From Actinomycetota bacterium (GTDB lineage Bacteria > Actinomycetota > Nitriliruptoria > Nitriliruptorales > Nitriliruptoraceae), in assembly GCA_019347575.1 (NCBI GenBank), contig JAHWKY010000005.1, positions 124,001-188,000 on the forward strand: a stretch of DNA of 64,000 bases, given 5' to 3'. The notes beneath the pieces are model-generated. The model did not search any database, was not told the DNA's origin, and saw only the letters and a program-made list of their open reading frames with translations. The position numbers were made by a program, and so were the translations under genes. This document shows positions 1 to 64,000 of this stretch, one piece after another; within the stretch, counting starts at the first letter, position 1; every line of letters begins with the position of its first letter.

Positions 1-238
1 CGCCATCGGGAACCGCCGGGGCGGCGTCGCCGAAAGCGACGACCACGGGGCCCACGGCAGCGAGCCGCGCGTAGCGGTCGTGCTCGGAGGCGAACCATCG
101 GCCGTGCTGGAACACGGCGAGGATCGCCCCTTCCTCGCCGGCTTCGTCGAGCATCAGCGCGACGTCCTCGAGGGCCTGGGTCAGCACCGTCAGGCTGAGG
201 CGGGAGAGGACCCGGGTCCCCGTGTCCAGCAGGCTCAC
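1..238 (-). CDS. DICT-type sensory domain protein, N-terminal part (runs off the window)
   Basis: The first 79 codons of a gene on the minus strand are present, starting at a GTG that overlaps the stop of the upstream gene (GTGA). The translation runs from VSLLDTGTRV through AVFQHGRWFASEHDRY to GPVVVAFGD. The pattern of a predicted helix, 'FQ...F..E..RY..LA', then a hydrophobic strand ending in FGD resembles DICT domains, which are sensory modules found with diguanylate cyclases and two-component proteins. The output domain lies outside the window. It is translationally coupled to the YkgJ-type gene. The DICT assignment is by eye and moderate; the reading frame itself is secure. Confidence 0.55.
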   Translation of the reverse strand, partial: MSLLDTGTRVLSRLSLTVLTQALEDVALMLDEAGEEGAILAVFQHGRWFASEHDRYARLAAVGPVVVAFGDAAPAVPDG

Positions 239-933
239 GGCGTCGCCTCCGCTTCCCGATCCATGCGTCCGCTGCCGGGGTGACGCACGCGTCCCTCCTC
301 GTCGAAGAGGTCGGGGTTGATCTCGTAGGCGTCGAAGTCGGCCCAGATCCTCGCGTCGTTCCGGCAGTCGTAGGTGCGGCAGATCGTGGGCCGGTTGGCG
401 TAGACGCCGCAGCTCTTCGACTCCGGATCGCAGTGGACGCACCAGCCGTCCTGCCCCTGGCGGTTCGCGTAGGGGTGCACGAGGTCCCACTGCACCACGC
501 CCTCCAGGACGTCCTGCTCGCTCAGCGGGAAGCGCATCGAGCAACAGGCGGCCTTGCAGAACGGGATCCGGGCCTCGCAGTCGATGTCGGGCAGCTCATC
601 GGGGTCGAGGTCGTACTTGTCCTCCTTCGGTGCGAGGAAGACGCCGAGCCCCGCGTCCTCGAACTGATCCCCGATGGTGTCGCCGATACTGGCGAACCGC
701 TCGTTGGCCTCCTCCTCGGTGACGATGCCCTTGTCGACGAGCAACTGCATCGCCGCCCGCGCCGCGACCGCCGCCTCGAACACGATCCGACCCGAGCGGC
801 GAGCGCGCTCGAAGACGGCCGAGAAGCCCAGGAACAGGTCCGGCTCGTCGAGTTCGGGGAGTTCGGGGCGTTCGGCCTCGGGCGGTACCGCCGTGGGTAG
901 GCCGTTGATCTCGATGATGGGGAACTGGGTCAC
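235..933 (-). CDS. YkgJ-family cysteine cluster protein (putative metal-binding)
   Basis: A 232-residue protein. The GTG start at 933 is chosen because a good ribosome site (GAAGGAG) lies just upstream; the open frame continues further upstream but is not gene-like. The C-terminal half carries the YkgJ/zinc- or iron-chelating cluster: FCKAACC, then WCVHC, then KSCGVYANRP and TICRTYDC. The first ~90 residues are acidic and helical. YkgJ proteins are predicted to bind Fe or Zn through the conserved cysteines; their cellular role is poorly known. The gene is divergent from the injection-system operon across 172 bp and coupled to the DICT-type gene, so a role in the injection system is possible but not shown. 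Confidence 0.8.
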   Translation of the reverse strand: MTQFPIIEINGLPTAVPPEAERPELPELDEPDLFLGFSAVFERARRSGRIVFEAAVAARAAMQLLVDKGIVTEEEANERFASIGDTIGDQFEDAGLGVFLAPKEDKYDLDPDELPDIDCEARIPFCKAACCSMRFPLSEQDVLEGVVQWDLVHPYANRQGQDGWCVHCDPESKSCGVYANRPTICRTYDCRNDARIWADFDAYEINPDLFDEEGRVRHPGSGRMDREAEATP

Positions 934-1105
934 GCTCGCTCCTTCGCTTCCGACCCGCAAGTTGCCACCCGGGGGTCGCCGACTCAAGGGAAGACCGACG
1001 GGGATGTCGGGCGCGCCGAGCTGCCCCTTCGGGCAGGCAGCGGAGCCCCAAGTTCGGCACGGAGGCGGCTGCCCCGGTGGGCGTCGCCCGGTTACGTTGA
1101 CGACG

Positions 1106-1831
1106 ATGATCCACGATGTCGACGAGTCGCTCAAGGCCCTGATCCGGCGCGATGTGCTGGACGGGGCCGACGTCGACCTGTCCTTCGAGGCGCCCACCAA
1201 GGAGTGGGCGGGAAAGCGGCAGCGCCCGACGCTGAGTGTCTTCCTGTACGACTTCCGTGAGGATCTGTCGCGGCGCTTCCACTCGCGCGAGGAAGTACGG
1301 AACGAGGCCGGGATCGTCATCGATCGTCCCGGACCGCCGCGCTTCTTCAAGATGAGCTACCTCGTCACCGCGTGGACGGAGCGAGCCGAGGACGAGCACC
1401 GCGTGCTGTCAGCCGTGCTGAACCAGTTCATGAAGTCGGACGCGATCCCGGCGGACGTCCTCGTCGGGACGCTGACCGAGTACCCGCGCCACGTCCGGGC
1501 CACGATCGCACTGCCGCCGCCACAGGATCGCTCGATCGCTGACATCTGGTCCGCACTGGGCGGCGAGCTCAAGCCGTCGCTCGACCTGGTCATCACCGCG
1601 CCCTTCCAACCCGAACGCCACTTCGAGTTCGGTCCGCCGGTCACCGGTGGCATCAGGGCCAAGCTGCTCGACACCGAGCGACGGACCGAGGAGATCAGCA
1701 AGCGGCGGGGCGCCGACACCGACGGGGACGGTATCCCCGACGACCTGTCCGGTCCGAGCGAGGAGTTCGCGCTCGAGTTCAGCCCGGAGGGAGAGTCCTC
1801 CCGCACCCCGATGGGGACACGCGAGCCGTGA
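1106..1831 (+). CDS. DUF4255 (Pvc16-type) contractile injection system cap/terminator protein
   Basis: A 241-residue protein beginning MIHDVDESLKALIRRD, the usual opening of DUF4255 (Pvc16_N) proteins, followed by the conserved strands around RPTLSVFLYDFRED and the central YLVTAWT segment. Members of this family (Afp16/Pvc16) end or cap the tail tube and sheath in contractile injection systems. The C-terminal ~60 residues (TERRTEEISKRRGAD onward) are charged and probably a linker. It is the first gene of the CIS locus and overlaps the ATPase gene by 4 bp (GTGA). The ATG at 1106 is favoured; an in-frame TTG lies 9 bases upstream. The half-palindrome GGTTAC just before the start resembles the candidate operator sites further down the locus. 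Confidence 0.88.
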   Translation: MIHDVDESLKALIRRDVLDGADVDLSFEAPTKEWAGKRQRPTLSVFLYDFREDLSRRFHSREEVRNEAGIVIDRPGPPRFFKMSYLVTAWTERAEDEHRVLSAVLNQFMKSDAIPADVLVGTLTEYPRHVRATIALPPPQDRSIADIWSALGGELKPSLDLVITAPFQPERHFEFGPPVTGGIRAKLLDTERRTEEISKRRGADTDGDGIPDDLSGPSEEFALEFSPEGESSRTPMGTREP

Positions 1832-3927
1832 CCGTGGCGATGGACGCCTCCCTGACCTACCTCCACCACCGGCTCGCGCTCCTCGAAGCGCGCGTCCGTG
1901 CGGCGGTCGCGCAGCGGCGGGTCGACGACCCCGTCCCCGACGATCGCTTCCGGGGGTTGTACCTCTCGGACGCCCAGGTCGACGCCATCCTCGAGGAGTC
2001 GGGGCGCCTGTTGCGCCCCGCCATCCCCGAGCCCGAGACCTCCGAGGCTCAGGAGCGCATCGAGAAGGAAGCTGATGCGGCCGAGTCCGCAGGCGAGGTC
2101 GTCCGTCTCCGGGAGCTCGCGCGTCGTTTCGACCTCGCCGAGCTCGACGTCGACATCCTGCTGGTCGCGATCGCTCCCGATCTCGATCCACGGTTCGAGC
2201 CTCTCTACGGGTACCTGCACGATGACGTCACACGGCGGCGAGCCAGCACCGGGCTCGCCCTCGAACTGATCGGCCGAGGGACGGGTGCCGGCGAGGCACG
2301 CGGGCGCTTCAACGCCGACGGGCGTCTCGTGGGTAGCGGCCTGCTCGTCGTGGAGGAGACGGAGCGGCCCTTCCTCACCCGCTCATTGCGCGTGCCGGAC
2401 CGGGTCACCTCTCACCTGCTCGGCGACGACACGCCCGATCCAGCGGTGGCCGCGCTCATGACCGACTGCACGCCGGCGGACATCGGTGACCGAGGCATGC
2501 TGGAACGGGTGCTGACCGAGCCTCGGGCGCTCGTGTACCTCAAGGAGCGCCCCGGGGCGGCATCGTTCTCGTTCGCGTCCTCGGCTCTGGAGGCGGTCGG
2601 ACGGCCCTGGATCGCCCTCGACCTGCACCGGCTCGATCCCACCGACGATCCATGCGAGATCGCCGCCGCCGCGGCGCGGGAAGCCAGGCTCATCGGCGGG
2701 GCGGTCGTGGCCGGGCCTGTCGATGACATCGCCGAACGGGAGGGCAAAGGCGTCCGGTGCTTCGCCGAGCTGCGCTGCCCGACGGTGCTGGTCGGTACCA
2801 AGGGCTGGGACCCGATGTGGTCACGGGACGTCCCGCTGCTCCTCGACGCGCCGCGCCCGACGGTCGAGCAGCGCGAGCGCATCTGGCGGTCGGCGCTGGA
2901 CGGTCACCTCCCCGGCGACGAGGTGGTCCGGGCCACCGCCGCGTTCCACCTCACCCCGGAGCAGGCCCAGCGGGCCGCGGTGGCGGCCGAGCAGTACGCA
3001 TCCGCGTCCTGCCGCCCGGTGGAGGTCCCCGACGTGCAGGCCGGTGCTCGTGCCCAGAACGCCGCGGGCCTGGAGCGCCTGGCGCGTCGCATCCGGCCCC
3101 GCGCGTTGTGGGAGGACCTCATCCTCAAGCCGAAGGTGGAGGAGCAGCTGCGCGAGCTGGTCGCCCGGGTCAAGCATCGCGCGACCGTCCTCGAGACGTG
3201 GCAGATGGGGGTGCGCTCGACCCGGGGGCGCGGCATCACGGGGCTCTTCGCGGGGGAGTCGGGGACCGGCAAGACGATGTCGGCGGAGGTGATCGCGGGT
3301 GCGCTCGGCCTCGACCTGTACGTGATCGACCTGTCGACCGTGGTAAGCAAGTACATCGGCGAGACCGAGAAGAACCTCGACCGCATCTTCGGGGAGGCCG
3401 ATCGGGTCAGCGGGGTCCTGCTCTTCGACGAGGCCGACGCCCTGTTCGGGAAGCGCTCGGAGGTCAAGGACGCCCACGATCGGTACGCCAACGTCGAGAC
3501 CGCCTACCTGCTGCAGCGCATGGAGCAGTTCGACGGCCTGGCGATCCTGACCACGAACCTGCGGAGCAACATCGACGAGGCGTTCACGCGCCGTCTGGAT
3601 GTCATCGTGGATATCCCCATCCCCGAGGAGCCGGATCGCCGGCGGCTGTGGGAGCTGTACGTCAGCAAGGGCATCCCTCTGGGTGACGACCTCGACCTCG
3701 ACTTCCTCGCGGGCTCCTTCGAGGTCGCGGGAGGCAACATCCGCAACATCGTCGTCACGAGCGCCTACCTAGCCGCCGCTGACAGCACCCCCGTGACGAT
3801 GGGCCACCTCATCCGTGGCACCGAGCGGGAGTACCGCAAGCTGGGGCGGCTCTGCCTCGAGGACGACTTCGGTCCCTACTTCCACCTCGTAGCGAACGCC
3901 ACCCCTGTCCTGCCCGGCCTGTCCTGA
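1828..3927 (+). CDS. AAA+ ATPase of the contractile injection system (Afp15/Pvc15-type)
   Basis: A 699-residue protein. The C-terminal AAA+ domain has Walker A GESGTGKT (about residues 476-483), Walker B LLFDEADALF (about 531-540), a TTN sensor-1 element and the FTRRLD arginine finger near 588. The N-terminal ~430 residues form the helical domain plus a degenerate ATPase-like domain typical of the Afp15/Pvc15 group. These ATPases are core CIS proteins, proposed to act in particle assembly or cargo loading inside the producing cell. The GTG start overlaps the DUF4255 stop. A direct repeat of an unusual 26-bp unit begins on the base after the stop codon. Confidence 0.92.
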   Translation: MTVAMDASLTYLHHRLALLEARVRAAVAQRRVDDPVPDDRFRGLYLSDAQVDAILEESGRLLRPAIPEPETSEAQERIEKEADAAESAGEVVRLRELARRFDLAELDVDILLVAIAPDLDPRFEPLYGYLHDDVTRRRASTGLALELIGRGTGAGEARGRFNADGRLVGSGLLVVEETERPFLTRSLRVPDRVTSHLLGDDTPDPAVAALMTDCTPADIGDRGMLERVLTEPRALVYLKERPGAASFSFASSALEAVGRPWIALDLHRLDPTDDPCEIAAAAAREARLIGGAVVAGPVDDIAEREGKGVRCFAELRCPTVLVGTKGWDPMWSRDVPLLLDAPRPTVEQRERIWRSALDGHLPGDEVVRATAAFHLTPEQAQRAAVAAEQYASASCRPVEVPDVQAGARAQNAAGLERLARRIRPRALWEDLILKPKVEEQLRELVARVKHRATVLETWQMGVRSTRGRGITGLFAGESGTGKTMSAEVIAGALGLDLYVIDLSTVVSKYIGETEKNLDRIFGEADRVSGVLLFDEADALFGKRSEVKDAHDRYANVETAYLLQRMEQFDGLAILTTNLRSNIDEAFTRRLDVIVDIPIPEEPDRRRLWELYVSKGIPLGDDLDLDFLAGSFEVAGGNIRNIVVTSAYLAAADSTPVTMGHLIRGTEREYRKLGRLCLEDDFGPYFHLVANATPVLPGLS

Positions 3928-3987
3928 GTGCTCAAGTAGCGAAGCGGTAGCACAACACTGAGTGCTCAAGTAGCGAAGCGGTAGCAC
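3928..3987 (+). repeat. Two direct copies of a 26-bp dispersed unit
   Basis: Two identical 26-bp units at 3928-3953 and 3962-3987 (34-bp period) read GTGCTCAAGTAGCG then AAGCGGTAGCAC. The ends (GTGCT/AGCAC) are complementary, so each can form a short stem. Three copies of the same unit, differing at one base (A to G at position 8), lie at 41898-41995 on the other strand inside the mce operon, in the same orientation relative to transcription. The copies here lie directly between the ATPase stop codon and the next gene. I see no coding role at this site. Confidence 0.85.
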
Positions 3988-4134
3988 AGCACGAGAGGCT
4001 TGCCCTTTGGGGCAGACAGCGCTGCGCCCGTTATCGCTCGTTCTTCTCTTCCCTCGGGGCGGGACGCCAGGTAGACCTCGGAGCGAGGACGTGGAGGTGA
4101 GGCCCTGTCACGGTTCGCTGACCCGAGCCCCGAG

Positions 4135-4329
4135 ATGGTGGCACGAGCGACCCCCCACGCCCGCGCGCAGCGTGACGTCGGATCGGCGCACCAGCCTGGG
4201 CATGCGCACGACGCCCGCTCGTTGCTCCACCTGCAACGAGCAGCCGGCAACGCCGCGGTCTCGGCCCTACTATCCGTACAACGGTGTGGTGGCGAGAAGC
4301 ACGAGGGTTGTCCCTGCGCCGACTGCTGA
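4135..4329 (+). CDS. Small Cys-rich eCIS protein with LQRAAGNAAV motif
   Basis: A 64-residue frame, ATG at 4135, with residues 33-50 reading LQRAAGNAAVSALLSVQR and a Cys-rich tail (CGG..CPCADC). The same LQRAAGNAAV..LLQR signature occurs at residues 43-58 of the next gene product, a DUF4157 protein; I know it as an N-terminal signature of many DUF4157/eCIS-associated proteins. The start has only a weak purine-rich upstream site, which lowers confidence. It may be a stand-alone small component, a cargo-type adaptor, or a truncated DUF4157 protein that has lost its metalloprotease-like domain. The flanking 3988-4134 stretch shows no other gene. Confidence 0.55.
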   Translation: MVARATPHARAQRDVGSAHQPGHAHDARSLLHLQRAAGNAAVSALLSVQRCGGEKHEGCPCADC

Positions 4330-4368
4330 TCCGCGACGTGCCGGGCGGGCCCGGCAGGAGGGACTCAG

Positions 4369-5160
4369 ATGTCTGACTTCCAGTTCGAGGACGTCGCTCG
4401 GGCGGCGCACGCGCACCGGCGCGACGAGCAGACGGACACCGACAAGACCAAGGACGCCGGCCCGGCCGGCGGACCCGCAGCGAAGATCCAGAGCCTGCAG
4501 CGAGCCGCGGGGAACGCGGCCGTGGGCCACCTGCTCCAGCGCGAGGAGGGGGCGGGCGCTGGGGCGGCATCCGTGAAGGACATCGTGGGCAAGGGCGGTG
4601 GCTCCCCCCTCCCCGAGGACGTCCGAGGCGAGATGGAGTCAGGCCTCGGGGCGGATCTCAGCGGCGTCCGCGTGCACACCGACAGCAAGGCGGACGAATC
4701 CGCCAAGGCCGTGAACGCCCACGCGTACACGTCGGGTAGCGACGTGGTCTTCCAGCAGGGCAAGTACGACCCGAGCTCGACCGATGGCAAGAAGACGCTC
4801 GCTCACGAGCTGACGCACGTCGTCCAGCAGAGCCAGGGCCCGGTCGACGGTACCTCGGTGGGCGGCGGGATCAAGGTCAGCGACCCCCACGACCGGTTCG
4901 AGCAGGAAGCTGACCAGGTCGCCGACGACGTCGTCAGCCGCCAGTCGGCGCAACCCGACGTGCAGCGTGAGGCGGCTCCGGAGGAGGAGGAGCCCGTGGC
5001 GGGCCAGTGGGTGCAGCGCGAGGCGGCTCCGGAGGAGGAGGAGCCCGTGGCGGGCCAGTGGGTGCAGCGCGAGGCGGCTCCGGAGGAGGAGGAGCCCGTG
5101 GCCGGACAGTGGGTCCAGCGCCAGGAGGATGAAGGCGAGATGGCCGAGGGCGAGGAGTAG
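4369..5160 (+). CDS. DUF4157 (eCIS core) protein with HExxH motif and acidic QR repeats
   Basis: A 263-residue protein with a strong ribosome site (GCAGGAGGG) before ATG 4369. Residues 43-58 carry LQRAAGNAAVGHLLQR. The DUF4157 domain (about 72-195) has the putative zinc motif HELTH at 146-150 and the downstream FEQEADQVAD helix that supplies the usual third acidic ligand. The C-terminus has three near-perfect 17-residue repeats (QREAAPEEEEPVAGQWV, 199-249) and ends QRQEDEGEMAEGEE. DUF4157 proteins are hallmark genes of eCIS loci; some are suspected proteases or loaded cargo, but their function is unproven. The strongly acidic tail makes it a good candidate for an unfolded, tube-associated protein. 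Confidence 0.88.
   Translation: MSDFQFEDVARAAHAHRRDEQTDTDKTKDAGPAGGPAAKIQSLQRAAGNAAVGHLLQREEGAGAGAASVKDIVGKGGGSPLPEDVRGEMESGLGADLSGVRVHTDSKADESAKAVNAHAYTSGSDVVFQQGKYDPSSTDGKKTLAHELTHVVQQSQGPVDGTSVGGGIKVSDPHDRFEQEADQVADDVVSRQSAQPDVQREAAPEEEEPVAGQWVQREAAPEEEEPVAGQWVQREAAPEEEEPVAGQWVQRQEDEGEMAEGEE
4963..5115 (+). repeat. Three 51-bp tandem repeats inside the DUF4157 gene
   Basis: Three in-frame 51-bp copies encode QREAAPEEEEPVAGQWV. The nucleotide copies are almost identical, differing mainly at third positions of the first and last copies. This points to recent duplication or ongoing homogenisation. Confidence 0.9.
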
Positions 5161-5178
5161 TAGCGCCCGACCCGTCAC

Positions 5179-5212
5179 GTGAGCGCACCCTGCGGGGCGC
5201 GCTCACTGCTTT
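5179..5212 (+). terminator. Probable terminator after the DUF4157 gene
   Basis: A perfect 8-bp stem (GTGAGCGC 5179-5186 with GCGCTCAC 5199-5206) closes a 12-base loop and is followed by a short T-rich stretch (TGCTTTG). It lies 18 bp past the stop codon and separates the DUF4255-ATPase-DUF4157 block from the sheath operon. Confidence 0.6.
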
Positions 5213-5245
5213 GTGAGGGCCCGTTCGTTCGGCCGGTTGCCCGTT

Positions 5246-5265
5246 CGGGTAACCAGGGTTACCCG
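5246..5265. promoter_or_regulatory. Candidate operator: palindrome upstream of the sheath gene
   Basis: A perfect inverted repeat with 9-bp arms and a 2-bp spacer: CGGGTAACC, AG, GGTTACCCG. It lies 90 bp before the sheath start, in the gap after the terminator, where the promoter of the structural operon should be. The half-site GGTTACCCG recurs at 16331-16339 in front of the tail protein I gene, again within an inverted repeat. A regulator binding site is inferred. Confidence 0.45.
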
Positions 5266-5355
5266 GAGCCCGTCACCCGTAGACGTAGCCCTGAGAGGTC
5301 CTGTGCGCGACCCTCTCGGTGCGGTCTTCCAACGCCAGGGAGAGGAGAAAGACCC

Positions 5356-6885
5356 ATGCCCAACTATCTCTCGCCAGGCGTGTACGTCGAGGAGGTCGAC
5401 GGCGGTGCGCGTCCGATCGAAGGCGTCGGCACAGCCGTCGCTGCCTTCATCGGTACCGCTCCGAAGGGTCCGGTCAACCAGCCGGTCCTCGTCACCAACT
5501 GGAGCCAGTACACGCAGATCTTCGGGGAGTTCATGGAGGGTTCGTACCTCGATGACGCCGTTTACGGCTACTTCCTGAACGGCGGCGGCGCGGCGTACAT
5601 CGTCCGCGTCGGGGGTGACGGCGCGGCCAAGAAGGCGGCCGGCGCCCTCCCCGCACCCAAGGATGCCGAGAAGGACCCCAAGGTCGGCCCCCTCGAGATC
5701 GAGGCGGTCGACGGCGGAGCCGACGGCAACGACATCACCGTTGAGGTCGCCGACCCCACCGACAAGGACGAGAAGGGCGAGAACTTCAAGCTCGTCGTCA
5801 AGGTCGGCGGCAAGGTGGAGGAGGAGTACGACAACCTCAACGCCGACACTGCAGTTCGCACCGTCAACGCGAAGTCCAAGCTGATCAAGCTGGCTTCGCC
5901 CACCGGCGCCAAGGCGATCGCCCCGACCAAGGGTGCGGTCAAGCTGGCGGGTGGCGGTGTTTCGGAGCCTGCCCGGCTCGCTCCCGACGACTACATCGGC
6001 AGCTCGGCCGACCGCACGGGTTTCGGCGGTCTCGAGGCGGTCGACGAGATCACCATGCTGGCATGCCCCGACCTGATGGCGGCGTACCAGACCGGTCTCA
6101 TCGACCTCGAGGGCGTGCAGGCCGTGCAGCTCGCGATGATCGCGCACTGCGAGGCGATGGGTGACCGGCTGGCCATCCTCGACCCGCCGCCCGGTCTCAA
6201 CGCGCAGCAGATCAAGGAGTGGCGCGTCGACAAGGCGGGCTACGACTCGAAGTACGCGGTGCTGTACTGGCCGTGGGTCAAGGTCTTCGACCCCGCGTCG
6301 GGCGAGAACATCTTCGTCCCGCCGAGCGGCCACATGGCCGGTATCTGGGGCCGCAACGACGACACTCGTGGGGTCCACAAGGCTCCCGCGAACGAGGTCG
6401 TCCGCGGAGCCATCGACCTCGAGCTGCGCATCACCAAGACCGAGCACGACCTGCTCAACCCCGAGGGCATCAACGTCATCCGTGCCTTCCCGGGGCGGGG
6501 CATCCGCGTGTGGGGCGCTCGCACCTTGTCGAGCGACCCGGCGTGGCGCTACGTGAACGTCCGGCGGCTCTTCAACTACCTGGAGGAGTCGATCCTGGGC
6601 GGCACGCAGTGGACCGTGTTCGAGCCCAACGACCACGCTCTGTGGGCGAAGATCCGGCGTGCCATCAGCGCCTTCCTCGTCATGGAGTGGCGCAAGGGCG
6701 CGCTGTTCGGGCTCACCCCGGGCGAGGCGTTCTACGTCAAGTGCGACGGTGAGAACAACACGGCCGAATCGATCGACGCCGGCATGGTGATCTGCGAGAT
6801 CGGGGTCGCTCCGGTGAAGCCGGCTGAGTTCGTGGTGTTCAAGCTGTCGCAGTTCTCGGGTGGCGCCTCGAGCGTCGAGGAGTGA
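5356..6885 (+). CDS. Contractile tail sheath protein
   Basis: A 509-residue protein beginning MPNYLSPGVYVEEVDGG, the standard opening of phage-type sheath proteins, after a strong GGGAGAGGAG ribosome site. The C-terminal domain has the conserved RVWGARTLSSDPAWRYVNVRR segment (about residues 382-402) and the helix-strand ending FVVFKLSQF that supplies the sheath-sheath handshake. Residues ~95-200 form an inserted, charged, probably surface-exposed domain. It polymerises around the inner tube and contracts to drive it forward. Only one sheath gene is visible, whereas Afp-type loci often carry two or three. First gene of the structural operon. Confidence 0.95.
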   Translation: MPNYLSPGVYVEEVDGGARPIEGVGTAVAAFIGTAPKGPVNQPVLVTNWSQYTQIFGEFMEGSYLDDAVYGYFLNGGGAAYIVRVGGDGAAKKAAGALPAPKDAEKDPKVGPLEIEAVDGGADGNDITVEVADPTDKDEKGENFKLVVKVGGKVEEEYDNLNADTAVRTVNAKSKLIKLASPTGAKAIAPTKGAVKLAGGGVSEPARLAPDDYIGSSADRTGFGGLEAVDEITMLACPDLMAAYQTGLIDLEGVQAVQLAMIAHCEAMGDRLAILDPPPGLNAQQIKEWRVDKAGYDSKYAVLYWPWVKVFDPASGENIFVPPSGHMAGIWGRNDDTRGVHKAPANEVVRGAIDLELRITKTEHDLLNPEGINVIRAFPGRGIRVWGARTLSSDPAWRYVNVRRLFNYLEESILGGTQWTVFEPNDHALWAKIRRAISAFLVMEWRKGALFGLTPGEAFYVKCDGENNTAESIDAGMVICEIGVAPVKPAEFVVFKLSQFSGGASSVEE

Positions 6886-6920
6886 CGCCGGAGGACCGGC
6901 CTACTAGGAGGTAGAAGCAC

Positions 6921-7364
6921 ATGCCACTGCCAGATCTCGATACGAGTGTCGGCCACTCCTTCGGACTCGAGTTCGATGGCGTGATGATCAAGCAGATCCA
7001 GGAGGTCTCCGGCCTCAAGATGGAGCAGGACGTCATCGAGCTCAAGCAGAACACGTTCGATGGCAAGTACATGATCAAGAAGCTGCCGGGTCGTTGGAAG
7101 GCCGGTGAGCTCACGCTCACGCGCGGTCTGACCGACGACAACAGCTTCGAGGACTGGGTCAAGAACGCCCAGCTCGGCAAGATGGCCGACGCGCGCAAGA
7201 ACGGCGCGGTGATCGTGTACGACTACGAGGGCACCGAGATCCAGCGCTACACGATGACAAACGCGTGGGCGAAGAGTCTGGAGATCGGGACTCTCAAGGC
7301 GGGCGACACGAGCGTTCTCACCGAGAAGCTCACGCTCACCTTCGAAGAGATCGCGCCCGGGTGA
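6921..7364 (+). CDS. Inner tube protein (T4 gp19-like)
   Basis: A 147-residue protein with the gp19/Hcp-like pattern: FGLEFDGVMIKQIQEVSGL at the N-terminus, the LPGRWKAGELTLTRGL loop in the middle and a C-terminal LTEKLTLTFEEI strand. It is the main tube subunit that stacks as hexameric rings inside the sheath. A strong AGGAGGT site precedes the ATG, and the gene follows the sheath gene by 35 bp, as is usual in CIS loci. The stop overlaps the next start (TGATG). Confidence 0.93.
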   Translation: MPLPDLDTSVGHSFGLEFDGVMIKQIQEVSGLKMEQDVIELKQNTFDGKYMIKKLPGRWKAGELTLTRGLTDDNSFEDWVKNAQLGKMADARKNGAVIVYDYEGTEIQRYTMTNAWAKSLEIGTLKAGDTSVLTEKLTLTFEEIAPG

Positions 7365-7810
7365 TGCGCCGGACCTTCGCGGCCAACGAGGTCGCGCCGG
7401 ATGGCCCCGAGGCGTCGCTGCCCGAGGAGCCCACGGAGTCGCTCCGTACGGAGTTCGACTTCGTGTTGCCCCGCGGGTACGTCGACGCCTCGGGGGAGGT
7501 CCACCGCCGCGGGACGATGCGCCTCGCTACCGCACGCGACGAGCTCGTCGCGGCGAAGGACGATCGTGTCCGGGAGAACGCGGCGTACCTGTCCATCGTC
7601 CTGTTGGGACGCGTGGTCACGAGTTTCGGCAGTATCACGGACGTGCACGCCGGTGTGATCGAGAACATGTTCGCATCGGACGTCGCGTTCCTGCAGGACC
7701 TCTACCGACGGATCAACCAGGAGGGTCACACACGGGCGGCGGTGCGCTGTCCCGCGTGTGAACACGACTTCGCGGTCGATGTGGCCGGTGGTCGCCTGGG
7801 GGGATCGTGA
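7364..7810 (+). CDS. Conserved eCIS protein, tail-assembly-chaperone-like
   Basis: A 148-residue protein overlapping the tube stop by one base and the next gene by 4 bp, so tightly coupled. It begins with an acidic stretch (EVAPDGPEASLPEEP), followed by FDFVLPRGYVDASGEVHRRGTMRLATARDEL, a pattern seen in T4-like and CIS tail-assembly proteins just after the tube gene. It ends in a short RCPACEHDF element with one CxxC pair. Its position between tube and DUF6760 genes matches other eCIS loci. A role in folding or delivering tube or tape-like proteins is inferred from position only. Confidence 0.7.
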   Translation: MRRTFAANEVAPDGPEASLPEEPTESLRTEFDFVLPRGYVDASGEVHRRGTMRLATARDELVAAKDDRVRENAAYLSIVLLGRVVTSFGSITDVHAGVIENMFASDVAFLQDLYRRINQEGHTRAAVRCPACEHDFAVDVAGGRLGGS

Positions 7811-7962
7811 CGACCGGCGTCGACCGGCTCTACGAGGAGATCGCGTACATCGCGTACCACTTCAACTGGGGGTACGACGACATCGTCGATCTGGAGCATC
7901 AGGAACGCCGTCGGTTCGTCGAACAGATCGCCAGCATCAACCGACGCCTGGCGGGTGAGTGA
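7807..7962 (+). CDS. DUF6760 small eCIS protein
   Basis: A 51-residue protein, GTG at 7807 overlapping the previous stop. The sequence has LYEEIAYIAYHFNWGYDDI followed by LEHQERRRFVEQI, which I recognise as the DUF6760 pattern of short proteins in CIS loci. It looks like a compact helical protein. With the preceding gene it may resemble the paired tail-assembly chaperones of phages, but I see no frameshift signal linking them. Function unknown. Confidence 0.8.
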   Translation: MTTGVDRLYEEIAYIAYHFNWGYDDIVDLEHQERRRFVEQIASINRRLAGE

Positions 7963-7968
7963 ACGCGG

Positions 7969-10746
7969 ATGTGGCCCTTCAGTCGGAGACAGCAGCGTGA
8001 GGCAGCCGGTGCGCGAGCGCCGGCCGCTCAACGACGTCCGGCTGAGGTCGCTGCACCGGACCCTGGTCCGACGCGCCCCGAGCCGGGGGAGTGGGCGCAG
8101 GCAGGGGTGCTGCAACGCGCGGTGAGGCCAGCACCGCTGACCCTCGAGCCCGACGCCTTCGAGGCCGGGCTCACGACGCGCCAGGACAGCTCTGTCGTGG
8201 GCGGACTCGGCCACGAGGTCTCGCCGAGCGCACCTTCCGGCATCGTGTCCGGCCTCGCCTCCGTGGCGGCACCGGATGAACCCCACCCCGACAGCCATGG
8301 GCCCGAGCTGGCCCTGCGGCGCGGCGGCGGCTCCGGGGGTGGATTCGCCGCAGCGCGCAAGGTCGACTACAGCGTCCAGCGCCGCCCCGGGTCGATCGCG
8401 ACCTCCGCTCCACCGTCGCCCCCACCCAGCCCCGGTCCCGAGTTCTCCACTCCGGAGCCTCCTCCGCGTGCGCTCCCGACGGCGCCCGCCCCGGCCGAGC
8501 ACCCGGTCACCTACGCGGAACCGCCGGACGAGCCTCGCCCCCTCCCGGTCGCGGAGCTGCCGCCTGTGACCGAGCTGCCTTCGGCCGAACCGTCGGGGGA
8601 GCCGGACGTGGCGGTTCCCGCCGACCCCGGTCCCGGACCCGCCGATGCACCCACGCTCGCGCAGCGGGCGCCTGTGGACGATGCCGATGACGCATCGGCG
8701 CCGATAGGGGTAGGGGATCCGCCTGCGTCGGAGCTACAACGCGCCGTCGACGAGCCGTCGCTGCCGCTGGCCGCACCACCGACGCCGCCACGAGACCGCA
8801 CGCAGCGCCGCGTGGGGCTCGGTGAGCCGATGCGTGAGATCCCGTCCCCGGCGTCCCCATCCGTGCAGCGGTCGACGTCTCCGCCCGCGCCGTCGCCTTC
8901 GCCGTCCACGCCATCGCCGCCGCGGCCCGCCTCCCCACCAGCCCCCGCGACCGTTCAACGGTCGGTCGATGCCGTGCACGACCCCGCGGAAGAGGCCACG
9001 CCGGGAGGGGCGGAGGCAGTGGAACCGTCCCAGGCTGCGTTGCTCGGAGCCGACGCCGAGGCGGAAGGGCCTGACGACGACCCGGCCGCGGACGTGACGC
9101 CCCACTCCGAGGAGAGCCCGGCTGGGGAGGTCGACGTCCCCCCACTGCCTCTCGCCGGGACACAACGGGCCAAGGCGACGCCCCGGGACCGTGAGGACGA
9201 GGGCGGAGCCTCCGGCGGCGAGGCCTTCGCTCCGTTGTTGGGTAGCGAGACGCCACCGAGTGCTCCCGAGACTCTGGCGACCAGCGACCCCGAACCGACC
9301 GCGGGTGGTGCCCCCGAACCGACCGCAGGACGTGATGCCGAGCCCGAGCTGCCGTTGGGTGTCCAGCGAGCCCCGACGGGCTCCTCCTCGGCCTCGCCGT
9401 CATCCGCCCCATCGACGGATGCGTCTGCAGCGATCCCCCCGGCCGACACCCAGCCACCCGACCGTGGTGATCCGGGCGACCTTGGCGAGTCCGGTCCGCC
9501 GCCGACCTCTCCGCTCCTGGGCAGCGACGTCGACCTGACCGTCACCGACGGTGAAGGGCCGGGGGTGGGACCGGCCGACGGCACCGATGGAGCGGAACCT
9601 GGTGAGGCTGCACCGCTACCGCTCGCGAGCCAGCGCGCGGCTGAGGGCGCTGGTGCCTCCCACCGCTCGGGCCCCTCCTCCTGGCCCCAGACCGCTCCGC
9701 TCCTGGGCGATCTGCCCGGTCCAGGCGCGCCGTCGGCGCTTGCAACCGGGCTCACGGCGCCTCACTCACCGGCCGTGTCAGCGGTCCAGCTAGCGGCCGA
9801 TGCTGGCCCCGCGACGCGCGCCTCACTCCGGTCGACGCCGTCTGGCCCGATCGCGCCGTTGCTGCACGCACGCGCGACGCCGTTGGCACAGAGAGCTCCC
9901 GGCCCGCCGTCGCCCGCACATCCGACCGGTCCCGCGGTGCGCTCCGAAGCTGCGCCCGCAGCCGTGGTGCAGCGCGTCGCGGAGGCGACCGGCGCCGACC
10001 TCGGCGGGGTCAGCGTGCAGCGGGGCGTCGAGGTCGGCCGCAGTGCCAGCGCGATGTCGGCCAAGGCGTACACGACGGGTGGTCAGGTCCACCTGCCCGA
10101 TCGCCACGGCTCGATGAGCTCGGGTGAGGGGGAGAGCCTGGTGGCTCACGAGCTGACCCACGTGGCGCAGCAGCGCGCGCTGGGCGGTGCGCTGCCGGGA
10201 GAGGACACCCCTCTGGGGCAGGAGCTCGAGCTGCAGGCGCAACACGTCGAACGGTCCGTCGTCGAGGGAAAGCCGTTGCCACTGGCGGTCCCGAGCACCG
10301 GCCACACGCTCCAACGTTCCGCGCAGCCCTCCGGCCACGCATCAGCAGGCCGTGGTGCCTCGACCTCGCCGCCCAACCCAGCGGCGTTCGCGGTCGCCAA
10401 CGGCCTGGGGACGCCGACGGCGGACGGCGGGGTCGTCTTCCACGCCGCGATGGACGCTGGAGTCCTCGCGTCGGTCACCGAACCGACCGACGCGCACGTG
10501 CAGCGCGCCACCGAGGATGCGGCTGCTGCGACCGCCGTCCAGCGCTTCATCGGGAAGGTCCCGCCACCCGTGACGGCTCTGAGCTCGACGGCGGCGTCCG
10601 CCAGCGCGATGGCCGTAGGAGCAGCATCGGGAGGTGCCGCCGGCGGCGCGGAGGACGTCGAGAAGATCGTCGATCGCGTGATCACGCGTCTGCGTACCGA
10701 GTTGTCGCTCAACCGCGAGCGTCTCGGCCGCAGCCTGGACCTGTAG
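7969..10746 (+). CDS. Giant disordered DUF4157 protein with repeated QR motifs (tape-measure/cargo candidate)
   Basis: A 925-residue protein rich in Pro, Ala, Ser, Glu and Asp. Residues 45 to about 660 look unfolded and contain degenerate modules that open with (P/A)LLG(S/A) and close with LPLA/LPLG followed by xQRA. Sixteen spaced xQR motifs (VLQRAV, SVQRRP, LAQRAP, ELQRAV and others) run along the chain. A DUF4157 domain with HELTH (727-731) occupies about 665-755. The C-terminus (from about 890) is an amphipathic helix, EKIVDRVITRLRTEL. It lies between the tail-assembly genes and the second tube protein, where a tape measure could sit; no other tape measure is visible. It may set tube length, fill the lumen as cargo, or act as a protease. 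All three are inference. Confidence 0.75.
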   Translation: MWPFSRRQQREAAGARAPAAQRRPAEVAAPDPGPTRPEPGEWAQAGVLQRAVRPAPLTLEPDAFEAGLTTRQDSSVVGGLGHEVSPSAPSGIVSGLASVAAPDEPHPDSHGPELALRRGGGSGGGFAAARKVDYSVQRRPGSIATSAPPSPPPSPGPEFSTPEPPPRALPTAPAPAEHPVTYAEPPDEPRPLPVAELPPVTELPSAEPSGEPDVAVPADPGPGPADAPTLAQRAPVDDADDASAPIGVGDPPASELQRAVDEPSLPLAAPPTPPRDRTQRRVGLGEPMREIPSPASPSVQRSTSPPAPSPSPSTPSPPRPASPPAPATVQRSVDAVHDPAEEATPGGAEAVEPSQAALLGADAEAEGPDDDPAADVTPHSEESPAGEVDVPPLPLAGTQRAKATPRDREDEGGASGGEAFAPLLGSETPPSAPETLATSDPEPTAGGAPEPTAGRDAEPELPLGVQRAPTGSSSASPSSAPSTDASAAIPPADTQPPDRGDPGDLGESGPPPTSPLLGSDVDLTVTDGEGPGVGPADGTDGAEPGEAAPLPLASQRAAEGAGASHRSGPSSWPQTAPLLGDLPGPGAPSALATGLTAPHSPAVSAVQLAADAGPATRASLRSTPSGPIAPLLHARATPLAQRAPGPPSPAHPTGPAVRSEAAPAAVVQRVAEATGADLGGVSVQRGVEVGRSASAMSAKAYTTGGQVHLPDRHGSMSSGEGESLVAHELTHVAQQRALGGALPGEDTPLGQELELQAQHVERSVVEGKPLPLAVPSTGHTLQRSAQPSGHASAGRGASTSPPNPAAFAVANGLGTPTADGGVVFHAAMDAGVLASVTEPTDAHVQRATEDAAAATAVQRFIGKVPPPVTALSSTAASASAMAVGAASGGAAGGAEDVEKIVDRVITRLRTELSLNRERLGRSLDL

Positions 10747-10756
10747 GAGGACGAAC

Positions 10757-11254
10757 ATGGTCGGACCGACGATCGCCACGAGTCATAGCGTCGCGCAGCC
10801 GAACGCGTCCACGGAGACCGAGATGGACCCCGCCGTCACGGTCGGGTTCGCGATCGAGATCGACGGCCACAAACTCGGCGTGTTCACGTCGGTCGATGGC
10901 CTGTCGTTCGAGATCACGCTCGAGCCGGTGACCGAGGGCGGCAACAACGCCTTCGTCCATCAGCTCCCCGGACGCGTCAAGTACCAGAACATCAAGCTCA
11001 AGCGCCCGCTCAACAAAGACAGCCAGGTCGTCGTCGACTGGTTCCAGAAGCTCATCCGTGAGATGAACCAGGGGAAGGCCACACGATCGACCATGAAGAT
11101 CACGGCGAAGAACACCGCTGGCGATGACGTCGCGACCTGGAACCTCCAGGGAGTGATCCCGGTGAAGTGGCAGGGTCCGTCGATGAGCGTCGAGTCGAGC
11201 AAGGTCGCCGAGGAGACGCTCGAGCTTGCGCACCACGGGTTCCTAGAGAGCTGA
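10757..11254 (+). CDS. Second tube-type protein (gp19 family, tube initiator candidate)
   Basis: A 165-residue protein with ATG at 10757 after a clear TAGGAGG site. It shows the gp19 fold pattern (VGFAIEIDGHKLGVFTSVDGL, then QLPGRVKYQNIKLKRPL, then a C-terminal VAEETLELAHHGF strand) but has a longer N-terminal extension than the main tube protein at 6921. Two tube-like proteins are usual in CIS loci; the one next to the LysM and VgrG genes (Afp5-like) generally joins the tube to the spike. The same role is inferred here. Confidence 0.88.
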   Translation: MVGPTIATSHSVAQPNASTETEMDPAVTVGFAIEIDGHKLGVFTSVDGLSFEITLEPVTEGGNNAFVHQLPGRVKYQNIKLKRPLNKDSQVVVDWFQKLIREMNQGKATRSTMKITAKNTAGDDVATWNLQGVIPVKWQGPSMSVESSKVAEETLELAHHGFLES

Positions 11255-11265
11255 GGGAGGACACC

Positions 11266-11985
11266 ATGGCGAGCTACGAGAAGGCCTACCTCGACATCTG
11301 CGAGCCGGCGACGACGTCCGGGGGCGGGACGGGGTCGAACAACCAGCGGCGGCCTGGCAGCAGCATCCGCCTGCTCAAGTTCCAGTTCAACCCCGAGAAG
11401 CTGTCGATCAAGAAGGAGGCGGAGTGGAAGCCGGCTAGCCAGGAAGGGGCCGAGGCCACCCCGTTCCCGCAGTACAAGAGCCCCAAGCCGGTCAGCCTGA
11501 GCCTCGACATGCTCCTCGACGCCGCCCACTCGCCCAGTAACGACATCGTCGGGGACATCGACGCACTCCTGGGCTGCCTGGTGCCGACGAGCCGCTCCCG
11601 CAGCCAGGGCACGCCTCACCCGCCACTGGTGAAGTTCGGCTGGGGGACCAAGTTGACCCTGACCGCGTACGTGACATCGGTCTCTACCGAGTACCAGCTC
11701 TTCCAGCCCAACGGCACACCGATCCGTGCCAAGTGCACCGTGGCCCTGAACGAGTACCCATCGACGAACCAGCGTCAGAACCCGACCTCGGGTGGCACGG
11801 CGACGCACACGACCCGCACGCTGCGTGCGGGTGACACGCTCGCCTCCGTCGCGTACGACGAGTACGGCAACGCCTCGCTCTGGCGGGGTCTGGCCCGTGC
11901 CAACGACATCGAGGATCCCCTGCGCGCGCCGGTGGGACTGTCGCTGCTGGTCCCGCCCAGCGATGAGGTGGAAGCGCTCTCGTGA
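11266..11985 (+). CDS. LysM-domain baseplate hub protein (Afp7-like)
   Basis: A 239-residue protein with ATG at 11266 after GGGAGGAC. The N-terminal two thirds (LLKFQFNPEKLSIKKEAEW and KVKFGW-type strands) match the CIS/phage protein that links the tube to the spike. The C-terminal ~55 residues form a LysM motif: RTLRAGDTLASVAYDEYGN, LWRGLARANDI, then GLSLLVP. This corresponds to the Afp7/gp53-like component; the LysM module may bind peptidoglycan or only act as a fold in the hub. Overlaps the VgrG-like gene by 4 bp. Confidence 0.87.
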   Translation: MASYEKAYLDICEPATTSGGGTGSNNQRRPGSSIRLLKFQFNPEKLSIKKEAEWKPASQEGAEATPFPQYKSPKPVSLSLDMLLDAAHSPSNDIVGDIDALLGCLVPTSRSRSQGTPHPPLVKFGWGTKLTLTAYVTSVSTEYQLFQPNGTPIRAKCTVALNEYPSTNQRQNPTSGGTATHTTRTLRAGDTLASVAYDEYGNASLWRGLARANDIEDPLRAPVGLSLLVPPSDEVEALS

Positions 11986-13877
11986 CCCAGACCCCGTTCA
12001 AGATCAAGCTCGGCGGCGCCGAGCTCGATGCGACGCTGCACTCGATGCTCCAGCGCGTCACCGTCGACGACACGCTCGACATCCCCTCGTTCTTCGCCCT
12101 GGCCTTCCGCGACTCGACCCGCACGATCCTCAAGGACGCGAAGTTCAAGATCGGTGACGAGGCCGAGGTACACGTCAAGGTCGGTGGTGGGAGCTGGGAG
12201 AAGCTGTTCCACGGCGAGATCACCGCACTCGAGCTCGACCAACCCGAAGGCGACGCCTCGACGACCATCGTTCGCGGGTACGACCCCAGTCACCGCCTCC
12301 ACGGACAGGCCAAGACGAAGGCGTTCCTGAACAAGAGCTACGACGCCATCGTCAAGGAGGTGCTCGGCGCGGTCGGCGCCAAGCCAGGCAAGATCGAGGC
12401 CCCGCCCGGTAAGGCGCCGGAGTCGGTCTCGCAGCTCGGTCAGACCGACTGGGAGTTCCTGCGTCGGATCGCTCGTCTGTCGGGCATGGTGCTGGACGTG
12501 AAGGACGGCAAGATCGACTTCACCGCCCCGCCCTCCGCGGACAAGGCCGGCTCGCCGGCGAGGAGCTACGACCAGACCGAGGCACTCGAGATCAAGCTCG
12601 GGGCGAACGTCGTGCAGCTCCGCGCGGTCGTCACGGCAGGTGGGCAGGTGAAGGAGGTCGAGGTCCGCGGTTGGGACCCCAAGGCCAAGAAGGAGCTGAA
12701 GCAGACCGCACCGGTCAAGACCGACTCGGTGAAGGTGGGCTTGAAGCCCGACGAGCTGGCGGGCAAGTTCAACGCGGCGAAGTACGTGGCGTCCGGGGAC
12801 GCCTACACCAGCCAGGACGAGGTCAAGGCTGCCGCCAAAGCGCTCGCGGACCAGATCGCGTCTGCCCACGCCGAGCTCGACGGGGTGGTCGAGGGAAACC
12901 CCAAGTTCAGGGCCGGGGTCGCGGTTGCGCTCGGGAACGCCGGCAAGCCGTTCGAGGGCAAGTACACCCTGACGGCGGTCCAGCACCTCTACTCACCGTC
13001 ACGCGGCTACCAGACCGCCTTCCGGGTCAGCGGCAAGCAGGACCGGTCCCTGTTCGCGCTGACGTCAGGTAGCGGCAACGGCACCCAGAACGGTGCATCG
13101 TCGACGGGCGCGGGCGTCGGCGTAACGATCGGCATCGTGACCGACATCAACGATCCCGAGAAGATCGGCCGCGTCAAGCTCAAGCTGCCGCGCTTCGACG
13201 ACACCTTCGTCTCGCCGTGGGCACGCGTCGTCTACGCCAGCGGCGGCAAGGGCGAGAAGGGCGCGCGGGGCTTCTTCGCCCCGCCGAAGGTCGATGACGA
13301 GGTGCTGGTCGCGTTCGAGCACGGCGACGTGAACGCGCCGATCGTGATCGGGGGTCTCTACAACGGCAAGGACAAGGGCGTCCCGGACGGCTACATCGAC
13401 AGCGGCAAGGGACGGACCAACGAGACCACGCTGACGTCGGACGTCGGTCACAAGATCCAGCTCAGTGACAAGGCCGGCGAGGAGGGGATCCTCATCGTCA
13501 GCGCCGACGACAAGATGCAGATCCACCTGTCCCAGAAGGACAAGAAGATCCTGATCAAGTGCGATCACCCGAGCGGTGTCGAGGTCATCACGACCGGCAC
13601 GACCACACTCAAGGCCGACAAAGACGTCAAGATGGAGACGCAGGCCAACTTCGAGCTCAAGACGTCAGGCAACATGAAGTTCGAGGCTGCGGGGAACATC
13701 GACATCAAGGCGAGCGGCAACCTCAAGGTCGAGGCGGGAGCCAACGCGAACTACAAGTCCGGAGCCAACACCGAGATCAGCGCTGGCGCGAACCTGACTG
13801 CGAAGGCGGGTGCGCTGGGTGAGTTCAGCGCCACTGGAGCCTGCACGATCAAGGGCGCTGTGGTCAAGATCAACTGA
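11982..13877 (+). CDS. VgrG-like spike protein (gp27-gp5 fusion, Afp8-type)
   Basis: A 631-residue protein. The N-terminal ~330 residues match the gp27-like hub (DTLDIPSFFALAFRD, VRGYDPSHRLHGQ, LGQTDWEFLRRIARLSG). Residues ~383-470 are the OB-fold (IGIVTDINDPEKIGRVKLKLP, SPWARVVYASGG, GDVNAPIVIGGLYNG). The C-terminus is a repetitive beta-helix of short Lys/Gly-rich strands (TTTLKADKDVKMET, NMKFEAAGNIDIKASG) ending KGAVVKIN. It forms the trimeric spike under the tube. No toxin domain is fused to the C-terminus. No PAAR gene follows, which is unusual for this position. Confidence 0.93.
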   Translation: MTQTPFKIKLGGAELDATLHSMLQRVTVDDTLDIPSFFALAFRDSTRTILKDAKFKIGDEAEVHVKVGGGSWEKLFHGEITALELDQPEGDASTTIVRGYDPSHRLHGQAKTKAFLNKSYDAIVKEVLGAVGAKPGKIEAPPGKAPESVSQLGQTDWEFLRRIARLSGMVLDVKDGKIDFTAPPSADKAGSPARSYDQTEALEIKLGANVVQLRAVVTAGGQVKEVEVRGWDPKAKKELKQTAPVKTDSVKVGLKPDELAGKFNAAKYVASGDAYTSQDEVKAAAKALADQIASAHAELDGVVEGNPKFRAGVAVALGNAGKPFEGKYTLTAVQHLYSPSRGYQTAFRVSGKQDRSLFALTSGSGNGTQNGASSTGAGVGVTIGIVTDINDPEKIGRVKLKLPRFDDTFVSPWARVVYASGGKGEKGARGFFAPPKVDDEVLVAFEHGDVNAPIVIGGLYNGKDKGVPDGYIDSGKGRTNETTLTSDVGHKIQLSDKAGEEGILIVSADDKMQIHLSQKDKKILIKCDHPSGVEVITTGTTTLKADKDVKMETQANFELKTSGNMKFEAAGNIDIKASGNLKVEAGANANYKSGANTEISAGANLTAKAGALGEFSATGACTIKGAVVKIN

Positions 13878-13912
13878 TCACTCGGGACGACGACGTACGC
13901 AGGAGGTGAGAC

Positions 13913-14386
13913 GTGGGCACGGAGTTCATCGGCCAGGGCTGGGGCTTCCCGGTATCGGTCGACGACACCGGTGGGATCAAGCTCGTCTCTGGCTCCCAGG
14001 AGATCGAGCAGGCGATGAGGCTCATCCTGGGCACGGCGTACGGGGAGCGCCCGATGCGCCCCGAGTTCGGGTGTGGGATCCACGACTACGTTTTCGCCCC
14101 CGCCGACGACACGACCGCCGGCCGTATCGCCTACGAGGTCCGCGAGTCGCTGCGACGGTGGGAGCCCCGCATCGAGGTCAAGGACGTCGAGGTCGAGATC
14201 GACCCCCAGGATGCGTCGATCCTCTACATCGAGATCAAGTACGCGCTCCGCGGAGAGAACGACCCCCGCAACCTGGTCTTCCCCTTCTACACCATCCCGT
14301 ACGAGGAAGGTGAGCCCGACGCGGCCGAGATCGCCGAGGGCATCGACAGCGGCACGCACCAACTGCAGCAAGGAGGGACGCTGTGA
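13913..14386 (+). CDS. Baseplate wedge protein, gp25-like
   Basis: A 157-residue protein, GTG at 13913 after AGGAGGTGAG. The gp25/lysozyme-like pattern is clear: EIEQAMRLILGTAYGERPMRPEFGCGIHDYVFAP in the middle, followed by VRESLRRWEPRI and the acidic VKDVEVEIDPQDASILYIEIKY strand. It belongs to the conserved gp25-gp6-gp7 baseplate core that triggers sheath contraction. The stop overlaps the baseplate J gene (GTGA). Confidence 0.93.
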   Translation: MGTEFIGQGWGFPVSVDDTGGIKLVSGSQEIEQAMRLILGTAYGERPMRPEFGCGIHDYVFAPADDTTAGRIAYEVRESLRRWEPRIEVKDVEVEIDPQDASILYIEIKYALRGENDPRNLVFPFYTIPYEEGEPDAAEIAEGIDSGTHQLQQGGTL

Positions 14387-16326
14387 GCCTGGAAGCCCCC
14401 AACCTCGACGACCGGCGCTTCCAGGGTCTGGTCGACGATGCCAAGCGCTACGTGCAGCAGCGCTGCCCCGAGTGGACCGACCACAACGTCTCGGACCCCG
14501 GAGTGACCCTGATCGAGACGTTCGCCTTCATGGCGGACCAGCTGGTCTACCGACTCAACCAGGTCCCCGACAAGATCTACACCAAGTTCCTCGACCTGCT
14601 CGACCTGCGTCTGTACCCGCCGGCCGCCGCCAAGGCGGATGTCACGTTCCGGTTGTCGGCTCCGCAGGAGGAGCCGGTCGTCATCCCACAGGGAACCGAG
14701 GTTGCCACGCCCCGGACGGACCTCGACGAGGCGGTGATCTTCCAGACGCTGCAACGTTTCGAGATCCAGCCCGCCAGCTTCCACCGTGCCGCCACACAGC
14801 GTCAGGGCGAGGACGCGGACGACAAGACGCGTGCGCTGCGCGGGAGCGGCTTCGATGCGTTCGGTGCGGAGCCCGCAGTCGGCGACACGATGATGATCGG
14901 TCTCGACAAGGCCATCCCCAACCACCTGCTCCACCTGCGGATGAGCTGCCAGATCGACGGCGTCGGCGTGGACCCGGAATGGCCACCGTTGGTGTGGGAA
15001 GCCTGGGTCGGCAAGGGCTGGGAGGAGTGCGACCTCGAGATCGACACCACCGGCGGACTGAACCGCGCCGGTGATCTCGAGCTGCACATCCCCGCGGCTC
15101 ACACGGAGTCGCTGGTCGCGGGCGAGAAGGCGGGATGGATCCGCTGCCGCGTGGTCCAGGCCGTCGAAGGGCAACCTCAGTACAGCGCGACCCCGAAGAT
15201 CGAGAGCATCGAGGCCGCGACGATCGGTGGGACGACGCGGGTGATCAACGCGGCGACGGTCGAGAACGAGGTCGTCGGCCTGTCCGAGGGCGTGCCGGGG
15301 CAGCGCTTCAAGCTCGAAACGACGCCCGTCGTCGCCGACAGCCTCCCGCTGGTGCTCGAGGTCGCCGCGGGATCCGGGTGGGACGAGTGGCGCCAGGTCC
15401 AGACCTTCGCGGAGTCGGGCCCCGATGACCGGGTGTTCATCGTCGATCCCGTCAACGGCGACCTCGCTTTCGGCCCCGCCGTACGGGAGCCCGACGGCTC
15501 GCTGACGCAGTACGGGGCGGTCCCCCCGAAGGGAGCCCCGATGCGCCTGAAGGCGTACCTGACCGGCGGTGGTCGTCACGGCAACGCCGAGGCCGGGAAG
15601 GTGACCATCCTCCGCGACTCCATCCCCTTCGTCACGTCGGTCAAGAACCGTTTCGCCGCTTCGGGCGGAGTCGACGCCGAGAGCCTCGACGACGCCAAGC
15701 GCCGCGGATCCGTGCTCCTGCGTACTCGCAACCGCGCGGTCACGGCCGAGGACTACGAGGCGCTGGCGCGGGAGTCGTCCCCGGAGGTCGCACGCATCCG
15801 AGCGGTCGCGGCAAGCGATGGGGCCGAGGCCGGGACGGTCCGGATGCTGGTGGTCCCGTCGGCGACCGACGAGAACGGCCGCCTCGGCTTCGAGCAGCTC
15901 ATCCCGGCCGACGAGACCCTCGAGCGCATCGCCATGTACCTCGACGAGCGCCGGACCATCGGAACGCGTGTCGTCGTGGAGCCTCCGGTCTACCAGGGCA
16001 TCCGCATCGACGCTCGCGTCAAGCTCCGCCCCGGTTCCAGCGGTGACCGCGTCAAGCGCGACGCCATCGCTGCCCTCTACCGCTACTACCACGCGCTGAT
16101 CGGGGGACCGGAGGGCGACGGCTGGCCCTTCGGACGCCCGATCCACGTGGGCGAGGTTCACTCGGTGCTGCAGCGGGTGGACGGCGTCGACTACGTCGTC
16201 GACGCGCTTCTGCGAGCAGCCGACCCCGTCAGCGGTGAGCTGTCGGACGCCATGCAGCGGATCGACATCGACACGCACGCGCTCGTGTTCTCCTACGAGC
16301 ACCAGATCCTGGTCGAGGGGGCATAA
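14383..16326 (+). CDS. Baseplate J-like wedge protein (gp6/Afp11-type)
   Basis: A 647-residue protein. It opens with the typical RYVQQRCPEWTDHNVSDPGVTLIETFAFMADQLVYRLNQVPDK block and has the baseplate J core near residues 390-560 (LTGGGRHGNAEAGKVTILRDSIPFV, RTRNRAVTAEDYEALARE, VMLVVPS-type strands). The C-terminal part (TRVVVEPPVYQGIRIDARVKL, then the VLQRVDGVDYVVDALLR segment) matches the Afp11 end. It builds the wedge ring linking sheath and hub. The upstream gp25 gene is translationally coupled. The stop codon TAA is part of a TAACC-GT-GGTTA palindrome. Confidence 0.93.
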   Translation: MSLEAPNLDDRRFQGLVDDAKRYVQQRCPEWTDHNVSDPGVTLIETFAFMADQLVYRLNQVPDKIYTKFLDLLDLRLYPPAAAKADVTFRLSAPQEEPVVIPQGTEVATPRTDLDEAVIFQTLQRFEIQPASFHRAATQRQGEDADDKTRALRGSGFDAFGAEPAVGDTMMIGLDKAIPNHLLHLRMSCQIDGVGVDPEWPPLVWEAWVGKGWEECDLEIDTTGGLNRAGDLELHIPAAHTESLVAGEKAGWIRCRVVQAVEGQPQYSATPKIESIEAATIGGTTRVINAATVENEVVGLSEGVPGQRFKLETTPVVADSLPLVLEVAAGSGWDEWRQVQTFAESGPDDRVFIVDPVNGDLAFGPAVREPDGSLTQYGAVPPKGAPMRLKAYLTGGGRHGNAEAGKVTILRDSIPFVTSVKNRFAASGGVDAESLDDAKRRGSVLLRTRNRAVTAEDYEALARESSPEVARIRAVAASDGAEAGTVRMLVVPSATDENGRLGFEQLIPADETLERIAMYLDERRTIGTRVVVEPPVYQGIRIDARVKLRPGSSGDRVKRDAIAALYRYYHALIGGPEGDGWPFGRPIHVGEVHSVLQRVDGVDYVVDALLRAADPVSGELSDAMQRIDIDTHALVFSYEHQILVEGA

Positions 16327-16335
16327 CCGTGGTTA
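16324..16335. promoter_or_regulatory. Candidate operator-like palindrome before tail protein I
   Basis: TAACC, GT, GGTTA with the right half extended to GGTTACCCG (16331-16339), identical to the right arm of the palindrome upstream of the sheath gene. It lies in the 177-bp gap that splits baseplate J from tail protein I. Possibly a second binding site for the same regulator; weakly supported because the left arm is incomplete. Confidence 0.3.
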
Positions 16336-16349
16336 CCCGCGCGTACCGA

Positions 16350-16374
16350 GCGGCCGAGACCGGCTCTCGGCCGC
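16350..16374 (+). terminator. Hairpin in the baseplate J / tail protein I gap
   Basis: A perfect 9-bp GC-rich stem (GCGGCCGAG 16350-16358, CTCGGCCGC 16366-16374) with a 7-base loop lies 24 bp after the baseplate J stop. There is no T-run, so it may be an RNA-processing or attenuation hairpin rather than a full terminator. It implies that the last two genes of the locus may be expressed differently from the structural operon. Confidence 0.4.
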
Positions 16375-16503
16375 GGGCGAAGCACGGCCCTGGATCGACG
16401 GCACGGATGCGCCGTCGCCAAAGGAGGGGGCTTTGGAAATGCTCAACGTGACCCACACCGCCGGAGCGTCTCCTAGTCTGCGCGGCATCAGAGGGAGGAC
16501 GAC

Positions 16504-17043
16504 ATGCGGGGCGCACTAGACGGGTTGGCCAACCCGTTCCCCCTGGGGCTGATGCTTCCGGGGATGTTCCAGGGCGACGACTTCGTCCAGCGGTTCACCG
16601 CTGGGCTAGACGACGCGCTGGCGCCGATGCTGTCGACGCTCGACAACCTCGAGGCCTACTTCGACCCGGAGCTGGCGCCGAGCGACTTCGTCGCCTGGCT
16701 GTCGCAGTGGGTCGGCGTACCCGTCGACGAGGAGTGGTCCGACGAGCGGAAGCGCCAGGTCGTCGCACAGGCGGCCTCCCTCTACGGAAGGCAGGGCACC
16801 GTCGCGGGACTCCGCGACGTGATCGCCCTGTACACCGGTGCCGAGGTCGAGGTCGACGAGAACGGCGGCGTGGCGTGGTCCGCACTCCCCGGGGGCGAGT
16901 TCCCAGGTAGTCCGGAACCCAAGGTCAAGGTCACCATCCGTGCCTCCACCGACGAACCGGTGAACGCTGAGCGCGTCGAGCGGCTGGTCGCCGCCGCTGT
17001 GCCGGCGCACGTCCCGTTCGAGGTGGAGGTCCGCACCGGATGA
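16504..17043 (+). CDS. Phage tail protein I-like baseplate protein (Afp12-type)
   Basis: A 179-residue protein with a strong GAGGGAGGA site before ATG 16504. The sequence FVQRFTAGLDDALAPMLSTLDNLEAYFDPELAPSDFVAWLSQWVGV and the following SLYGRQGTVAGLRDVIALYTG are the signature of the tail protein I family (P2 gpI, Afp12). It is a peripheral baseplate/wedge component, in Afp-type systems the attachment point for fibres; no fibre gene is visible here. The stop overlaps the zinc-ribbon gene (ATGA). Confidence 0.9.
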   Translation: MRGALDGLANPFPLGLMLPGMFQGDDFVQRFTAGLDDALAPMLSTLDNLEAYFDPELAPSDFVAWLSQWVGVPVDEEWSDERKRQVVAQAASLYGRQGTVAGLRDVIALYTGAEVEVDENGGVAWSALPGGEFPGSPEPKVKVTIRASTDEPVNAERVERLVAAAVPAHVPFEVEVRTG

Positions 17044-19052
17044 TCGTCTGTGGCAACTGCTCGTACGAGAACGAGGATGACGACCAGTTCTGCGGCTCGT
17101 GTGGTTCGCCGCTGGCGTGGACCGGACAGAAGGTCGAGGCCCCGACCGCTGCGGAGCCGGAGCCCGAACCCGAGCTCGAGACCGAGCCGGGGGACCGCAC
17201 GGTCGTCGAGAAGGTCAAGGACGTCCTGACGGGTCGCGAGTCCGAGGTCCAGCAGCAGGCGGAGGAGCGGGCGCGCGGACGCGAGGACGAGGCGCGTCGC
17301 GCCGAGGAGGAGGCCAAGGCGACAGCCGAGGCCGAAGCGGCGCGCGCGGCACAGGCCGAGGAGTACGCGGGCACGCAGACCGAACTCGCCCAGCAGCGTC
17401 AGGCCGAGGCCGAGGCGGCCGAGAAGGCGCGCCAGGAAGCCGAGGCCAAGGCCCAGGTCGAGGCGGCTGCGGCGGCTGAGGCACGCCGGAAGGCGGACGA
17501 GCTCGAACTCGCACGGGCCGAGGCACTCGAGCGTGCGGAACAGGAGGCGCTCGAGGCCGCGGCGCTGAAGCGCAAGCTCGAGGAGGCCGAGAAGGCCCGG
17601 TTCGAGCTCGAGGAGCGGCTCAAGACGGAGGCCGAGCAGGCGACCAAGGCGATGGCGGAGGCCCAGGCCGCAGCCGCCAAGGCGACCGAGGAGGCCACGG
17701 CCGCCGCGCAGGCGGAGAACAAGGAACAGGCCGAGGCGGAGGCGGCACGGCTGCGTCAGCAGGCCGAGGCTGCCGAGAAGGCCCGACAGGAGGCCGAATC
17801 ACGCCTCGCCCTGGAGCGTCAGGCGATCGCGGAGGCCAAGGCCAAGGCCGAAGCCGCTGAGCAGCAGCGCAAGGTGGCCGAGGAGAAGGCCAAGCGCGAC
17901 GCCGAGGAGCTCGAACGGGCGCGCCGCGACGCGGAGGAGGCCGAGCAGGCCCGCCGTGAGGCCGAGGCCAAGGCCGCGAAGGAGGCCGAGGAGGCTGCCC
18001 GCACGAAGCGAGCCGCCGCGATGGTGGCGAAGTCCGCCTCGCAACCGCTCGCCCCGACGACGCCGGCCGAGACGAAGGAGCCAGCGCCGACCGCTGGCAC
18101 GCCGACCGCCCCCACGACGCCGCAGGCCACGACACCCCAGACGCCGCAGGCGCAGAAGCCGGTCGCTCAGAAGCCGCAGAAGATCAAGCAGCAGCAGAAG
18201 AAGGCTCCCCCTAAGCCCAAAGAGGAGGAGCGCAAGTACGACCCGGGCGACCTGATCTGTGGCGAGTGCGGCGAGGGCAACAGCCCGGAGCGTAAGTTCT
18301 GCCGCAGGTGCGGCCACTCTCTCGCCGAAGCCGAGGTCGCCAAGACGCCCTGGTACAAGCGCCTGTTCAAGCGCAAGCCCAAGGCCTACGCCGCTGGAGA
18401 GCGCCGCAAAGGGGGCCGATCGTCGGGCGTCAAGGGTGCCGTACACGGGGGTAAGCGCGCCTACTGGGGCCTACGTCGCCTCCGGGGCGGCGTCTTCCGA
18501 GTGCTGCTCATCATGGCTGTCGTCGGCGGCGCGATCGGTGTCAGCGTCGGCCCGACGGGCGGTGACGTGCGCCGTTGGTTCAGCGATCGCGTGGACAGCG
18601 TCAAGTGCTACTTCAGCCAGCCCGACCCGCAGCAGGCGAGGGTCACCTCCTTCTCGTCCGAGACGCCCGAGCACCCCGCGCAGCACGCGTTCGACTTCGG
18701 AAGCAACACCTACTGGCAGGCGGAGGGCAGCACGGCGACGGCGACGGTCGATTTCGCGGGCCAGGTGCTCGACATCACCCACGTGCAGTTCCAGTCCGGG
18801 ACCGCCGAGGGCGCGGTCGAGCTGGCGCGTCCGGCGGAGGTCGCCGTGACCTTCGTCACGCGTGATGACGGTGAGCTCGACGCCATCATCCTGGCCGGGC
18901 TCCCCAACATCTCCACCGGGCCGGAGCGACGCGCGGTCGAGGGTGCGACCAACGTCACCGGCGCGACGGTGCAGATCGTGGCGACGCACTCGGGCCTGGA
19001 CAGCGAGGACGTCGCGATCCGCGAGGTGGAGTTCCTGGCGAAGAACTGCTGA
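17040..19052 (+). CDS. CisA-like membrane protein: zinc ribbons, coiled coil, one TM, discoidin-like domain
   Basis: A 670-residue protein. A zinc ribbon at the N-terminus (C4, C7, C18, C21) is followed by a long Ala/Glu/Lys/Arg coiled coil (~55-330), a Pro/Thr/Ala linker with a Lys-rich stretch, and a second zinc ribbon (C407, C410, C421, C424). Then comes a basic segment, one hydrophobic helix at about 485-507 (LLIMAVVGGAIGVSV) and a C-terminal discoidin/F5-8C-like domain (~545-668, starting VTSFSSETPEHPAQHAFDF). This is a single-pass protein with a large cytosolic part and an outer carbohydrate-binding-type domain. Streptomyces CIS loci encode a membrane protein of comparable layout, CisA, implicated in membrane docking. 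Overlap with the tail protein I gene supports co-function. Confidence 0.82.
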   Translation: MIVCGNCSYENEDDDQFCGSCGSPLAWTGQKVEAPTAAEPEPEPELETEPGDRTVVEKVKDVLTGRESEVQQQAEERARGREDEARRAEEEAKATAEAEAARAAQAEEYAGTQTELAQQRQAEAEAAEKARQEAEAKAQVEAAAAAEARRKADELELARAEALERAEQEALEAAALKRKLEEAEKARFELEERLKTEAEQATKAMAEAQAAAAKATEEATAAAQAENKEQAEAEAARLRQQAEAAEKARQEAESRLALERQAIAEAKAKAEAAEQQRKVAEEKAKRDAEELERARRDAEEAEQARREAEAKAAKEAEEAARTKRAAAMVAKSASQPLAPTTPAETKEPAPTAGTPTAPTTPQATTPQTPQAQKPVAQKPQKIKQQQKKAPPKPKEEERKYDPGDLICGECGEGNSPERKFCRRCGHSLAEAEVAKTPWYKRLFKRKPKAYAAGERRKGGRSSGVKGAVHGGKRAYWGLRRLRGGVFRVLLIMAVVGGAIGVSVGPTGGDVRRWFSDRVDSVKCYFSQPDPQQARVTSFSSETPEHPAQHAFDFGSNTYWQAEGSTATATVDFAGQVLDITHVQFQSGTAEGAVELARPAEVAVTFVTRDDGELDAIILAGLPNISTGPERRAVEGATNVTGATVQIVATHSGLDSEDVAIREVEFLAKNC

Positions 19053-19055
19053 TGA

Positions 19056-21926
19056 TCAGCCGGGCTCGATCCCCAGTTCGTTGAGGACGGCCCGGTACTG
19101 CTCCTTCAGCCTGGCCGCATCCGCTGCGTTGCCGGAGCGTTCGGCCGCGGCGATCGCGACCTTCCAGAGACGGTCGCGGTACCGGTCGACGGCCAGGCCC
19201 CGCTCCGCGGCGGTGCTGGCGGCCACGACGTCGCCGGCTCGTAGCTCGAGGTCGGCGAGTCGCTCGGCGGCGTCGGCCACGGCAACGGTGATGCGTTCAC
19301 GTTCACGCACGACCCAGTCGGCGGGTCCCGCCTCGGGGAGCACCTCGTCGGTGTAGGCGTCCAGCACCTCACGCAGGGAAGCCGCGGCGGCCATGTGGTC
19401 GCCGTTGGCGTGCCGTGCTCGCTCGAGATGGCGCTCGAGTGCGTCGAGGTCGGTCCGGGCTCCTTCGAGCACGTACGCCTCACCGTGGCGCTCGATCGTG
19501 GGCGCGCCGGGGTGCGCCTCGAGCAGCTTGCGCAGGGCCGAGATCGCGACCTGCAGGCTGCGCGTGCCCTGTTTCACGCTGGAGCCCGGCCACAGCAGGT
19601 CGATGAGGGTCTCGCGGTGGATCGGCCGCCCCGCGTGGAGTGCGAGGACCATGAAGGCGGCGCGGGCACGCGGACGGACCTCGCCGAGGTCGACCTCGCC
19701 GGCATCCGCGGCGAGGCTGAGCCCGCCGAACAGCGTGACGTTCGGGTCCTCGGCGGTGCTGGGGGTGCCGGGAGCGTGGACGGGCGGGAGCGCGAGACGG
19801 GCGGGGTGCCACCCGAGGTCGTGGGCCAACGCCTTCGCCGCCTCGAGGTGGTCGGCGCGATGGTTGACGTCGGCCACGGCGAGCGCGAGGTGGGCTACGG
19901 CCTGCGCCCCAGCGGTGGCCGCGGTTCGCGCGAAGGTCGCCGCCGAACTCGCGTCGACGGTGGCGTCGGGACCATCCAGGAGCGCGTTCGCCAGCGCTGC
20001 ACCGGCCCGGGCCCACGCCTCGAGCGTGCCCGCGCCCACCGACCTCGCCGCCGTGACCGCTGCCTCGAACGGCTCGGCATCGGGCCGATCGTGGACGAGC
20101 CCCCCGAAGCCCTCGAACAGGCCCGCCAGGCAGGTCCCCCAGGGATCGTCCACCTCGGTGGCGTCACTGCGCGTCCGCCGCGCCAGCGAGATGCCGTCGG
20201 GAGCCCAGAGCGCCAGTGCGGAACGTGTCACACGGGCGGCCCAGTCAACGCCGAGGGTCTCGAACGTTTCGGCGGCACGTCGGATGTCGTTCGCACCGTC
20301 TCCGGCCCCGTGACCCACCCACCCTGATAGTGCGGCGATCAGGTGAGCGCCGGCGATCAGCGCCGGCTCGGCGGTGGGGTCCTCGAGGATCTCGTCGGCG
20401 GCGTCGAAGGCGCGGTTCACGCTGCCCGCGAGCAGGTGGCTGATCCCAACCGCGACGACCGCGGCGAGTCCGGGTTTGCGGCTGGCGCGGATCGCCACAC
20501 CCTCGGGGTCGCGCATCGTCGCCAAGCGCAGCAACCCGAACCAGTCCCGGAACACGACGGGGCCGGGGTCCAGCCACGTGGCGAGGCGGGTCCGCTCGCG
20601 ACGGCACAGTTCGGCGTGACGCTCCGACGCCGATGTGCGCTCCGCGGCCCGGTAGGCCTCGATCGCGGTGCTCCAGCGACCGTTGGCGACGTGCCGGCGA
20701 GCCATGGCCATCTTCAGCCAGGGGTCGCCATCGAGCAGTGCTTGCGGCAGTCGGGCCAGCCACGCTCCCGATGTCTCGGCTAGCTCCTCGCCCCCACGGT
20801 CGAGCAGACGCGTTGCCGCGGTCCCGTCCTCGGCGCGGCTGTACGCGTGCAGGGCCTCCGGGATCGCGCCCGCCTTCTCGAGCAGCCGGCCCGCGAGCTG
20901 GTAACGAGCGCGGACCTCAGCCTCTCCGACCGCTGCCAGGAGCAGGTCCTCGAGGTGGCTGCGTAGCACCTCGTGGTAGCGCCATCCCGTCCCGTCCTCG
21001 AGCGGGATCGTGAACAGCGAGCGCTGCTCGAGGTCGGCGAGCATGTCGGCGGAGTCGTCCTCGCCACGCAGCGCGTCGCACGTCTCCGCGTCGAGACGCC
21101 CCAGGACGCAGGTCTCGATGAGGAAGTCGCCCAGCTCGTCGGGGATCCCCTTCAGCACGTTGTGGGCGAGGTACTCGTGGACGAGCTTGGACCGGGTGGA
21201 CAGCTTCCCGACGACCTGACGACGGGAGGACAGCGACTTCCCCGTGGTCGCGAGGTGGAACAGCTGCAGACCCGCTGCCCAGCCCTCGGTCCGTCGCGTC
21301 AGGGCCGCGATGTCCTCGGGCGGCAGCGGCTCGGCGTAGAAGTCCCGGAACAGGTCCTCGGCCTCCCACGAGCGGAACCGCAGGTCGTCGGGACCCAGTT
21401 CGATCAGCTCGCCCGCCAGCCGCAGGCGTGACAGGTCGAAAGCGGGTGGTCGTCGTGCCGCCGTCAGGACCGTCACCCAGGCAGGCAGGTAGTCGAGAAG
21501 TCGGGAGAGGCTGGCTTCCGCTTGGGTCCCGATGATCTCGTGGAGGTCGTCGATGACCACCAGCAGCGGCTCTGTCCGGTCGATGCGGGCCAGGGTGTTC
21601 GCGGCTGACTCGACGCTCGACCAGTCGCCGCGAGCCGCTGGCTCGACCTCGGCGATGGCGTGGTGGAGGTGCTCGAGGACCTCGGCGGAGTCCGCCTCAC
21701 CGCGCTCGGCCCGGTACCAGGCGATGTCGGAGCTTTGGGACTCGGCGATGTGCACGAGCAGCGTCGTCTTGCCGTACCCCGCGGGCGCGACGATGACCGC
21801 GAGACGAACACGGTGCAGATCGGTGAACGACTCGAGCAGCCGGGGACGCTGGAACGTGGGTACGCGCGGTACCCGGAGTTTGGCGACGACAACGGGTCGC
21901 CCCGACGTGGCTGTCTCGGAAGCCAA
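19056..21926 (-). CDS. Large ATPase-BTAD (SARP/LAL-like) transcriptional regulator
   Basis: A protein of about 956 residues. The TTG at 21926 is chosen because GAAGGGGGG lies just upstream; a GTG at 21977 would add 17 residues without a visible ribosome site. The N-terminal NTPase has Walker A APAGYGKTT and Walker B LLVVIDDLHE, like MalT/LAL regulators, followed by a long helical TPR-type region. The C-terminus has an OmpR-type winged helix (FGGLSLAADAGEVDLG, TLIDLLWPGSSVKQGTRSLQVAISALRK) and a BTAD domain to the end. The DNA-binding domain is C-terminal to the ATPase, the reverse of classical SARPs. It converges on the CisA-like gene, ending 3 bp away; control of the CIS locus is inferred from position. 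Confidence 0.85.
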   Translation of the reverse strand: MASETATSGRPVVVAKLRVPRVPTFQRPRLLESFTDLHRVRLAVIVAPAGYGKTTLLVHIAESQSSDIAWYRAERGEADSAEVLEHLHHAIAEVEPAARGDWSSVESAANTLARIDRTEPLLVVIDDLHEIIGTQAEASLSRLLDYLPAWVTVLTAARRPPAFDLSRLRLAGELIELGPDDLRFRSWEAEDLFRDFYAEPLPPEDIAALTRRTEGWAAGLQLFHLATTGKSLSSRRQVVGKLSTRSKLVHEYLAHNVLKGIPDELGDFLIETCVLGRLDAETCDALRGEDDSADMLADLEQRSLFTIPLEDGTGWRYHEVLRSHLEDLLLAAVGEAEVRARYQLAGRLLEKAGAIPEALHAYSRAEDGTAATRLLDRGGEELAETSGAWLARLPQALLDGDPWLKMAMARRHVANGRWSTAIEAYRAAERTSASERHAELCRRERTRLATWLDPGPVVFRDWFGLLRLATMRDPEGVAIRASRKPGLAAVVAVGISHLLAGSVNRAFDAADEILEDPTAEPALIAGAHLIAALSGWVGHGAGDGANDIRRAAETFETLGVDWAARVTRSALALWAPDGISLARRTRSDATEVDDPWGTCLAGLFEGFGGLVHDRPDAEPFEAAVTAARSVGAGTLEAWARAGAALANALLDGPDATVDASSAATFARTAATAGAQAVAHLALAVADVNHRADHLEAAKALAHDLGWHPARLALPPVHAPGTPSTAEDPNVTLFGGLSLAADAGEVDLGEVRPRARAAFMVLALHAGRPIHRETLIDLLWPGSSVKQGTRSLQVAISALRKLLEAHPGAPTIERHGEAYVLEGARTDLDALERHLERARHANGDHMAAAASLREVLDAYTDEVLPEAGPADWVVRERERITVAVADAAERLADLELRAGDVVAASTAAERGLAVDRYRDRLWKVAIAAAERSGNAADAARLKEQYRAVLNELGIEPG

Positions 21927-22118
21927 CGACCCCCCTTCACGGTCGAGCTGTCGCTTCCCGGAGCCGCGTCCCCGCACGTCGGCGACCGGGCGACGCCGGC
22001 CCTTCCACGTGCCGCCGCCCCGGCGGCTCGTGCAGCCCGACTTGCCCGATGGGGAAGTGGGGTGACTGTCGTCGGTCGCGGGCCCGGTGTCAAGGGGAAC
22101 GGTACATCCGCGCAGCGA

Positions 22119-22811
22119 TCAGCGCTCCGAGCCTCCCAGGGCGTCCTGCCGGTCCCACCTGCCACCCAGGACCGGCGCCAGCCAGCTCGCGGCGGCGTCG
22201 ACGTCGAGCCGGTGCTGAAGCCACGGGATGATCCCGACGAGCCGACCGCTGGCGAGACGGTCCAGCTGCGCCACGTTCGAGGCGGTCGCCGCATCTGGGT
22301 CGGGGGGGTAGCCCACGATCACGACGCCCGTCACGGTGAGATCCCGACGTTCTGCGGCCTCCAGGGTCAAGGCGGTGTGGTTCAGCGTCCCCAGCCCGGG
22401 CCGTACCGCCAGCAACAGCGGGAGGTCGAGCTCGGCGGCGATGTCGGCGATGGTCGCCCCGTCGGGCGCCAGCTCGACCAACAGGCCCCCGGCCCCCTCG
22501 ACTACGACCTCGCCGCTGGCGAGCGCCTGACGCACCGAAGCGAGCAGCTCCTCCCGCGGCAGCGCCTCTCCGGCGAGCCGCAGCGCGACACCCGGCGCCA
22601 ACGATGGTCCCACCATCGGCCCGACCACGGTCTCGACGCCGGTCAGCGCCGCGACATCGGCGGCGTCATCGTCGCCGTCCGCAGCGCCGGACTGGATCGG
22701 CTTGACGTAGCGGACGTGCGCCCCGGCATCCAGGCGCACCCGGCACAGGGCAGCCGACAGCACGGTCTTCCCGACGCCCGTGTCGGTACCGGTGACGACC
22801 CAGCCGGACAC
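22119..22811 (-). CDS. bioD: Dethiobiotin synthase
   Basis: A 230-residue protein starting (GTG) with the P-loop WVVTGTDTGVGKTVLSAAL and containing YVKPIQSGAADGDDD and VVVEGAGGLLVEL, all standard BioD motifs. It closes the ureido ring of biotin from 7,8-diaminononanoate, CO2 and ATP. It directly follows bioF with no gap, so it is the last gene of a bioA-bioF-bioD operon. Length is normal for the family. Confidence 0.95.
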   Translation of the reverse strand: MSGWVVTGTDTGVGKTVLSAALCRVRLDAGAHVRYVKPIQSGAADGDDDAADVAALTGVETVVGPMVGPSLAPGVALRLAGEALPREELLASVRQALASGEVVVEGAGGLLVELAPDGATIADIAAELDLPLLLAVRPGLGTLNHTALTLEAAERRDLTVTGVVIVGYPPDPDAATASNVAQLDRLASGRLVGIIPWLQHRLDVDAAASWLAPVLGGRWDRQDALGGSER

Positions 22812-23978
22812 TCAGCCGACCGCCCCGAAGGCGGCGAGCGCGTGGTCGATGTCCTCGCCCGTGTGGATCGCCATGACGGTCGCTCGCACGCGCGCCGCCC
22901 CCTCGGGGACCGATGGTGGCCGGATCGCGACCGCCAGGACGTCGCGCTCAAGCAGGGCGTCCATCACCGCGAGGGCGTCACGGTTCGAGCCCACGATGAC
23001 GGGGACGATGGCCGCCTCGACCGCCCCGACCTCCCAACCCTGCCGTCGCAGACCCTCGCCGAGCCGTTGAGCCAGGCGGAGGACCCGCGCCCGACGCTGT
23101 TCTTGCTGCGCCAGCGCGATCGCGCGGCGCGCCGCCGCCACCGAGGCGGCGGGCGGGGCGGTGTCGAACACGAACGGGCGCGAACGGTTGCGCAGCCACT
23201 CCGCAAGCCGCTCGTCGCACGCCACGAAGCCGCCGACGCTGCCCAGGGCCTTCGACAACGTCCCGACGGTGGCGTGGACCCGGCCTTCGCATCCCGTGGC
23301 CGCGACCGTGCCCCTCCCGTCCGGACCCACCACACCGGTGCCGTGCGCATCGTCGACGACCACCGCCGCCCCGTGGCGCTCGGCGGCGGCGCACAGAGCC
23401 GGCAGCGGCGCGATATCGCCGTCCATGCTGAACACGCCATCGGTGACGAGCACGCGGCGCCCCGTGGCATCCGCGAGCAGCTTGTCGGCCTGCTCGACAT
23501 CACCGTGCCGGTAGATCCGGATGCCGGCACCGGACAGCCGGCAGGCGTCGACGATGGACGCGTGGTTCAGCTCGTCGGACACGACCGTGTCGCCCCGGCC
23601 GACGAGGGCAGTCAGGACGCCGAGGTTCGCCAGGTACCCGGAGGAGAACACCACGGCGGCCTCCGAGCCCTTCCACCTGGCCAGCTCGGTCTCCAGCTCG
23701 GCATGGAGCGTCTGCCCGCCGGTGACGAGCCGCGATGCCCCGGTCCCGCTGCCGTACCGGTGGAGCGCCGATGTGGCTGCCGCGACGACCTCGGGGTGTG
23801 TGGCCAGCCCGAGGTAGTTGTTGCTGCACAGATGCAGCAGTCGACGCGGACCGTCCGGGGTGTGGACGTCGATCCAGGGTTCCGGTCCCGATGCCAGGTG
23901 ACGCAGCTCGCGTCGCTGGTCGGCGTCATCGATCGCCTGCAGAGCATCCGGCAGCCAGCCGAGGGCGTCACCGGTCAC
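22812..23978 (-). CDS. bioF: 8-amino-7-oxononanoate synthase
   Basis: A 388-residue PLP enzyme, GTG at 23978, two bases after the bioA stop. Motifs include LHLCSNNYLGLATHP, GTGASRLVTGG, VVDDAHGTGVVGPDGRG and the PLP-lysine segment VGTLSKALGSVGGFVACD. It condenses pimeloyl-ACP (or CoA) with alanine to form KAPA. The related glycine C-acetyltransferases share these motifs, but the position between bioA and bioD settles the assignment. Confidence 0.94.
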   Translation of the reverse strand: MTGDALGWLPDALQAIDDADQRRELRHLASGPEPWIDVHTPDGPRRLLHLCSNNYLGLATHPEVVAAATSALHRYGSGTGASRLVTGGQTLHAELETELARWKGSEAAVVFSSGYLANLGVLTALVGRGDTVVSDELNHASIVDACRLSGAGIRIYRHGDVEQADKLLADATGRRVLVTDGVFSMDGDIAPLPALCAAAERHGAAVVVDDAHGTGVVGPDGRGTVAATGCEGRVHATVGTLSKALGSVGGFVACDERLAEWLRNRSRPFVFDTAPPAASVAAARRAIALAQQEQRRARVLRLAQRLGEGLRRQGWEVGAVEAAIVPVIVGSNRDALAVMDALLERDVLAVAIRPPSVPEGAARVRATVMAIHTGEDIDHALAAFGAVG

Positions 23979-23980
23979 GA

Positions 23981-25357
23981 CTACGCCCCGCCGGTCGCGA
24001 CCACATCGCGGGTCACCCGGTCGGTGACCTCCACGACGGCATCGGCGAGGAGCAGCAGATCGCCCTCGGTCATCGCCGGGGCGGGCATCAGCACGAGGAC
24101 GTCCCCGAGTGGACGCAGGATGATCGCTTCGTCCCGTAGCGCCTCGCACACGCGCTGGCCCACGACCCACTCCGGCGGGAAAGGCTCGCGTGTCGCGCGG
24201 TCGAGGACGAGCTCGATGCCGCACATCAGCCCGCGCTGGCGGACGTCGCCGACGTGCTCGAGCTCCGCGACGGGAGCGATCGCCTGGCGTAACACCTCCG
24301 CCTTGTGCCGGACCGTGGCCGGCAGATCCTCGTCGACGAACAACCGCAGGTTGGCGATCGCGACAGCGGCGGCGAGCGGGTTCCCGGAGTAGGAGTGGCC
24401 GTGGTAGAGGGTGCGTCCCTCGGCTGGGCCTCCGAGGAACGCCTCGTACACCTCCTCGGTCGCCAGCGTCGCGCTCATGGGTAGGTAGCCGCCGGTCAGT
24501 CCCTTGCCGACCACCATCAGGTCGGCGCGGACGCCGTCGAGGTCGGACGCGAACGTGGCTCCGGTGCGTCCGAAGCCCGTCGCCACCTCGTCGACGATGA
24601 GGAGCACGCCGTGACGGTCGCAGATCTCGCGGAGGCGCCGCAGGTGACCGTCCGGCGCGGTGATCATCCCCGCTGCTCCCTGCACCAGAGGCTCGGTGAT
24701 GACGGCCGCCACGCGGTTCCCATCCGCGGCCAGGACCCCCTCCAGCGCGTCCGCGCAGGCGAGCTCGCAGCCCGGGTACTCGAGACCCAGGGGGCAGCGG
24801 TAGCAGTAGGGAGAGGGGATGCGACGGGTCTCGAACAGCAGCTCCCGGTACAGCTCGTGGAACGCGTCCATGCCGCCGACCGAGACGGCGCCGAGGGTGT
24901 CCCCGTGGTAGGCGTTGTCGAGGCAGACGAACAGGTCCCTTCCCTCGTCGCCACGGTGGCGCCAGTAGGCGTACGCCATCTTGAGGGCCACCTCGATGGC
25001 AGCCGCCCCGTTCTCGCTGAAGAACACGCGGGACAGGCCGGTCGGCGCCAGGGCCACGAGCTGTTCTGCGAGCTCGACGGCCGGAGGGTTGGTCAGTCCC
25101 AGGAACGTGGCGTGCGGCACCAGGTCGGCCTGGGTGTGCAGCGCGGCGAGCAGCTCGGGGCGGTCGTGGCCCCACAGGTTCACCCACAGCGACGAGTTGC
25201 CGTCGAGGTAGCGCTCACCGTCCGTGGTTACGAGCCAGCACCCCTCTCCCCGCTCGATCACCAGGGGGGTCCGCTTGACCCACTCCTGCTGCTGGGTGAA
25301 CGGGTGCCAGACGTGCTCGTGGTCGGCGTCCACGAGGCGGCGCGTACGTGGATCCAT
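23981..25357 (-). CDS. bioA: Adenosylmethionine-8-amino-7-oxononanoate aminotransferase
   Basis: A 458-residue class III aminotransferase starting at ATG 25357 (MDPRTRRLVDADHEHVWHPFTQQQEW). The HVWHPFTQ opening, LDGNSSLWVNLWGH, SENGAAAIEVALKMAYAYW and the PLP-lysine segment VVGKGLTGGYLPMSATL are all BioA-type. It converts KAPA to 7,8-diaminononanoate with S-adenosylmethionine as amino donor. First gene of the biotin operon; the 144-bp gap to the divergent kinase gene holds the promoter. Within that gap GTCGTCGA (25405-25412) and TCGACGAC (25427-25434) form an inverted repeat that could be an operator, but no BioQ/BirA gene is nearby. Confidence 0.94.
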   Translation of the reverse strand: MDPRTRRLVDADHEHVWHPFTQQQEWVKRTPLVIERGEGCWLVTTDGERYLDGNSSLWVNLWGHDRPELLAALHTQADLVPHATFLGLTNPPAVELAEQLVALAPTGLSRVFFSENGAAAIEVALKMAYAYWRHRGDEGRDLFVCLDNAYHGDTLGAVSVGGMDAFHELYRELLFETRRIPSPYCYRCPLGLEYPGCELACADALEGVLAADGNRVAAVITEPLVQGAAGMITAPDGHLRRLREICDRHGVLLIVDEVATGFGRTGATFASDLDGVRADLMVVGKGLTGGYLPMSATLATEEVYEAFLGGPAEGRTLYHGHSYSGNPLAAAVAIANLRLFVDEDLPATVRHKAEVLRQAIAPVAELEHVGDVRQRGLMCGIELVLDRATREPFPPEWVVGQRVCEALRDEAIILRPLGDVLVLMPAPAMTEGDLLLLADAVVEVTDRVTRDVVATGGA

Positions 25358-25501
25358 GTCGGCCACGGTAGTCGCCGACCGTCCTTTGGCGACGCCGCAT
25401 CCGCGTCGTCGATAGGGGCCTCGTTGTCGACGACCCCGCAGCCGGCTGGGCATCGGCCGTGGCGCTGTGGAAGGCTGCGTCCCTCTGAGGCGGGAGAGAT
25501 C

Positions 25502-26563
25502 GTGGCCGGAGCCGGAACTGCACCCCCTGACGACCCCGCGGGCGTTGACCGCGACGGTGTCACCGCGTGGTTCCGCGATCACGTCGACGATCTCGCGCCA
25601 CCATTGCGTTTCGACATCATCGCCGGAGGCCGATCGAACCTGACCTTCGACGTCCACGACGCCGACGGTCGCCGGTGGGTGTTGCGGCGTCCGCCGCTGC
25701 ACGGGGTGTTGCCGTCGGCCCACGACATGGGGCGCGAGCACCGCATCATCTCGGCCCTCGCCACCACCGACGTGCCGGTGCCTCCCACGGTGGGGTTCTG
25801 TGCCGACCCCGACGTGACCGGCGCACCCTTCTACGTGATGGAGCACGTGGACGGGGCGATCCTGCGCGGCGCTGAGGTGGCGGAGGAAGCGCTCGACCCC
25901 GCGGGGCGTCGACGTGCGGGCGAGGACCTGGTCGACGTGCTGGTGCGGCTGCACTCCGTCGATCCGGACGCGGTCGGCCTCGGTGACCTCGCCAAGAAGG
26001 AGGACTACATCGCCCGCCAGCTCCACCGCTGGTTCGGCCAGTACGAGAAGGGCGGCACGCGTGAGCTGCCGCTCATCGAGGACGTTCACGACCGGCTCGC
26101 CAAGGCGATCCCGGCCCAGGGCCCAGCGGCGATCGTCCACGGGGACTACCGCCTCGACAACCTCATCCTCTCACCGGAAGGTGAGGTCCGGGCCGTACTG
26201 GACTGGGAGCTGTGCACGCTCGGTGACCCCCTCGCCGACGTGGGCCTCCTGATGGTGTACTGGGCCGAGCCCGGCGACGAGAGCATCCCGCTGCTCGACG
26301 CCCCGACGGTCGTGGACGGCTTCCTCGGTCGTGTCGAAGTCGCACAACGCTACGCCGAGCGGTCGAGGCGCGACCTGGCCGAGCTCGACTACTACGTGGC
26401 CTTCGCGTACTGGAAGCTCGCGCTGATCCTGGAGGGGGTCTACACACGCTTCGCCGCCGGCGCCTACGGCGACCACGAGGACGAGGGCGTCAAGCAGTTC
26501 GCCGAAGTCGTCCTCAGGCTCGGTGAGCGAGCCGACGAGGCGCTGCGACGGGTGGGCCGGTGA
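25502..26563 (+). CDS. APH-family phosphotransferase (ACAD10/LvaA-like kinase)
   Basis: A 353-residue protein with GTG 25502 after GGCGGGAGAG. The aminoglycoside phosphotransferase fold is shown by GGRSNLTFDVHDADGRRWVLRR, the Brenner motif HGDYRLDNLIL and the metal site VLDWELCTLGDPLADVG. YWAEPGD and the overall layout match the branch near ACAD10/11 and LvaA, which phosphorylate hydroxyacyl-CoA substrates rather than antibiotics. The next gene (4-bp overlap) is a HAD phosphatase, and ACAD10 in animals fuses HAD and APH domains. A role in hydroxy-acid catabolism is therefore inferred; antibiotic resistance is unlikely. Confidence 0.8.
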   Translation: MAGAGTAPPDDPAGVDRDGVTAWFRDHVDDLAPPLRFDIIAGGRSNLTFDVHDADGRRWVLRRPPLHGVLPSAHDMGREHRIISALATTDVPVPPTVGFCADPDVTGAPFYVMEHVDGAILRGAEVAEEALDPAGRRRAGEDLVDVLVRLHSVDPDAVGLGDLAKKEDYIARQLHRWFGQYEKGGTRELPLIEDVHDRLAKAIPAQGPAAIVHGDYRLDNLILSPEGEVRAVLDWELCTLGDPLADVGLLMVYWAEPGDESIPLLDAPTVVDGFLGRVEVAQRYAERSRRDLAELDYYVAFAYWKLALILEGVYTRFAAGAYGDHEDEGVKQFAEVVLRLGERADEALRRVGR

Positions 26564-27237
26564 CCGCCTCGCACGGCCTCATCGTCGACTTCGGTGGGGT
26601 GTTGACCACGTCGATCGGCGACGCGATCCGGGCGTTCGAGCGGGCCGAGGACCTGCCCCAGGGGGCGGCGTTCACCGTGCTGGCCGATGGCTACTCCGAC
26701 ACCGACGCCGATCACCCGATCGCGGGACTGGAGACGGGGACGCTGCCGCAGACGGACTTCGAACTCGCTCTGGCCGCGCAGTTCGCTGCGCACGGCCACG
26801 ACGTCGACGCGGATGGTCTGGTGGGCAGGCTCCTCGGCTCCCTGACCTTCGACGAGGCGGCGTGGTCGGTCGTGGCTGCGGCACGGTCCGCCGGCGTGCG
26901 GACGGCGCTGCTGTCCAACAGCTGGGGAGATGCCACCACCTACCCTGCGGAGCGGCTCGAGGAGACCTTCGACGTCGTGGTCATCTCGGCTGAGGTCGGC
27001 ATGCGCAAGCCCGACGCGGCCATCTTCGAGCTCACGGCCGAGCGTCTCGGTGTGGCGGTCGAACGCTGCGCCTTCGTGGACGACCACGACGGCAACGTCC
27101 GTGCTGCCGAGGCGTTGGGCATGTTCGGCGTCCACCACCGCGACGCGAGCACGACCGCCGAGGCCCTGAGCCGCTTCCTCGGTGTCGACCTCACCGCGGT
27201 CGTGGACGCTGCGCCGTCCACGCCGCCGGGTCGCTGA
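26560..27237 (+). CDS. HAD-superfamily hydrolase (subclass IA)
   Basis: A 225-residue protein starting MTASHGLIVDFGGVLTTSIG, with nucleophile Asp in VDFGGVL, motif II LLSNSWG, motif III lysine in VGMRKPDAAIFELTAERLG and motif IV AFVDDHDGNVRAAEALG. The VDFGGVL form is usual in the YihX/ACAD10-like branch. It overlaps the APH-type kinase by 4 bp, suggesting a kinase-phosphatase pair on one pathway. Its end overlaps the convergent MFS gene by 47 bp. Confidence 0.87.
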   Translation: MTASHGLIVDFGGVLTTSIGDAIRAFERAEDLPQGAAFTVLADGYSDTDADHPIAGLETGTLPQTDFELALAAQFAAHGHDVDADGLVGRLLGSLTFDEAAWSVVAAARSAGVRTALLSNSWGDATTYPAERLEETFDVVVISAEVGMRKPDAAIFELTAERLGVAVERCAFVDDHDGNVRAAEALGMFGVHHRDASTTAEALSRFLGVDLTAVVDAAPSTPPGR

Positions 27238-28435
27238 CCGGCAGGCCATCGAGCTCGCGCGTCTCGGGCGTGCGCTCCTTGATGATCCACCCGATCACCG
27301 CTGCCACGAACACCAGGATCCCACCCCACCAGTAGGCGCGGTCGAAGGACGTTCGATCGGCGATGGTGGCGAGCAGCAGCGAGCCGAGCCCTTCCCCCGC
27401 GATGCCGATGGCAAGCATGGTCCCGCTGATCTGGGCCATCCGCTCGGCAGGCGCGACCTGGACGAAGGTCACCTGTGGCCCGATGATCCAGGCGACGCCC
27501 GACCCGACGGCGATGTTGGCCAGCGCCAGGGTCGGGGCGTTCGGGGCGAGGGCGGCCAGGCCCAGCGCGATCCCGAGCCAGATGAAGTGGATCAGCTGCA
27601 GAGACGGTCGCGTCACCGAGCTCAGCCGCCCCACGACGAGCATGGTCAGCGCCGTGCCTGCCGGGCCCGCGGCGAGGACGAGCGGGGTCCAGCCTGGGTC
27701 GGAGGCCGTGGCCGGGGCGGCGAGCACCTCCGGAAGCGCACCGACCGCGGCCGTGACCCAGACCAGCGGCGCGAGCAGCCGCAGCACGGGATGCTGGAAG
27801 ATCGCGCGTAGTCCGGCCGTGGGGGGTGGTCGACGGGCGCGGGGCGTCGGGGCGGGGAAGGGGATGCTCGCCACGATGAGCGCGGCGATGCCGAACGAGA
27901 TCGCATCGCCTACCAGCGACGGGCCCGCCCCGATCGTGACCGCGATCGTGGCGCCAGCGAGGTAGCCGATGACCTGGCTGACCTGCTCGCTGACGTTCAT
28001 CAGGGCCAGCGTGGGTCCACGCAGTTCGGTCGGCACGCCCTCCGCGAGTGCGCCCGCCCGGACCGCGACGGTGGCGGCGCGGACCGCCCCGAGCAGCGCT
28101 GCAGCGACGAACACGATCGCCAAGCCGTCGTCGAACAGGGGCAGGACGATGAGCCCCGCGCCGATCGTGTGCAGCGTCACGAGAGCGGTGCGTCGCGGGA
28201 TCTGGTCGAGCCAGCCACCGGCCAGGCCCCCCGACAGCAGCGCCGGCAGCGCGGTCACCGCGAACAGTCCTGCGGGGCCGAGGATCCGGCCGCCGCTGCG
28301 ATCGAAGGCCAGGATCAGCAGCGCTCCCTGGCCGACGTAGTCGCCGACGACCGAGGCGGTGGCGGCGACCCACAGCCTCACGGCGGCCGGGTGACGGAGG
28401 GCAGCGCGGTAGCCCGGCCGAGCATCTGCCGCCAC
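27191..28435 (-). CDS. MFS transporter
   Basis: A 414-residue membrane protein with about 12 hydrophobic segments and the MFS loop GGWLDQIPRRTALV between TM2 and TM3. LWVAATASVVGDYVGQGAL at the start and VPTELRGPTLALMNVSEQVSQVIGYLAG in the middle resemble the MFS_3/enterobactin exporter-type (EntS-like) branch. Substrate unknown. The 3' end overlaps the HAD gene in antisense by 47 bp. It is divergent from the NYN gene with only 64 bp between. Confidence 0.85.
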   Translation of the reverse strand: MAADARPGYRAALRHPAAVRLWVAATASVVGDYVGQGALLILAFDRSGGRILGPAGLFAVTALPALLSGGLAGGWLDQIPRRTALVTLHTIGAGLIVLPLFDDGLAIVFVAAALLGAVRAATVAVRAGALAEGVPTELRGPTLALMNVSEQVSQVIGYLAGATIAVTIGAGPSLVGDAISFGIAALIVASIPFPAPTPRARRPPPTAGLRAIFQHPVLRLLAPLVWVTAAVGALPEVLAAPATASDPGWTPLVLAAGPAGTALTMLVVGRLSSVTRPSLQLIHFIWLGIALGLAALAPNAPTLALANIAVGSGVAWIIGPQVTFVQVAPAERMAQISGTMLAIGIAGEGLGSLLLATIADRTSFDRAYWWGGILVFVAAVIGWIIKERTPETRELDGLPVSDPAAWTAQRPRPR

Positions 28436-28499
28436 TGCTTCGGACTCCCGTCGGCGCCGCTCGGCAGGATGCCATCCGCACGCGCGCTACCGTGGGTGC

Positions 28500-29573
28500 A
28501 TGGACAGAACCGATATAGCTGAAGAACGCCTCGCCCTCTTCCTCGATTTCGAGAACGTGGCGATCGGGGCGCGCGACGTGGGCGTGAAGTTCGAGATGGA
28601 GCCCCTCCTCGACGCGCTGGCCGATCGCGGCAAGCTCCTCGTTCGCCGCGCGTACGCCGACTGGAACCTGTTCCGCGACTACCGCCGCGATCTCGTCGAC
28701 GCCCACGTCGAGATGATCGAGATCCCCCAGCGTGACGACTCCGTCCGCAAGAACGCGGCCGACATCAAGATGGCGGTCGACGCGATGGAGCTGGCGCTGC
28801 GGGGCGACCTCGTCTCGAGCTTCGTCATCGTCTCCGGCGACAGCGACTTCACCCCGCTCGTCAGCAAGCTGCGGGAGCTCAACCGGCGGGTCATCGGCGT
28901 CGGCCTCCGCGGTTCGACGTCGGCGCTGCTCCCGCCGGCCTGCGACGAGTTCATCTTCTACGACCGCCTCGAGTCGGTGCAGAGCCGGCGCCAGGCAGCC
29001 CGGCGCAGCGACAAGCCCCAGCGACAGGCCAAGGCACCGTCCAAGGAGAAGTCGAAGAAGAGCGGCTCGCGCCAGGACCTCGAGGCGCTCGGCCGACTGG
29101 TCGTGCGCACGCTCTCCGGCCTCCAGCAGTCGACCACCGGCCCGGTCCTGGGGTCCAACCTCAAGCGCGCGCTGCTGCGCAAGGACCCCACCTTCAACGA
29201 GGCCGACTACGGCTTCCGCGCCTTCAGCGAGCTGCTGCGCCACCTCGAGGCCGAGAAGCACATCGCGCTCCAGGAGGGCAGTGCTCCCGGCGATCCCGAG
29301 GTGCACTTCGCCGAGGGCGGGGCGGGGGAGGAGCAGGCGTTCAAGTTGCTCCGCGAGACCGTTCTGGACCTCGCCGGCAAGCTCGGCGGTGACCCGCCCC
29401 TGTCCGGCCTCAAGGACCAGCTCCGCAAGCGCGACGAGAGCTTCAGCGAGAAGGACCTCGGCTACTCCGGCTTCCTGCAGTTCTGCAAGGCCGCTAGCGC
29501 CAAGGGCTTCATCGAGCTCGAGTGGGACGAGCAGGACGAGGAGTACTACCTGTTCGTCCCCGAGGAGAAGTAG
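28500..29573 (+). CDS. NYN-domain nuclease with two OST-HTH/LOTUS domains
   Basis: A 357-residue protein. The NYN (PIN-like) domain occupies about 1-160, with acidic metal ligands in LALFLDFENVAIG, KNAADIKMAVDAMEL and VIVSGDSDFTPLVSKLRE. A Lys/Arg-rich linker (residues ~165-195) leads to two OST-HTH/LOTUS-like modules at ~197-265 (DLEALGRLVVRTLSGL to LRHLEAEKHIAL) and ~280-350 (FKLLRETVLDLAGKL to CKAASAKGFIEL). NYN proteins are predicted RNases, and LOTUS domains bind RNA, including G-quadruplex RNA in studied cases. A role in RNA turnover is likely; the substrate is unknown. Confidence 0.85.
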   Translation: MDRTDIAEERLALFLDFENVAIGARDVGVKFEMEPLLDALADRGKLLVRRAYADWNLFRDYRRDLVDAHVEMIEIPQRDDSVRKNAADIKMAVDAMELALRGDLVSSFVIVSGDSDFTPLVSKLRELNRRVIGVGLRGSTSALLPPACDEFIFYDRLESVQSRRQAARRSDKPQRQAKAPSKEKSKKSGSRQDLEALGRLVVRTLSGLQQSTTGPVLGSNLKRALLRKDPTFNEADYGFRAFSELLRHLEAEKHIALQEGSAPGDPEVHFAEGGAGEEQAFKLLRETVLDLAGKLGGDPPLSGLKDQLRKRDESFSEKDLGYSGFLQFCKAASAKGFIELEWDEQDEEYYLFVPEEK

Positions 29574-29736
29574 GCCCTAGCGGGCTCCTGCTGAGGCGGT
29601 TCGACGAACGGTCCCGGCCGTGGATGGCCGGGTGGTCACCGGCGGAATCTCGGCGCCGACCGGCCGTGGCGGGACCCTTCCCCCGCCCCCGCGCCGCTGG
29701 CAGAGTGCCTCCACCCCTACGGGAGAGGATGCCACG

Positions 29737-29919
29737 ATGCCCAGCCGCTGGATCTCGGCACACGACCTGTTCAAGAGCCTCGAGGAAGAGGCTGCGGAGT
29801 GGCAGTTCGAGCGTGACTTCGGCCACCAGTCCGCGTCGCTGACCACGACCACGTCGATGGACCTGCAAGCCATCCAGGAGATGGCTGCCCGCGCCGACTT
29901 CGACGACCCCTCGGTCTGA
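29737..29919 (+). CDS. Small hypothetical protein
   Basis: A 60-residue frame with ATG 29737 after GGGAGAGG. It starts MPSRWISAHDLFKSLEEEAAEW and has an amphipathic helical pattern. No family is recognised. It lies 163 bp after the NYN gene and before a strong palindromic terminator, so it may be a separate transcript or the end of the NYN operon. Codon third positions are GC-rich as in neighbouring genes, which supports coding. Confidence 0.5.
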   Translation: MPSRWISAHDLFKSLEEEAAEWQFERDFGHQSASLTTTTSMDLQAIQEMAARADFDDPSV

Positions 29920-29948
29920 AACCGCCTCGAACCAACGTAGACATGACT

Positions 29949-29974
29949 GTGAGCCCCACCGCGGTGGGGCTCAC
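29949..29974. terminator. Perfect 26-bp palindrome, likely bidirectional terminator
   Basis: GTGAGCCCCACC (29949-29960), GC, GGTGGGGCTCAC (29963-29974): a perfect palindrome between the small gene (+) and the DUF222-HNH gene (-). It includes the HNH stop codon (29971-29973). No T-run on either side, but the stem is very stable. Confidence 0.6.
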
Positions 29975-31302
29975 GGGCTTGGGGGTCTGGCGCCCGGTTC
30001 CTGACGGGCGCGGGGTCGCTTGAGGCGTCGGGTCGCGGGCGGGATGGCGATGGTCATCCCGGTGCGCTCGTGGATCCAGTACCGGTTGCCGTCCGATTGC
30101 ATCGGAGACAGCTTCCAACCCCGCCGGTCCTTGCGGGTGTGCCCTGACCGGTCGAGAGGTCCGAGGTTGTCCAGGTCCGTGCTCCCGGCGGGGCGTTGTT
30201 CGCCGCCGGGCCCCCAGGGGATGGCGTGATCGAGATCGCACTGACGCGCGGACCGGCGGCAGTTGGGCTCCAGGCACTCGGGGTGCAGCGCGAGGGAGGC
30301 CTCGCGGAGCCACCCCGGCGGGACGCGGGTCTTGCGGCCGACGCCGACGGCGCGGCCGGTGTCCTCGGTCACGATCAGCCGCAGCGCGGCCCCGCCCTCG
30401 TCGATCAGTTTGCGCAGCGCGGCGTTGGTGATGCGGATCCGCCCACCGGTCAGCGTCGTGAGCAGCTCACCGGGGCCGTGGGTCAGCCCGATGAGGTCGT
30501 CGAGCGTGGTGGTGGCGAGAACCAGCGGCTGTGCCGACTTGACCTTGCAGGCGCCAGCGCCACCGTCGCCACCGAGTTCACCGGGCCCACCGTCGCTGTC
30601 GCCACCACCGTCGTCACCGCCGTCGTCACCGCCGTCGCCGTCGCGGTTGTGGTCGTCGTGGTCGTCGCGGTCGTCGCCGTTGTCGAAGGGGTCATCGTCG
30701 TGATCGTCGTCGCCGCAGCCGCTGTGGCCGTCCAGGGACTCGCGGAAGATGTCCACCAGCGCATCGCCACGGGAGCGGGTGATGGTGTCGCGGTTGCCGG
30801 CACGGGCGGTGGGGTCGGGCTCGTTGGCGGGGTCGGCTTCGAGCCCGTCGGGGCGGCGCATCCTGCTGGCGAAGGCCTGATCCGCGATGGCGAAGCCCAG
30901 CGCATCCAGGTCGGCGTACAGCTTCCCGCCGCTGCCGTCCAGCCGTGGCTGCATGTCGGCGCGGTTGCCCTCAGGCTCGGGCTCGGCGTCGGTGGTCTCC
31001 AGGCGCGAGTCCTGGATCGCCAGCGCGAACAGCTCGACCCGCCAGGTGATCTCGTCGGGCTCCTCGTTGCGGACGCTGGCCAGGTCGTCGGTCAGCGCGG
31101 TATCCAGCTCGCCCCGTTCGGCCCTACGCAGCTTGGCGGCAGCACACACGATCGCGCGGGTCTGGCTCCATGACAGCTGCCCCGACCGGAACGCGGTGAA
31201 CGTGGCGGGCATGTCCACCAGGGTGGTGGCGGCCTTGACCAGCATGCGCCGGTCCGCGCGGGTCGCGTGGCCGAGCTGGCTCAGCCACAGCTCCAACGGC
31301 AC
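29971..31302 (-). CDS. DUF222-HNH endonuclease-family protein, 5' end interrupted
   Basis: A 443-residue frame from GTG 31302. DUF222 occupies about 1-190 (LWLSQLGHATRADRRMLVKAATTLVD, FRSGQLSWSQTRAIVCAAAKL). A low-complexity Asp/Gly/His insert follows (~195-250). The HNH domain (about 355-420) has CLEPNCRRSARQCDLDHAIPWG, then NLGPLDRSGHTRKDRRGW, and looks intact. DUF222-HNH proteins are abundant in actinobacteria, often in repeat families; activity is mostly untested. The protein starts inside the usual DUF222 region because an in-frame TAG (31324-31326) and a palindromic element lie just upstream, so it is either expressed from an internal start or a pseudogene. Confidence 0.78.
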   Translation of the reverse strand: MPLELWLSQLGHATRADRRMLVKAATTLVDMPATFTAFRSGQLSWSQTRAIVCAAAKLRRAERGELDTALTDDLASVRNEEPDEITWRVELFALAIQDSRLETTDAEPEPEGNRADMQPRLDGSGGKLYADLDALGFAIADQAFASRMRRPDGLEADPANEPDPTARAGNRDTITRSRGDALVDIFRESLDGHSGCGDDDHDDDPFDNGDDRDDHDDHNRDGDGGDDGGDDGGGDSDGGPGELGGDGGAGACKVKSAQPLVLATTTLDDLIGLTHGPGELLTTLTGGRIRITNAALRKLIDEGGAALRLIVTEDTGRAVGVGRKTRVPPGWLREASLALHPECLEPNCRRSARQCDLDHAIPWGPGGEQRPAGSTDLDNLGPLDRSGHTRKDRRGWKLSPMQSDGNRYWIHERTGMTIAIPPATRRLKRPRARQEPGARPPSP

Positions 31303-31323
31303 CCCCGTCGCGGCCGGATCGGC

Positions 31324-31503
31324 CTAGACGTCGCTGACGGCCCTTCCCGGAAACCCTCGCATCCGGTGGTTTCCGTTGCACTTCGGAAACCACCGGATGC
31401 GCTGGTTTCCCGAGACAGCCAACGCAACCGCTGCGAGCGCGACCGGGACCACGAAGGGCTCCTCGTCGCGGCCAGGACCGTCGGGACGGGCGTTCGAACT
31501 CAT
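31324..31503 (-). pseudogene. Likely 5' remnant of the DUF222-HNH gene, stopped at TAG after a repeat element
   Basis: From ATG 31503 a frame of 59 codons (MSSNARPDGPGRDEEPFVVP...) runs in the same reading frame as the downstream DUF222-HNH gene but ends at TAG 31324-31326, eight codons before GTG 31302. Its second half is encoded by the REPIN-like palindrome (31349-31410). The simplest reading is that the element inserted into the start of the gene and brought in or led to the stop. I cannot rule out that it is an unrelated short frame. Confidence 0.45.
31349..31410. repeat. REPIN-like palindromic element, copy 1
   Basis: Inner arms CGCATCCGGTGGTTTCCG (31358-31375) and its exact reverse complement (31384-31401) flank an 8-base loop TTGCACTT. 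Outside them lie further GGAAACC / GGTTTCC ends. A second copy at 61152-61213 carries the loop AAGTGCAA, the reverse complement, so it is inserted in the opposite orientation. Confidence 0.88.
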
Positions 31504-31509
31504 GCACCG

Positions 31510-31537
31510 AACGTATCGTCGCCCTGTGACACGTCAA
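31510..31537 (-). promoter_or_regulatory. Candidate promoter for the DUF222-HNH gene
   Basis: On the minus strand TTGACG (31532-31537) and TACGTT (31510-31515) are spaced by 16 bases. The expected transcription start falls at about 31503, the A of the ATG, so a leaderless transcript is likely if the promoter is real. The rest of the 31411-31678 stretch shows no other gene. Confidence 0.35.
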
Positions 31538-31678
31538 GGGTCAACTCGATGAGATGTGAAGACCCGTGGACAACCTCGTCGCCGGCCAGCCGTCGTGTCC
31601 ACGGGACTACGCGGATACGTGGCTGGCGTTGCATGCGAGCAGTAGCGTCCGCGGGACGCACCGGTGCGGGGAGTCGAC

Positions 31679-33028
31679 GTGGGTGCTCGACAGGTGGTGC
31701 GGGCGTACTACGTGCTCTCGGGCTTGTACACGCTCGCGGCGTCCCTGATCTGGGGCGTCAACACGCTCTTCCTGCTCGATGCAGGTCTGTCGATCGGTGA
31801 GGTGTTCGTGGCCAACGCGGTGTTCTCGGCCGGGATGGTCCTGTTCGAGATCCCCACCGGCGTCGTGGCGGACACGCTGGGTCGGCGAGTGTCGTACCTG
31901 TTCAGCGTCACGGTCCTGGCGGCGACGACCGGCCTGTACCTGCTGGTGTGGTCCATGGAGGGCGGCGTCGTCGCCTTCTCGATCGTGTCGCTGTTCATGG
32001 GTCTCGGCTTCACGTTCTTCAGCGGGGCGCTCGAAGCGTGGATGGTGGATGCGCTGAACCACGCGGGAGGAGGCGACCTCGACCAGGTGTTCGCTCGGGC
32101 CCAGCAGGTCACCGGCGGGGCGATGCTCGTCGGCACCGTCGGTGGTGGGTTCCTCGGCCAGGTCAGCCTGGGGCTGCCGTTCGGGTTGCGGATGGTCCTG
32201 CTGCTGGGGCTCATCGGCATCGCGACGCCGCTGATGGTCGAGCAGGGCTTCACGCCCCGACCGCTCACGCGTCGGGCCTTCCCCCGCGAGATGGTCGAGC
32301 AGGCACGGGTCGCCCTCGGTGCCGGCTGGGCGCAGCCGGGCCTGCGAGCGTTGATCCTGACCTCGGCGGTGGGCGGCGGCCTGATGTTCTGGGCCTTCTA
32401 CGCCGCGCAGCCGTACTTCCTGCTGCTGCTCGAGCGCGATGCAGTGTGGATCGTGGGCGTCCTCACCGCGGCTCTGTCCGTGGCGATGATGGGTGGGAAC
32501 CAGCTCGTGAAGTGGCTGTCGAAGCGTTGCCAACGGCGTACGACGCTGCTTCTAGGGGCGGCCGCGGTCATCGCCGCCGCCACCACGGTCATGGGCGCGA
32601 CCGATCACTTCGCGGTGGCGGCCGTTGCCTTCCTGGTCCTCGGTGCGGCGTTCGGTGTGACCCAGCCGGTCCACAGCGCGTACGTGCACACGGTCACCTC
32701 CAGCGAACACCGGGCCACGGTCGTCAGCTTCGACTCGATGGTCGGTTCGACGGGGAGCGTCGGGGGCCAGCTCGGCCTGGGCTGGGTGGCCGAGGCGCGT
32801 TCCCTCGCGGTCGGTTACATGGTTGCCGGGATCGCGTCGCTCCTCGCTCTACCGCTGCTCCTCCGCGTGCGCGCGGTGGGAGGCGCGGGGGACCGGATCG
32901 TCGGCCGCGACACGAGCGACGCATCGTGCGCCGCAGAGGGGCTGCCGGCGATCGCGCAGATCGAGCCGCAACACCCCGAGGTGGTCGAGACCATCGCCGG
33001 AGGCGGGAGGTCGTCAACCGACGGGTGA
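31679..33028 (+). CDS. MFS transporter
   Basis: A 449-residue protein. GTG 31679 is chosen because GGGGAG lies five bases upstream; another GTG at 31664 would add five residues. About 12 hydrophobic segments are visible, with the MFS signature GVVADTLGRRVSYLF after TM2. The LFEIPTGVVADTLGRR form is common in the multidrug/peptide-type MFS branch. The C-terminal ~50 residues after the last TM (VGGAGDRIVGRD onward) are hydrophilic, and the end overlaps the convergent kinase gene by 15 bp. Substrate unknown. Confidence 0.85.
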   Translation: MGARQVVRAYYVLSGLYTLAASLIWGVNTLFLLDAGLSIGEVFVANAVFSAGMVLFEIPTGVVADTLGRRVSYLFSVTVLAATTGLYLLVWSMEGGVVAFSIVSLFMGLGFTFFSGALEAWMVDALNHAGGGDLDQVFARAQQVTGGAMLVGTVGGGFLGQVSLGLPFGLRMVLLLGLIGIATPLMVEQGFTPRPLTRRAFPREMVEQARVALGAGWAQPGLRALILTSAVGGGLMFWAFYAAQPYFLLLLERDAVWIVGVLTAALSVAMMGGNQLVKWLSKRCQRRTTLLLGAAAVIAAATTVMGATDHFAVAAVAFLVLGAAFGVTQPVHSAYVHTVTSSEHRATVVSFDSMVGSTGSVGGQLGLGWVAEARSLAVGYMVAGIASLLALPLLLRVRAVGGAGDRIVGRDTSDASCAAEGLPAIAQIEPQHPEVVETIAGGGRSSTDG

Positions 33029-34441
33029 GGTTGGCGGCTGCGGCGTGGCGGCGGGTTCGGCTCGGCCGATCGGCAGGACCACCCTGAAGGTCGTGCGCCC
33101 CGGCTCGCTCGAGACGTCCAACTCGCCCCGGTGCTCCAGGACCACGATGCGGTGGCTGATCTGTAGGCCCAGCCCCGTTCCCTCGCCGACCGGCTTGGTC
33201 GTGTAGAACGCGTCGAAGATGCGGCTCGCCACCTCGGGCGACATGCCAGGTCCGTTGTCCCTGACCTCGACCACGACGTCCTCGCCTTGTCGATGCACGC
33301 GGAGTGTGAGCGTCGGGTCCTCGACACCGGCCTCCCGCATGGCGTAGCAGGCGTTGTCGATCAGGTTCGTCCACACCTGGTTGAGCTCGCTGGCGAACGC
33401 CGTGATGCTGGGCAGGTCCGGTTCGTACTCCCTCACCACGCGGACGTGCTTGACCTCGTGCGCGAGCATGGCGAGCGTGTCCTCGATCCCGCGGGTGACG
33501 TCGACCTCCTGGACCGGCGCCTGATCGAGGTGGCTGTGTGAGCGCAGTCCACCGACGAGCGTGGAGATGCGTCCCGCAGCGTCCGCCAGCGCCAGGGCGA
33601 GCGTGGTGAGGCGCAGCGTGACGACGAGGAACTCCAGCGCGTCCGCGGCGGCGTCCGGCTCGGCGGCGTCGAGCAGGGTGTGCAGCCGATCGGGTCCGGC
33701 GCCTGCATCGATCAGCGCCCCGACCCGATCGCCATCGCTCGGCAGTCCACGCGCATCGAGCCAGTCCGCGAGTGCGTCCTCGGCATCGCTGCGATCGAGT
33801 GCGCTCGGCGGTGTCGACGGGTCGGCCGCGAGTTCCCGAGCGAGCGCCACCGCACGACGCCGAGCTGCCGCGTCCGGGACCGGCTCGGTGGCGACCGCGA
33901 GGAGCGCTTCCATCGCCTCGGCGAGGCGGTCGGCGCCCCGGCGTACGGCCGCGGCCGGGTTGTTGAGCTCGTGGGCGACACCGGCGGTGAGCGTGCCGAT
34001 CTGGGCCATCCGCTCGATGTGGCGCAGTCGGTCGTGGTTCTCCCGCTCGCGTTGGAGCAGCGTCTCGAAGATCGCTCGCGACGCTCCCGGGCTCGAGGCG
34101 AGCAGCTCGTCGAGAGCACGCTTGGGGATGGCCAGCAGATCGGTCGCGGACTCGGCCCGAGCGGTCGCGCTCCGAGACCGCTCCTCGAGCAACGCCATCT
34201 CGCCGATGACGTCGTTGACGCCGCGACGGGCCAGGATGACCTGTCGCGGCCCGGTCTCCTTCAGGATCTCGAGGCCGCCGCTGACGATCACGTAGGCGCG
34301 ATCGCCAGCCTCCCCTTCCCGAAACAGCACCTCGCCTGGACCGAGGTGCACGTCCTCGACGCCCCGACAGATGCGTTCGAGGTCGTCGTCGTCGAGGCCG
34401 GCGAAGATGGGCACTCGCTTGAGGCGCTCGTCGGCAGCCAT
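33014..34441 (-). CDS. cNMP-binding-domain sensor histidine kinase
   Basis: A 475-residue protein with no transmembrane segment. Residues ~8-125 form a cyclic-nucleotide-binding fold (PIFAGLDDDDLERICRG, VLFREGEAGDRAYVIVSGGLEIL, NDVIGEMALLEERSRSATARA). The kinase core has the H-box GVAHELNNPAAAV, N-box NQVWTNLIDNACYAM, and G boxes DNGPGMS and GTGLGLQISHRIV. It lies one base after the response regulator-oxidoreductase gene, so the pair probably forms a two-component redox or stress circuit. The arginine pattern RSRSATARA is compatible with cNMP binding, but the ligand is not shown. Confidence 0.9.
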   Translation of the reverse strand: MAADERLKRVPIFAGLDDDDLERICRGVEDVHLGPGEVLFREGEAGDRAYVIVSGGLEILKETGPRQVILARRGVNDVIGEMALLEERSRSATARAESATDLLAIPKRALDELLASSPGASRAIFETLLQRERENHDRLRHIERMAQIGTLTAGVAHELNNPAAAVRRGADRLAEAMEALLAVATEPVPDAAARRRAVALARELAADPSTPPSALDRSDAEDALADWLDARGLPSDGDRVGALIDAGAGPDRLHTLLDAAEPDAAADALEFLVVTLRLTTLALALADAAGRISTLVGGLRSHSHLDQAPVQEVDVTRGIEDTLAMLAHEVKHVRVVREYEPDLPSITAFASELNQVWTNLIDNACYAMREAGVEDPTLTLRVHRQGEDVVVEVRDNGPGMSPEVASRIFDAFYTTKPVGEGTGLGLQISHRIVVLEHRGELDVSSEPGRTTFRVVLPIGRAEPAATPQPPTSPVG

Positions 34442-34442
34442 C

Positions 34443-36104
34443 TCAGACGGTCTCCAGGTAGCGATGCACGAACGAGACGCAGATAGCGCCCTGGCCGACG
34501 GCCGAGGCGACCCGTCGGACCGCCCCGTCGCGGACGTCGCCCGCCGCGAAGATGCCCGGGACGCTGGTCTCGAGTAGGTACGGATCGCGATCGAGCGGCC
34601 AGCCCTTCGGGCGGGAACCCTCGCGCATCAGGTCGGGGCCGGTCGGGATGAAGCCACGGTCGTTGGTCTCGACGAGGCCGGCGAGGAAGTCCGTGTGCGG
34701 GACGGCACCGACGAAGATGAAGAGCCCAGCCGCCTCCTCGCCCCAGCTACGGTCGCTCGCGCCGTCACGGAGGGTGATGCGTTCCAGGTGGTCGCCACCG
34801 TCCACCGCGGCGACCCCGGTGGAGGTGAGCACGCGGATGTTGGGCGTGGCCTCGACCTGGTCGACCAGGTACTGCGACATCTTGTCGCGGAGCGAGCCGC
34901 CACGTACCACGAGCGTGACCTCCGCGGCGTGGCGCGAGAACAGCATCGCGGCCTGTCCCGCGGAGTTGGCACCGCCCACCACGAAGACCTTCTCGCCCTC
35001 GTAGGACCGCGCCTCCGACCGGCTCACGCCGTAGTACACGCCCGCCCCGGTGAACCGTTCGTACCCCGGAACGTCGAGGCGGCGCACCTTCATCCCCGAC
35101 GCGATGAGCGCCGCGTGGCAGGCCACCTCGGAACCATCGGACAGGGTCAGTACGCGCGTCGTCCCCTCGACGCGTATCCCCGTCACTTCGGCCGCCGTCA
35201 GGATCTCGGCACCGAAACGTTCCGCCTGTGCGGTCGCGCGTCGGGCGAGGTCGGCGCCACTCACGCCACTGGGGAAGCCGAGGTAGTTCTCGATGAGCGA
35301 GGTGGTGCCAGCCTGACCTCCGGTTGCCTGGCGTTCGATCACGGCGACACGTAGACCCTCGGATGCCCCGTAGACGGCGGCTGCGAGACCGGCCGGCCCG
35401 GCGCCGACGACGACGAGATCGTAGAACGGGGCGCTGGCGGTCACGCGCAGTCCGACGCGCTCGGCGAGGACGCGCGGGTCGGGCCGCACCGCCACGGACC
35501 CGTCGGCGAAGAACACGAGCGGGAGCAGCGCTTCCTCCTCGTCCGCTGCCGCTAGCAGCGCCCGCGCTTCGGGATCGCGCTCGACGTCGAGGAACCGGTA
35601 GGGGAGGCGGTTGCGGGCGAGCCAGTCCTTGACGTCGTGCGTCGCGGCATCCCAGCGGGCGCCCACCACACGGATCCCGTCGAAGGGGGCGGGGCGGTTG
35701 GCCGCCCAGTCGTCGATCAGGTCGTCGATGACCGGGTAGAGGTTGTCCTCCGGGGGATGCCACGGCTTGAGGATGTAGTGGTCGAGACCGATCTCGTTGA
35801 TCGAGGTGATCGCGGCCTGCGTGTCCGCGTACGCGGTCAGCAGGATCTTGCGTGCCTCGGGGAAGTAGGGCGCCGCGGCGAGCAGGAAGTCGGTTCCCTG
35901 CATCCCGGGCATCTTCTGGTCGACGACGAACAGGGCGACGTCCTCACCCCGACGCGTCAGCTCCTCGACGGCCTCGAGCGCGGTCTCGCCCGATCCGGCG
36001 GCCACGATGCGGTAGCCGTCGGCGTAGCGTGACCGCAGATCGGCACGGACGGCGGCGAGGACAGGGGCGTCGTCATCGACCGCGATGATCGTGGGCTTGC
36101 CCAT
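34443..36104 (-). CDS. Response regulator fused to thioredoxin-reductase-like flavoprotein
   Basis: A 553-residue fusion. REC domain at ~1-125 (IIAVDDDAPVLAAVR, phosphoacceptor Asp in FVVDQKMPG, KILLTAY and LKPW). A Cys-less thioredoxin/glutaredoxin-like domain follows (~140-220). The flavoprotein part (~228-550) has FAD motif VVVGAGPAGLAAAVYGASEG, NADPH motif VVGGANSAGQAAMLFSRHA and the closing FAAGDVRDGAVRRVASAVGQGA. The redox-active CxxC of thioredoxin reductases is missing: the matching place reads GVYYGVSRSEARSYEG. It is therefore not a normal thioredoxin reductase; it may use NAD(P)H/FAD redox state as a signal. First gene of the pair with the kinase. Confidence 0.9.
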   Translation of the reverse strand: MGKPTIIAVDDDAPVLAAVRADLRSRYADGYRIVAAGSGETALEAVEELTRRGEDVALFVVDQKMPGMQGTDFLLAAAPYFPEARKILLTAYADTQAAITSINEIGLDHYILKPWHPPEDNLYPVIDDLIDDWAANRPAPFDGIRVVGARWDAATHDVKDWLARNRLPYRFLDVERDPEARALLAAADEEEALLPLVFFADGSVAVRPDPRVLAERVGLRVTASAPFYDLVVVGAGPAGLAAAVYGASEGLRVAVIERQATGGQAGTTSLIENYLGFPSGVSGADLARRATAQAERFGAEILTAAEVTGIRVEGTTRVLTLSDGSEVACHAALIASGMKVRRLDVPGYERFTGAGVYYGVSRSEARSYEGEKVFVVGGANSAGQAAMLFSRHAAEVTLVVRGGSLRDKMSQYLVDQVEATPNIRVLTSTGVAAVDGGDHLERITLRDGASDRSWGEEAAGLFIFVGAVPHTDFLAGLVETNDRGFIPTGPDLMREGSRPKGWPLDRDPYLLETSVPGIFAAGDVRDGAVRRVASAVGQGAICVSFVHRYLETV

Positions 36105-36125
36105 GCCCGCCCCCCGGCTGACGCC

Positions 36126-36809
36126 TCACCGTGTCGACGTGGCGATCTCGTCGATGAGCCCGTAGTCGAGCGCCTCCTGCGCCGTCATCCAGAAGTCACG
36201 GTCGGTGTCCTCGGCCACCTGCTCGACCGTCTTGCCGGTGCGCTCCGCGAGGATCTCGTTGAGGCGCTCGCGCAGGTAGACGATGTTCCTGGCCTGGATC
36301 TCGATATCGCGGGCGGTACCCCGCGCCCCGCCGAGCGGCTGGTGGATCATGATGCGCGCGTTCTCGCTGGCGGTGCGGGTGCCGGTCCCGGCAGCCAGGA
36401 TCACAGCCGCCGCGGACGCCGCCATGCCGATGCAGCGCGTGTTCACCTTCGCCTTCAGCATCTGCATCGTGTCGAAGAGGGCGAACAGCCCGCTGATGAT
36501 GCCGCCGGGGGAGTTCACGTAGAGGGTGATGTCCTCCTCGCCATCGGCGTCGAGTGCGAGCATCTCGGCGACCAGCGCGTCCGCGGTCGTGTCCTCGAGG
36601 GGGCCTTTCAGGAACAGGATGCGCTCCTCGAACAGCTTCGCGAACGCCTTGCTCTGGACTCCATCGAGCAGATCGTTGAGCTCGGACACGTCACGCTCCG
36701 GGTCGTGGTCTGGGACCGGAGCGAGATGGTACTCATCTTCGCGACGGCGCATCCGCGGCCCGTTGACGGGAGCGCTCATCCCAGGATCGGGGACCAGCGC
36801 TCCCTTCAC
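36126..36809 (-). CDS. clpP: ATP-dependent Clp protease proteolytic subunit (ClpP family)
   Basis: A 227-residue protein with the ClpP fold: ITLYVNSPGGIISGLFALFDTMQ, catalytic Ser132 in GMAASAAAV, His156 in RIMIHQPLGGA and Asp205 in DTDRDFWMTAQEALDYGLID. The long N-terminal stretch before the core (~55 residues) is unusual; an ATG at 36779 would shorten it by 10. No clpX or second clpP gene is adjacent, so this may be an extra ClpP paralogue rather than the housekeeping pair. It lies 21 bp upstream of the regulator-oxidoreductase gene in the same direction. Confidence 0.9.
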   Translation of the reverse strand: MKGALVPDPGMSAPVNGPRMRRREDEYHLAPVPDHDPERDVSELNDLLDGVQSKAFAKLFEERILFLKGPLEDTTADALVAEMLALDADGEEDITLYVNSPGGIISGLFALFDTMQMLKAKVNTRCIGMAASAAAVILAAGTGTRTASENARIMIHQPLGGARGTARDIEIQARNIVYLRERLNEILAERTGKTVEQVAEDTDRDFWMTAQEALDYGLIDEIATSTR

Positions 36810-36820
36810 GGGGGGCGGGG

Positions 36821-37006
36821 TCAGTCGCTCTCTACCACGCGGGTGTTGCCGGCGGCGGGAACGAACTCGGTTGTGTGACCGTCGTCCCAGCGGATCTCGA
36901 CGCGGAGCGGGTCCTCCTCGAGTACGCGCTCGACGACGCCATACCGGTTCGGTTGCCCGACCTTGTTCGACGGGACCTCGATCGTGTCGCCCTGTCGGAC
37001 CATCAC
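36821..37006 (-). CDS. DUF1918 protein
   Basis: A 61-residue protein (MMVRQGDTIEVPSNKVGQPNRYG to HTTEFVPAAGNTRVVE), a clear DUF1918 member: short SH3-like beta proteins common in actinobacteria. The second ATG (37003) is an equally good start. It lies 11 bp before clpP. Function unknown. Confidence 0.88.
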   Translation of the reverse strand: MMVRQGDTIEVPSNKVGQPNRYGVVERVLEEDPLRVEIRWDDGHTTEFVPAAGNTRVVESD

Positions 37007-37091
37007 CTCAGCGGACCTCCTCCTCGATGGAACGCGACACCTACGAACGTACGCCTGAGCGGCCGCCGCGTCATCCCCGGGCCCCGCCCTT

Positions 37092-38048
37092 CTACAGCAG
37101 CTCGGGTCGGTCGCGTTCCTCGGACATGCCGATGGGGCCGTCGGTGATGCCGTGGAAGAACTGTTGCACCGGCGCGTACCAGCTGCCGAACATGTCGTCC
37201 ACGGTCCCGAACGCCACGAGGTTGCGACGGAACAGCAGACCGACGTAGTCGGCCACTTGCTGCGCCGAGGGAATGTGGTGGGTCACGATGACGATCGTCG
37301 CCCCGGTGTTGTCCTTGATGTCGCGTGCGAGGTCGTTGAGGTAGGCGACACGGACCGGATCGAGGCCCGAGTCGGGTTCGTCGAACAGCAGGATCTCGGG
37401 TTCCATGACCAGCGCTCGGGCGAGGCCCACGCGCTTGCGCATACCGCCCGAGATCTCGTCGGGCATCTTGTCGGCAGCGCCTTCGAGGCCCACGAGCTCG
37501 AGCTTCTCGAACACGATCTCCTTGATCTCCTTCTCGCTCTTGTGGGTGTGCTCGCGCAGCGGGAAGGCGGTGTTGTCGTAGACCGTCATCGATCCGAACA
37601 GCGCCCCGTCCTGGAACAGCACCCCGAACTTCTTGCGGACCTCGAGCAGCCGCTTCTTCTTCAGCGACGGGATGTTGTCCTCGCCGACCCAGATCTCGCC
37701 GCTATCGGGCTTGAGCAGGCCGATCAGGTTGCGCAGGAACACCGACTTCCCGGTGCCCGACGGCCCGAGGATGGTCGTGATGTGGTTGCGCGGGAAATCG
37801 ATCGAGATGTCCTCGAGCACGGTGTTGCGCCCGAACGATTTGGTGATGTTGCGGACCCGGATCACGGGGTCGGTGACGACCGTGTTGCCGGGGAACACCG
37901 GATCCTGGGTCTTCTCGTAGCCGTGGGGTGGCGTGTGCAGCACCGCTCCGCCGAAGCCGATGCCAGCGCCTTCGGGCTGGAAGTGCTCGACGTCGAGCTC
38001 GGTCTTCTCGATCGTCGCCGTCGGTTCGGACTTCTTCCTCGCCATCAC
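37092..38048 (-). CDS. Mce/Mla-type ABC transporter ATP-binding protein (MceG-like)
   Basis: A 318-residue ATPase. After an ~65-residue charged N-terminal extension come Walker A LGPSGTGKSVFLRNL, Q-loop VLFQDGALFGSMTVYDNTAFPLRE, signature EISGGMRKRVGLARAL, Walker B ILLFDEPDSGLDPV and switch VTHHI. The FQDGALFGSMTV and SGGMRKRV sequences are typical of MlaF/Mkl ATPases that power YrbE-MCE lipid importers. It ends the same transcriptional run as the mce genes, whereas in mycobacteria mceG is usually unlinked from mce operons. Confidence 0.92.
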   Translation of the reverse strand: MMARKKSEPTATIEKTELDVEHFQPEGAGIGFGGAVLHTPPHGYEKTQDPVFPGNTVVTDPVIRVRNITKSFGRNTVLEDISIDFPRNHITTILGPSGTGKSVFLRNLIGLLKPDSGEIWVGEDNIPSLKKKRLLEVRKKFGVLFQDGALFGSMTVYDNTAFPLREHTHKSEKEIKEIVFEKLELVGLEGAADKMPDEISGGMRKRVGLARALVMEPEILLFDEPDSGLDPVRVAYLNDLARDIKDNTGATIVIVTHHIPSAQQVADYVGLLFRRNLVAFGTVDDMFGSWYAPVQQFFHGITDGPIGMSEERDRPELL

Positions 38049-38049
38049 G

Positions 38050-38880
38050 TCACCTCGTCGTGTTGACCAGCAGCAGGTCGGTTGGTAGTGCGTGCGTCAC
38101 CGAGTTCGCGATCGAGCCCAGCAGTCGGGAAGGTCCGCTCATGCCCTTGTTCCCGAGCACGAGCAGATCGAAGCCTCGAGCACCTTCGAGGAGGGCATCG
38201 ACGATCGACTCGCCGACGACGACCTCGCGACCGACCTCCCACTCGAGTTCGCCGGCGACGCGGTCGAGTACGGCGGCACCGCTCGCCTCATCCTTCGCCG
38301 CCGTCAGCAGCACCGGCTCTGCCCCGAGCGCCAGGGTGAACTCGAGGCCGTGCGCCACGGCGAGCGCCGCGGTGTCGGATCCGTCCGTGGCCAGCGCGAT
38401 GCGATCCCACGAGTAGCCGTCCGTGCAGTCCGATGTGTGGACGAGCAGGACATCCCGGAGTGCGTGGTGGGTGACCTGGTGGGGGATGTTGCCGAGCAGC
38501 CGCTCGGTGCGATCGGTCAGGCCGGCGGTCCCGACGACGATCAGGGTGTCGGGCTTGCGCTCCGACAGCTCGAGCAACGCCTCGGCCGGGTGACCCTCGG
38601 GGGTCGCGGGGCGTGCGTCGGGGACACCCGCGGACCGTGCGCGCGTCGCGGCGTCGTTGGCGGTCCGCTCCGCCCAGCGCACCTCGTGCGCCGCGGGACT
38701 GCCACCGGGGTACTCCACCGCCTCGGACGGCGGCGGGGCGTCGGGCAGGTGGCGGTACCACGCGGTGGCCACCGTGAGCGTCGCTCCGAGCGAACGCGCC
38801 AGCGTGACGGCCGCCTCGACCGCGCACGAGGCGGTGGGGGAACCGTCCGTCCCGACGAGGACGTGGCTGTAGCCGCTCAA
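38050..38880 (-). CDS. Universal stress protein, two UspA domains
   Basis: A 276-residue tandem Usp protein. The first domain (1-~140) starts HVLVGTDGSPTASCAVEAA and ends with the nucleotide-binding pattern VVGTAGLTDRTERLLGNIPHQVTHHA. The second (~150-276) ends VLGNKGMSGPSRLLGSIANSVTHALPTDLLLVN. Both keep the G-2x-G-9x-G(S/N) ATP-binding signature. The start is a TTG at 38880 overlapping the previous stop (TTGA), one base from the ATPase gene. Its place inside the mce operon suggests stress- or energy-linked control of lipid import. Confidence 0.9.
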   Translation of the reverse strand: MSGYSHVLVGTDGSPTASCAVEAAVTLARSLGATLTVATAWYRHLPDAPPPSEAVEYPGGSPAAHEVRWAERTANDAATRARSAGVPDARPATPEGHPAEALLELSERKPDTLIVVGTAGLTDRTERLLGNIPHQVTHHALRDVLLVHTSDCTDGYSWDRIALATDGSDTAALAVAHGLEFTLALGAEPVLLTAAKDEASGAAVLDRVAGELEWEVGREVVVGESIVDALLEGARGFDLLVLGNKGMSGPSRLLGSIANSVTHALPTDLLLVNTTR

Positions 38881-39479
38881 CTGCCGCCTCCTTCCTCGCC
38901 GTCGCCGCTGGCGTCACCGAGGACGGCCACCGCGTCGTCGTAGACGGCGGTCTCGAAGCGCGCGACGCGCCAGGTCCCGTCCTCACGGAGCAACTCCAGC
39001 CGGATCTGCTGCCGGATGGTGCTGGGCGGAGCGTCGCTGGTGTCCGACACCTGCATCTGCGCTTCAGCGAACGCCACCGCCGTCTCGCCGTCCACCTGGA
39101 CCGCGATGCTGTCGATCGTCCCCTCGCTGCGGGCCTGGAGCGCGACGAGCTGGGGGATGTCCGGTCCGGAGAAGAACGTCTCGAGCTCCTCGAGCAGCTG
39201 TCCGGTTCCCAGCGACTCGATGCGTTCCCGGGTGGCGTCGAGTCCGCCCGTTGCGTCCCACGTGGTCAAGGCGTCCACGAACGTCCCGGCGACCTCCAAC
39301 GCATCCTGGCGGCTCGCGTCGGCTTCCGCAGCGCTGCGCCACTCGATCGTGCTGAAGGCGGCGACGATCACGGCGACGAGCGCGATCGCCCACGGCACCA
39401 GAAGCGCCATCCGGCCCCGACCGGAACCCCCCGGCGAGCGCGGCTCCACCGCGGTGGCGTCGTCGGTCACGGCGCTCAC
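38877..39479 (-). CDS. Mce-associated membrane protein
   Basis: A 200-residue protein, GTG 39479 overlapping the previous mce stop (GTGA). A ~25-residue hydrophilic N-terminus leads to one TM helix (MALLVPWAIALVAVIVAAFS), then a NTF2/SnoaL-like outer domain (TFVDALTTWDATGGLDATRERIESLGTG to WRVARFETAVYDDAVAVLG). This layout is that of Mce-associated (Mas) proteins encoded just after mce genes. They are thought to stabilise the importer. The C-terminus is Gly/Glu-rich. Confidence 0.82.
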   Translation of the reverse strand: MSAVTDDATAVEPRSPGGSGRGRMALLVPWAIALVAVIVAAFSTIEWRSAAEADASRQDALEVAGTFVDALTTWDATGGLDATRERIESLGTGQLLEELETFFSGPDIPQLVALQARSEGTIDSIAVQVDGETAVAFAEAQMQVSDTSDAPPSTIRQQIRLELLREDGTWRVARFETAVYDDAVAVLGDASGDGEEGGGS

Positions 39480-40819
39480 CGTGCCCTCGACCGCAGTGCC
39501 GCGGCCCCAGCGATCGCGAGCGGGGCGAGGACCGCGAGCGCGCCACCGGTCGCCGGGAGCGGGGCGCGGTCGCGGCCACGCGGCGTCGGCGGGGCGATCG
39601 TGCCGCCCTCTTCGTCCTCGACGACCGGTGCCCACTCGATCGGCGGGGCGGTCGGGTCCGGAGGCTGGTAGCTGGAGGTGATCGTGCGATCCTGTGGGCG
39701 CCCAGGCGCCCCGACGGCGTTGACGCCGGTCCCGAACGGCGACTGGCATGCCGCTCCCGGCCGCGTGGCGGGGGTGGGACGCAGCGTCTCGTAGGGCAGC
39801 CCACCCTGCGGCTTGTCCGGCCCCTCGAACTTGATGCGTGCCCAACCCACGCCCGTCGTCGGGTCGAACTGGTTGCCGATGTCGAAGCCGAGGAAGAAGA
39901 ACCGCGCCTTCTCGAACCCCTGCTCGAGCTCGTCGAGCTTGCTGTCGTAGAGCGCCGCGGGCGCGCCGTCCGCGGTGGACGGTCCGAGGAGCATGTGGTT
40001 GATGTCGCGGACGTCGTCGAGTATGCAGCTGATGTTGTCGCGCTCGTTGCGGATCAGGGCGTCGGTCTGCGTCAGCGCCCGCTGTCCGTTGTCGATGATG
40101 GTCTCGAGGTCGCGGCGGCTGTCGCCGAGCACGTCGCCGAGCTCGGCGGCGTTCGAGAAGCTCTGGGCCAGCGCTTCGCGGTGCTCGCGGAGCGTCCGCA
40201 GGACTGCCTCGGAGGTGTCGATCGCGCGCTCGAACGTGGGGATGCCCGACACCAGCGTGCGGTTGAGGTCGAGGCTGTCGCGGTTGAGCTCGCGGAGCCG
40301 CTCGCCGCGCCCGCGGAGGGCCACCCCGAGCTCGTGCACGACGGTGCCGAGATCACCCAGGTCGACGGCGGCGAACAGCGCTCGGGCCCGTTCGAGGAGG
40401 AACGGCACCTCGGCGGGCACGACCGTCTCGGCCGGGACGATCAGATCTCCCGGCTCGGCTGCGTCCCACGGGACCTCGAGCGGCTGGAAGTCGACCGACT
40501 GCTCGCCGATGGGGGACCGGCGGAGCACCTGGACACGCGCGTCGAGCGGGACCTCCTGGTCGCCTTGGATCTTGAGCGTGATCTCCACGCCCTCCTGCGT
40601 CACCTCGACCTCGTGCACCTGGCCGACGGCGCGGCCGAGCACGGTGACCTCCTGGGCGGGCAGGACGCCGCCGGCCTCGGGCATCGGCACCGAGACCTGG
40701 TAGCTGTCGTCGAACAGCACGCCGCTGACGAAGCTCAGGAACGCGGCCAGGGTGATGCCGACCGCGAAGACGATGAGCCAGGTGACGTTGGTCAGCAGGC
40801 GTGCGAGCTGGCCCCTCAT
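39476..40819 (-). CDS. MCE-family protein (sixth, MceF position) with LPATG tail
   Basis: A 447-residue protein. N-terminal TM (VTWLIVFAVGITLAAFLSFV), then the MCE domain (~38-115: YQVSVPMPEAGGVLPAQEVTVLGRAVGQV). A helical region follows (~150-290), then a Pro-rich segment. The C-terminus has LPATG (about 421-425), a hydrophobic stretch and RSRAR, the layout of a sortase signal. A sortase-type tail on a protein that is also N-terminally anchored is odd for the MceF position. MCE proteins form hexameric tunnels that carry lipids across the periplasm-like space. Confidence 0.9.
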   Translation of the reverse strand: MRGQLARLLTNVTWLIVFAVGITLAAFLSFVSGVLFDDSYQVSVPMPEAGGVLPAQEVTVLGRAVGQVHEVEVTQEGVEITLKIQGDQEVPLDARVQVLRRSPIGEQSVDFQPLEVPWDAAEPGDLIVPAETVVPAEVPFLLERARALFAAVDLGDLGTVVHELGVALRGRGERLRELNRDSLDLNRTLVSGIPTFERAIDTSEAVLRTLREHREALAQSFSNAAELGDVLGDSRRDLETIIDNGQRALTQTDALIRNERDNISCILDDVRDINHMLLGPSTADGAPAALYDSKLDELEQGFEKARFFFLGFDIGNQFDPTTGVGWARIKFEGPDKPQGGLPYETLRPTPATRPGAACQSPFGTGVNAVGAPGRPQDRTITSSYQPPDPTAPPIEWAPVVEDEEGGTIAPPTPRGRDRAPLPATGGALAVLAPLAIAGAAALRSRAR

Positions 40820-42000
40820 CGCTCACCCGCCCCGTCGTCGGTGACCTGCTGGCGTCCGGGGCACTCGGCGTGGTCCTCGTTACAGCCCTCGGGGTTGGGG
40901 CTGAAGCCGGGGTGCTCGTTGGACTCGCCGGGGTTGGGTGGGGTGCAGTCGCGCGAGGGGTCGTCCTCGGTGTCGCTGAAGCCGCAGATGATGAAGTCGA
41001 GCCACACCTGGGCGAAGCCGTTGAGCGTGGCGTTGGGGACGTGGAGGTTGTGGCGCGGTAGCCAGGTCAGCAGCCCCTGCAGCGAGCCGTCGATGCGCGC
41101 TACCTCGTTGAGGATGCGCCGGATGCGGCGCACGAGGTCGTCGATCTCGGTGCGGTGCCCGGTCATGATGCGGTCGCCGACCACCGAGAGGCGTTCGAGG
41201 TCGTTGAGGGCATCGATGAGCCGGTCGTCCTCCTCGGCGAGCGCACGGGTGGAGCGTTCGAGCACGGCGAGGGCCTCGGCGTTGATCTCGGCGCTGTCGA
41301 CCACGCCGCCGAGGTAGGCATCGAGCGCATCGATCAGCGCGACGATGTCGTCCTTGCCCTCCTCGATGTTGCCCACGAAAGCGTTGATGTCGTCGAGGAA
41401 CCGGCCGAGGATCCCGCCCCGCCCGCCGAACGCGACCGCGCCGGTCTCCACGGCAGCGGCGAGCCGGTCGGTCGCGATGAAACCGAGCAGCTCGTTGCCG
41501 GTCGCGACGAGCGCTTCGAGCTCCCCGACGACGGCGCTGTCGCCGAGGTGCTGCCCATCGACGAGCGTGCCGCCCTCGGTGTTCGGTATCAGTTCGACGT
41601 AGCGCTCGCCGAGCATGCTGGTCTTCTTCAGCACGGCGCGGGTGTCGGATGGCAGATCGGTGCCGGTCTCGACCTCGAGCGTGACGCGTGCTTGTTGGTC
41701 GTCGGTGAGTTCGATCTTCGTCACGGAACCGATCGGGACGTCGCCCGCGCGGACGTGCGCCTGGGCGACCAGATCGATGACGTCCTCGAAGTCGGCCGTC
41801 AGCGTGATCGTGTCGGATCCGAACACGCCGCAGCCGCTGCCGACGAGCGCCAGCAGCGCGGCGATGATCACGCTCGTCGCGGGGCGCCGTCCGAGTCGTG
41901 CTACCGCTTCGCTACCTGAGCACCGTCCGAGTCGTGCTACCGCTTCGCTACCTGAGCACCGTCCGAGTCGTGCTACCGCTTCGCTACCTGAGCACCTCAC
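40816..42000 (-). CDS. MCE-family lipoprotein (fifth MCE gene) with 12-residue repeat leader
   Basis: A 394-residue protein if read from GTG 42000, which overlaps the previous stop (GTGA). The first 38 residues are three copies of CSGSEAVARLGR encoded by 36-bp repeats. They are followed by RPATSVIIAALLALVGSGC, a lipoprotein signal with the lipid-bearing Cys after LVGSG. The MCE domain (TLTADFEDVIDLVAQAHVRAGDVPIGSV) and a long helical domain follow, ending in an acidic, Cys-containing tail. The MceE position is normally a lipoprotein, as here. The repeats lengthen the signal's N-region in frame. If translation starts later, they lie in an untranslated spacer. Confidence 0.87.
   Translation of the reverse strand: MRCSGSEAVARLGRCSGSEAVARLGRCSGSEAVARLGRRPATSVIIAALLALVGSGCGVFGSDTITLTADFEDVIDLVAQAHVRAGDVPIGSVTKIELTDDQQARVTLEVETGTDLPSDTRAVLKKTSMLGERYVELIPNTEGGTLVDGQHLGDSAVVGELEALVATGNELLGFIATDRLAAAVETGAVAFGGRGGILGRFLDDINAFVGNIEEGKDDIVALIDALDAYLGGVVDSAEINAEALAVLERSTRALAEEDDRLIDALNDLERLSVVGDRIMTGHRTEIDDLVRRIRRILNEVARIDGSLQGLLTWLPRHNLHVPNATLNGFAQVWLDFIICGFSDTEDDPSRDCTPPNPGESNEHPGFSPNPEGCNEDHAECPGRQQVTDDGAGER
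41898..41995 (-). repeat. Three direct copies of the 26-bp dispersed unit at an mce gene junction
   Basis: Units at 41898-41923, 41934-41959 and 41970-41995 (36-bp period) read, on the transcribed minus strand, GTGCTCAGGTAGCG then AAGCGGTAGCAC. They match the two copies after the CIS ATPase gene except for one base. They sit just inside the start codon of the fifth mce gene and encode CSGSEAVARLGR in frame. The 36-bp period keeps the frame open; the 34-bp period at the other locus would not. Confidence 0.88.
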
Positions 42001-43241
42001 CGGGCCACCTCCCGGTCGGTGCCGCGCAGGGCATCTGCCGCCTCGGGAGGCAGCAGGTCGACCGCAACCTCCGCACGCTGCTCCAACATCGCTTCGGCGA
42101 GACCGGGAGTGCCTTCGAGCGACGCACGGAGCGCGTCGGCGACCGTGGCCTGTTGCTCGGCGCACGGGATGGCGGGCGGGAGACAGATCTCGCCGACACC
42201 GGCGACCAGGTCGGGGATGGCGGCGCAGGTCTCGTCGGGCAGACCGGCGTTCTCGCACACCCCGACGAGTCGATCGCCGACCGTCTCGGCGATCTTGTCT
42301 GCCAGCTCGCCGGAGTGGTTGACCAACGGGAGCCAGTTGCGTTCGAAGTCGAACACGCGCTCGGAGTGACGGAACAGCTCCGCGCCGCTGAGGATCAGCA
42401 GCGAGATCTGGTCGAGGTTGCGCACCGCCGTCCGGGTGACCCTCGTGACGGTCTGGATGTCGGCCTCGAGTCCGAGGCGGTGGTCCTCGAGCACGTCGGC
42501 GAGGGCGGTCGTGAGCCGCGCGAGGCCGCTGAGTGCCGCGTCGATGTCGGCGCGATCGTCGGCCAGGTAGCCCGACACCGTGTTCCAGTCCTCGATGAGC
42601 TGGCCGAGGGTCTGATCACGCGTCGCCAGCGTCTCGTTGAGATCCGACAGCCGGTCGAGCAGTGCGATGATGTCCTGATCGTTGTCGGCGAGGACCTGCA
42701 CGGCCTCGTGGGCCTGGTCGATCGTGCGGCCCAGGGTCTCGCCCTGTCCCTCGAGTACCTCGGCGAGGTTGGTGATCAGCCGACCGAACTCGTCCTCGTC
42801 GAGTCCACCGACGAACTGGTTCAGCGACTCGAGCACCTCGTCGAACTCGGCGGGCACGAGCGTGCGCTTGACGGGGATGACCGCGCCGGGTTCGAGGGCC
42901 TGGTCGTCGGCGGTGAAGGCCGGATCGAGCTGGACGTAGCGCTCACCCAGCAGCGAGGCGACGATGATCACCGCGTTGGCGTCGGCCGGGATCTGCACGT
43001 CGTCGTCGATGGCGAGAGAGACCAGCACGTTGTCGCGTTCGGGATCGACGCTGAGGTCCTTGACCTGGCCGACCTCGATCCCGAGCACCCGGACGGGCGA
43101 TCCCGGGAAGAGGTTGTAGGTGCGGGCGAACTCGACGCCGATCTCGTACGTCCCGGAACCACCGATGCCGAGGGCGGAGCAGCCACTGCCGACCAGCACG
43201 AGGACGGTGATGGCCACGACGGTGAGGCTCGATCGAGTCAC
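41997..43241 (-). CDS. MCE-family lipoprotein (fourth MCE gene)
   Basis: A 414-residue protein opening MTRSSLTVVAITVLVLVGSGCSALG, a lipoprotein-type signal with Cys after LVGSG. The MCE domain (~30-110) has YEIGVEFARTYNLFPGSPVRVLGIEVGQV and LLGERYVQL. A helical MCE C-terminal region runs to ~400. Having lipoprotein signals on both the fourth and fifth MCE genes differs from mycobacterial operons, where usually only MceE is lipidated. Overlaps its neighbours by 4 bp on both sides. Confidence 0.9.
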   Translation of the reverse strand: MTRSSLTVVAITVLVLVGSGCSALGIGGSGTYEIGVEFARTYNLFPGSPVRVLGIEVGQVKDLSVDPERDNVLVSLAIDDDVQIPADANAVIIVASLLGERYVQLDPAFTADDQALEPGAVIPVKRTLVPAEFDEVLESLNQFVGGLDEDEFGRLITNLAEVLEGQGETLGRTIDQAHEAVQVLADNDQDIIALLDRLSDLNETLATRDQTLGQLIEDWNTVSGYLADDRADIDAALSGLARLTTALADVLEDHRLGLEADIQTVTRVTRTAVRNLDQISLLILSGAELFRHSERVFDFERNWLPLVNHSGELADKIAETVGDRLVGVCENAGLPDETCAAIPDLVAGVGEICLPPAIPCAEQQATVADALRASLEGTPGLAEAMLEQRAEVAVDLLPPEAADALRGTDREVAR

Positions 43242-44422
43242 GGCCGGACCTCCCGCAGCGCCAGTGCGACACTGAAGAGGCGCCGGAAGCCCAGTCCGTC
43301 ATCGGCGCCCGAGTCACTCGACTGCACGGAGCCGTTCGCAGTCCCCTCAGGAGGCGTCTCCTGAGTGCCGTCGCAGTTGGGGTCGGGGCCGAGGATCTCG
43401 GTCAGGAGGCGGTCGAGGTCCCCCCCGCAGCCGAAGAGCGCCTCGATGCCGACGTTGCCCAGCGACGTGGTGAACACGTTCCCCCACGCGGGGTTGTCGA
43501 GCTTCGCCGGGCCACCCGAGTAGCCGATCGAGGCGAAGCCGTCGACCGCGACGCCGGCGTAGGCGAAGACGTGGGCGAGGTCGACCTGGTGCCGGTCGAT
43601 GATCTGCAGGTCCGCAGCCAGCTCGTCGAGCACACGGTCGATCTGAGCCCGCCGGTCCTCCACCAGGTCGGCGGCGATGTCGCTGGTGGCAGCGGTCTCG
43701 CGCAGCAGCCGCTCGACGTCGCTGCGACGGCGGACGAGGGTGTCGAGGACGACGGCGAAGTCGTCGATGATGGCGACGATCTCCTGGTCCTTCTGTGCCG
43801 CCGCGTCGATGACGACGTGGGCGCGGTCGATGACGTCGGCGAGCTCGGTGCGGCGCTCGGAGATCACGCGGGTGATCCGCTCGACTCCGTCGAGCAGGTC
43901 GGCGACGTCCTCACGCAGACCCTCGGTGATGTCGGCGACCGCAGTGGTGACCTCCTGCAGCGCCTCGACGTCGGTGCCGCCCAGCAGCTCGACGGTCTCG
44001 TCGCCGAGCTCAGGGAAGTCCACGGGGGTGCGGTTCGACTCGACGCTCCCGACCTCGTTCCCTTCCTGGAGCGGTGGCGAATCGGGGTCGCCCGGGACGA
44101 CCTTGATAGCGCGCTTACCGAGCGTGTTGGAGAGGAAGATGACCGCGATCGAGTCACTGGGGACGGATGCCTCGGTGTCGAGGCGGAAGTCGACCTCGAC
44201 GTGATCTTTGACGATCTCGACGGTGTCGACCTCGCCGGTCCGCACCCCGGCGACGAAGACGAAGTCGCCAGCCTCGAGCCCCGCGGCGTCGGTGAACTGC
44301 GCCTTCAGGGGTATGCCGGCCTTGAAGGCGCCCCCCGAGAGCCCCACCGCGAACGCGGTCGCGGCGAGCAGCAGGACGACGGCGATGATGCCGATGAGGA
44401 CCTGGTTGCGCTCGATCAGCAT
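43238..44422 (-). CDS. MCE-family protein (third MCE gene)
   Basis: A 394-residue protein from ATG 44422 (MLIERNQVLIGIIAVVLLLAATAFAVGLSGG), which overlaps the previous stop (ATGA). One N-terminal TM, then the MCE domain (LKAQFTDAAGLEAGDFVFVAGVRTGEV, LSNTLGKRAIKVVPG), a long helical tunnel-forming region (~130-310) and a variable tail with GGDLDRLLTEILGPDPNC. Part of the six-gene MCE set; the exact letter equivalence to mycobacterial MceC is positional. Confidence 0.9.
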   Translation of the reverse strand: MLIERNQVLIGIIAVVLLLAATAFAVGLSGGAFKAGIPLKAQFTDAAGLEAGDFVFVAGVRTGEVDTVEIVKDHVEVDFRLDTEASVPSDSIAVIFLSNTLGKRAIKVVPGDPDSPPLQEGNEVGSVESNRTPVDFPELGDETVELLGGTDVEALQEVTTAVADITEGLREDVADLLDGVERITRVISERRTELADVIDRAHVVIDAAAQKDQEIVAIIDDFAVVLDTLVRRRSDVERLLRETAATSDIAADLVEDRRAQIDRVLDELAADLQIIDRHQVDLAHVFAYAGVAVDGFASIGYSGGPAKLDNPAWGNVFTTSLGNVGIEALFGCGGDLDRLLTEILGPDPNCDGTQETPPEGTANGSVQSSDSGADDGLGFRRLFSVALALREVRP

Positions 44423-45489
44423 CAGCCGGCCCCCCGGAGATCGAGGGTGCCGGTGAAGAACCTGGTGAGACCGGTGCCCGACGAGCCGGCGCTGGTCCGC
44501 TGTTCGGGGAGCTGAGCGTCGCGCTCGGAACTGAACTCCTCGTAGTCGCTGCTCGCCCCGACCGCGCGGATGTTGAACCACTGCCCGAGCCGGGAGATCC
44601 GGTGGTAGGCGACGATCCCGCGACCGCTGAACGTTGCGAGGTCCTCGAGGTTGTCACGGTTGAAGGCGAGGATGGTCGTGATCTCGTCGAGCTCGTCCAG
44701 GGTCGCACGGATCTCGGCGTCGTTGGCCTCGAGGAGCCGACGCAGCTCGGCCTGGGCATCGGCGATGGTGACGACCGCGGACTCGAGCTCGTCGTTGCGT
44801 GCCGCCAGGGTGTCGGCGACCTCGGCGAAGCGGTCGATGAGCGCGCGTAGATCGGCCTCGCGACGGGCGTAGGCATCGAGGACCGTGGCGGAGTTCTCGA
44901 GGACCCTGCCGATCGCCTCCTCGCGGGCCGCGACCGTCTGGGTCAGCGATGCGCCCTGCTTGACGAGATCGCGTACCTCCTGGGTCCGGCCGACGAGTGC
45001 CTCGGAGAGGGCCTGCAGGACCTGGTTCTGCTGATCGGGGTCGAGCGCCCGCATGAACGGAGTGATGCGCTCGAGCAGCAACCCGATGTCCGCCGGTCCG
45101 ATCGTGTCCTCGTCGCCGAACCGGTGGCCGCCGGGGAGCTGGCCCTCACCCGCCGGATGCAGGTACAGGAAGCGCAGCCCGAACACGTCGCGCCAGCGGA
45201 TCTCGAGCTGGGTCTCGTCACCGAACTCGACGTCGTCGTTGACCGCGAAGTGCACGAGCGCCTTGCCGCCGTCGGCCACCTCGATCCCCGTCACCTTGCC
45301 GACGGTGACGCCGGAGACCTTCACCGCGTCGTTGACCAGCAGCCCGGTGGCATCGGCGAAGACGCCCTCGTAGGTGGTGCGATCAGCGAACGGGGAGATG
45401 TTGCCGACGACGGCGATGATCCAGGCGGCGAAACCCAGGCAGACCACCGTGAAGAGGCCGAACTTCAGCAGCGGGTGGCGGTCGTTCAC
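44422..45489 (-). CDS. MCE-family protein (second MCE gene)
   Basis: A 355-residue protein. N-terminal TM (LLKFGLFTVVCLGFAAWIIAVV), MCE domain (TTYEGVFADATGLLVNDAVKVSGVTVGKV, then WRDVFGLRFLYLHPAG) and a coiled helical region (~140-310) rich in Glu/Arg heptads. Overlaps both neighbours by 4 bp. Fits the MceB position. Confidence 0.9.
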   Translation of the reverse strand: MNDRHPLLKFGLFTVVCLGFAAWIIAVVGNISPFADRTTYEGVFADATGLLVNDAVKVSGVTVGKVTGIEVADGGKALVHFAVNDDVEFGDETQLEIRWRDVFGLRFLYLHPAGEGQLPGGHRFGDEDTIGPADIGLLLERITPFMRALDPDQQNQVLQALSEALVGRTQEVRDLVKQGASLTQTVAAREEAIGRVLENSATVLDAYARREADLRALIDRFAEVADTLAARNDELESAVVTIADAQAELRRLLEANDAEIRATLDELDEITTILAFNRDNLEDLATFSGRGIVAYHRISRLGQWFNIRAVGASSDYEEFSSERDAQLPEQRTSAGSSGTGLTRFFTGTLDLRGAG

Positions 45490-46535
45490 CGCGCACCTCC
45501 CTGGAGCTCGGCACAGGCGGGCACGAGCTCCGCGAGCGGACCGATGCCCTCGCAGATCTGGCGTTCGAGCTCGGAGCCGTCCAGGAAGATGCGGAAGAAC
45601 CCGAACTCGGTCCCGTCGTTCAGGTCACCGCCGTGGCGGCCGAGCTTGAAGCCGTAGCGGTACAGCCCGAAGACGATCTCGCCGAGGTGCTCCATCTGGC
45701 GGTCGAACACCAACCCGACCGCTTGGCCGGTGCGCATGACCACGTCGATCGTGGCCTCCTCGACCTCGAGGAACTCTGCGAACCCGACCGCGAACGAGCT
45801 GAGCGCTTCGAGGTTGGCCCGGACGGCTGGTTGACGGTCGGGTAGGAGCGTGGCCCAGCGCTCGAGCTCGGCGTTGAAGCGGTTGAAGTCGTCGGTCGTG
45901 GTCGCCAACGCCGCGAAGATGTCGGCGAGGTCGCGGAAGCGCTCGAGCTGGTCCTCGGCGCGGCGTGCTCCGAACGCGGCCAGTTCGGACGACAGCTCGA
46001 TGTTCTCGGCGATCGCCTCGCCCTCGCCTTCCTGCGCGCCGAGCGCGTCGACGATCGCTGCCAGATCCTGGGGATCGATGGCCTCGAGGAAAGGTTCGAG
46101 CTCGGCGAGCACATCCTGGACCTCGGTGGGTTGGCGGGCGGCGACCACGACGTCGTCGCGCTCGAGGAACGGGGCTTGGCCGAAGCGCTCGTCGGGGAAG
46201 TCGATCTCGACCTGCTTCTCGCCCAGCAACGTCTTGGCGGTGACGACCAGCTCGATGTCCTGCGGGGCGGGCAGCCGGGGCTCGCCGTCGAGACGCAAGG
46301 TCGCGAACGCGGTCGCGTCCTCGTAGCGGATCGACTCGACACGGCCGATACGCACGCCCCGGACCTTGACGTCGGTGCCGCTGGTGAGTCCCGAGCCGGC
46401 GTGGCCGAGCTCGGCCTCGATCGTGTAGCTGCCGGCCGGGGGTGCCGCCGCGAGGTCGATCCCGAGGTAGAACAGCGCCAGCACGAGCACGGCTGAGGCC
46501 GTTCCCAAGATGCGCCGATGGATCGCCCGCTCCAC
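45486..46535 (-). CDS. MCE-family protein (first MCE gene)
   Basis: A 349-residue protein from GTG 46535, one base after the YrbE stop; a GTG at 46565 would add 10 residues overlapping the YrbE gene. N-terminal TM (ILGTASAVLVLALFYLGIDLAA), MCE domain (SYTIEAELGHAGSGLTSGTDVKVRGVRIGRV, TLLGEKQVEIDFP), then a helical region. Ends with a Cys-containing segment (RQICEGIGPLAELVPACAEL). Fits the MceA position just after the permeases. Confidence 0.9.
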   Translation of the reverse strand: MERAIHRRILGTASAVLVLALFYLGIDLAAAPPAGSYTIEAELGHAGSGLTSGTDVKVRGVRIGRVESIRYEDATAFATLRLDGEPRLPAPQDIELVVTAKTLLGEKQVEIDFPDERFGQAPFLERDDVVVAARQPTEVQDVLAELEPFLEAIDPQDLAAIVDALGAQEGEGEAIAENIELSSELAAFGARRAEDQLERFRDLADIFAALATTTDDFNRFNAELERWATLLPDRQPAVRANLEALSSFAVGFAEFLEVEEATIDVVMRTGQAVGLVFDRQMEHLGEIVFGLYRYGFKLGRHGGDLNDGTEFGFFRIFLDGSELERQICEGIGPLAELVPACAELQGGAR

Positions 46536-46536
46536 G

Positions 46537-47406
46537 TCAGCCCGCGATCTTGATGGTCTCGCCACCGACGCTCCAGAAGATCAGCGACAGCACCATGTTC
46601 AGCACCACGACCGCCACGATGCTGGCGCGGATGGCGCGGCCGACCGCGGTACCGACGCCGGCGGGTCCTCCGGTCGCGTAGTAGCCGTAGTAGGTGTGGA
46701 TGAGCACGACCACGATGGTGAAGAGGATGGCCTTGATGACGCTGTAGAAGATGTCGATCGGTGGCAGGAACAGGGCGAGCCTGGTGTCGTAGGCACCGGC
46801 TGACACCGTGAAGAACCCCGTGACGATAAGCCGGGTCGCCGCGAACGCCGAGAACAGGGCGAGGAGGTAGAGGAAGAACGTGGGGATGAGTGCGGCCCAT
46901 ATCCGCGTCGACACCAGGTAGGGGATGGTCGGCACGCCGATGACATCGGCGGCGTCGATCTCCTCCGAGATCCGCATCGCGCCGAGCTCGGCGGTGTAGC
47001 CCGCCCCGATCTTCGCCGCCAGCGCGACGCCGGCGATGAGCGGGGTGATCTCGCGCACGTTCGCCCACGAGCTGACGAGACCCACGTACGCCTGTGCCCC
47101 GATCTGCTCCAGCCCGGCGACCCCTTCGAGGCCCACCTGGGTCCCGGTGAAGAACGCGAGCGCCGCGATGACGAACATCATGCCGCCACCGATGATCCAC
47201 GACCCGGCGCCCACCACGACGTCGGACATCTGCGGGATGATGACCGACCGCCACCACTTCAGCGCCAACGGCATGCCACCGAGGGCTTCACCCCAGAAGC
47301 GCAGCTGGTCCGCGACGCCCTCGAACCCCGAAAGGGGTCGCGACACCCGCCGCATGACCCGGTCGGTCAGCGGCGCGGTCTCGGCGGTGGCGGGGCCTGC
47401 GGTCAG
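46537..47406 (-). CDS. YrbE/MlaE-type permease (second)
   Basis: A membrane protein of about 289 residues. A GAGGGAGG ribosome site points to a CTG codon at 47406 as start; the first ATG (47353-47355) lacks a visible site and would give 272 residues. The MlaE-type core is clear: VREITPLIAGVALAAKIGAGYTAELGAMRISEEIDA, where the E-x-x-P-x-x-x-G EQ-loop coupling motif is conserved, followed by hydrophobic helices to the end. It pairs with the other YrbE as the importer's membrane core. Confidence 0.88.
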   Translation of the reverse strand: MTAGPATAETAPLTDRVMRRVSRPLSGFEGVADQLRFWGEALGGMPLALKWWRSVIIPQMSDVVVGAGSWIIGGGMMFVIAALAFFTGTQVGLEGVAGLEQIGAQAYVGLVSSWANVREITPLIAGVALAAKIGAGYTAELGAMRISEEIDAADVIGVPTIPYLVSTRIWAALIPTFFLYLLALFSAFAATRLIVTGFFTVSAGAYDTRLALFLPPIDIFYSVIKAILFTIVVVLIHTYYGYYATGGPAGVGTAVGRAIRASIVAVVVLNMVLSLIFWSVGGETIKIAG

Positions 47407-47420
47407 TGCGGTGCCTCCCT

Positions 47421-48188
47421 CTAGTTCTTGGGTGGAACGAGGTTGAAGTACAGCGCGGTGAGGATGAAGTTGACGAAGAAGAGGATGATGAAGGTCAGCA
47501 CGACCGCGCGGTTGACGGCGTCGCCGACGGCCTTGGGACCGCCGCGCGCGTGGTAGCCGTAGTGGCACGAGATCGCGGCCGCGATGTAGCCGAAGATGGC
47601 GGCCTTCACGAGCGCTGACCAGAAGTCCGCGAGCTGTGCGAGCTCGGTGAACGAGGCGAAGTACGCACCGGTCGTTCCGCCCTGCACCGGCACGGCCATG
47701 ACCCAGCCGCCGAGGATGCCCGCCGCGGACACGATCCCGTCGAGCAGGATGGCCACGAGCATGGCGGCGAAGAGCCGCGGCATCACCAGGCGGTGGATCG
47801 GGTCGACGCCCATGACCTCCATGGCGTCGAGTTCGTTGCGGATCCGCCGCGATCCCAGATCGGCGGTCATCGCCGATCCACCCGCTCCCGCGATGAGCAG
47901 AGCGGTGGCGACCGGCGCGGCCTCACGCACGACCGCGAGGACCATCGCTGCGCCGATGTGGCTCTCGGCACCGATCTGGCGGGCGAGCGAGCCGACGTGG
48001 AGAGCGATGATGACCCCGAACGGGATCGAGACCAGCACCACCGGCAGCATCGTCACCTTGGCGATGAACCAGCACTGCTGGATGAACTCCTGGAACGGGA
48101 CCGGCCGCTTGCGGATCGACAGCAACCCGTCGACCCCCATCGAGACGACACCACCCAGTTGGGCGACGCTGTCCCGGATGCGGTTCAT
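47421..48188 (-). CDS. YrbE/MlaE-type permease (first)
   Basis: A 255-residue protein from ATG 48188, preceded by GGGAGGAGCG. The MlaE core has MVLAVVREAAPVATALLIAGAGGSAMTADLGSRRIRNELDAMEVMGVDP, and the last third is hydrophobic helices ending NLVPPKN. First gene of the mce operon; the 280-bp gap up to the divergent IclR-type gene holds its promoter, but I see no clear operator. Confidence 0.9.
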   Translation of the reverse strand: MNRIRDSVAQLGGVVSMGVDGLLSIRKRPVPFQEFIQQCWFIAKVTMLPVVLVSIPFGVIIALHVGSLARQIGAESHIGAAMVLAVVREAAPVATALLIAGAGGSAMTADLGSRRIRNELDAMEVMGVDPIHRLVMPRLFAAMLVAILLDGIVSAAGILGGWVMAVPVQGGTTGAYFASFTELAQLADFWSALVKAAIFGYIAAAISCHYGYHARGGPKAVGDAVNRAVVLTFIILFFVNFILTALYFNLVPPKN

Positions 48189-48468
48189 CGGCGCTCCTCC
48201 CGAACTCCCGCGTCCGCTCCCCACGAGCGAGCCGTTCGTCCCCGTGCGCGCGCCGTGGGCGAGCCAGCACGAGGTGGGCGGACGCTAGCAGACGTGCTCC
48301 GACGCGCGCCGGGACCCGTCGGCGGGATGCGGCGAACCGGACACCCATCCGCGAGCACTCCTTGACCGTGCGGCGTGCGCTCACGCAGACTGTCCCGTCG
48401 CCCAGGCCGAGGAGCCGGGGCGCGGAGCGAGCACGGGGCTGGCGTAGGGCCGGCGAAGGGGAGGGGTT

Positions 48469-49236
48469 GTGTCCGAAGAGGAACGCGAGGAAGGCTCTGA
48501 CGAACAGCCGGCCAAGAAGAAGAAGAGCCGACGCTCCAGTGGCTCGCGGACGCTGGCTCGTGGTCTCGCGCTGATCCAAGCGCTGGGCGATACCCAGGAC
48601 GGGGCGACGGTGTCGGGGCTGGCGGACGCGACCGATCTCGACCGCGCCGTGCTGTACCGCCTGCTCGAGACCCTGCAGGACGAGGGCTTCGTCACGCGAG
48701 ACCCCGACACCCGCCGCTACCGGCTCGGTCTGGCGATGCTCGAGCTGGGTGTGCGGGCCGCGCAGGGTCTCGAGGTCCGTCGCCTCGCGAGCGGCGCCTT
48801 GCGTTCGCTCATGGAGGACACCGACGAGACGGCGTGCCTCGCGGTCCGTGACCGCGATGACCTCGTCGTCGTCGAGGTGATCGAACCGCCGGATCGGTTC
48901 GTACAGGTCAACTACCGGGTCGGGTTCCGTCACTCGCTGGGTGTGTCGGCGCACGGCAAGGCGCTCATGGCCTTCCTCCCGGAAGGGGCGCGCGACTCGG
49001 CGCTGCAACCCGTGCGCCAGAGGGGGGTGGCCTACACGCGGGACGAACTGGAGCAGGGCGCATCCGGCGTCGCTGCCCCGGTCTTCGATCACACCGGCCG
49101 CGCCGTCGCGGCGGTCGGGATCGTGGCGCCGACCGCCCGCCTGCCAGAACCCGAGATCATTGCCCTGCGGGTGTTGCGCTCAGCGCGCGAGATCAGCGAG
49201 AGGCTTGGTTGGCGTCCCCGGAGGACGGCAGGCTGA
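48469..49236 (+). CDS. IclR-family transcriptional regulator
   Basis: A 255-residue protein from GTG 48469 after GGGAGGGG. A Glu/Lys-rich N-terminal tail (~25 residues) precedes the winged helix (RTLARGLALIQALGDTQDGATVSGLADATDLDRAVLYRLLETLQDEGFV). The IclR effector domain follows (VNYRVGFRHSLGVSAHGKALMAFLP, GVAAPVFDHTGRAVAAVGIVAPTARLP). It is divergent from the mce operon and 53 bp upstream of the homogentisate dioxygenase-family gene; it may control either or both. IclR regulators often govern aromatic acid catabolism. Confidence 0.9.
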   Translation: MSEEEREEGSDEQPAKKKKSRRSSGSRTLARGLALIQALGDTQDGATVSGLADATDLDRAVLYRLLETLQDEGFVTRDPDTRRYRLGLAMLELGVRAAQGLEVRRLASGALRSLMEDTDETACLAVRDRDDLVVVEVIEPPDRFVQVNYRVGFRHSLGVSAHGKALMAFLPEGARDSALQPVRQRGVAYTRDELEQGASGVAAPVFDHTGRAVAAVGIVAPTARLPEPEIIALRVLRSAREISERLGWRPRRTAG

Positions 49237-49289
49237 GAACCTGACGTGGCCAGCGTGCCATCGGTCAGCAGCGGCGAGCGAGGACCACG

Positions 49290-50372
49290 ATGCCACAGTA
49301 CGTCCGCGGCAAGACCACCCGCCAGGCGCACGTCGCGCTGCCTGAGGGCACGGTCGAGGAGGAGCACGGACGCGAGGGCTTCTACGGCGAGGTCAGCCAC
49401 CTGTACCGACTCAACCCGCCGACGGGGTGGACCGGTATCGACGGTCCGCTGCGTCCCCGCGCCCTCGACCTGTCGGGCGTGGAGGCAGGCGACGACCGAG
49501 CCCTGACGATGGCGGTGCTCGTGAACGATGACGTCCGGCTCGGAGTCTGGCGGCGCCGCACACCGATGCCGTTCTTCTTCCGCAACGCCGATGGGGACGA
49601 CCTGCTCTTCATCCACGGAGGCGAGGGCCGACTCGAGACCGACTACGGTCCGCTCGACTTCCGGGCCGGCGACTACCTCGTCATCCCGCGTGGCACCACG
49701 TACCGACTCGATGTCACGGTCGACACGTTCGTCTACACCATCGAGACGCGCGGCTCGATCCGACCGCCGGACCGGGGCCTGCTCGGACCCAACGCGCTGT
49801 GGGACGAGTCCGTGATCCGGGTGCCCGACGTCGACCCGCACGACGAGCGCGGCGACTTCGAAGTCGTCATCAAGCGCAACGGCGAGCTCACGTCCGTCCG
49901 CTACCCCTTCCACCCGCTCGATGTGGTCGGGTGGAAGGGCGATCTCGTACCGTTCGCGCTGCACGTAAGCGACATCCGTCCGGTGACGAGCCCGCGCTAC
50001 CACCTGCCCCCGAGCGCGCACACGACGTTCCAGATGGACCAGGCGGTGGTCTGCACCTTCCTGCCGCGGCCTCTGGAGCAGGACCCACAGGCCCTGAAGG
50101 TGCCCTTCTACCACCGCAACATCGACTACGACGAGACCATCTTTTACCACGATGGCGAGTTCTTCAGCCGTGCCGGCATCGATGCCGGGATGCTGACCTG
50201 GCATCCACAGGGGATCCACCACGGACCCCAGCCTGCGGCCGTGTCGTCGTCGTCCGACAAGCACGAGACCAACGAGATCGCGGTCATGCTCGACGCGCGT
50301 CAACCGCTGCACCTGACGGACGCGGCCAAGACCTACGAGCTGGCCGACTACTGGCGGTCCTGGGGGGCGTGA
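49290..50372 (+). CDS. Homogentisate 1,2-dioxygenase family protein
   Basis: A 360-residue cupin-type protein. Opens MPQYVRGKTTRQAHVALPEGTVEEEHGREGFYGEVSHLY, contains GDDLLFIHGGEGRLETDYGPLDFRAGDYLVIPRGTTYRL, and near the end the iron-site region YHRNIDYDETIFYHDGEFF followed by WHPQGIHHGPQP. These match homogentisate dioxygenase, which opens the ring of homogentisate in tyrosine breakdown. It is shorter than the common ~440-residue form, so the true substrate may differ. No fahA or maiA gene is adjacent. Confidence 0.82.
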   Translation: MPQYVRGKTTRQAHVALPEGTVEEEHGREGFYGEVSHLYRLNPPTGWTGIDGPLRPRALDLSGVEAGDDRALTMAVLVNDDVRLGVWRRRTPMPFFFRNADGDDLLFIHGGEGRLETDYGPLDFRAGDYLVIPRGTTYRLDVTVDTFVYTIETRGSIRPPDRGLLGPNALWDESVIRVPDVDPHDERGDFEVVIKRNGELTSVRYPFHPLDVVGWKGDLVPFALHVSDIRPVTSPRYHLPPSAHTTFQMDQAVVCTFLPRPLEQDPQALKVPFYHRNIDYDETIFYHDGEFFSRAGIDAGMLTWHPQGIHHGPQPAAVSSSSDKHETNEIAVMLDARQPLHLTDAAKTYELADYWRSWGA

Positions 50373-50385
50373 GCCGGGAGGATGC

Positions 50386-51045
50386 GTGGCTGACGACCGC
50401 GAGCTCGCGACCGTCGAGCTCTTGGGCGCTCTGACCTACGCGCAGCTCCGTGCGTTCGAGGTGACGGCCAGAGCCGTCCGGGTCGCACCGGACGCTCGCG
50501 CCGCGGACGTGGTCGCTTCCTTCGCGGTCCGGGAGTTCGAGGCCTACCGCGGCCTGCGCGACTGCCTCGGCGATCTGACCGATCTCGTGGACGCGGTCGT
50601 GTCCCGACAGAAGGCTCGGATCGACGAGTACTTCGACGGCGTGCCCACCCACGAGGACTGGCTCTCCGCGTGCACCTTCTTCGCCGCGGGGCTGCCCCTC
50701 GCGGGCGACTTCGTGTCCGAGATCGCCCCGTTTCTGGATGCGCCGACACGTGAGGTCGTACTCGAGGCGCTCACCCGTCGCGAGTCGTTCGTCGAGTACG
50801 CCACCGCCCAGGTTGTCGAGCAGGTGGACACCGATCCGGCCATCCGGGACGCCGCGCGGCACCTCGTCGCCGACATCACGGGCAAGGCCCTGACCCAGTT
50901 CCAAGGAGCCATCACCGACACGGATGCGCTGGAGGTGCTGCTCGGCGACGAGCCCGACGATCGCCGGGTCCGCGAGGTCGCGATGCGCGTGCTCGACGCG
51001 CACCGACGCCGTATGCACGCGCTCGGGGTCGAGGATCCGGAGTGA
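50386..51045 (+). CDS. Ferritin-like fold protein (MiaE-like)
   Basis: A 219-residue helical protein starting (GTG) MADDRELATVELLGALTYAQLRAFEVTAR. Glu/His-type positions in FAVREFEAYRGLRD and TRRESFVEYATAQ suggest a di-iron carboxylate four-helix bundle, like the ferritin-like-fold proteins related to MiaE that are widespread in actinobacteria. I cannot identify a substrate. It lies 13 bp after the dioxygenase-family gene and converges on nadB. Confidence 0.7.
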   Translation: MADDRELATVELLGALTYAQLRAFEVTARAVRVAPDARAADVVASFAVREFEAYRGLRDCLGDLTDLVDAVVSRQKARIDEYFDGVPTHEDWLSACTFFAAGLPLAGDFVSEIAPFLDAPTREVVLEALTRRESFVEYATAQVVEQVDTDPAIRDAARHLVADITGKALTQFQGAITDTDALEVLLGDEPDDRRVREVAMRVLDAHRRRMHALGVEDPE

Positions 51046-51046
51046 G

Positions 51047-52609
51047 TCAGCCGTCTCGCCCCCTGATGAGCTCGACGTGGATGCCGTCCCAGAGCGGGTT
51101 GCGGTCCGGGAGGTCGGTGCGCCAGTGGCCGCCACGGGACTCTCGTCGTAGCGTGGCTGCGCGCACGATGAGCTGTGCCGTGCGCAGGGCGTGGGCCAAC
51201 TCCACGTGATCGCGTCGCGGTGACGGCGCCCCGAGCTCGGTGACGAGGTCATCGAGCTCGTACCGGGCGGTGTCGAGCGAGGGGGCGTCGCGGACGGGCC
51301 CACACCCGCGCCACATCGTCGCCCGGAGCCGGGCACGCAGCTTCGACAGGTCGGTGGTCCGTACGCTCGTGAGCGACGGTTCCGAGCTCGGTACCGTCAC
51401 GCCATCGCTCAGCTCGGCGGGGACGGCTGCGGCCACGTGCGCGGCGAACACCATCGCCTCCGAGAGGCTGTTGCCGGCCATGCGGTTCGCGCCGTGCGCC
51501 CCGGTCGACGCCACCTCGCCGGCGGCGTACAGCCCCGGGACGGACGTCCGACCCGAAAGGTCGGTACGCACGCCACCGACCATGTAGTGGGCGGCGGGCG
51601 TGACCGGTACGCGCTCGGTCGCCAGATCGAAGCCGTACCGACGTGCGCCGCGCAGGACCGTGGGGAACTCCTCCTCGAGGCGTCGCACCGCGAGGTGGGT
51701 CGCATCCAGCCACGCCCCGTCCTCCTGAGCGAGGATCCCCTTGGCGACGATGTGGCGGGGCGCCAGCTCGGCGTCGGGATGCAGCTCGCGCATGAAGCGG
51801 TCGCCATCCACGCCGTGCAACGTGGCGCCCGCGCCTCGCAGCGCTTCCGTGAGCAGCAGGCGCCACGCTCCGGAGACCGCCAGTCCCGTGGGGTGGAACT
51901 GGACGAACTCGAGATCCCGCACCGCCGCGCCTGCCCCGAACGCGAGGGCGACGCCGTCGCCGGTGGCGCCGTCACGGTTGGTCGTCGCGGCGAACAGGCC
52001 ACCGCATCCGCCCGTGGCCAGCAGAACCGCACGCGCGAGGACCAGGACGAGGGCACCTGATCCGTCCACGACCCACACGCCACAGGCTCGACCCGATCCG
52101 TCGAGGGCCACGGCAAGCGCCGTTCCGGCCAGACGGGTCACGCGGCGGACTGCGGCTGCTCGCAGGACACGCACGAGCTCGGCGCCGGTCGCGTCGGCTC
52201 GGTGGACGGAGCGTGCCACCGATTGTCCACCCTCACGCGCGAGATCGAGGGCGCCCGAGCGATCGAGGTCGAACTCCGCTCCGAGGTCCACGAGATCCTG
52301 CACCCGCGCCGGTGCCTCGGAGGCGAGCACCGAGACCGCCGCCGGATCGCACAGCCCGTCGCCCGCCACGAGCGTGTCGGCGGCGTGCGACACCGCCGAG
52401 TCGTCGGCACCGATCGCCGCGGCCATCCCGCCCTGGGCGAGCGGCGAGGACCCCGAGCCGGGCTCGCCCTTGTCGACGACGGTGACGCTCAGATCGTCAG
52501 GGAGCCGGACCGCGGCGAACAAGCCAGCCACGCCGGCACCCACGATGACGACGTCGGTCCGGAGGTGGCCGTCCGCATTGGGCGCGGCCGCTCGTGGCAG
52601 GTCGTTCAC
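51047..52609 (-). CDS. nadB: L-aspartate oxidase
   Basis: A 520-residue flavoprotein. FAD-binding VVIVGAGVAGLFAAVRL at ~20-36, GSGSSPLAQGGMAAAIG, SVHRADATGAELVRVL, FVQFHPTGLAVSGAWRLLLTEALRGAGATLHG and HYMVGGVRTDLSGRTSVPGLYAAGEVASTGAHGANRMAGNSLSEAMVF are all NadB/Frd-type motifs. The ending (RRESRGGHWRTDLPDRNP) is typical of NadB. It makes iminoaspartate for NAD synthesis. nadA and nadC are not adjacent, but nadE lies 9 kb downstream. Confidence 0.93.
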   Translation of the reverse strand: MNDLPRAAAPNADGHLRTDVVIVGAGVAGLFAAVRLPDDLSVTVVDKGEPGSGSSPLAQGGMAAAIGADDSAVSHAADTLVAGDGLCDPAAVSVLASEAPARVQDLVDLGAEFDLDRSGALDLAREGGQSVARSVHRADATGAELVRVLRAAAVRRVTRLAGTALAVALDGSGRACGVWVVDGSGALVLVLARAVLLATGGCGGLFAATTNRDGATGDGVALAFGAGAAVRDLEFVQFHPTGLAVSGAWRLLLTEALRGAGATLHGVDGDRFMRELHPDAELAPRHIVAKGILAQEDGAWLDATHLAVRRLEEEFPTVLRGARRYGFDLATERVPVTPAAHYMVGGVRTDLSGRTSVPGLYAAGEVASTGAHGANRMAGNSLSEAMVFAAHVAAAVPAELSDGVTVPSSEPSLTSVRTTDLSKLRARLRATMWRGCGPVRDAPSLDTARYELDDLVTELGAPSPRRDHVELAHALRTAQLIVRAATLRRESRGGHWRTDLPDRNPLWDGIHVELIRGRDG

Positions 52610-53463
52610 CGGTCGCGCGGCGGGACCCGGTCACGGGTCATGAGGGCGTGGATGGTCAGCGAGTTCGTGATGACCTCGCCGAAGTTGTCGGGGTCGGCGA
52701 TCAGCCAGGAGTGGCCGGCATCGGCGACGACGTCGCCGTCCGCACCCAGCGCCTCGCATGTGGCGAGGAAGCTGGCCTCAGGCAGGAGGCGGTCGTGCGC
52801 TCCCCACAGGATCGTGACCGGCAGTCCGCGGTCGGCGAGGCCGCGCAGCTCGTCGCGTAGGTCGGCCCGGCGGGCCAAGCGCCCCGCGCGCAGCAGGTTG
52901 CGGGGGTTGGACACGAGGTTGGTGAGGAAATCGCGCGCGACGACCGGCAGCGCCTTGCCGTAGCCCCGTCCGGTGAACTCACCCGGCATGCGCAGGCCCC
53001 AGTCCCACCACGGGCGCTCGCCGAGGAGTCGGTCGTGGTCGCCGTCCTGCTTCCAGACCGAGCCGCCGACCGAGTTCACGAGGACGAGCGAGCGCGCTCG
53101 GTCGGGGTGGTGCCAGGCTGTCATCGTGGCGACACCACCGCCGAACGAGTGCCCGATGAGGAACGCCGGCTCGTCGACCCCAGCGTGGTCCAGCAGACGG
53201 TCGATCCAGGCGGCCAGGCGTCGCCAGGTCAGCTCGCCGTCGAGTTCGTCGCTGCGGCCGAACCCGGGGAGCGCGGGAGCGATGACCCGGGCGCCGGCGC
53301 GGGCGATCGTGGGGAGCGCGGCAGCGTACGCCCGAGCCGTCAGGCCCCATCCGTGGAGGAAGACCACCGGTGGACCCTCTCCGACCTCGCCGTAGAACGC
53401 CGCGCGCCCGCTGAGCGTCGTGCGATGCCAGCGCAGACGGGGCCCTGCGGGGCGAGCGACCAC
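52606..53463 (-). CDS. Alpha/beta hydrolase
   Basis: A 285-residue protein. GTG 53463 is chosen for its GGAGG site five bases upstream. VVFLHGWGLTARAYAAALP forms the oxyanion region, the nucleophile Ser lies in LIGHSFGGGVATM, an acid in VTILWGAHDRLLPEASF and the His in DAGHSWLIADP: a full catalytic triad. Substrate unknown. Overlaps nadB by 4 bp and is divergent from the F420-type oxidoreductase gene. Confidence 0.88.
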   Translation of the reverse strand: MVARPAGPRLRWHRTTLSGRAAFYGEVGEGPPVVFLHGWGLTARAYAAALPTIARAGARVIAPALPGFGRSDELDGELTWRRLAAWIDRLLDHAGVDEPAFLIGHSFGGGVATMTAWHHPDRARSLVLVNSVGGSVWKQDGDHDRLLGERPWWDWGLRMPGEFTGRGYGKALPVVARDFLTNLVSNPRNLLRAGRLARRADLRDELRGLADRGLPVTILWGAHDRLLPEASFLATCEALGADGDVVADAGHSWLIADPDNFGEVITNSLTIHALMTRDRVPPRDR

Positions 53464-53569
53464 GGGGACCTCCGGTCCGACGACCGAAGTGTACGGAGCC
53501 GGTGTTGACGGTCCCGCGGTGGCGTGTGCGATGCTCCCACACCCGGTGGATGGACGGAAGGGTGCGGCG

Positions 53570-54310
53570 ATGACCAGCGGGGACGTACGTGAGGTGCTGG
53601 GGATCCTGGGTGGGACCGGCCCGCAGGGACGGGGGCTGGCCTGTCGGTGGGCGCTCGCCGGCCACGAGGTCCACATCGGCTCACGCTCCCGGGAGCGCGC
53701 TCAAGATGCCGTCGATGACGTGATCGAGCGCGTGGGCCGCGACGACATCGCGGTGCACGCGGCCACGAACGACGAGGCGGCCACGGCCGCCGAGATCGTC
53801 GTCGTCGCGGTGCCCTACGACGCCCAACAGACGCTCCTGCCCCCGCTGCGCGACACCGTCGGTGACAAGGTCGTGTGCAACGTGGTGAACCCGATGGTGT
53901 TCGACGACCTCGGTCCGAAGGCGGTCCGGATCGACGCGGGTAGCTCGGCCGAGGAATGCCAGGAACTGTGGCCCGATGCACGCGTCGTCAGTGCCTTCCA
54001 CGACGTCTCGAGCCGCCGGCTGCTGCGTCCGCATGAACCCATCGATACGCACGTGCTCATCTGCGCGGACGATCAGGAGGCCGCTCACCGGGTGGCTCAC
54101 CTCGCGTCCCGGATCGAGGGGATGTGGGGCGTCTACTGCGGCCCGCTGCGCAACAGCGAGTACATCGAGAACATCACCCCGGTGATCCTGTTCATCAACC
54201 GCTACTACCACATCCAGGCCGGGTTGCTCATCGACGGCATCGAGCGCGACCCCGAGGCGCTGCACGCGCACCGCGCCACGGAGCGCACGAGTGCGGGGCG
54301 CAAGACGTGA
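53570..54310 (+). CDS. F420:NADP oxidoreductase-like protein (NPDR family)
   Basis: A 246-residue protein with ATG 53570 after GGAAGGG. The N-terminal dinucleotide fold GILGGTGPQGRGLACRWALAGHEVHIGSRS matches the archaeal/actinobacterial F420-dependent NADP reductase (Npd/Fno) signature, which joins reduced F420 and NADP+. VVVAVPYDAQQTLLPPLRD and VCNVVNPMVFD follow the usual pattern. The C-terminal region (WGVYCGPLRNSEYIENITPVILFINRYY) is the dimer/F420 site. F420 use fits an actinobacterium. Confidence 0.85.
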   Translation: MTSGDVREVLGILGGTGPQGRGLACRWALAGHEVHIGSRSRERAQDAVDDVIERVGRDDIAVHAATNDEAATAAEIVVVAVPYDAQQTLLPPLRDTVGDKVVCNVVNPMVFDDLGPKAVRIDAGSSAEECQELWPDARVVSAFHDVSSRRLLRPHEPIDTHVLICADDQEAAHRVAHLASRIEGMWGVYCGPLRNSEYIENITPVILFINRYYHIQAGLLIDGIERDPEALHAHRATERTSAGRKT

Positions 54311-54362
54311 AACCGGGGGCGACGCCGGGTGGTCTGGCATCATGCCGGGCGAGGGAGGCGTT

Positions 54363-54698
54363 GTGAGCGACCACGGACCAGCACGACCCGGCGAGGCTCC
54401 GGGCATCGGGACCAGCCCGCTGTCGACCGGGGCCGTCCGGTACGAGATCGTCTTCGAATGCCGCGACCGCATGCTCGGTACACGTCTGCTGGACCGTCTC
54501 GAGCGCTCCATGGAGGACGCGTCCGAGATCAAGCGGGGCGAGGAGGGGCCCACGTGGTCGCTGCACGTGGCGTTCCGCTCTCCGCGACGTGCCGACGAGT
54601 TCTTCCGCAGTGACGCCTACCGCCAGTTCTGCATCGAGACCCGGCGCACGTGTCGGTCGTCGGTGCTGGTGGTTCCACTCGGACCCGTCGAGACCTAG
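54363..54698 (+). CDS. Hypothetical protein
   Basis: A 111-residue protein from GTG 54363 after GAGGGAGG. The first ~30 residues are disordered; the rest (VRYEIVFECRDRMLGTRLLDRLERSMEDASEI to CRSSVLVVPLG) looks like one small alpha/beta domain. No family recognised. The stop abuts the stop of the convergent aminotransferase gene. A segment PTWSLHVAFRSPRRADEFF weakly recalls VWAQTFTDSDQADEF in the small protein at 57042-57275. Confidence 0.75.
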   Translation: MSDHGPARPGEAPGIGTSPLSTGAVRYEIVFECRDRMLGTRLLDRLERSMEDASEIKRGEEGPTWSLHVAFRSPRRADEFFRSDAYRQFCIETRRTCRSSVLVVPLGPVET

Positions 54699-55589
54699 CT
54701 AGTGTGCCGTGGCGGCTTCGCGCCGCACGATCTCGCGGTAGCCCTCGTGCACCGCACCGGTGACGGGTCCGGGGCGTCCGCTCCCGATCCGACGTCCCGT
54801 GACCCGGATCACGGGTACCACCTCGCGTGTCGTCGCGGTGAGGAACACCTCGTCGGCGGCCGTGAGCTCCTCGATCGGCAGAGGGCCCTCGTGCACAGCT
54901 ATGCCCTGGGCGGACGCGACCTCGAGGACGACGGCTCGAGTGACCCCCGAGAGGATCCCGGCGTCAAGTGCAGGGGTGCGGAGCCTGCCGGTGATGACCG
55001 CGAACACGTTCGAGAACGACCCCTCCAGGACCTGTCCTCGCCCGTTCGTAAGCAGCGCCTCGTACACACCCTGACGATCCGCCTCCTGTCGAGCCAGCGC
55101 CGCCGAGAGGTACGACACCGCCTTCACGTGCGGCACCTCGCGACCCCACGGGACCACCGTCACGGCGACGCCATCGCGGTACACCCACGGATCGATCACC
55201 AGCGGATGCGCCGTCACGACCAGCGTCGGAGGGCCGGCGGTCGTCCCCGGGTGAGGCGACCGTGGGTCGATCACGCCCGGCGTCACGGTGAGCCGCAGCA
55301 CCGCGTCCGCGCCGGTGACGTCCGCGTTGGCAGCGGCGGTCGCGTGCACCGCCTCGCGCATCTGGTCGTGAGGGGGTGGCTCGAACGCCAGGTGGGCAGC
55401 CCCCGCCGACGCGCGCTCGAGGTGGGTGGCGAGACGGAACGGGTGACCGTCGTACGCTCGGATGGTCTCGAAGATCCCGATGCCGCTGCGGAAGCCCTGG
55501 TCGAACACCGAGACCGTCGCCGCGTCGGACGGGACGAGCACGGTGGCCACCCAGGCCTGGGACACGGGCGGACTCCGGTCGCCGCTCAC
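54699..55589 (-). CDS. pabC: Class IV aminotransferase, probable aminodeoxychorismate lyase
   Basis: A 296-residue PLP enzyme from GTG 55589, overlapping the PabB-type stop (GTGA). FDQGFRSGIGIFETIRAYDGHPFRL at the start, PLP-lysine in VPHVKAVSYLSAALARQEA, and YEALLTNGRGQVLEGSFSNVFAV are class IV motifs. Adjacent to a PabB-type gene, so it most likely converts 4-amino-4-deoxychorismate to 4-aminobenzoate for folate. A branched-chain or D-amino acid aminotransferase cannot be excluded on sequence alone. Confidence 0.83.
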   Translation of the reverse strand: MSGDRSPPVSQAWVATVLVPSDAATVSVFDQGFRSGIGIFETIRAYDGHPFRLATHLERASAGAAHLAFEPPPHDQMREAVHATAAANADVTGADAVLRLTVTPGVIDPRSPHPGTTAGPPTLVVTAHPLVIDPWVYRDGVAVTVVPWGREVPHVKAVSYLSAALARQEADRQGVYEALLTNGRGQVLEGSFSNVFAVITGRLRTPALDAGILSGVTRAVVLEVASAQGIAVHEGPLPIEELTAADEVFLTATTREVVPVIRVTGRRIGSGRPGPVTGAVHEGYREIVRREAATAH

Positions 55590-57040
55590 CCGTCCGACGC
55601 TAGCCGGTGGTCGCGCCCACCGGTGACGGCGGTCACGAACGCGGACGCCTTGGCCAGGGTCTCGGCGTACTCCGCAGCGGGATCGCTGTCGGCCACGATC
55701 CCGGCACCGACCGCGTGGTCCACCGTCCCTCCCTCCGAGAGCACCGCGGTGCGGATCCCGACCGAGAGACGGGCGGCACCGGCGCCCAACCACCCGATCG
55801 CGCCGCAGTAGTGGCCGCGACGGACTGGCTCGAGCTGCTCGATCAGCTCCATGGCACGGACCTTGGGGGTCCCCGTGATCGATCCGCTCGGGAACGTGGC
55901 GCGCAACAAGCTGCCCCAGCCGACGTCGGGGCGCAGCGTCCCGTCGATGCTCGACACGAGGTGCCACACCGTGGGGTGAGCCTCGAGTGTGAGCAGGTCG
56001 GGGACGTGCACCGAGCCGACCTCACAGACGCGGCCGAGGTCGTTGCGCTCCATGTCCACCACCATCACGTTCTCGGCGCGGTCCTTCGGGCTCGCTTCCA
56101 GCGCCGCTGCGAGCCGCCGGTCCTCGCTCGGCGTGTCACCGCGCGGCCGCGTGCCCTTGATCGGTCGGGTGCGCACGTGACGTCCGTCCGCGACCAGGAA
56201 CGTCTCGGGCGAGATCGACGCGATGCGGACCGGTCCGTCGATGGCGGCGGCGTGCGGGGCGGGGGACCGTCGACTCAGCATCCGTTCGAGGTCGTGGACA
56301 TCGCCGCTCCACGCCCCGGTCAAGCGGTGAGAGAGGTTCACCTGGAAGACATCACCGGCTGCGATGTGCTCCAGCGCCCGTTCGACCGACGTGAGGTAGG
56401 CCGTCCGGGACATCGAGCTGACCAGCCGCTGGGTGGTCGAGCGAGCTGGTGGACCGGAGACGACGGGGTCTCGCAGCGCCTCGGCGAGCTGCGACCACCG
56501 CGCCTCGATCCCGTCGTCCAACAGGGGGCGGCGGACGACGACGACCTCCTCCTCGTGGTGATCGATCCCCACGACGATGTCGGCGACGTCGAGGAACAGC
56601 TCGGGCACCTCGCGATCTCGTCGTGCCCGGGTCGGGAGGCGCTCGACGCGGCGTGCCAGGTCGTAGGCGAGGCTCCCCAGCAGACCGCCCGTGAACGGGG
56701 GCTCGCTACCGTGAGCCGCATCCGGACGCAGCCCCAGCCGGTCGCACAGCGCGTCGATCGCGTCGAACGGGTCCCGGGGTAGTGACGCGTCGTCCGTTCC
56801 CGGTCCCTGCAGACCCGACCCGGCCCCCAGATCGACGAGTCGGTACCGGCCCGCCGGGACGACGTAGGACCAGCGCACCGAACCGGGGGAGCCCGGTGCC
56901 GACCGCAGCACGTGCACGGGATCGACCCGTTGGAGACGTGCACGCAGCTGGTCGACGTCGACCCGGCCGTCGGGGCGCCGCGGCGGATCGGAGAGCGCGG
57001 CGGCATCGGCCGACGCTCCGGCCCCGGGCCGCGGGCTCAC
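55586..57040 (-). CDS. pabB: Aminodeoxychorismate synthase component I
   Basis: A 484-residue protein; GTG 57040 lies one base after the upstream stop. The chorismate-binding core has HIAAGDVFQVNLSHRL, RPIKGTRPRGDTPSED, ENVMVVDMERNDLGRVCEVGSV and GSITGTPKVRAMELIEQLEPVRRGHYCG. PIKGT, with Lys in place of Ala, is the PabB rather than the TrpE form. It aminates chorismate using ammonia from a PabA/TrpG partner, which is not in the window. Confidence 0.9.
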   Translation of the reverse strand: MSPRPGAGASADAAALSDPPRRPDGRVDVDQLRARLQRVDPVHVLRSAPGSPGSVRWSYVVPAGRYRLVDLGAGSGLQGPGTDDASLPRDPFDAIDALCDRLGLRPDAAHGSEPPFTGGLLGSLAYDLARRVERLPTRARRDREVPELFLDVADIVVGIDHHEEEVVVVRRPLLDDGIEARWSQLAEALRDPVVSGPPARSTTQRLVSSMSRTAYLTSVERALEHIAAGDVFQVNLSHRLTGAWSGDVHDLERMLSRRSPAPHAAAIDGPVRIASISPETFLVADGRHVRTRPIKGTRPRGDTPSEDRRLAAALEASPKDRAENVMVVDMERNDLGRVCEVGSVHVPDLLTLEAHPTVWHLVSSIDGTLRPDVGWGSLLRATFPSGSITGTPKVRAMELIEQLEPVRRGHYCGAIGWLGAGAARLSVGIRTAVLSEGGTVDHAVGAGIVADSDPAAEYAETLAKASAFVTAVTGGRDHRLASDG

Positions 57041-57041
57041 G

Positions 57042-57275
57042 TCAGGTCGTGGAGGGGACGCTGTACTTGCGACGGAAGGGTGCGTCCTCGAGCGCATCGA
57101 GGTCCGACTCGAGCTCCTCTCGGAACTCGTCCGCCTGGTCCGAGTCGGTGAACGTCTGGGCCCAGACGAGGGCTCCGGTCGCGACCACCTGCAGCTGCAC
57201 GTCGTACATCACCGCCCCGTCGTACCCGGCCCGGGTCCGCGTGAGCACACGGAACGAGGCACGCGGGGACCGCAC
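57042..57275 (-). CDS. Small conserved-looking hypothetical protein
   Basis: A 77-residue protein (GTG start) with VMYDVQLQVVATGALVWAQTFTDSDQADEFREELESDLDAL, a beta-strand then helix arrangement. Unknown family. Spaced one base before the PabB-type gene, so likely co-transcribed. The 161-bp gap upstream is shared with the divergent adenosyltransferase gene. Confidence 0.7.
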   Translation of the reverse strand: MRSPRASFRVLTRTRAGYDGAVMYDVQLQVVATGALVWAQTFTDSDQADEFREELESDLDALEDAPFRRKYSVPSTT

Positions 57276-57436
57276 AGCATCCGTAGCTGGTTCGTCGCTG
57301 ATGACGTGTCTTTCGAACGGTTGCCCCTGAGGCGAACGGACCGTACTTCAGCGAGCCGTGACGCTGCAACGCGGGCCCCCGGTCGAGCGGCCTCGGTAGG
57401 CTCGGATGTCCGCTCGGGGCCAGCAGGGAGGCAGCC

Positions 57437-57994
57437 GTGAAGGTCTACACGCGTCGCGGCGACGACGGCACGACCGGCCTGCTCTACGGCGGGCGCGTCG
57501 CGAAGGACGATCTGCGTACCGAGGCCTACGGGACGGTGGACGAGGCGGTCAGCGCGCTCGGCCTCGCCCGTGCCGACCTGCCGACGGGCCCGCTGCACGA
57601 TGCCGTGCTGACCGTGCAACGGGAGCTGTTCGCGGTCGGCGCCCAGCTCGCCACACGGTCGAGCGACTGGCACAAGCTCGAGGTCGGCGTCAGCCGCGTC
57701 GATCTGGCGATGGCTTCCGCGCTCGAGGAACGCATCGACGCGATCACCGACGAGCATCCGTTGCCCGAGGAGTTCGTCGTGCCGGGTGGTTCACGTCCGG
57801 CCGCCGCGCTCGACCTCGCTCGGACGATCGTGCGCCGAGCGGAGCGCGCCGTCGTCGCGCTGAAGGAGGCAGAGCTGCTGCCGGACGAGTCTCCGCTCGT
57901 CTACCTCAACCGCCTGTCCGACTACCTCTACGTCCTCGCCCGTGCCGCCGAGGGTGGTGCGTACACGCCCTCTCGCGTGGCCGAAGACGGCTGA
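57437..57994 (+). CDS. Cob(I)alamin adenosyltransferase (PduO/EutT-type ATR)
   Basis: A 185-residue protein starting (GTG) MKVYTRRGDDGTTGLLYGGRVAKDD, the ATP-binding loop of PduO-type enzymes, with RAERAVVALKEAEL and YLNRLSDYLYVLAR near the end. It transfers the adenosyl group of ATP to cob(I)alamin. It lies 5 bp before a metal-receptor gene whose family includes cobalamin binders, so the two may form a cobalamin unit. Confidence 0.92.
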   Translation: MKVYTRRGDDGTTGLLYGGRVAKDDLRTEAYGTVDEAVSALGLARADLPTGPLHDAVLTVQRELFAVGAQLATRSSDWHKLEVGVSRVDLAMASALEERIDAITDEHPLPEEFVVPGGSRPAAALDLARTIVRRAERAVVALKEAELLPDESPLVYLNRLSDYLYVLARAAEGGAYTPSRVAEDG

Positions 57995-57999
57995 CACGG

Positions 58000-58890
58000 G
58001 TGGTCATCGACGAGCTCGGCACGAGCATCGAGGTGCCGGACACGCCGGCGCGCATCGTCAGCCTGGTCCCCAACCTCAGTGAGCTGCTGTGGTACGTGGG
58101 TGCGGCCGATCGGGTCGTGGGGGTGACCGAGTACTGCGTCGCCCCGCCGCACGGGTTCCCCCGGGCGGAGCGGGTCCGGGGGACCAAGAACCCCGACGTG
58201 TCACGGATCGTGGAACTGCAGCCCGACGTCGTCGTCGCGAACAGCGAGGAGAACCGCCGCATCGACGTCGAGCGACTGCGAGAGGCGGGCGTGGCGGTCT
58301 ACGTCACCGACGCCCGATCTCTGACGGAGGCGACCGGGTCCATCGAAGGCGTCGCAGCACTCGTCGGCGCCGCAGGTCGGGGCGGTGGCGTCGCCGACGC
58401 GATCCGGCGCGCCCAGGACGCCGTCGGCTCCTCGCCACCCGTGCGACCGGTGCGCGCCGTCTGCGCCATCTGGCGGGATCCGTGGATGGTCGTGGGGCGA
58501 GGGACCGTCGCCGGTGACCTGCTAGTGCGGGCTGGCTTCACCCTCGTCGCTCCGGGTCCGCGGTACCCCGAAGTGACGCTCGACGACGTCGCGAAAGACG
58601 ACCCCGATGTCGTCCTGCTCCCCGACGAGCCCTACGCGTTCGGCGAGGACGACCGTGGCGCGCTCGACCACCTGCGGGCCCGAACGCGCCTGATCGACGG
58701 CACCTCGCTGACGTGGTACGGCCCACGGACCCCCTACGCCCTTCGTGAGCTCAACCGGCTGGCACGCTCGCTGACGAGAGCTCGCCGACGCTCAGCCGCG
58801 TCGGCGCAGCGCGGTCACCGCGAGCCCGAGCAGGCCCATGGCCGGCAGGACCGCAGCCGCCCCGGTCCGCGGGAGGCTGGGCGGCGCTGA
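58000..58890 (+). CDS. Helical-backbone metal receptor (BtuF/FhuD-like) protein
   Basis: A 296-residue protein from GTG 58000. PARIVSLVPNLSELLWYVGAADRVVGVTEYC, the central linker helix and PDVVLLPDEPYAFGEDDR match the periplasmic binding protein fold used for cobalamin or siderophores. It has no signal peptide, so it may act in the cytoplasm or belong to the regulatory/enzyme-like variants. The last ~30 residues (RRRSAASAQRGHREPEQ onward) are basic and overlap the convergent surface protein by 99 bp; they may not be functional. Confidence 0.82.
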   Translation: MVIDELGTSIEVPDTPARIVSLVPNLSELLWYVGAADRVVGVTEYCVAPPHGFPRAERVRGTKNPDVSRIVELQPDVVVANSEENRRIDVERLREAGVAVYVTDARSLTEATGSIEGVAALVGAAGRGGGVADAIRRAQDAVGSSPPVRPVRAVCAIWRDPWMVVGRGTVAGDLLVRAGFTLVAPGPRYPEVTLDDVAKDDPDVVLLPDEPYAFGEDDRGALDHLRARTRLIDGTSLTWYGPRTPYALRELNRLARSLTRARRRSAASAQRGHREPEQAHGRQDRSRPGPREAGRR

Positions 58891-60021
58891 CGCGGGCGGA
58901 GCCGCTGGCTCGGCAGGCGGCTCGTCGGCGGGCGGCGCGGCGTTGACGACGGCGTCGGCTGTCGCGGTCGCGATACGGACCTGTGGGAGGGGGTCGGCGA
59001 AGGCGGTGATGGCTACGCCGCTGGCGCTCGCCGACGCCTTGGCGCCGTCCACGGACGTCGTGCCGTCGGCAACGGTGACGCAGACGGTCAGCGGTTCGAG
59101 TGGCGTGCCCTCGAAGGGGGTGCACTCGCTGGCGTTGACGGGGATCTCGATCACGTCGTACTCACCCGAACCGGGGTCGAGGAACTTCAGGCGAACGAGC
59201 GCGGCATCGAAGTCCGCCGTGGCCTCGAACTGGTCGCTGGAGGCGGTGGCCGAGGACGCGCCGATCTCGATGACCACGAGACCGTCCGGGACGGTGGGCA
59301 GGTTGGCGGGGGTCGGGACGACCGTGATGTTGACGCCGTGGGCGCTGCCGGTGGCGGTCACCACGCCGTTGCGCGACTCCGCCGTCGAGCTCGAGGGGCC
59401 GCCGGCGATGGTCAGGATGGACGTCTCGCTGAGGTTCGCGCTGATGAGGTCGACGCTGTCGCGGACCCGCCCGACGACGCCGGTGGGGTCGCCCTCGGCG
59501 ATCGGGTCGAGCACCTGCGTTCCGACCTCATCGAGCACGTCCTGCACCGGCAGGTTGTCGGCGAGCGTCTGCGTGGCGGTCACGGCGAGCTCGAACACGC
59601 CGGCGTTAGAGGAGGCCGAGGGGTTCTCGGTCCCGGACGCGGCTGCCTGCGCCGAGCCGATCGCGCCCGCCAGCAGCGGGTTCAGATCCTCGGGGATGGG
59701 GAAACCGGTGGCGTCGTTGGGGCCCTCGCCGCCCGGCGCCGAGGCGCTCGCGACGCCGGTCGTCAGCGGCTCCTGGCCCAGCAGCATCCCCAAGGCGTTC
59801 GCACACGCGATGATGCCGCTGTCGCAGCCGGCGTCGGTCGCGACGGCCTGGATGGTCGCGTCGGTCGAACCGATCGTCAGGCTCTGTCCCGCGAGCGTGA
59901 CCTCGAGGCCTACGGCCGACGACGAGGCGAAGAAGGCGTGGTCGGCGCTGGCTGGCAGGGCGATCATCGCCAGCGAGCCCAGGACGAGTCCCGTCGCCGT
60001 ACGTGTGCGGAGTCGTGTCAT
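58792..60021 (-). CDS. Secreted surface protein with LPRTG sorting tail
   Basis: A 409-residue protein from ATG 60021. N-terminal signal peptide (RTATGLVLGSLAMIALPASADH). The middle is beta-rich with repeated alanine/serine stretches (ATATGSAHGVNITVVPTPANLPTVP). A Pro/Ala linker leads to LPRTG, a hydrophobic segment (AAAVLPAMGLLGLAV) and RRRG. No known enzymatic domain; probably choice-of-anchor type. No sortase is in the window. The 3' end overlaps the receptor gene in antisense. Confidence 0.82.
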   Translation of the reverse strand: MTRLRTRTATGLVLGSLAMIALPASADHAFFASSSAVGLEVTLAGQSLTIGSTDATIQAVATDAGCDSGIIACANALGMLLGQEPLTTGVASASAPGGEGPNDATGFPIPEDLNPLLAGAIGSAQAAASGTENPSASSNAGVFELAVTATQTLADNLPVQDVLDEVGTQVLDPIAEGDPTGVVGRVRDSVDLISANLSETSILTIAGGPSSSTAESRNGVVTATGSAHGVNITVVPTPANLPTVPDGLVVIEIGASSATASSDQFEATADFDAALVRLKFLDPGSGEYDVIEIPVNASECTPFEGTPLEPLTVCVTVADGTTSVDGAKASASASGVAITAFADPLPQVRIATATADAVVNAAPPADEPPAEPAAPPASAPPSLPRTGAAAVLPAMGLLGLAVTALRRRG

Positions 60022-60180
60022 CACCAGGTTCCTGTTCGAGCTGCGGGAGCTTCGCCACCGGGCGATCCCCCGCCGGCGACGTGGCCCATGTGGACTAGTC
60101 CGCGGGACTGTACGTGATGTCGCCCGCCACGTCGTCATCGACGGAGTGGGACGTCGAGACGTGCCGAACCACGCCTGCTT

Positions 60181-61023
60181 TCAGCCGCCGTAGGAGTGCT
60201 CGGGGCCGGGGTACTCGCCCGCGCCGACCTCGTGGGTGAAGGTCTTGACGGCTCCGAGGATCTCGCTGCGGAGGTCGGCGTACGCCTTGACGAACCGGGG
60301 CAGGCGGCCGTGGGTGAGCCCGAGCAGGTCGTGCCACACGAGCACCTGTGCGTCGGTCTCGGGGCCCGCGCCGATACCGATCGTGGGGACGTCGACCGTG
60401 GCCGTGACGCGCGCCCCGAGCTCGGCAGGGACCGCCTCCAGCACGATGCTGAACACACCGGCAACCTCGAGTGCCTCGGCGTCGGCGACGAGCCGGTCCG
60501 CAGCCTCCTCGCTCCGGCCTTGGACCTTGAAGCCGCCCAACTGGTTGACCGATTGGGGGGTCAGTCCGAGGTGGCCCATCACCGGGATGCCGGCGTCGAC
60601 GAGCTTGGCGACGGCGTCGACCGTGGGACCGCCGCCCTCGAGCTTGACGGCGTTGGCGCCACCTTCCTTCAGGAACCTTGTGGCTGACGCGAGCGCCTGT
60701 GCCGGGCCCTCCTGGTAGGTGCCGAACGGCATGTCGCCGACGACCAGGCTGCTGCTCGCCCCTCGCGCGACGGCGCGGGTGTGGTGGAGCATCTCGGCGA
60801 GGGTGACCGGGACGGTGGAGTCGTACCCGAGCATCACCATGCCGAGGCTGTCGCCGACGAGGATGACCGGGACGCCGGCCTCGTCGAGGATGCGCGCCGA
60901 GAGGAAGTCGTAGGCGGTGAGCATCACGAACCGCTCGCCGCGTTCCTTGAAGGCGCGGAGGTCGTGGATCGAGACGGGACGTCGGGGCGTGCCCGACGGC
61001 TCGGATGAGGAGTGGACCGACAT
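60181..61023 (-). CDS. panB: 3-methyl-2-oxobutanoate hydroxymethyltransferase
   Basis: A 280-residue protein from ATG 61023. VMLTAYDFLSARILDEAGVPVILVGDSLGMVMLGYDSTVPVTLAEMLHH, NAVKLEGGG, VMGHLGLTPQSVNQLGGFKVQGR and TIGIGAGPETDAQVLVWHDLLGL are PanB signatures, with the Mg-binding Asp and the catalytic Glu of the family. It makes ketopantoate for CoA. Upstream (61024-61260) holds only the second REPIN-like element. Confidence 0.94.
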   Translation of the reverse strand: MSVHSSSEPSGTPRRPVSIHDLRAFKERGERFVMLTAYDFLSARILDEAGVPVILVGDSLGMVMLGYDSTVPVTLAEMLHHTRAVARGASSSLVVGDMPFGTYQEGPAQALASATRFLKEGGANAVKLEGGGPTVDAVAKLVDAGIPVMGHLGLTPQSVNQLGGFKVQGRSEEAADRLVADAEALEVAGVFSIVLEAVPAELGARVTATVDVPTIGIGAGPETDAQVLVWHDLLGLTHGRLPRFVKAYADLRSEILGAVKTFTHEVGAGEYPGPEHSYGG

Positions 61024-61151
61024 GCGCGTGACCTTCCCTGCCTGCCGGCTCCGGGGCGGAGTCCAGCGGTCTGACGGGTACAACGCTGAGAGGTTACGCC
61101 ACATGCCGCGTCCCACCGAACCCGCCGCTCAACCAGCGTGCGCCGTCCCCC

Positions 61152-61213
61152 GGAAACCATCGCATCCGGTGGTTTCCGAAGTGCAACGGAAACCACCGGA
61201 TGCGCGGGTTTCC
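61152..61213. repeat. REPIN-like palindromic element, copy 2
   Basis: Inner arms at 61161-61178 and 61187-61204 are identical to those of the copy at 31349-31410; the loop AAGTGCAA is the reverse complement of the other loop. The outer ends GGAAACC / GGTTTCC are also kept. It sits in the gap between nadE and panB, leaving both genes intact. Confidence 0.88.
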
Positions 61214-61260
61214 TGGAAGCCGCGTCGCTGCGCTCCGCGGCCAGCGCGTGCTAGCGCGTG

Positions 61261-62985
61261 CTAGCGCCAGCCGTTGGTGATGGGGACCCTCCGGTCCTTG
61301 CCGAAGGCGCGCTCGGTGATCTTCACCCCGGGGGCCGCCTGTCGGCGCTTGTACTCGGCGCGGTCGAGCAGCCGCGCCACACGGCGGACCGTCTCCTCGT
61401 CGGCGATGCCCGAGGCGACGATGTCATCGATGTTGCGGTCCTCCTCGACCAGGGCCTGCAGGATCGGATCGAGGACCTCGTAGGGCGGCAGGGAGTCGCT
61501 GTCCTGCTGACCCGGCTTGAGCTCGGCGGAAGGCGGCTTGATGATGCTGCGCTCGGGGATCAGGTTCCACGCCTCGCGAGCGTGGCGTGCCAGTTCGTAG
61601 ACCAGAGTCTTGGGTGTGTCCTTGAGGACCGCGAACCCGCCGGCCATGTCGCCGTAGAGGGTGGCGTAGCCGACCGCGAGCTCGGACTTGTTGCCGGTCG
61701 TCAGCAGGATCCGGCCGGTGCGGTTGCTGATCGCCATCAGGATGACTCCCCGCACCCGCGCCTGGATGTTCTGCCAGGTCACGTCCTCCGCCGCATCGTC
61801 CGGTTCGACACCGGCGAACAGCTTGCCGAGTTCGCCCTCGAAGCTGCGAACCACGGGATCGATCGGCACCTGCGCGAACGGCATGCCGACCAGGTCCTCC
61901 GCCAGGACCCGAGCGTCCTCCAGCGAGTGCTCGGAGGAGTACCGCGACGGCATCGCGACCCCGAGCACGTGATCCGCGCCCAGTGCCCGCGCCGCCACCG
62001 CCGCCGTCAGCGCCGAGTCGATGCCTCCGGACAACCCGATCACGGCTCGGATGAAGCCGTTCTTGTGGCAGTAGTCCCGCGTCCCGAGGACGAGCGCCTC
62101 GAACACCTCGGCCACGGGGTCCAGTCGAGGCGCGTCCTCCCGAGGAGCCAGGTCGGGGCGCGTCGTCGTTCCACCGGTGAGCGACAGGCAACCAGCGGCA
62201 GGCGCTGCGTCGGCGTCGAGGTCGACGACCACGAGGTCCTCGTCGAACTGTGCCCCGCGCGCCCCGACGGTCCCGTCGGGTTGGCACACCATCGAGTCGC
62301 CGTCGAAGACCAGTTCGTCCTGGCCGCCGACCTGGTTGACGTAGACGAAGTGGACGCCCCGAGTGGTGGCGTGATGTCGGACCCAGCGCTCGCGCTCGGT
62401 GCGCTTGCCGCGGTGGTAGGGCGACGCGTTGAGGTTGACGACGACCCGCGCGCCGACGTTGGCTGACTCGGCGACGGGGCCTTGCTCGGTCCAGAGGTCC
62501 TCGCAGACGGTCACACCGACGGGGACGTCCGCGACGTTCACGACCAGCGGACTGTGTCCCGCCACGAAGTAGCGCGCCTCGTCGAACACGCCGTAGTTCG
62601 GCAGCCGCCCCTTCGCGTACGTCGCCACGACCGCGCCGTCCGCGAGGACGGATGCGGCGTTGGTCAAGCCGCGGGTGGCCACGCCGACGTCCCAGTGGTG
62701 TCGGTCGGTGTTGTCGGCACCCATGCCTACGTGTCCGACGACCGCGACCGTCCCGGCGGGACCCTCGGCGGCGAGCTGCGCCAACCGCTCGACGTTGGCC
62801 GCGACGAAACGCGACTTCAGCAGCAGGTCCTCCGGCGGGTAGCCCGTGAGTGCGAGCTCGGTGAACACCACGACATCGGCGCCGACGTCCGCGGCGCCAC
62901 GCCAGGCCTCGAGGATGGAACGCGCGTTGCCGTCGAGGTCGCCGACCGTCGGGTTGAGCTGGGCCAGTGCGACGCGGAGGGGCAC
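61261..62985 (-). CDS. nadE: Glutamine-hydrolysing NAD+ synthase
   Basis: A 574-residue, two-domain enzyme. The N-terminal nitrilase-type glutaminase has the triad Glu in FTELALTGYPPEDLL, Lys in YAKGRLPNYGVFDE and Cys in VTVCEDLWTEQGP. The C-terminal synthetase has the PP-loop GLSGGIDSALTAAVAARALG, with TTGNKSELAVGYATLYGDMAGG and PPYEVLDPILQALVEE. It amidates nicotinic acid adenine dinucleotide. The ending (KITERAFGKDRRVPITNGWR) is complete. Confidence 0.95.
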   Translation of the reverse strand: MPLRVALAQLNPTVGDLDGNARSILEAWRGAADVGADVVVFTELALTGYPPEDLLLKSRFVAANVERLAQLAAEGPAGTVAVVGHVGMGADNTDRHHWDVGVATRGLTNAASVLADGAVVATYAKGRLPNYGVFDEARYFVAGHSPLVVNVADVPVGVTVCEDLWTEQGPVAESANVGARVVVNLNASPYHRGKRTERERWVRHHATTRGVHFVYVNQVGGQDELVFDGDSMVCQPDGTVGARGAQFDEDLVVVDLDADAAPAAGCLSLTGGTTTRPDLAPREDAPRLDPVAEVFEALVLGTRDYCHKNGFIRAVIGLSGGIDSALTAAVAARALGADHVLGVAMPSRYSSEHSLEDARVLAEDLVGMPFAQVPIDPVVRSFEGELGKLFAGVEPDDAAEDVTWQNIQARVRGVILMAISNRTGRILLTTGNKSELAVGYATLYGDMAGGFAVLKDTPKTLVYELARHAREAWNLIPERSIIKPPSAELKPGQQDSDSLPPYEVLDPILQALVEEDRNIDDIVASGIADEETVRRVARLLDRAEYKRRQAAPGVKITERAFGKDRRVPITNGWR

Positions 62986-63189
62986 CCGTCACCTCGATGG
63001 TCGGATCGGCCTGTTCGGAGCCTCGTGGTTCACGCACCCGTCACACGGTGCCCCGTTCCCGTAACGGACCTGGAACACGGTCGGAACCGGGGCGAGATGA
63101 CGCGTCCGTAGCGTCCCTGATCGTACCGGCGGGGCCTCCGTGCCCGGGGGGCCCGCCCTGTCCGATGGATGCCGTGGAAGGGATCACCG

Positions 63190-64000
<811 letters not shown>

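Follow-up and report, generated by a model that had tools for sequence, protein, structure and literature searches.

In tailed phages the tail assembly chaperone gene directly precedes the tape-measure gene. The C-terminal 20–35 residues of the tape measures of diffocin, 80alpha and T5 are held in the hub as trimers, and the diffocin protein has 817 aa for 32 layers and 1388 A (PMC11329794), from which we computed 25.5 aa per layer and 1.70 A per aa. For the CIS of Streptomyces, several groups state that the cluster contains no known tape-measure gene: Casu et al. and Nagakubo et al. describe a typical tape measure as lacking (PMC10066040, PMC10286715), and another report, which adds a single particle length, gives 60 tube layers for S. 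coelicolor with all particles identical and notes that "the corresponding gene is absent" (PMC12237407).

Tme (BN159_7576) of the Streptomyces davawensis CIS, previously linked to tape measures, is a protein of ~2247 aa that is ~70% disordered and combines an N-terminal DUF4157 domain with coiled coils, TM helices and a C-terminal endonuclease; its gene lies immediately upstream of the baseplate/tube-initiator genes (PMC11126660). In AlgoCIS, Cgo1 and Cgo2 carry a disordered N-terminal region, then DUF4157 and variable C-terminal effector domains, and they fill the tube lumen (PMC8894135). In the SLP of S. lividans, Sle1 has remote tape-measure homology and Sle2 is encoded just before the sheath; particles of the delta-sle1/2 mutant show no apparent structural defect (PMC13277306), so these proteins are probably not the ruler. 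Particles of delta-sco4256-4258 are otherwise WT-like, with a lumen that looks empty in ~85% (PMC10066040). Both sets of rival tape-measure candidates are weakened by these deletion phenotypes.

Here we analysed a 64-kb stretch of actinobacterial DNA (the window) with a CIS locus in which a 925-aa ORF (7969-10746, forward strand, ATG to stop) stands between the chaperone and tube-initiator genes. We read this protein as the occupant of the tape-measure slot in a type IId-like actinobacterial CIS; action as a tape measure is its most likely role, to which we give an even chance.

Gene order of the CIS locus

All genes of the locus named here lie on the forward strand. Upstream of the 925-aa ORF are encoded a cap or tail terminator (674-1831; Pvc16_N), a Cis15-like AAA+ ATPase (1828-3927), a small DUF4157 protein (4369-5160; PF13699 E=1.4e-33), the sheath (5179-6885; Phage_sheath_1 and 1C), an Afp1-like inner tube protein (6921-7364; Phage_T4_gp19) and a tail assembly chaperone-like protein with a C-terminal zinc-finger-like CPACEH (7364-7810; phrog_508). 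Downstream follow a second tube protein or tube initiator (Afp5-like, 10757-11254; Phage_T4_gp19), an Afp7-like LysM hub/tube protein (11167-11985; CIS_tube), a VgrG-like spike (11982-13877; Phage_base_V, Phage_GPD), a gp25-like baseplate protein (13913-14386; GPW_gp25), two baseplate wedges (Afp11-like, 14383-16326, Baseplate_J; Afp12-like, 16504-17043, Tail_P2_I) and a CisA-like membrane protein (17040-19052). This last protein has zinc ribbons and a long coiled coil of Ala, Glu and Arg, features that may set it apart from S. coelicolor CisA, as well as a probable TM segment and a C-terminal F5/8 C domain.

The 149-aa chaperone-like protein and five homologues all match phrog_508 'tail assembly chaperone' (6/6, E 2.5e-4 to 3e-8), with a Pfam Phage_TAC_7 match below threshold only. 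Among the cluster genes, Pfam found neither a tape-measure domain of known families nor a PAAR domain; the preliminary description was therefore right to call the tape measure missing, as far as known families are concerned.

The small DUF4157 protein has the position of Sle2, just before the sheath, and carries LQRAAGNAAV..LLQR together with QREAAPEEEEPVAGQWV repeats (4960-5125), so that the 17-residue QR-acidic repeat described for it earlier is real. Sle1 and Sle2 differ from the slot protein in both gene and position. Upstream of the small DUF4157 gene, a small ORF at 4135-4329 (forward strand) encodes an LQRAAGNAAVSALLSVQRCGGEKHEGCPCADC motif that combines a DUF4157-type N-terminal signature with a cysteine cluster, without a DUF4157 domain; it is perhaps a remnant, or else a mini-protein. 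Two copies (97% alike) of CTGAGTGCTCAAGTAGCGAAGCGGTAGCACAACA form a 34-bp direct repeat at 3924-3992, between the genes for the AAA+ ATPase and the small DUF4157 protein.

CIS loci were picked via the tube-initiator gene among 396 genomes of the phylum, and 13 further genomes were added through Streptomyces-group records matching the published SCO4253 primer sequence. The order in 25 actinobacterial CIS loci is sheath, tube, chaperone, long ORF, tube initiator, Afp7-like protein and VgrG, the sort order of the last two being swapped in one. Each locus has a single long disordered ORF of 687-1433 aa, flanked by the chaperone gene upstream and the tube initiator and hub genes downstream. The slot protein shares this gene position with phage and bacteriocin tape measures (diffocin CD1366, T4 gp29, lambda gpH; Afp14/Pvc14 in eCIS); Afp14 itself is encoded elsewhere in the Afp cluster.

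A 22-mer from the published SCO4253 probe primer matched 17 related loci, with no S. coelicolor record among them, and the 34-mer primer had no match in 393 Streptomyces genomes. By synteny, the S. coelicolor slot gene is expected at SCO4249 and/or SCO4250, flanked by SCO4248 (the tube initiator on the same criterion) and SCO4251 (likewise the chaperone).

A chain encoded here might also be a luminal carrier or cargo, which would be loaded into a tube of otherwise-set length, would carry or be an effector, and would use PVQRA as a lumen or loader address. This is the main rival to a tape measure, although we consider it rather unlikely. Tme, a loaded nuclease effector whose gene has this slot in another CIS type (PMC11126660), speaks for it, whereas the occurrence of one slot protein per system in a fixed position, unlike variable cargo genes, does not.

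Ends, middle and domains of the slot-protein family

The 925-aa protein is a mostly disordered Pro/Ala/Ser-rich chain (Pro 16%, Ala 17%) with 56 Arg, 6 Lys and 32 Gln, 19 of the Gln residues lying within QR. Neither a coiled coil nor a TM segment was recognised in it. AlphaFold2, run on residues 590-925, folds the DUF4157 core (pLDDT mostly >90) and a C-terminal helix (aa 893-924, pLDDT mostly ~90), and leaves much of the remainder below 50.

Both ends are conserved. The alignment defines an N-terminal module (7969-8277) with MWPFSRR..., GEWAQAGVLQRA and GLGHEVSPSAPSGIVSGL, which across the family reads MWPFxRR, WPWxRR or GFLDRLRGR, followed by W..LPP(I/L)QR and then by FGGRLPTWQNPSF or LGHxV..AP.G. 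The C-terminal helix module (aa 881-925, 10609-10746, ending ...VEKIVDRVITRLRTELSLNRERLGRSLDL) corresponds to a family module of ~45 aa, LDELARRLY.R....LR.ELR.DRER.GRL.D. Family searches used these two end modules as queries, and profiles built without the window sequence recover the 925-aa protein with E=1.5e-6 for the C-terminal and E=1e-9 for the N-terminal module. Leave-one-out statistics are good, not perfect: L048 escaped the N-terminal profile, and for L040 and L061, although recovered, another stretch ranked first. The slot proteins are a conserved family, for which we found no name.

Among 13 Streptomyces members, identity is 82% over the C-terminal 45 aa, 51% over the N-terminal 150 aa and 41% in the middle. 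In a subset of eight Streptomyces proteins the middle reaches 40%, compared to 35% for shuffled sequence, and is thus close to unconstrained. At E<=2e-5 the C-terminal module occurs in 17 of the 396 phylum genomes, with one match per genome, and all 17 also have a CIS tube-initiator match; the module is specific to CIS genomes. Two weaker matches (G073 and G046, E 9e-5 and 6e-4), in stretches without a recognised CIS gene, were taken as chance. Within Streptomyces, 140 of 296 genomes have a match.

This conservation bears on the carrier or cargo alternative as well, since effectors carry variable toxin domains at the C-terminus, which in the slot proteins is the most conserved part. In addition, no toxin or enzyme domain was found in the 925-aa protein or in ten homologues scanned. 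On the other hand, a signal reported for eCIS loading consists of an early aromatic residue followed by a basic and disordered stretch (PMC11297309); the MWPFSRR... N-terminus of the 925-aa protein resembles it, which speaks for a carrier or cargo and for the tape-measure reading alike.

The sole Pfam domain of the 925-aa protein is eCIS_core/DUF4157 (aa 663-737, 9955-10179; PF13699 E=1.6e-18, 67.1 bits against a cut-off of 22), with HExxH present as HELTH. Nine of ten homologues scanned have no DUF4157 match, nor any other Pfam domain; L048 has the domain, and L061 has it by profile. A close relative, L037, keeps both end modules and 13 QR sites without DUF4157. The domain is an optional, lineage-specific part of the slot protein that most members lack while the end modules persist, and is therefore not essential for the slot-protein role. 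DUF4157 as the core of the function was rejected on the same ground, and the earlier suggestion of a new role for DUF4157 proteins is not supported.

A function specific to this domain, in which a metalloprotease-like unit would act on chain or cargo, perhaps cutting at QR sites, with the chain as substrate or tether, is very improbable in our view. The HELTH motif and a core folded with pLDDT ~90 or more over most of its length agree with such an activity. Zn peptidases come up as the best PDB matches, though weakly and without significance (all E>0.3), and most homologues have the QR-rich chain without the domain. Docking of QR peptides on DUF4157 was likewise rejected: AlphaFold2, in monomer models only and hence as a weak test, places most QR segments in unfolded, low-confidence stretches and does not dock them on the core. 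Outside the CIS locus, contigs C33 and C35 of the same genome (G000) encode two mutually related DUF4157 proteins of ~1200 aa (L119, L120) with His-rich H..GETP.QHA.HAG repeats near the C-terminus.

Like Tme, the 925-aa protein is long, disordered and DUF4157-bearing, and its gene has the same position (PMC11126660). Its domain layout differs: DUF4157 lies towards the C-terminus, a nuclease is missing, and the chain ends in a conserved helix. No further domain was found after DUF4157, where eCIS-associated DUF4157 toxins have a toxin or enzyme domain. With Cgo1 and Cgo2 it shares a disordered N-terminal region ahead of DUF4157, but these proteins have variable C-terminal effector domains and are not known in the chaperone–tube initiator slot. 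Their filling of the AlgoCIS lumen supports a carrier or cargo, and it also means that lumen threading by disordered DUF4157 proteins, proposed as new in the preliminary description, has a precedent (PMC8894135).

In a second actinobacterial CIS type (L044, L046, L047, L052), a long protein that is disordered and often bears DUF4157 is instead encoded between tube initiator and Afp7; it ends LExRLxxxLERRGG. An hhalign probability of 50% between the C-termini is no more than suggestive of a possible distant relative of the slot family.

Distribution and spacing of the PVQRA motif

The 925-aa protein contains 19 QR dipeptides against 1.94 expected from composition, and the top count in 20,000 shuffles was 8. 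The array of sixteen xQR motifs noticed earlier is thus borne out; that count apparently covers QR after a small or hydrophobic residue, the remaining sites being RQQR, AQQR and TQRR. The LLG and LPLA marks are also present, with four copies each. An origin of the array as a DNA tandem repeat was rejected, as a DNA repeat search of it was negative.

In the 64-kb window, only the 925-aa ORF (11 [VIL]QR against 0.28 expected) and the small DUF4157 ORF at 4369-5160 (6 against 0.15) are clearly enriched; one antisense frame has 3 against 0.64. The consensus over homologues is P-x-V-Q-R-A, with V enriched 11.7-fold before Q, P 2-3-fold before V and A 2.4-fold after QR.

The gaps between QR sites are evener than random placement, both in the 925-aa protein (CV 0.62 vs 0.92, p=0.02) and across 21 homologues (mean CV 0.51 vs 0.92, P<1/2000). 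A common period was not found: a QR period matching the ring spacing was rejected (best Rayleigh 1.41 vs ~1 expected over 25 proteins), and the peaks of the 925-aa protein at 6.75 and 22.75 aa are not common to other members. With ~22 aa per ring, the median gap of 55 aa spans over two rings. L061 shows no QR enrichment, and in L058 and L051 it falls short of significance. Docking of the motifs to stacked tube rings is not borne out.

PVQRA or LQRA also occurs in small DUF4157 proteins, in a DUF4157 effector-like protein (L104) and in a 284-aa protein of L045. Since the motif recurs in DUF4157 cargo proteins, it may be a shared address. We infer that the distribution of PVQRA is better explained by a shared lumen or loader address than by a clasp on each ring; reading it as an address for cargo or loader is, at the least, equally good. 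A Sle1-like coiled-coil protein of S. violaceorubidus (L098:2-2593, reverse strand) has four [IVL]QR motifs at its N-terminus. The presence of the motif in DUF4157 cargo-type proteins and in this one Sle1-like protein near CIS loci again agrees with a carrier or cargo.

Chain length, tube lumen and the tape-measure reading

The slot-protein members near S. coelicolor have 1354 aa in S. coelicoflavus, 1300 in S. violaceorubidus, 1353 in S. ardesiacus and 1285 in one complete genome. Dividing the 1285-1356 aa of these relatives by 60 layers gives 21-23 aa per layer, and the same lengths over the 233 nm measured in situ give ~1.75 A per aa. Length and ring number are consistent with a tape measure, as a single point that combines one ring count with relatives' lengths; diffocin has 25.5 residues per ring, compared to ~22 here. 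For the 43 strong, untruncated Streptomyces matches the median length of the open frame is 1251 aa (SD 126), and this spread of ~10% may count against a ruler. So does L050, a CIS in the window's own family in which chaperone, tube initiator and Afp7 follow one another without a slot protein; a second CIS of the same genome (G226), L051, does have one.

Like phage and bacteriocin tape measures, the slot protein is a long chain with a conserved C-terminal helix, here a predicted one; no relative of known structure was found in the PDB. It differs from them in being a Pro/Ala/Ser-rich disordered chain instead of a coiled coil, with no TM region found and no homology to known tape measures detectable in Pfam or PHROGs. 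As known tape measures are very divergent, the missing homology lowers the case for common descent, not for common function.

The empty lumen of delta-sco4256-4258 particles, in which no slot gene is deleted, argues against a permanent luminal filament. In a mass spectrometry study of particles from S. coelicolor, SCO4251, 4242 and 4256 appear among the unknowns, and the slot product is left unnamed in the text (PMC10020575). Both the view of the lumen and MS could miss a thin disordered chain, the latter since the very low Lys content makes the chain a poor target; the negative data remain. They would suit an assembly adaptor that bridges chaperone, tube initiator and hub via PVQRA and then leaves, being absent from the mature particle and no ruler, and the DUF4157 protein Sle2 does bind the tube initiator SlpT2 (PMC13277306). 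We nevertheless hold an adaptor to be improbable, as it has no obvious need for a chain of 700-1400 aa, and its free middle would be expected to shrink.

Under the tape-measure reading, the chaperone encoded just upstream would keep the chain available, and the C-terminal helix of ~45 aa would anchor several copies in the hub or tube initiator. Tube rings would then polymerise around the extended chain until its N-terminal aromatic-basic end reaches the cap. The ruler would be intrinsically disordered, not a coiled coil. Through its PVQRA beads it may bind weakly, at many points, to the tube wall or to cargo or loader proteins bearing the same motif, and DUF4157 would be an optional, lineage-specific add-on. 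Whereas gene position, conserved ends, free middle, length range and motif statistics are observed, we infer hub anchoring, tube threading, length control and every QR contact. Position, a single copy in each system, conserved ends, free middle and length all agree with a tape measure and make the idea of the preliminary description plausible for the chain, though not for DUF4157, which most members lack.

A broader proposal holds that the missing ruler of type IId CIS is a disordered family with an aromatic-basic tip, a PVQRA middle and a hub helix, and that the PVQRA address is common to ruler, DUF4157 adaptor and cargo. We put this somewhat below an even chance. If PVQRA is indeed a shared address, it would be the first sequence code for what enters CIS tubes.

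As a candidate for the "absent" tape measure in actinobacterial CIS, the slot protein ranks first, and a named gene in a fixed slot makes the question of the missing ruler directly testable in laboratory strains. If the reading is true, a disordered chain, rather than a coiled coil, can set the length of a tube.

Follow-up and report, generated by a model that had tools for sequence, protein, structure and literature searches.

A response regulator fused to a CxxC-less thioredoxin-reductase-type flavoprotein is encoded beside a soluble histidine kinase in many bacteria

Flavoproteins with the fold of thioredoxin reductase occur in several arrangements. AhpF bears an N-terminal thioredoxin-type region, according to the relevant passage of PMC8945050. 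The TrxR-like FNRs, among them the cereus enzymes FNR1 and FNR2, and Bdr have the TrxR fold without its CxxC (passages of PMC8564101 and PMC10294844). Proteins that combine a receiver domain (REC) with a thioredoxin reductase are mentioned for archaeal metagenomes in a passage of PMC5847659. For the family analyzed here, cysteine-less reductases behind a receiver or a cNMP domain, no description was found in openly licensed PMC papers, and the available passages of PMC8945050, PMC9025218 and PMC13421787 contain nothing on it.

The fusion gene lies on a 64,000-nucleotide stretch of DNA from an Actinomycetota bacterium (the window), and its features are listed in Table 1. The domain order, the loss of both CxxC motifs, the cofactor motifs, the phosphorylation residues and the gene pairing are directly readable from the sequences.

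Domain layout, homologues and the partner kinase

The open reading frame starts with ATG and encodes 553 amino acids. Pfam matched Response_reg at residues 6-118 (E = 1e-11) and Pyr_redox_2 at residues 228-539 (E = 4e-38). The predicted model of the protein had a mean pLDDT of 86.9. Pfam and a fold search, the latter covering mainly residues 223-553, both revealed the two-Rossmann fold for FAD and NAD(P)H. For residues 143-222 the top PDB sequence match was the glutaredoxin Rv3198.1 (2lqo, E = 0.005), and the Pfam Glutaredoxin model gave an E-value of 0.011, which falls short of the cut-off of that model. Pro195 of this domain occupies the cis-proline place and is a proline in 112 of 113 aligned proteins. 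A receiver, a Cys-less thioredoxin-like domain and an FAD/NAD(P)H module on one chain, as described in the first-pass annotation, were thus confirmed by Pfam, PDB match and fold.

Table 1: Positions of the fusion gene, the partner kinase gene and their features in the window
Feature	Position	Strand	Basis
Response regulator / glutaredoxin-like / CxxC-less thioredoxin-reductase-type flavoprotein	34443..36104	-	112 full-length homologues
Receiver domain, residues 1-125	35730..36104	-	Pfam Response_reg and predicted model
Phosphoacceptor Asp62	35919..35921	-	D in 108/113
Cys-less glutaredoxin/mycoredoxin-like domain, residues 143-222	35439..35678	-	Model, PDB sequence match, Pfam
FAD domain, first half, residues 226-340	35085..35429	-	Pfam, fold search
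NAD(P)-type domain, residues 341-465, motif NSAGQ 380-384	34710..35084	-	Pfam, fold search, alignment
Place of lost redox CxxC, residues 355-366 (GVYYGVSRSEAR)	35007..35042	-	Cys-free in 113/113
FAD domain, second half, residues 466-553	34446..34709	-	Pfam, fold search
Family-specific insertion, residues 489-510, with Trp502, Arg506, Pro508	34575..34640	-	Alignment A1
Soluble histidine kinase, 475 aa, 1 bp downstream of fusion gene	33014..34441	-	Pfam, sequence, fold search
cNMP-binding domain of kinase, residues 1-130	34052..34441	-	Pfam cNMP_binding 31-116; fold match
Intact phosphate-binding cassette (IGEMALL..RSA) of kinase cNMP domain	34154..34207	-	Partner-kinase alignment
Phosphoacceptor His157 of kinase	33971..33973	-	H in 53/53 rows holding the column
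Helical insertion of about 77 residues between the two DHp helices of kinase	33659..33889	-	Predicted model, spacing
Catalytic ATPase domain of kinase	33062..33520	-	Pfam HATPase_c, fold search

The 113 aligned proteins comprise the window protein, 61 full-length relatives of a first set (match from residue 30 or earlier to residue 545 or later, more than 250 bits) and 51 of a second set, which was drawn from two phyla, the one that includes Tengunoibacter and the one that includes a Bryobacteraceae genome. The first set leaves out the window locus itself (L001), L003, L005, and L106 and L110, which together are one split gene. The second leaves out the repeat genes L157-L160; 51 of its 60 loci are full length and the other nine are uncounted. 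A sequencing artefact or a chance fusion is ruled out by the 112 full-length homologues.

Counting any match, which takes in forms without a receiver, the family was found at 1e-60 in 16 of 61 genomes (the host's own and its relatives). At 1e-50 it was found in 92 of the 296 genomes of the phylum, some plain reductases included, and at 1e-80 in 42 of 251 genomes of the Tengunoibacter phylum and 46 of 247 of the phylum of the Bryobacteraceae genome. Receiver-type matches, which start at residue 25 or earlier and end at residue 517 or later, were counted by hand in 59/296, 22/251 and 31/247 genomes of these three phyla, respectively. Among plasmid records 83 held a match, 11 of them with a query coverage of 80% or more; these matches add Deinococcus, Nostoc, Gloeothece, Caballeronia, Paraburkholderia, Streptomyces, Tsukamurella and others. 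In the tree the Cys-less module was split from the plain reductases at full support (100*).

The partner was recognized by the Pfam models cNMP_binding and HATPase_c and by an H-box that reads H157-ELNNPAA; the HisKA model of Pfam gave no match in it. With a gap of 1 bp between the genes, this agrees with the earlier description of a soluble partner kinase with a cNMP-binding domain. Neither in the kinase (mean pLDDT of its model 77.6) nor in the 553-residue protein did Pfam match a membrane or DNA-binding domain. The cNMP domain superimposed on cAMP-bound Clr (7pzb) with a Z-score of 20.4 and 1.9 Å over 143 residues. Its IGEMALL..RSA segment fits the cNMP signature. By eye, this phosphate-binding cassette is intact in about 12 of 54 partner kinases, that of the window among them. 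A search of the window genome with PF00211, the class III cyclase family, gave 17 matches. Cyclic-nucleotide sensing had been offered as one role of the pair. Judged by the cassette, the window clade is the only one for which sensing of cAMP is plausible; cAMP as a general signal is ruled out, the cassette being degenerate in most partner kinases.

The insertion between the DHp helices is four-helical in the model, and the spacing in all 51 measurable partner kinases agrees with it (128-149 residues from His157 to Arg291). Kinases with this insertion are possibly a distinct subfamily.

Loss of both CxxC sites and the residues kept in their place

At the reductase CxxC site (residues 355-366) a cysteine was found in 0 of 113 full-length proteins, the window protein included. 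The glutaredoxin-site CxxC was likewise present in 0 of 113, and residues 146-156 hold no cysteine in the window protein or in any of the 61 first-set relatives. The first-pass annotation had envisaged a survey of the fusion with and without CxxC, and on these counts only the form without it was found. In the joint alignment of the first set, 56 of 57 plain reductase rows retained the CxxC; measured against them, the absence of cysteine from the reductase site in the aligned proteins is far from chance. A further reference is the Saccharibacteria protein L026 (4971-6188), a glutaredoxin-thioredoxin reductase fusion which has both CxxC motifs intact and groups with the reductases in the tree. 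It is a picture of what the Cys-less family lost.

The replacement of the redox disulfide by GVSRSEARSYE had been read correctly: these are residues 359-369, where canonical reductases have CATCDG. The consensus of the site in the window protein and its 61 full-length relatives is G-V-[YF]-Y-G-A-x-x-x-[ED]-A. Which residue replaces which cysteine hinges on the placement of a one-residue gap. By the aligner's choice of this gap, Cys135 of E. coli TrxR aligns to residue 360, which is mostly Ala, and Cys138 to residue 363, mostly Thr or Ser. The Asp that follows the CxxC aligns to residue 364, which is Glu in 94 and Asp in 14 of the 113 proteins.

A set of other residues is conserved. Tyr358, N380, S381, A382, Q384, Tyr412 and Leu413 occur in 113/113 proteins each and Arg401 in 112/113. 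The motifs GxGxxG, GGQ, NSA-Q and GD together with Tyr358, Arg401, Met409, Tyr412, Arg506 and Pro508 are found in 111-113 of 113. The last two residues belong to the 489-510 insertion, which is missing from the canonical reductases in alignment A1 (Trp502 in 101, Arg506 in 111 and Pro508 in 112 of 113). Because the cofactor motifs and the new residue set are nearly invariant, the family is constrained and not decaying. The conserved positions mark a putative maintained active centre of another kind than a dithiol.

It is improbable that the reductase fold is a catalytically dead scaffold which binds structural FAD and serves dimerisation or docking only. Such a scaffold would agree with the loss of both thiol active sites and of most of HRRxxxR, but not with N380, S381, A382, Q384, R401 and Y412, which vary no more than the FAD motifs do (each kept in 112-113 of 113 proteins). 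Family-wide, only the first Arg (401) of HRRxxxR, the motif for the 2'-phosphate of NADPH, is kept; residue 402 is Gly or Ala, residue 406 is variable, and the window protein reads VRGGSLR at this place. Since the motif is mostly lost, the use of NAD(P)H is not assured.

Catalysis through other cysteines had been named beforehand as the finding that would overturn a thiol-free reading. The window protein has two cysteines only, Cys329 and Cys542. Disulfide reduction by such residues, as the product name of cNMP-fused relatives implies, could appeal to Cys368 in 65/113 proteins, to Cys329 in 53/113 and to a 329/332 CxxC in one Acidobacteriota group. We consider it very improbable, for none of these cysteines is family-wide, the window protein has Tyr368, the predicted model places Cys329 in a beta strand, and 6/113 proteins are free of cysteine in the aligned part. 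A CxxC somewhere else in the chain was counted in 16/113 proteins, most of which belong to the Acidobacteriota group (L197-L216) with the clade-specific motif at 329/332, in the predicted strand preceding the NAD(P) domain. Hidden catalytic cysteines as a common mechanism are thus ruled out, and at the level of the alignment a dithiol mechanism common to the family is excluded; clade-specific thiol roles would be compatible with it. The host's own TrxA and a CxxC-bearing TrxB were found on another contig. Therefore, thioredoxin reduction does not need the fusion protein.

Pairing of receiver and kinase

The window receiver carries the complete phosphorylation pentad D10, D11, D62, T90 and K113. 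Among the homologues, a same-strand kinase adjoined the fusion gene in 98/102 with a full pentad and in 0/10 without it. Within 600 bp the counts were 53/53 (first set) and 45/49 (second set) for full-pentad receivers, L126 being counted as paired, and 0/8 and 0/2 for the others. The gap between flavoprotein and kinase genes is mostly within about 100 bp across the intact-receiver homologues. As for the remaining intact receivers, L162 and L165 gave no kinase match in the roughly 1.5 kb flanking each side, and for L167 and L179 the only match was on the opposite strand; the query was the window's own kinase, so that very divergent kinases could escape detection. On the first-set tree receiver state and kinase presence changed three times each, with 1-3 independent pairs, which is not significant after correction. 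Because of these few independent events the pairing is a consistent pattern, not a significant test.

In annotated regions of the receiver type a kinase-type ATP-binding gene lies directly downstream in 5 of 6. In Nostoc edaphicum transposase and bestrophin genes stand between the fusion gene and the kinase-type gene. On the Caballeronia plasmid (L150, 3406-7984) kinase-type ATP-binding genes flank the fusion on both sides, as annotated.

The least probable reading is a vestigial receiver or an incidental pairing in which kinase and flavoprotein exchange no phosphate. It would draw on the ten homologues whose receivers are degenerate and whose genes have no kinase gene next to them; against it, 98 of the 102 intact receivers have a kinase gene beside them on the same strand, usually no more than about 100 bp away. 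These ten homologues still keep the reductase chassis, and therefore phosphorylation is not always needed. The earlier proposal of a kinase-receiver pair with neither a DNA-binding output nor dithiol chemistry was supported, the phosphorylation residues, the kinase histidine and the pairing being conserved.

A regulated flavin output and its relation to known systems

The same Cys-less chassis also occurs behind another regulatory domain. The Streptomyces plasmid protein L145 (4557-6302) combines cNMP_binding with Pyr_redox_2, and its gene neighbours are trxA, a UBP zinc finger gene and clpB. Both CxxC motifs are missing in the receiver-less proteins L021, L024, L025, L100, L101 and L145, the cNMP domain being checked in L145 only. 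Receiver-bearing and other N-terminal forms interleave in the Cys-less clade, where several forks are weakly supported. In our reading, the receiver and the cNMP domain are alternative controls of a single output. L145 bears the RefSeq name thioredoxin-disulfide reductase in spite of its cNMP fusion and missing CxxC, and for the cNMP-fused relatives, as for the whole family, this name is probably wrong.

Because the chassis also sits behind a cNMP-binding domain, the flavin module appears to be a regulated output rather than the redox sensor that had been suggested. In a hub of the latter kind the flavin, or else occupancy by NAD(P)H, would serve as an input that is integrated with receiver phosphorylation, and the hub would act through contacts with other proteins, feedback on the kinase being one possibility; this reading seems unlikely to us. 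The loss of both CxxC motifs and the lack of a known acceptor speak for it, and zf-UBP genes near some relatives could encode interaction partners. Against it, the chassis follows either of two regulatory domains, receiver or cNMP, on the C-terminal side, where an output usually lies, and the breadth of the new invariant set is suggestive of chemistry. zf-UBP genes were nearby in 5/11 and chaperone genes in 3/11 annotated regions of relatives; the window genome gave no match to PF02148 as a zf-UBP partner.

On the plasmids of L145, L153 and L156 the Cys-less reductases adjoin genes for ClpB/Clp ATPase, DnaJ/CbpM, Hsp20, TrxA and UBP zinc-finger proteins, neighbourhoods which are like a protein-quality-control island. 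In the window a ClpP gene (36126-36809) ends 21 bp upstream of the fusion gene, and the two may lie on one transcript. ClpP as a conserved partner was rejected: besides the window, a match was found among the loci examined only at L040, which is not of the receiver type.

To our knowledge, few two-component systems act directly on redox chemistry. The reading we prefer, to which we give about even chances, is a cytosolic two-component system that gates a non-disulfide NAD(P)H-flavin module as its output. In this scheme the kinase would autophosphorylate on His157, and the phosphate would pass to Asp62 of the receiver; in the window clade, cAMP or a related ligand bound to the cNMP domain probably tunes the kinase. 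Phosphorylation may then shift the seat of the receiver on the chassis, gating domain motion or access of an acceptor. The chassis itself is expected to bind FAD and NAD(P)H. Without the CxxC of reductase and glutaredoxin it would relay no electrons through thiols, and the reduced flavin would react directly with a non-disulfide acceptor such as a small molecule, a quinone, an oxygen species or a partner protein. The neighbour genes name no candidate acceptor. More tentatively, we propose a widespread thiol-free redox output module on two interchangeable inputs, receiver or cNMP domain, in which either a phosphorelay or a second messenger would directly switch the NAD(P)H-flavin reaction with a new acceptor.

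The recurrence of the kinase and the Cys-less flavoprotein in many bacteria suggests that phosphorylation may be a direct means by which cells control a flavin redox module free of thiols. Were NAD(P)H turnover by the module to be controlled in this way, signalling would be linked to the cellular redox state without transcription, and this possible link would span Actinobacteria, Chloroflexota, Acidobacteriota, Deinococcus, Cyanobacteria and Burkholderiales.

With TrxB and AhpF the fusion protein shares the fold (Z-scores near 35 and rmsd values of 1.9-3.0 Å across 303-308 residues for the five best matches) and the FAD and dinucleotide motifs. It differs from them in having neither the redox CxxC nor an active CxxC in the glutaredoxin-like domain, and in its receiver, the 489-510 insertion and another signature of the dinucleotide domain. 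The missing CxxC is a likeness to the TrxR-like FNRs and Bdr, whereas in sequence the protein is nearer to TrxR (best E 4e-46) than to FNR (best E 2e-20). Moreover, HRRxxxR is mostly lost in the fusion family. A C-terminal extension stacking on FAD is a feature of the TrxR-like FNRs and Bdr; the modelled chain of the fusion protein ends with a TrxR-type helix (residues 532-552), and no such extension is evident in alignment A1. The proteins named cyclic nucleotide-binding domain-containing thioredoxin-disulfide reductase at NCBI have the same chassis of Cys-less glutaredoxin-like domain and reductase, but their own cNMP domain replaces the receiver, and no kinase is adjacent in three regions so named. 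The REC-thioredoxin reductases of PMC5847659 are alike in architecture, and the passage on them gives no CxxC status or partner. Those proteins are archaeal, whereas the Cys-less receiver family is bacterial in every named record.
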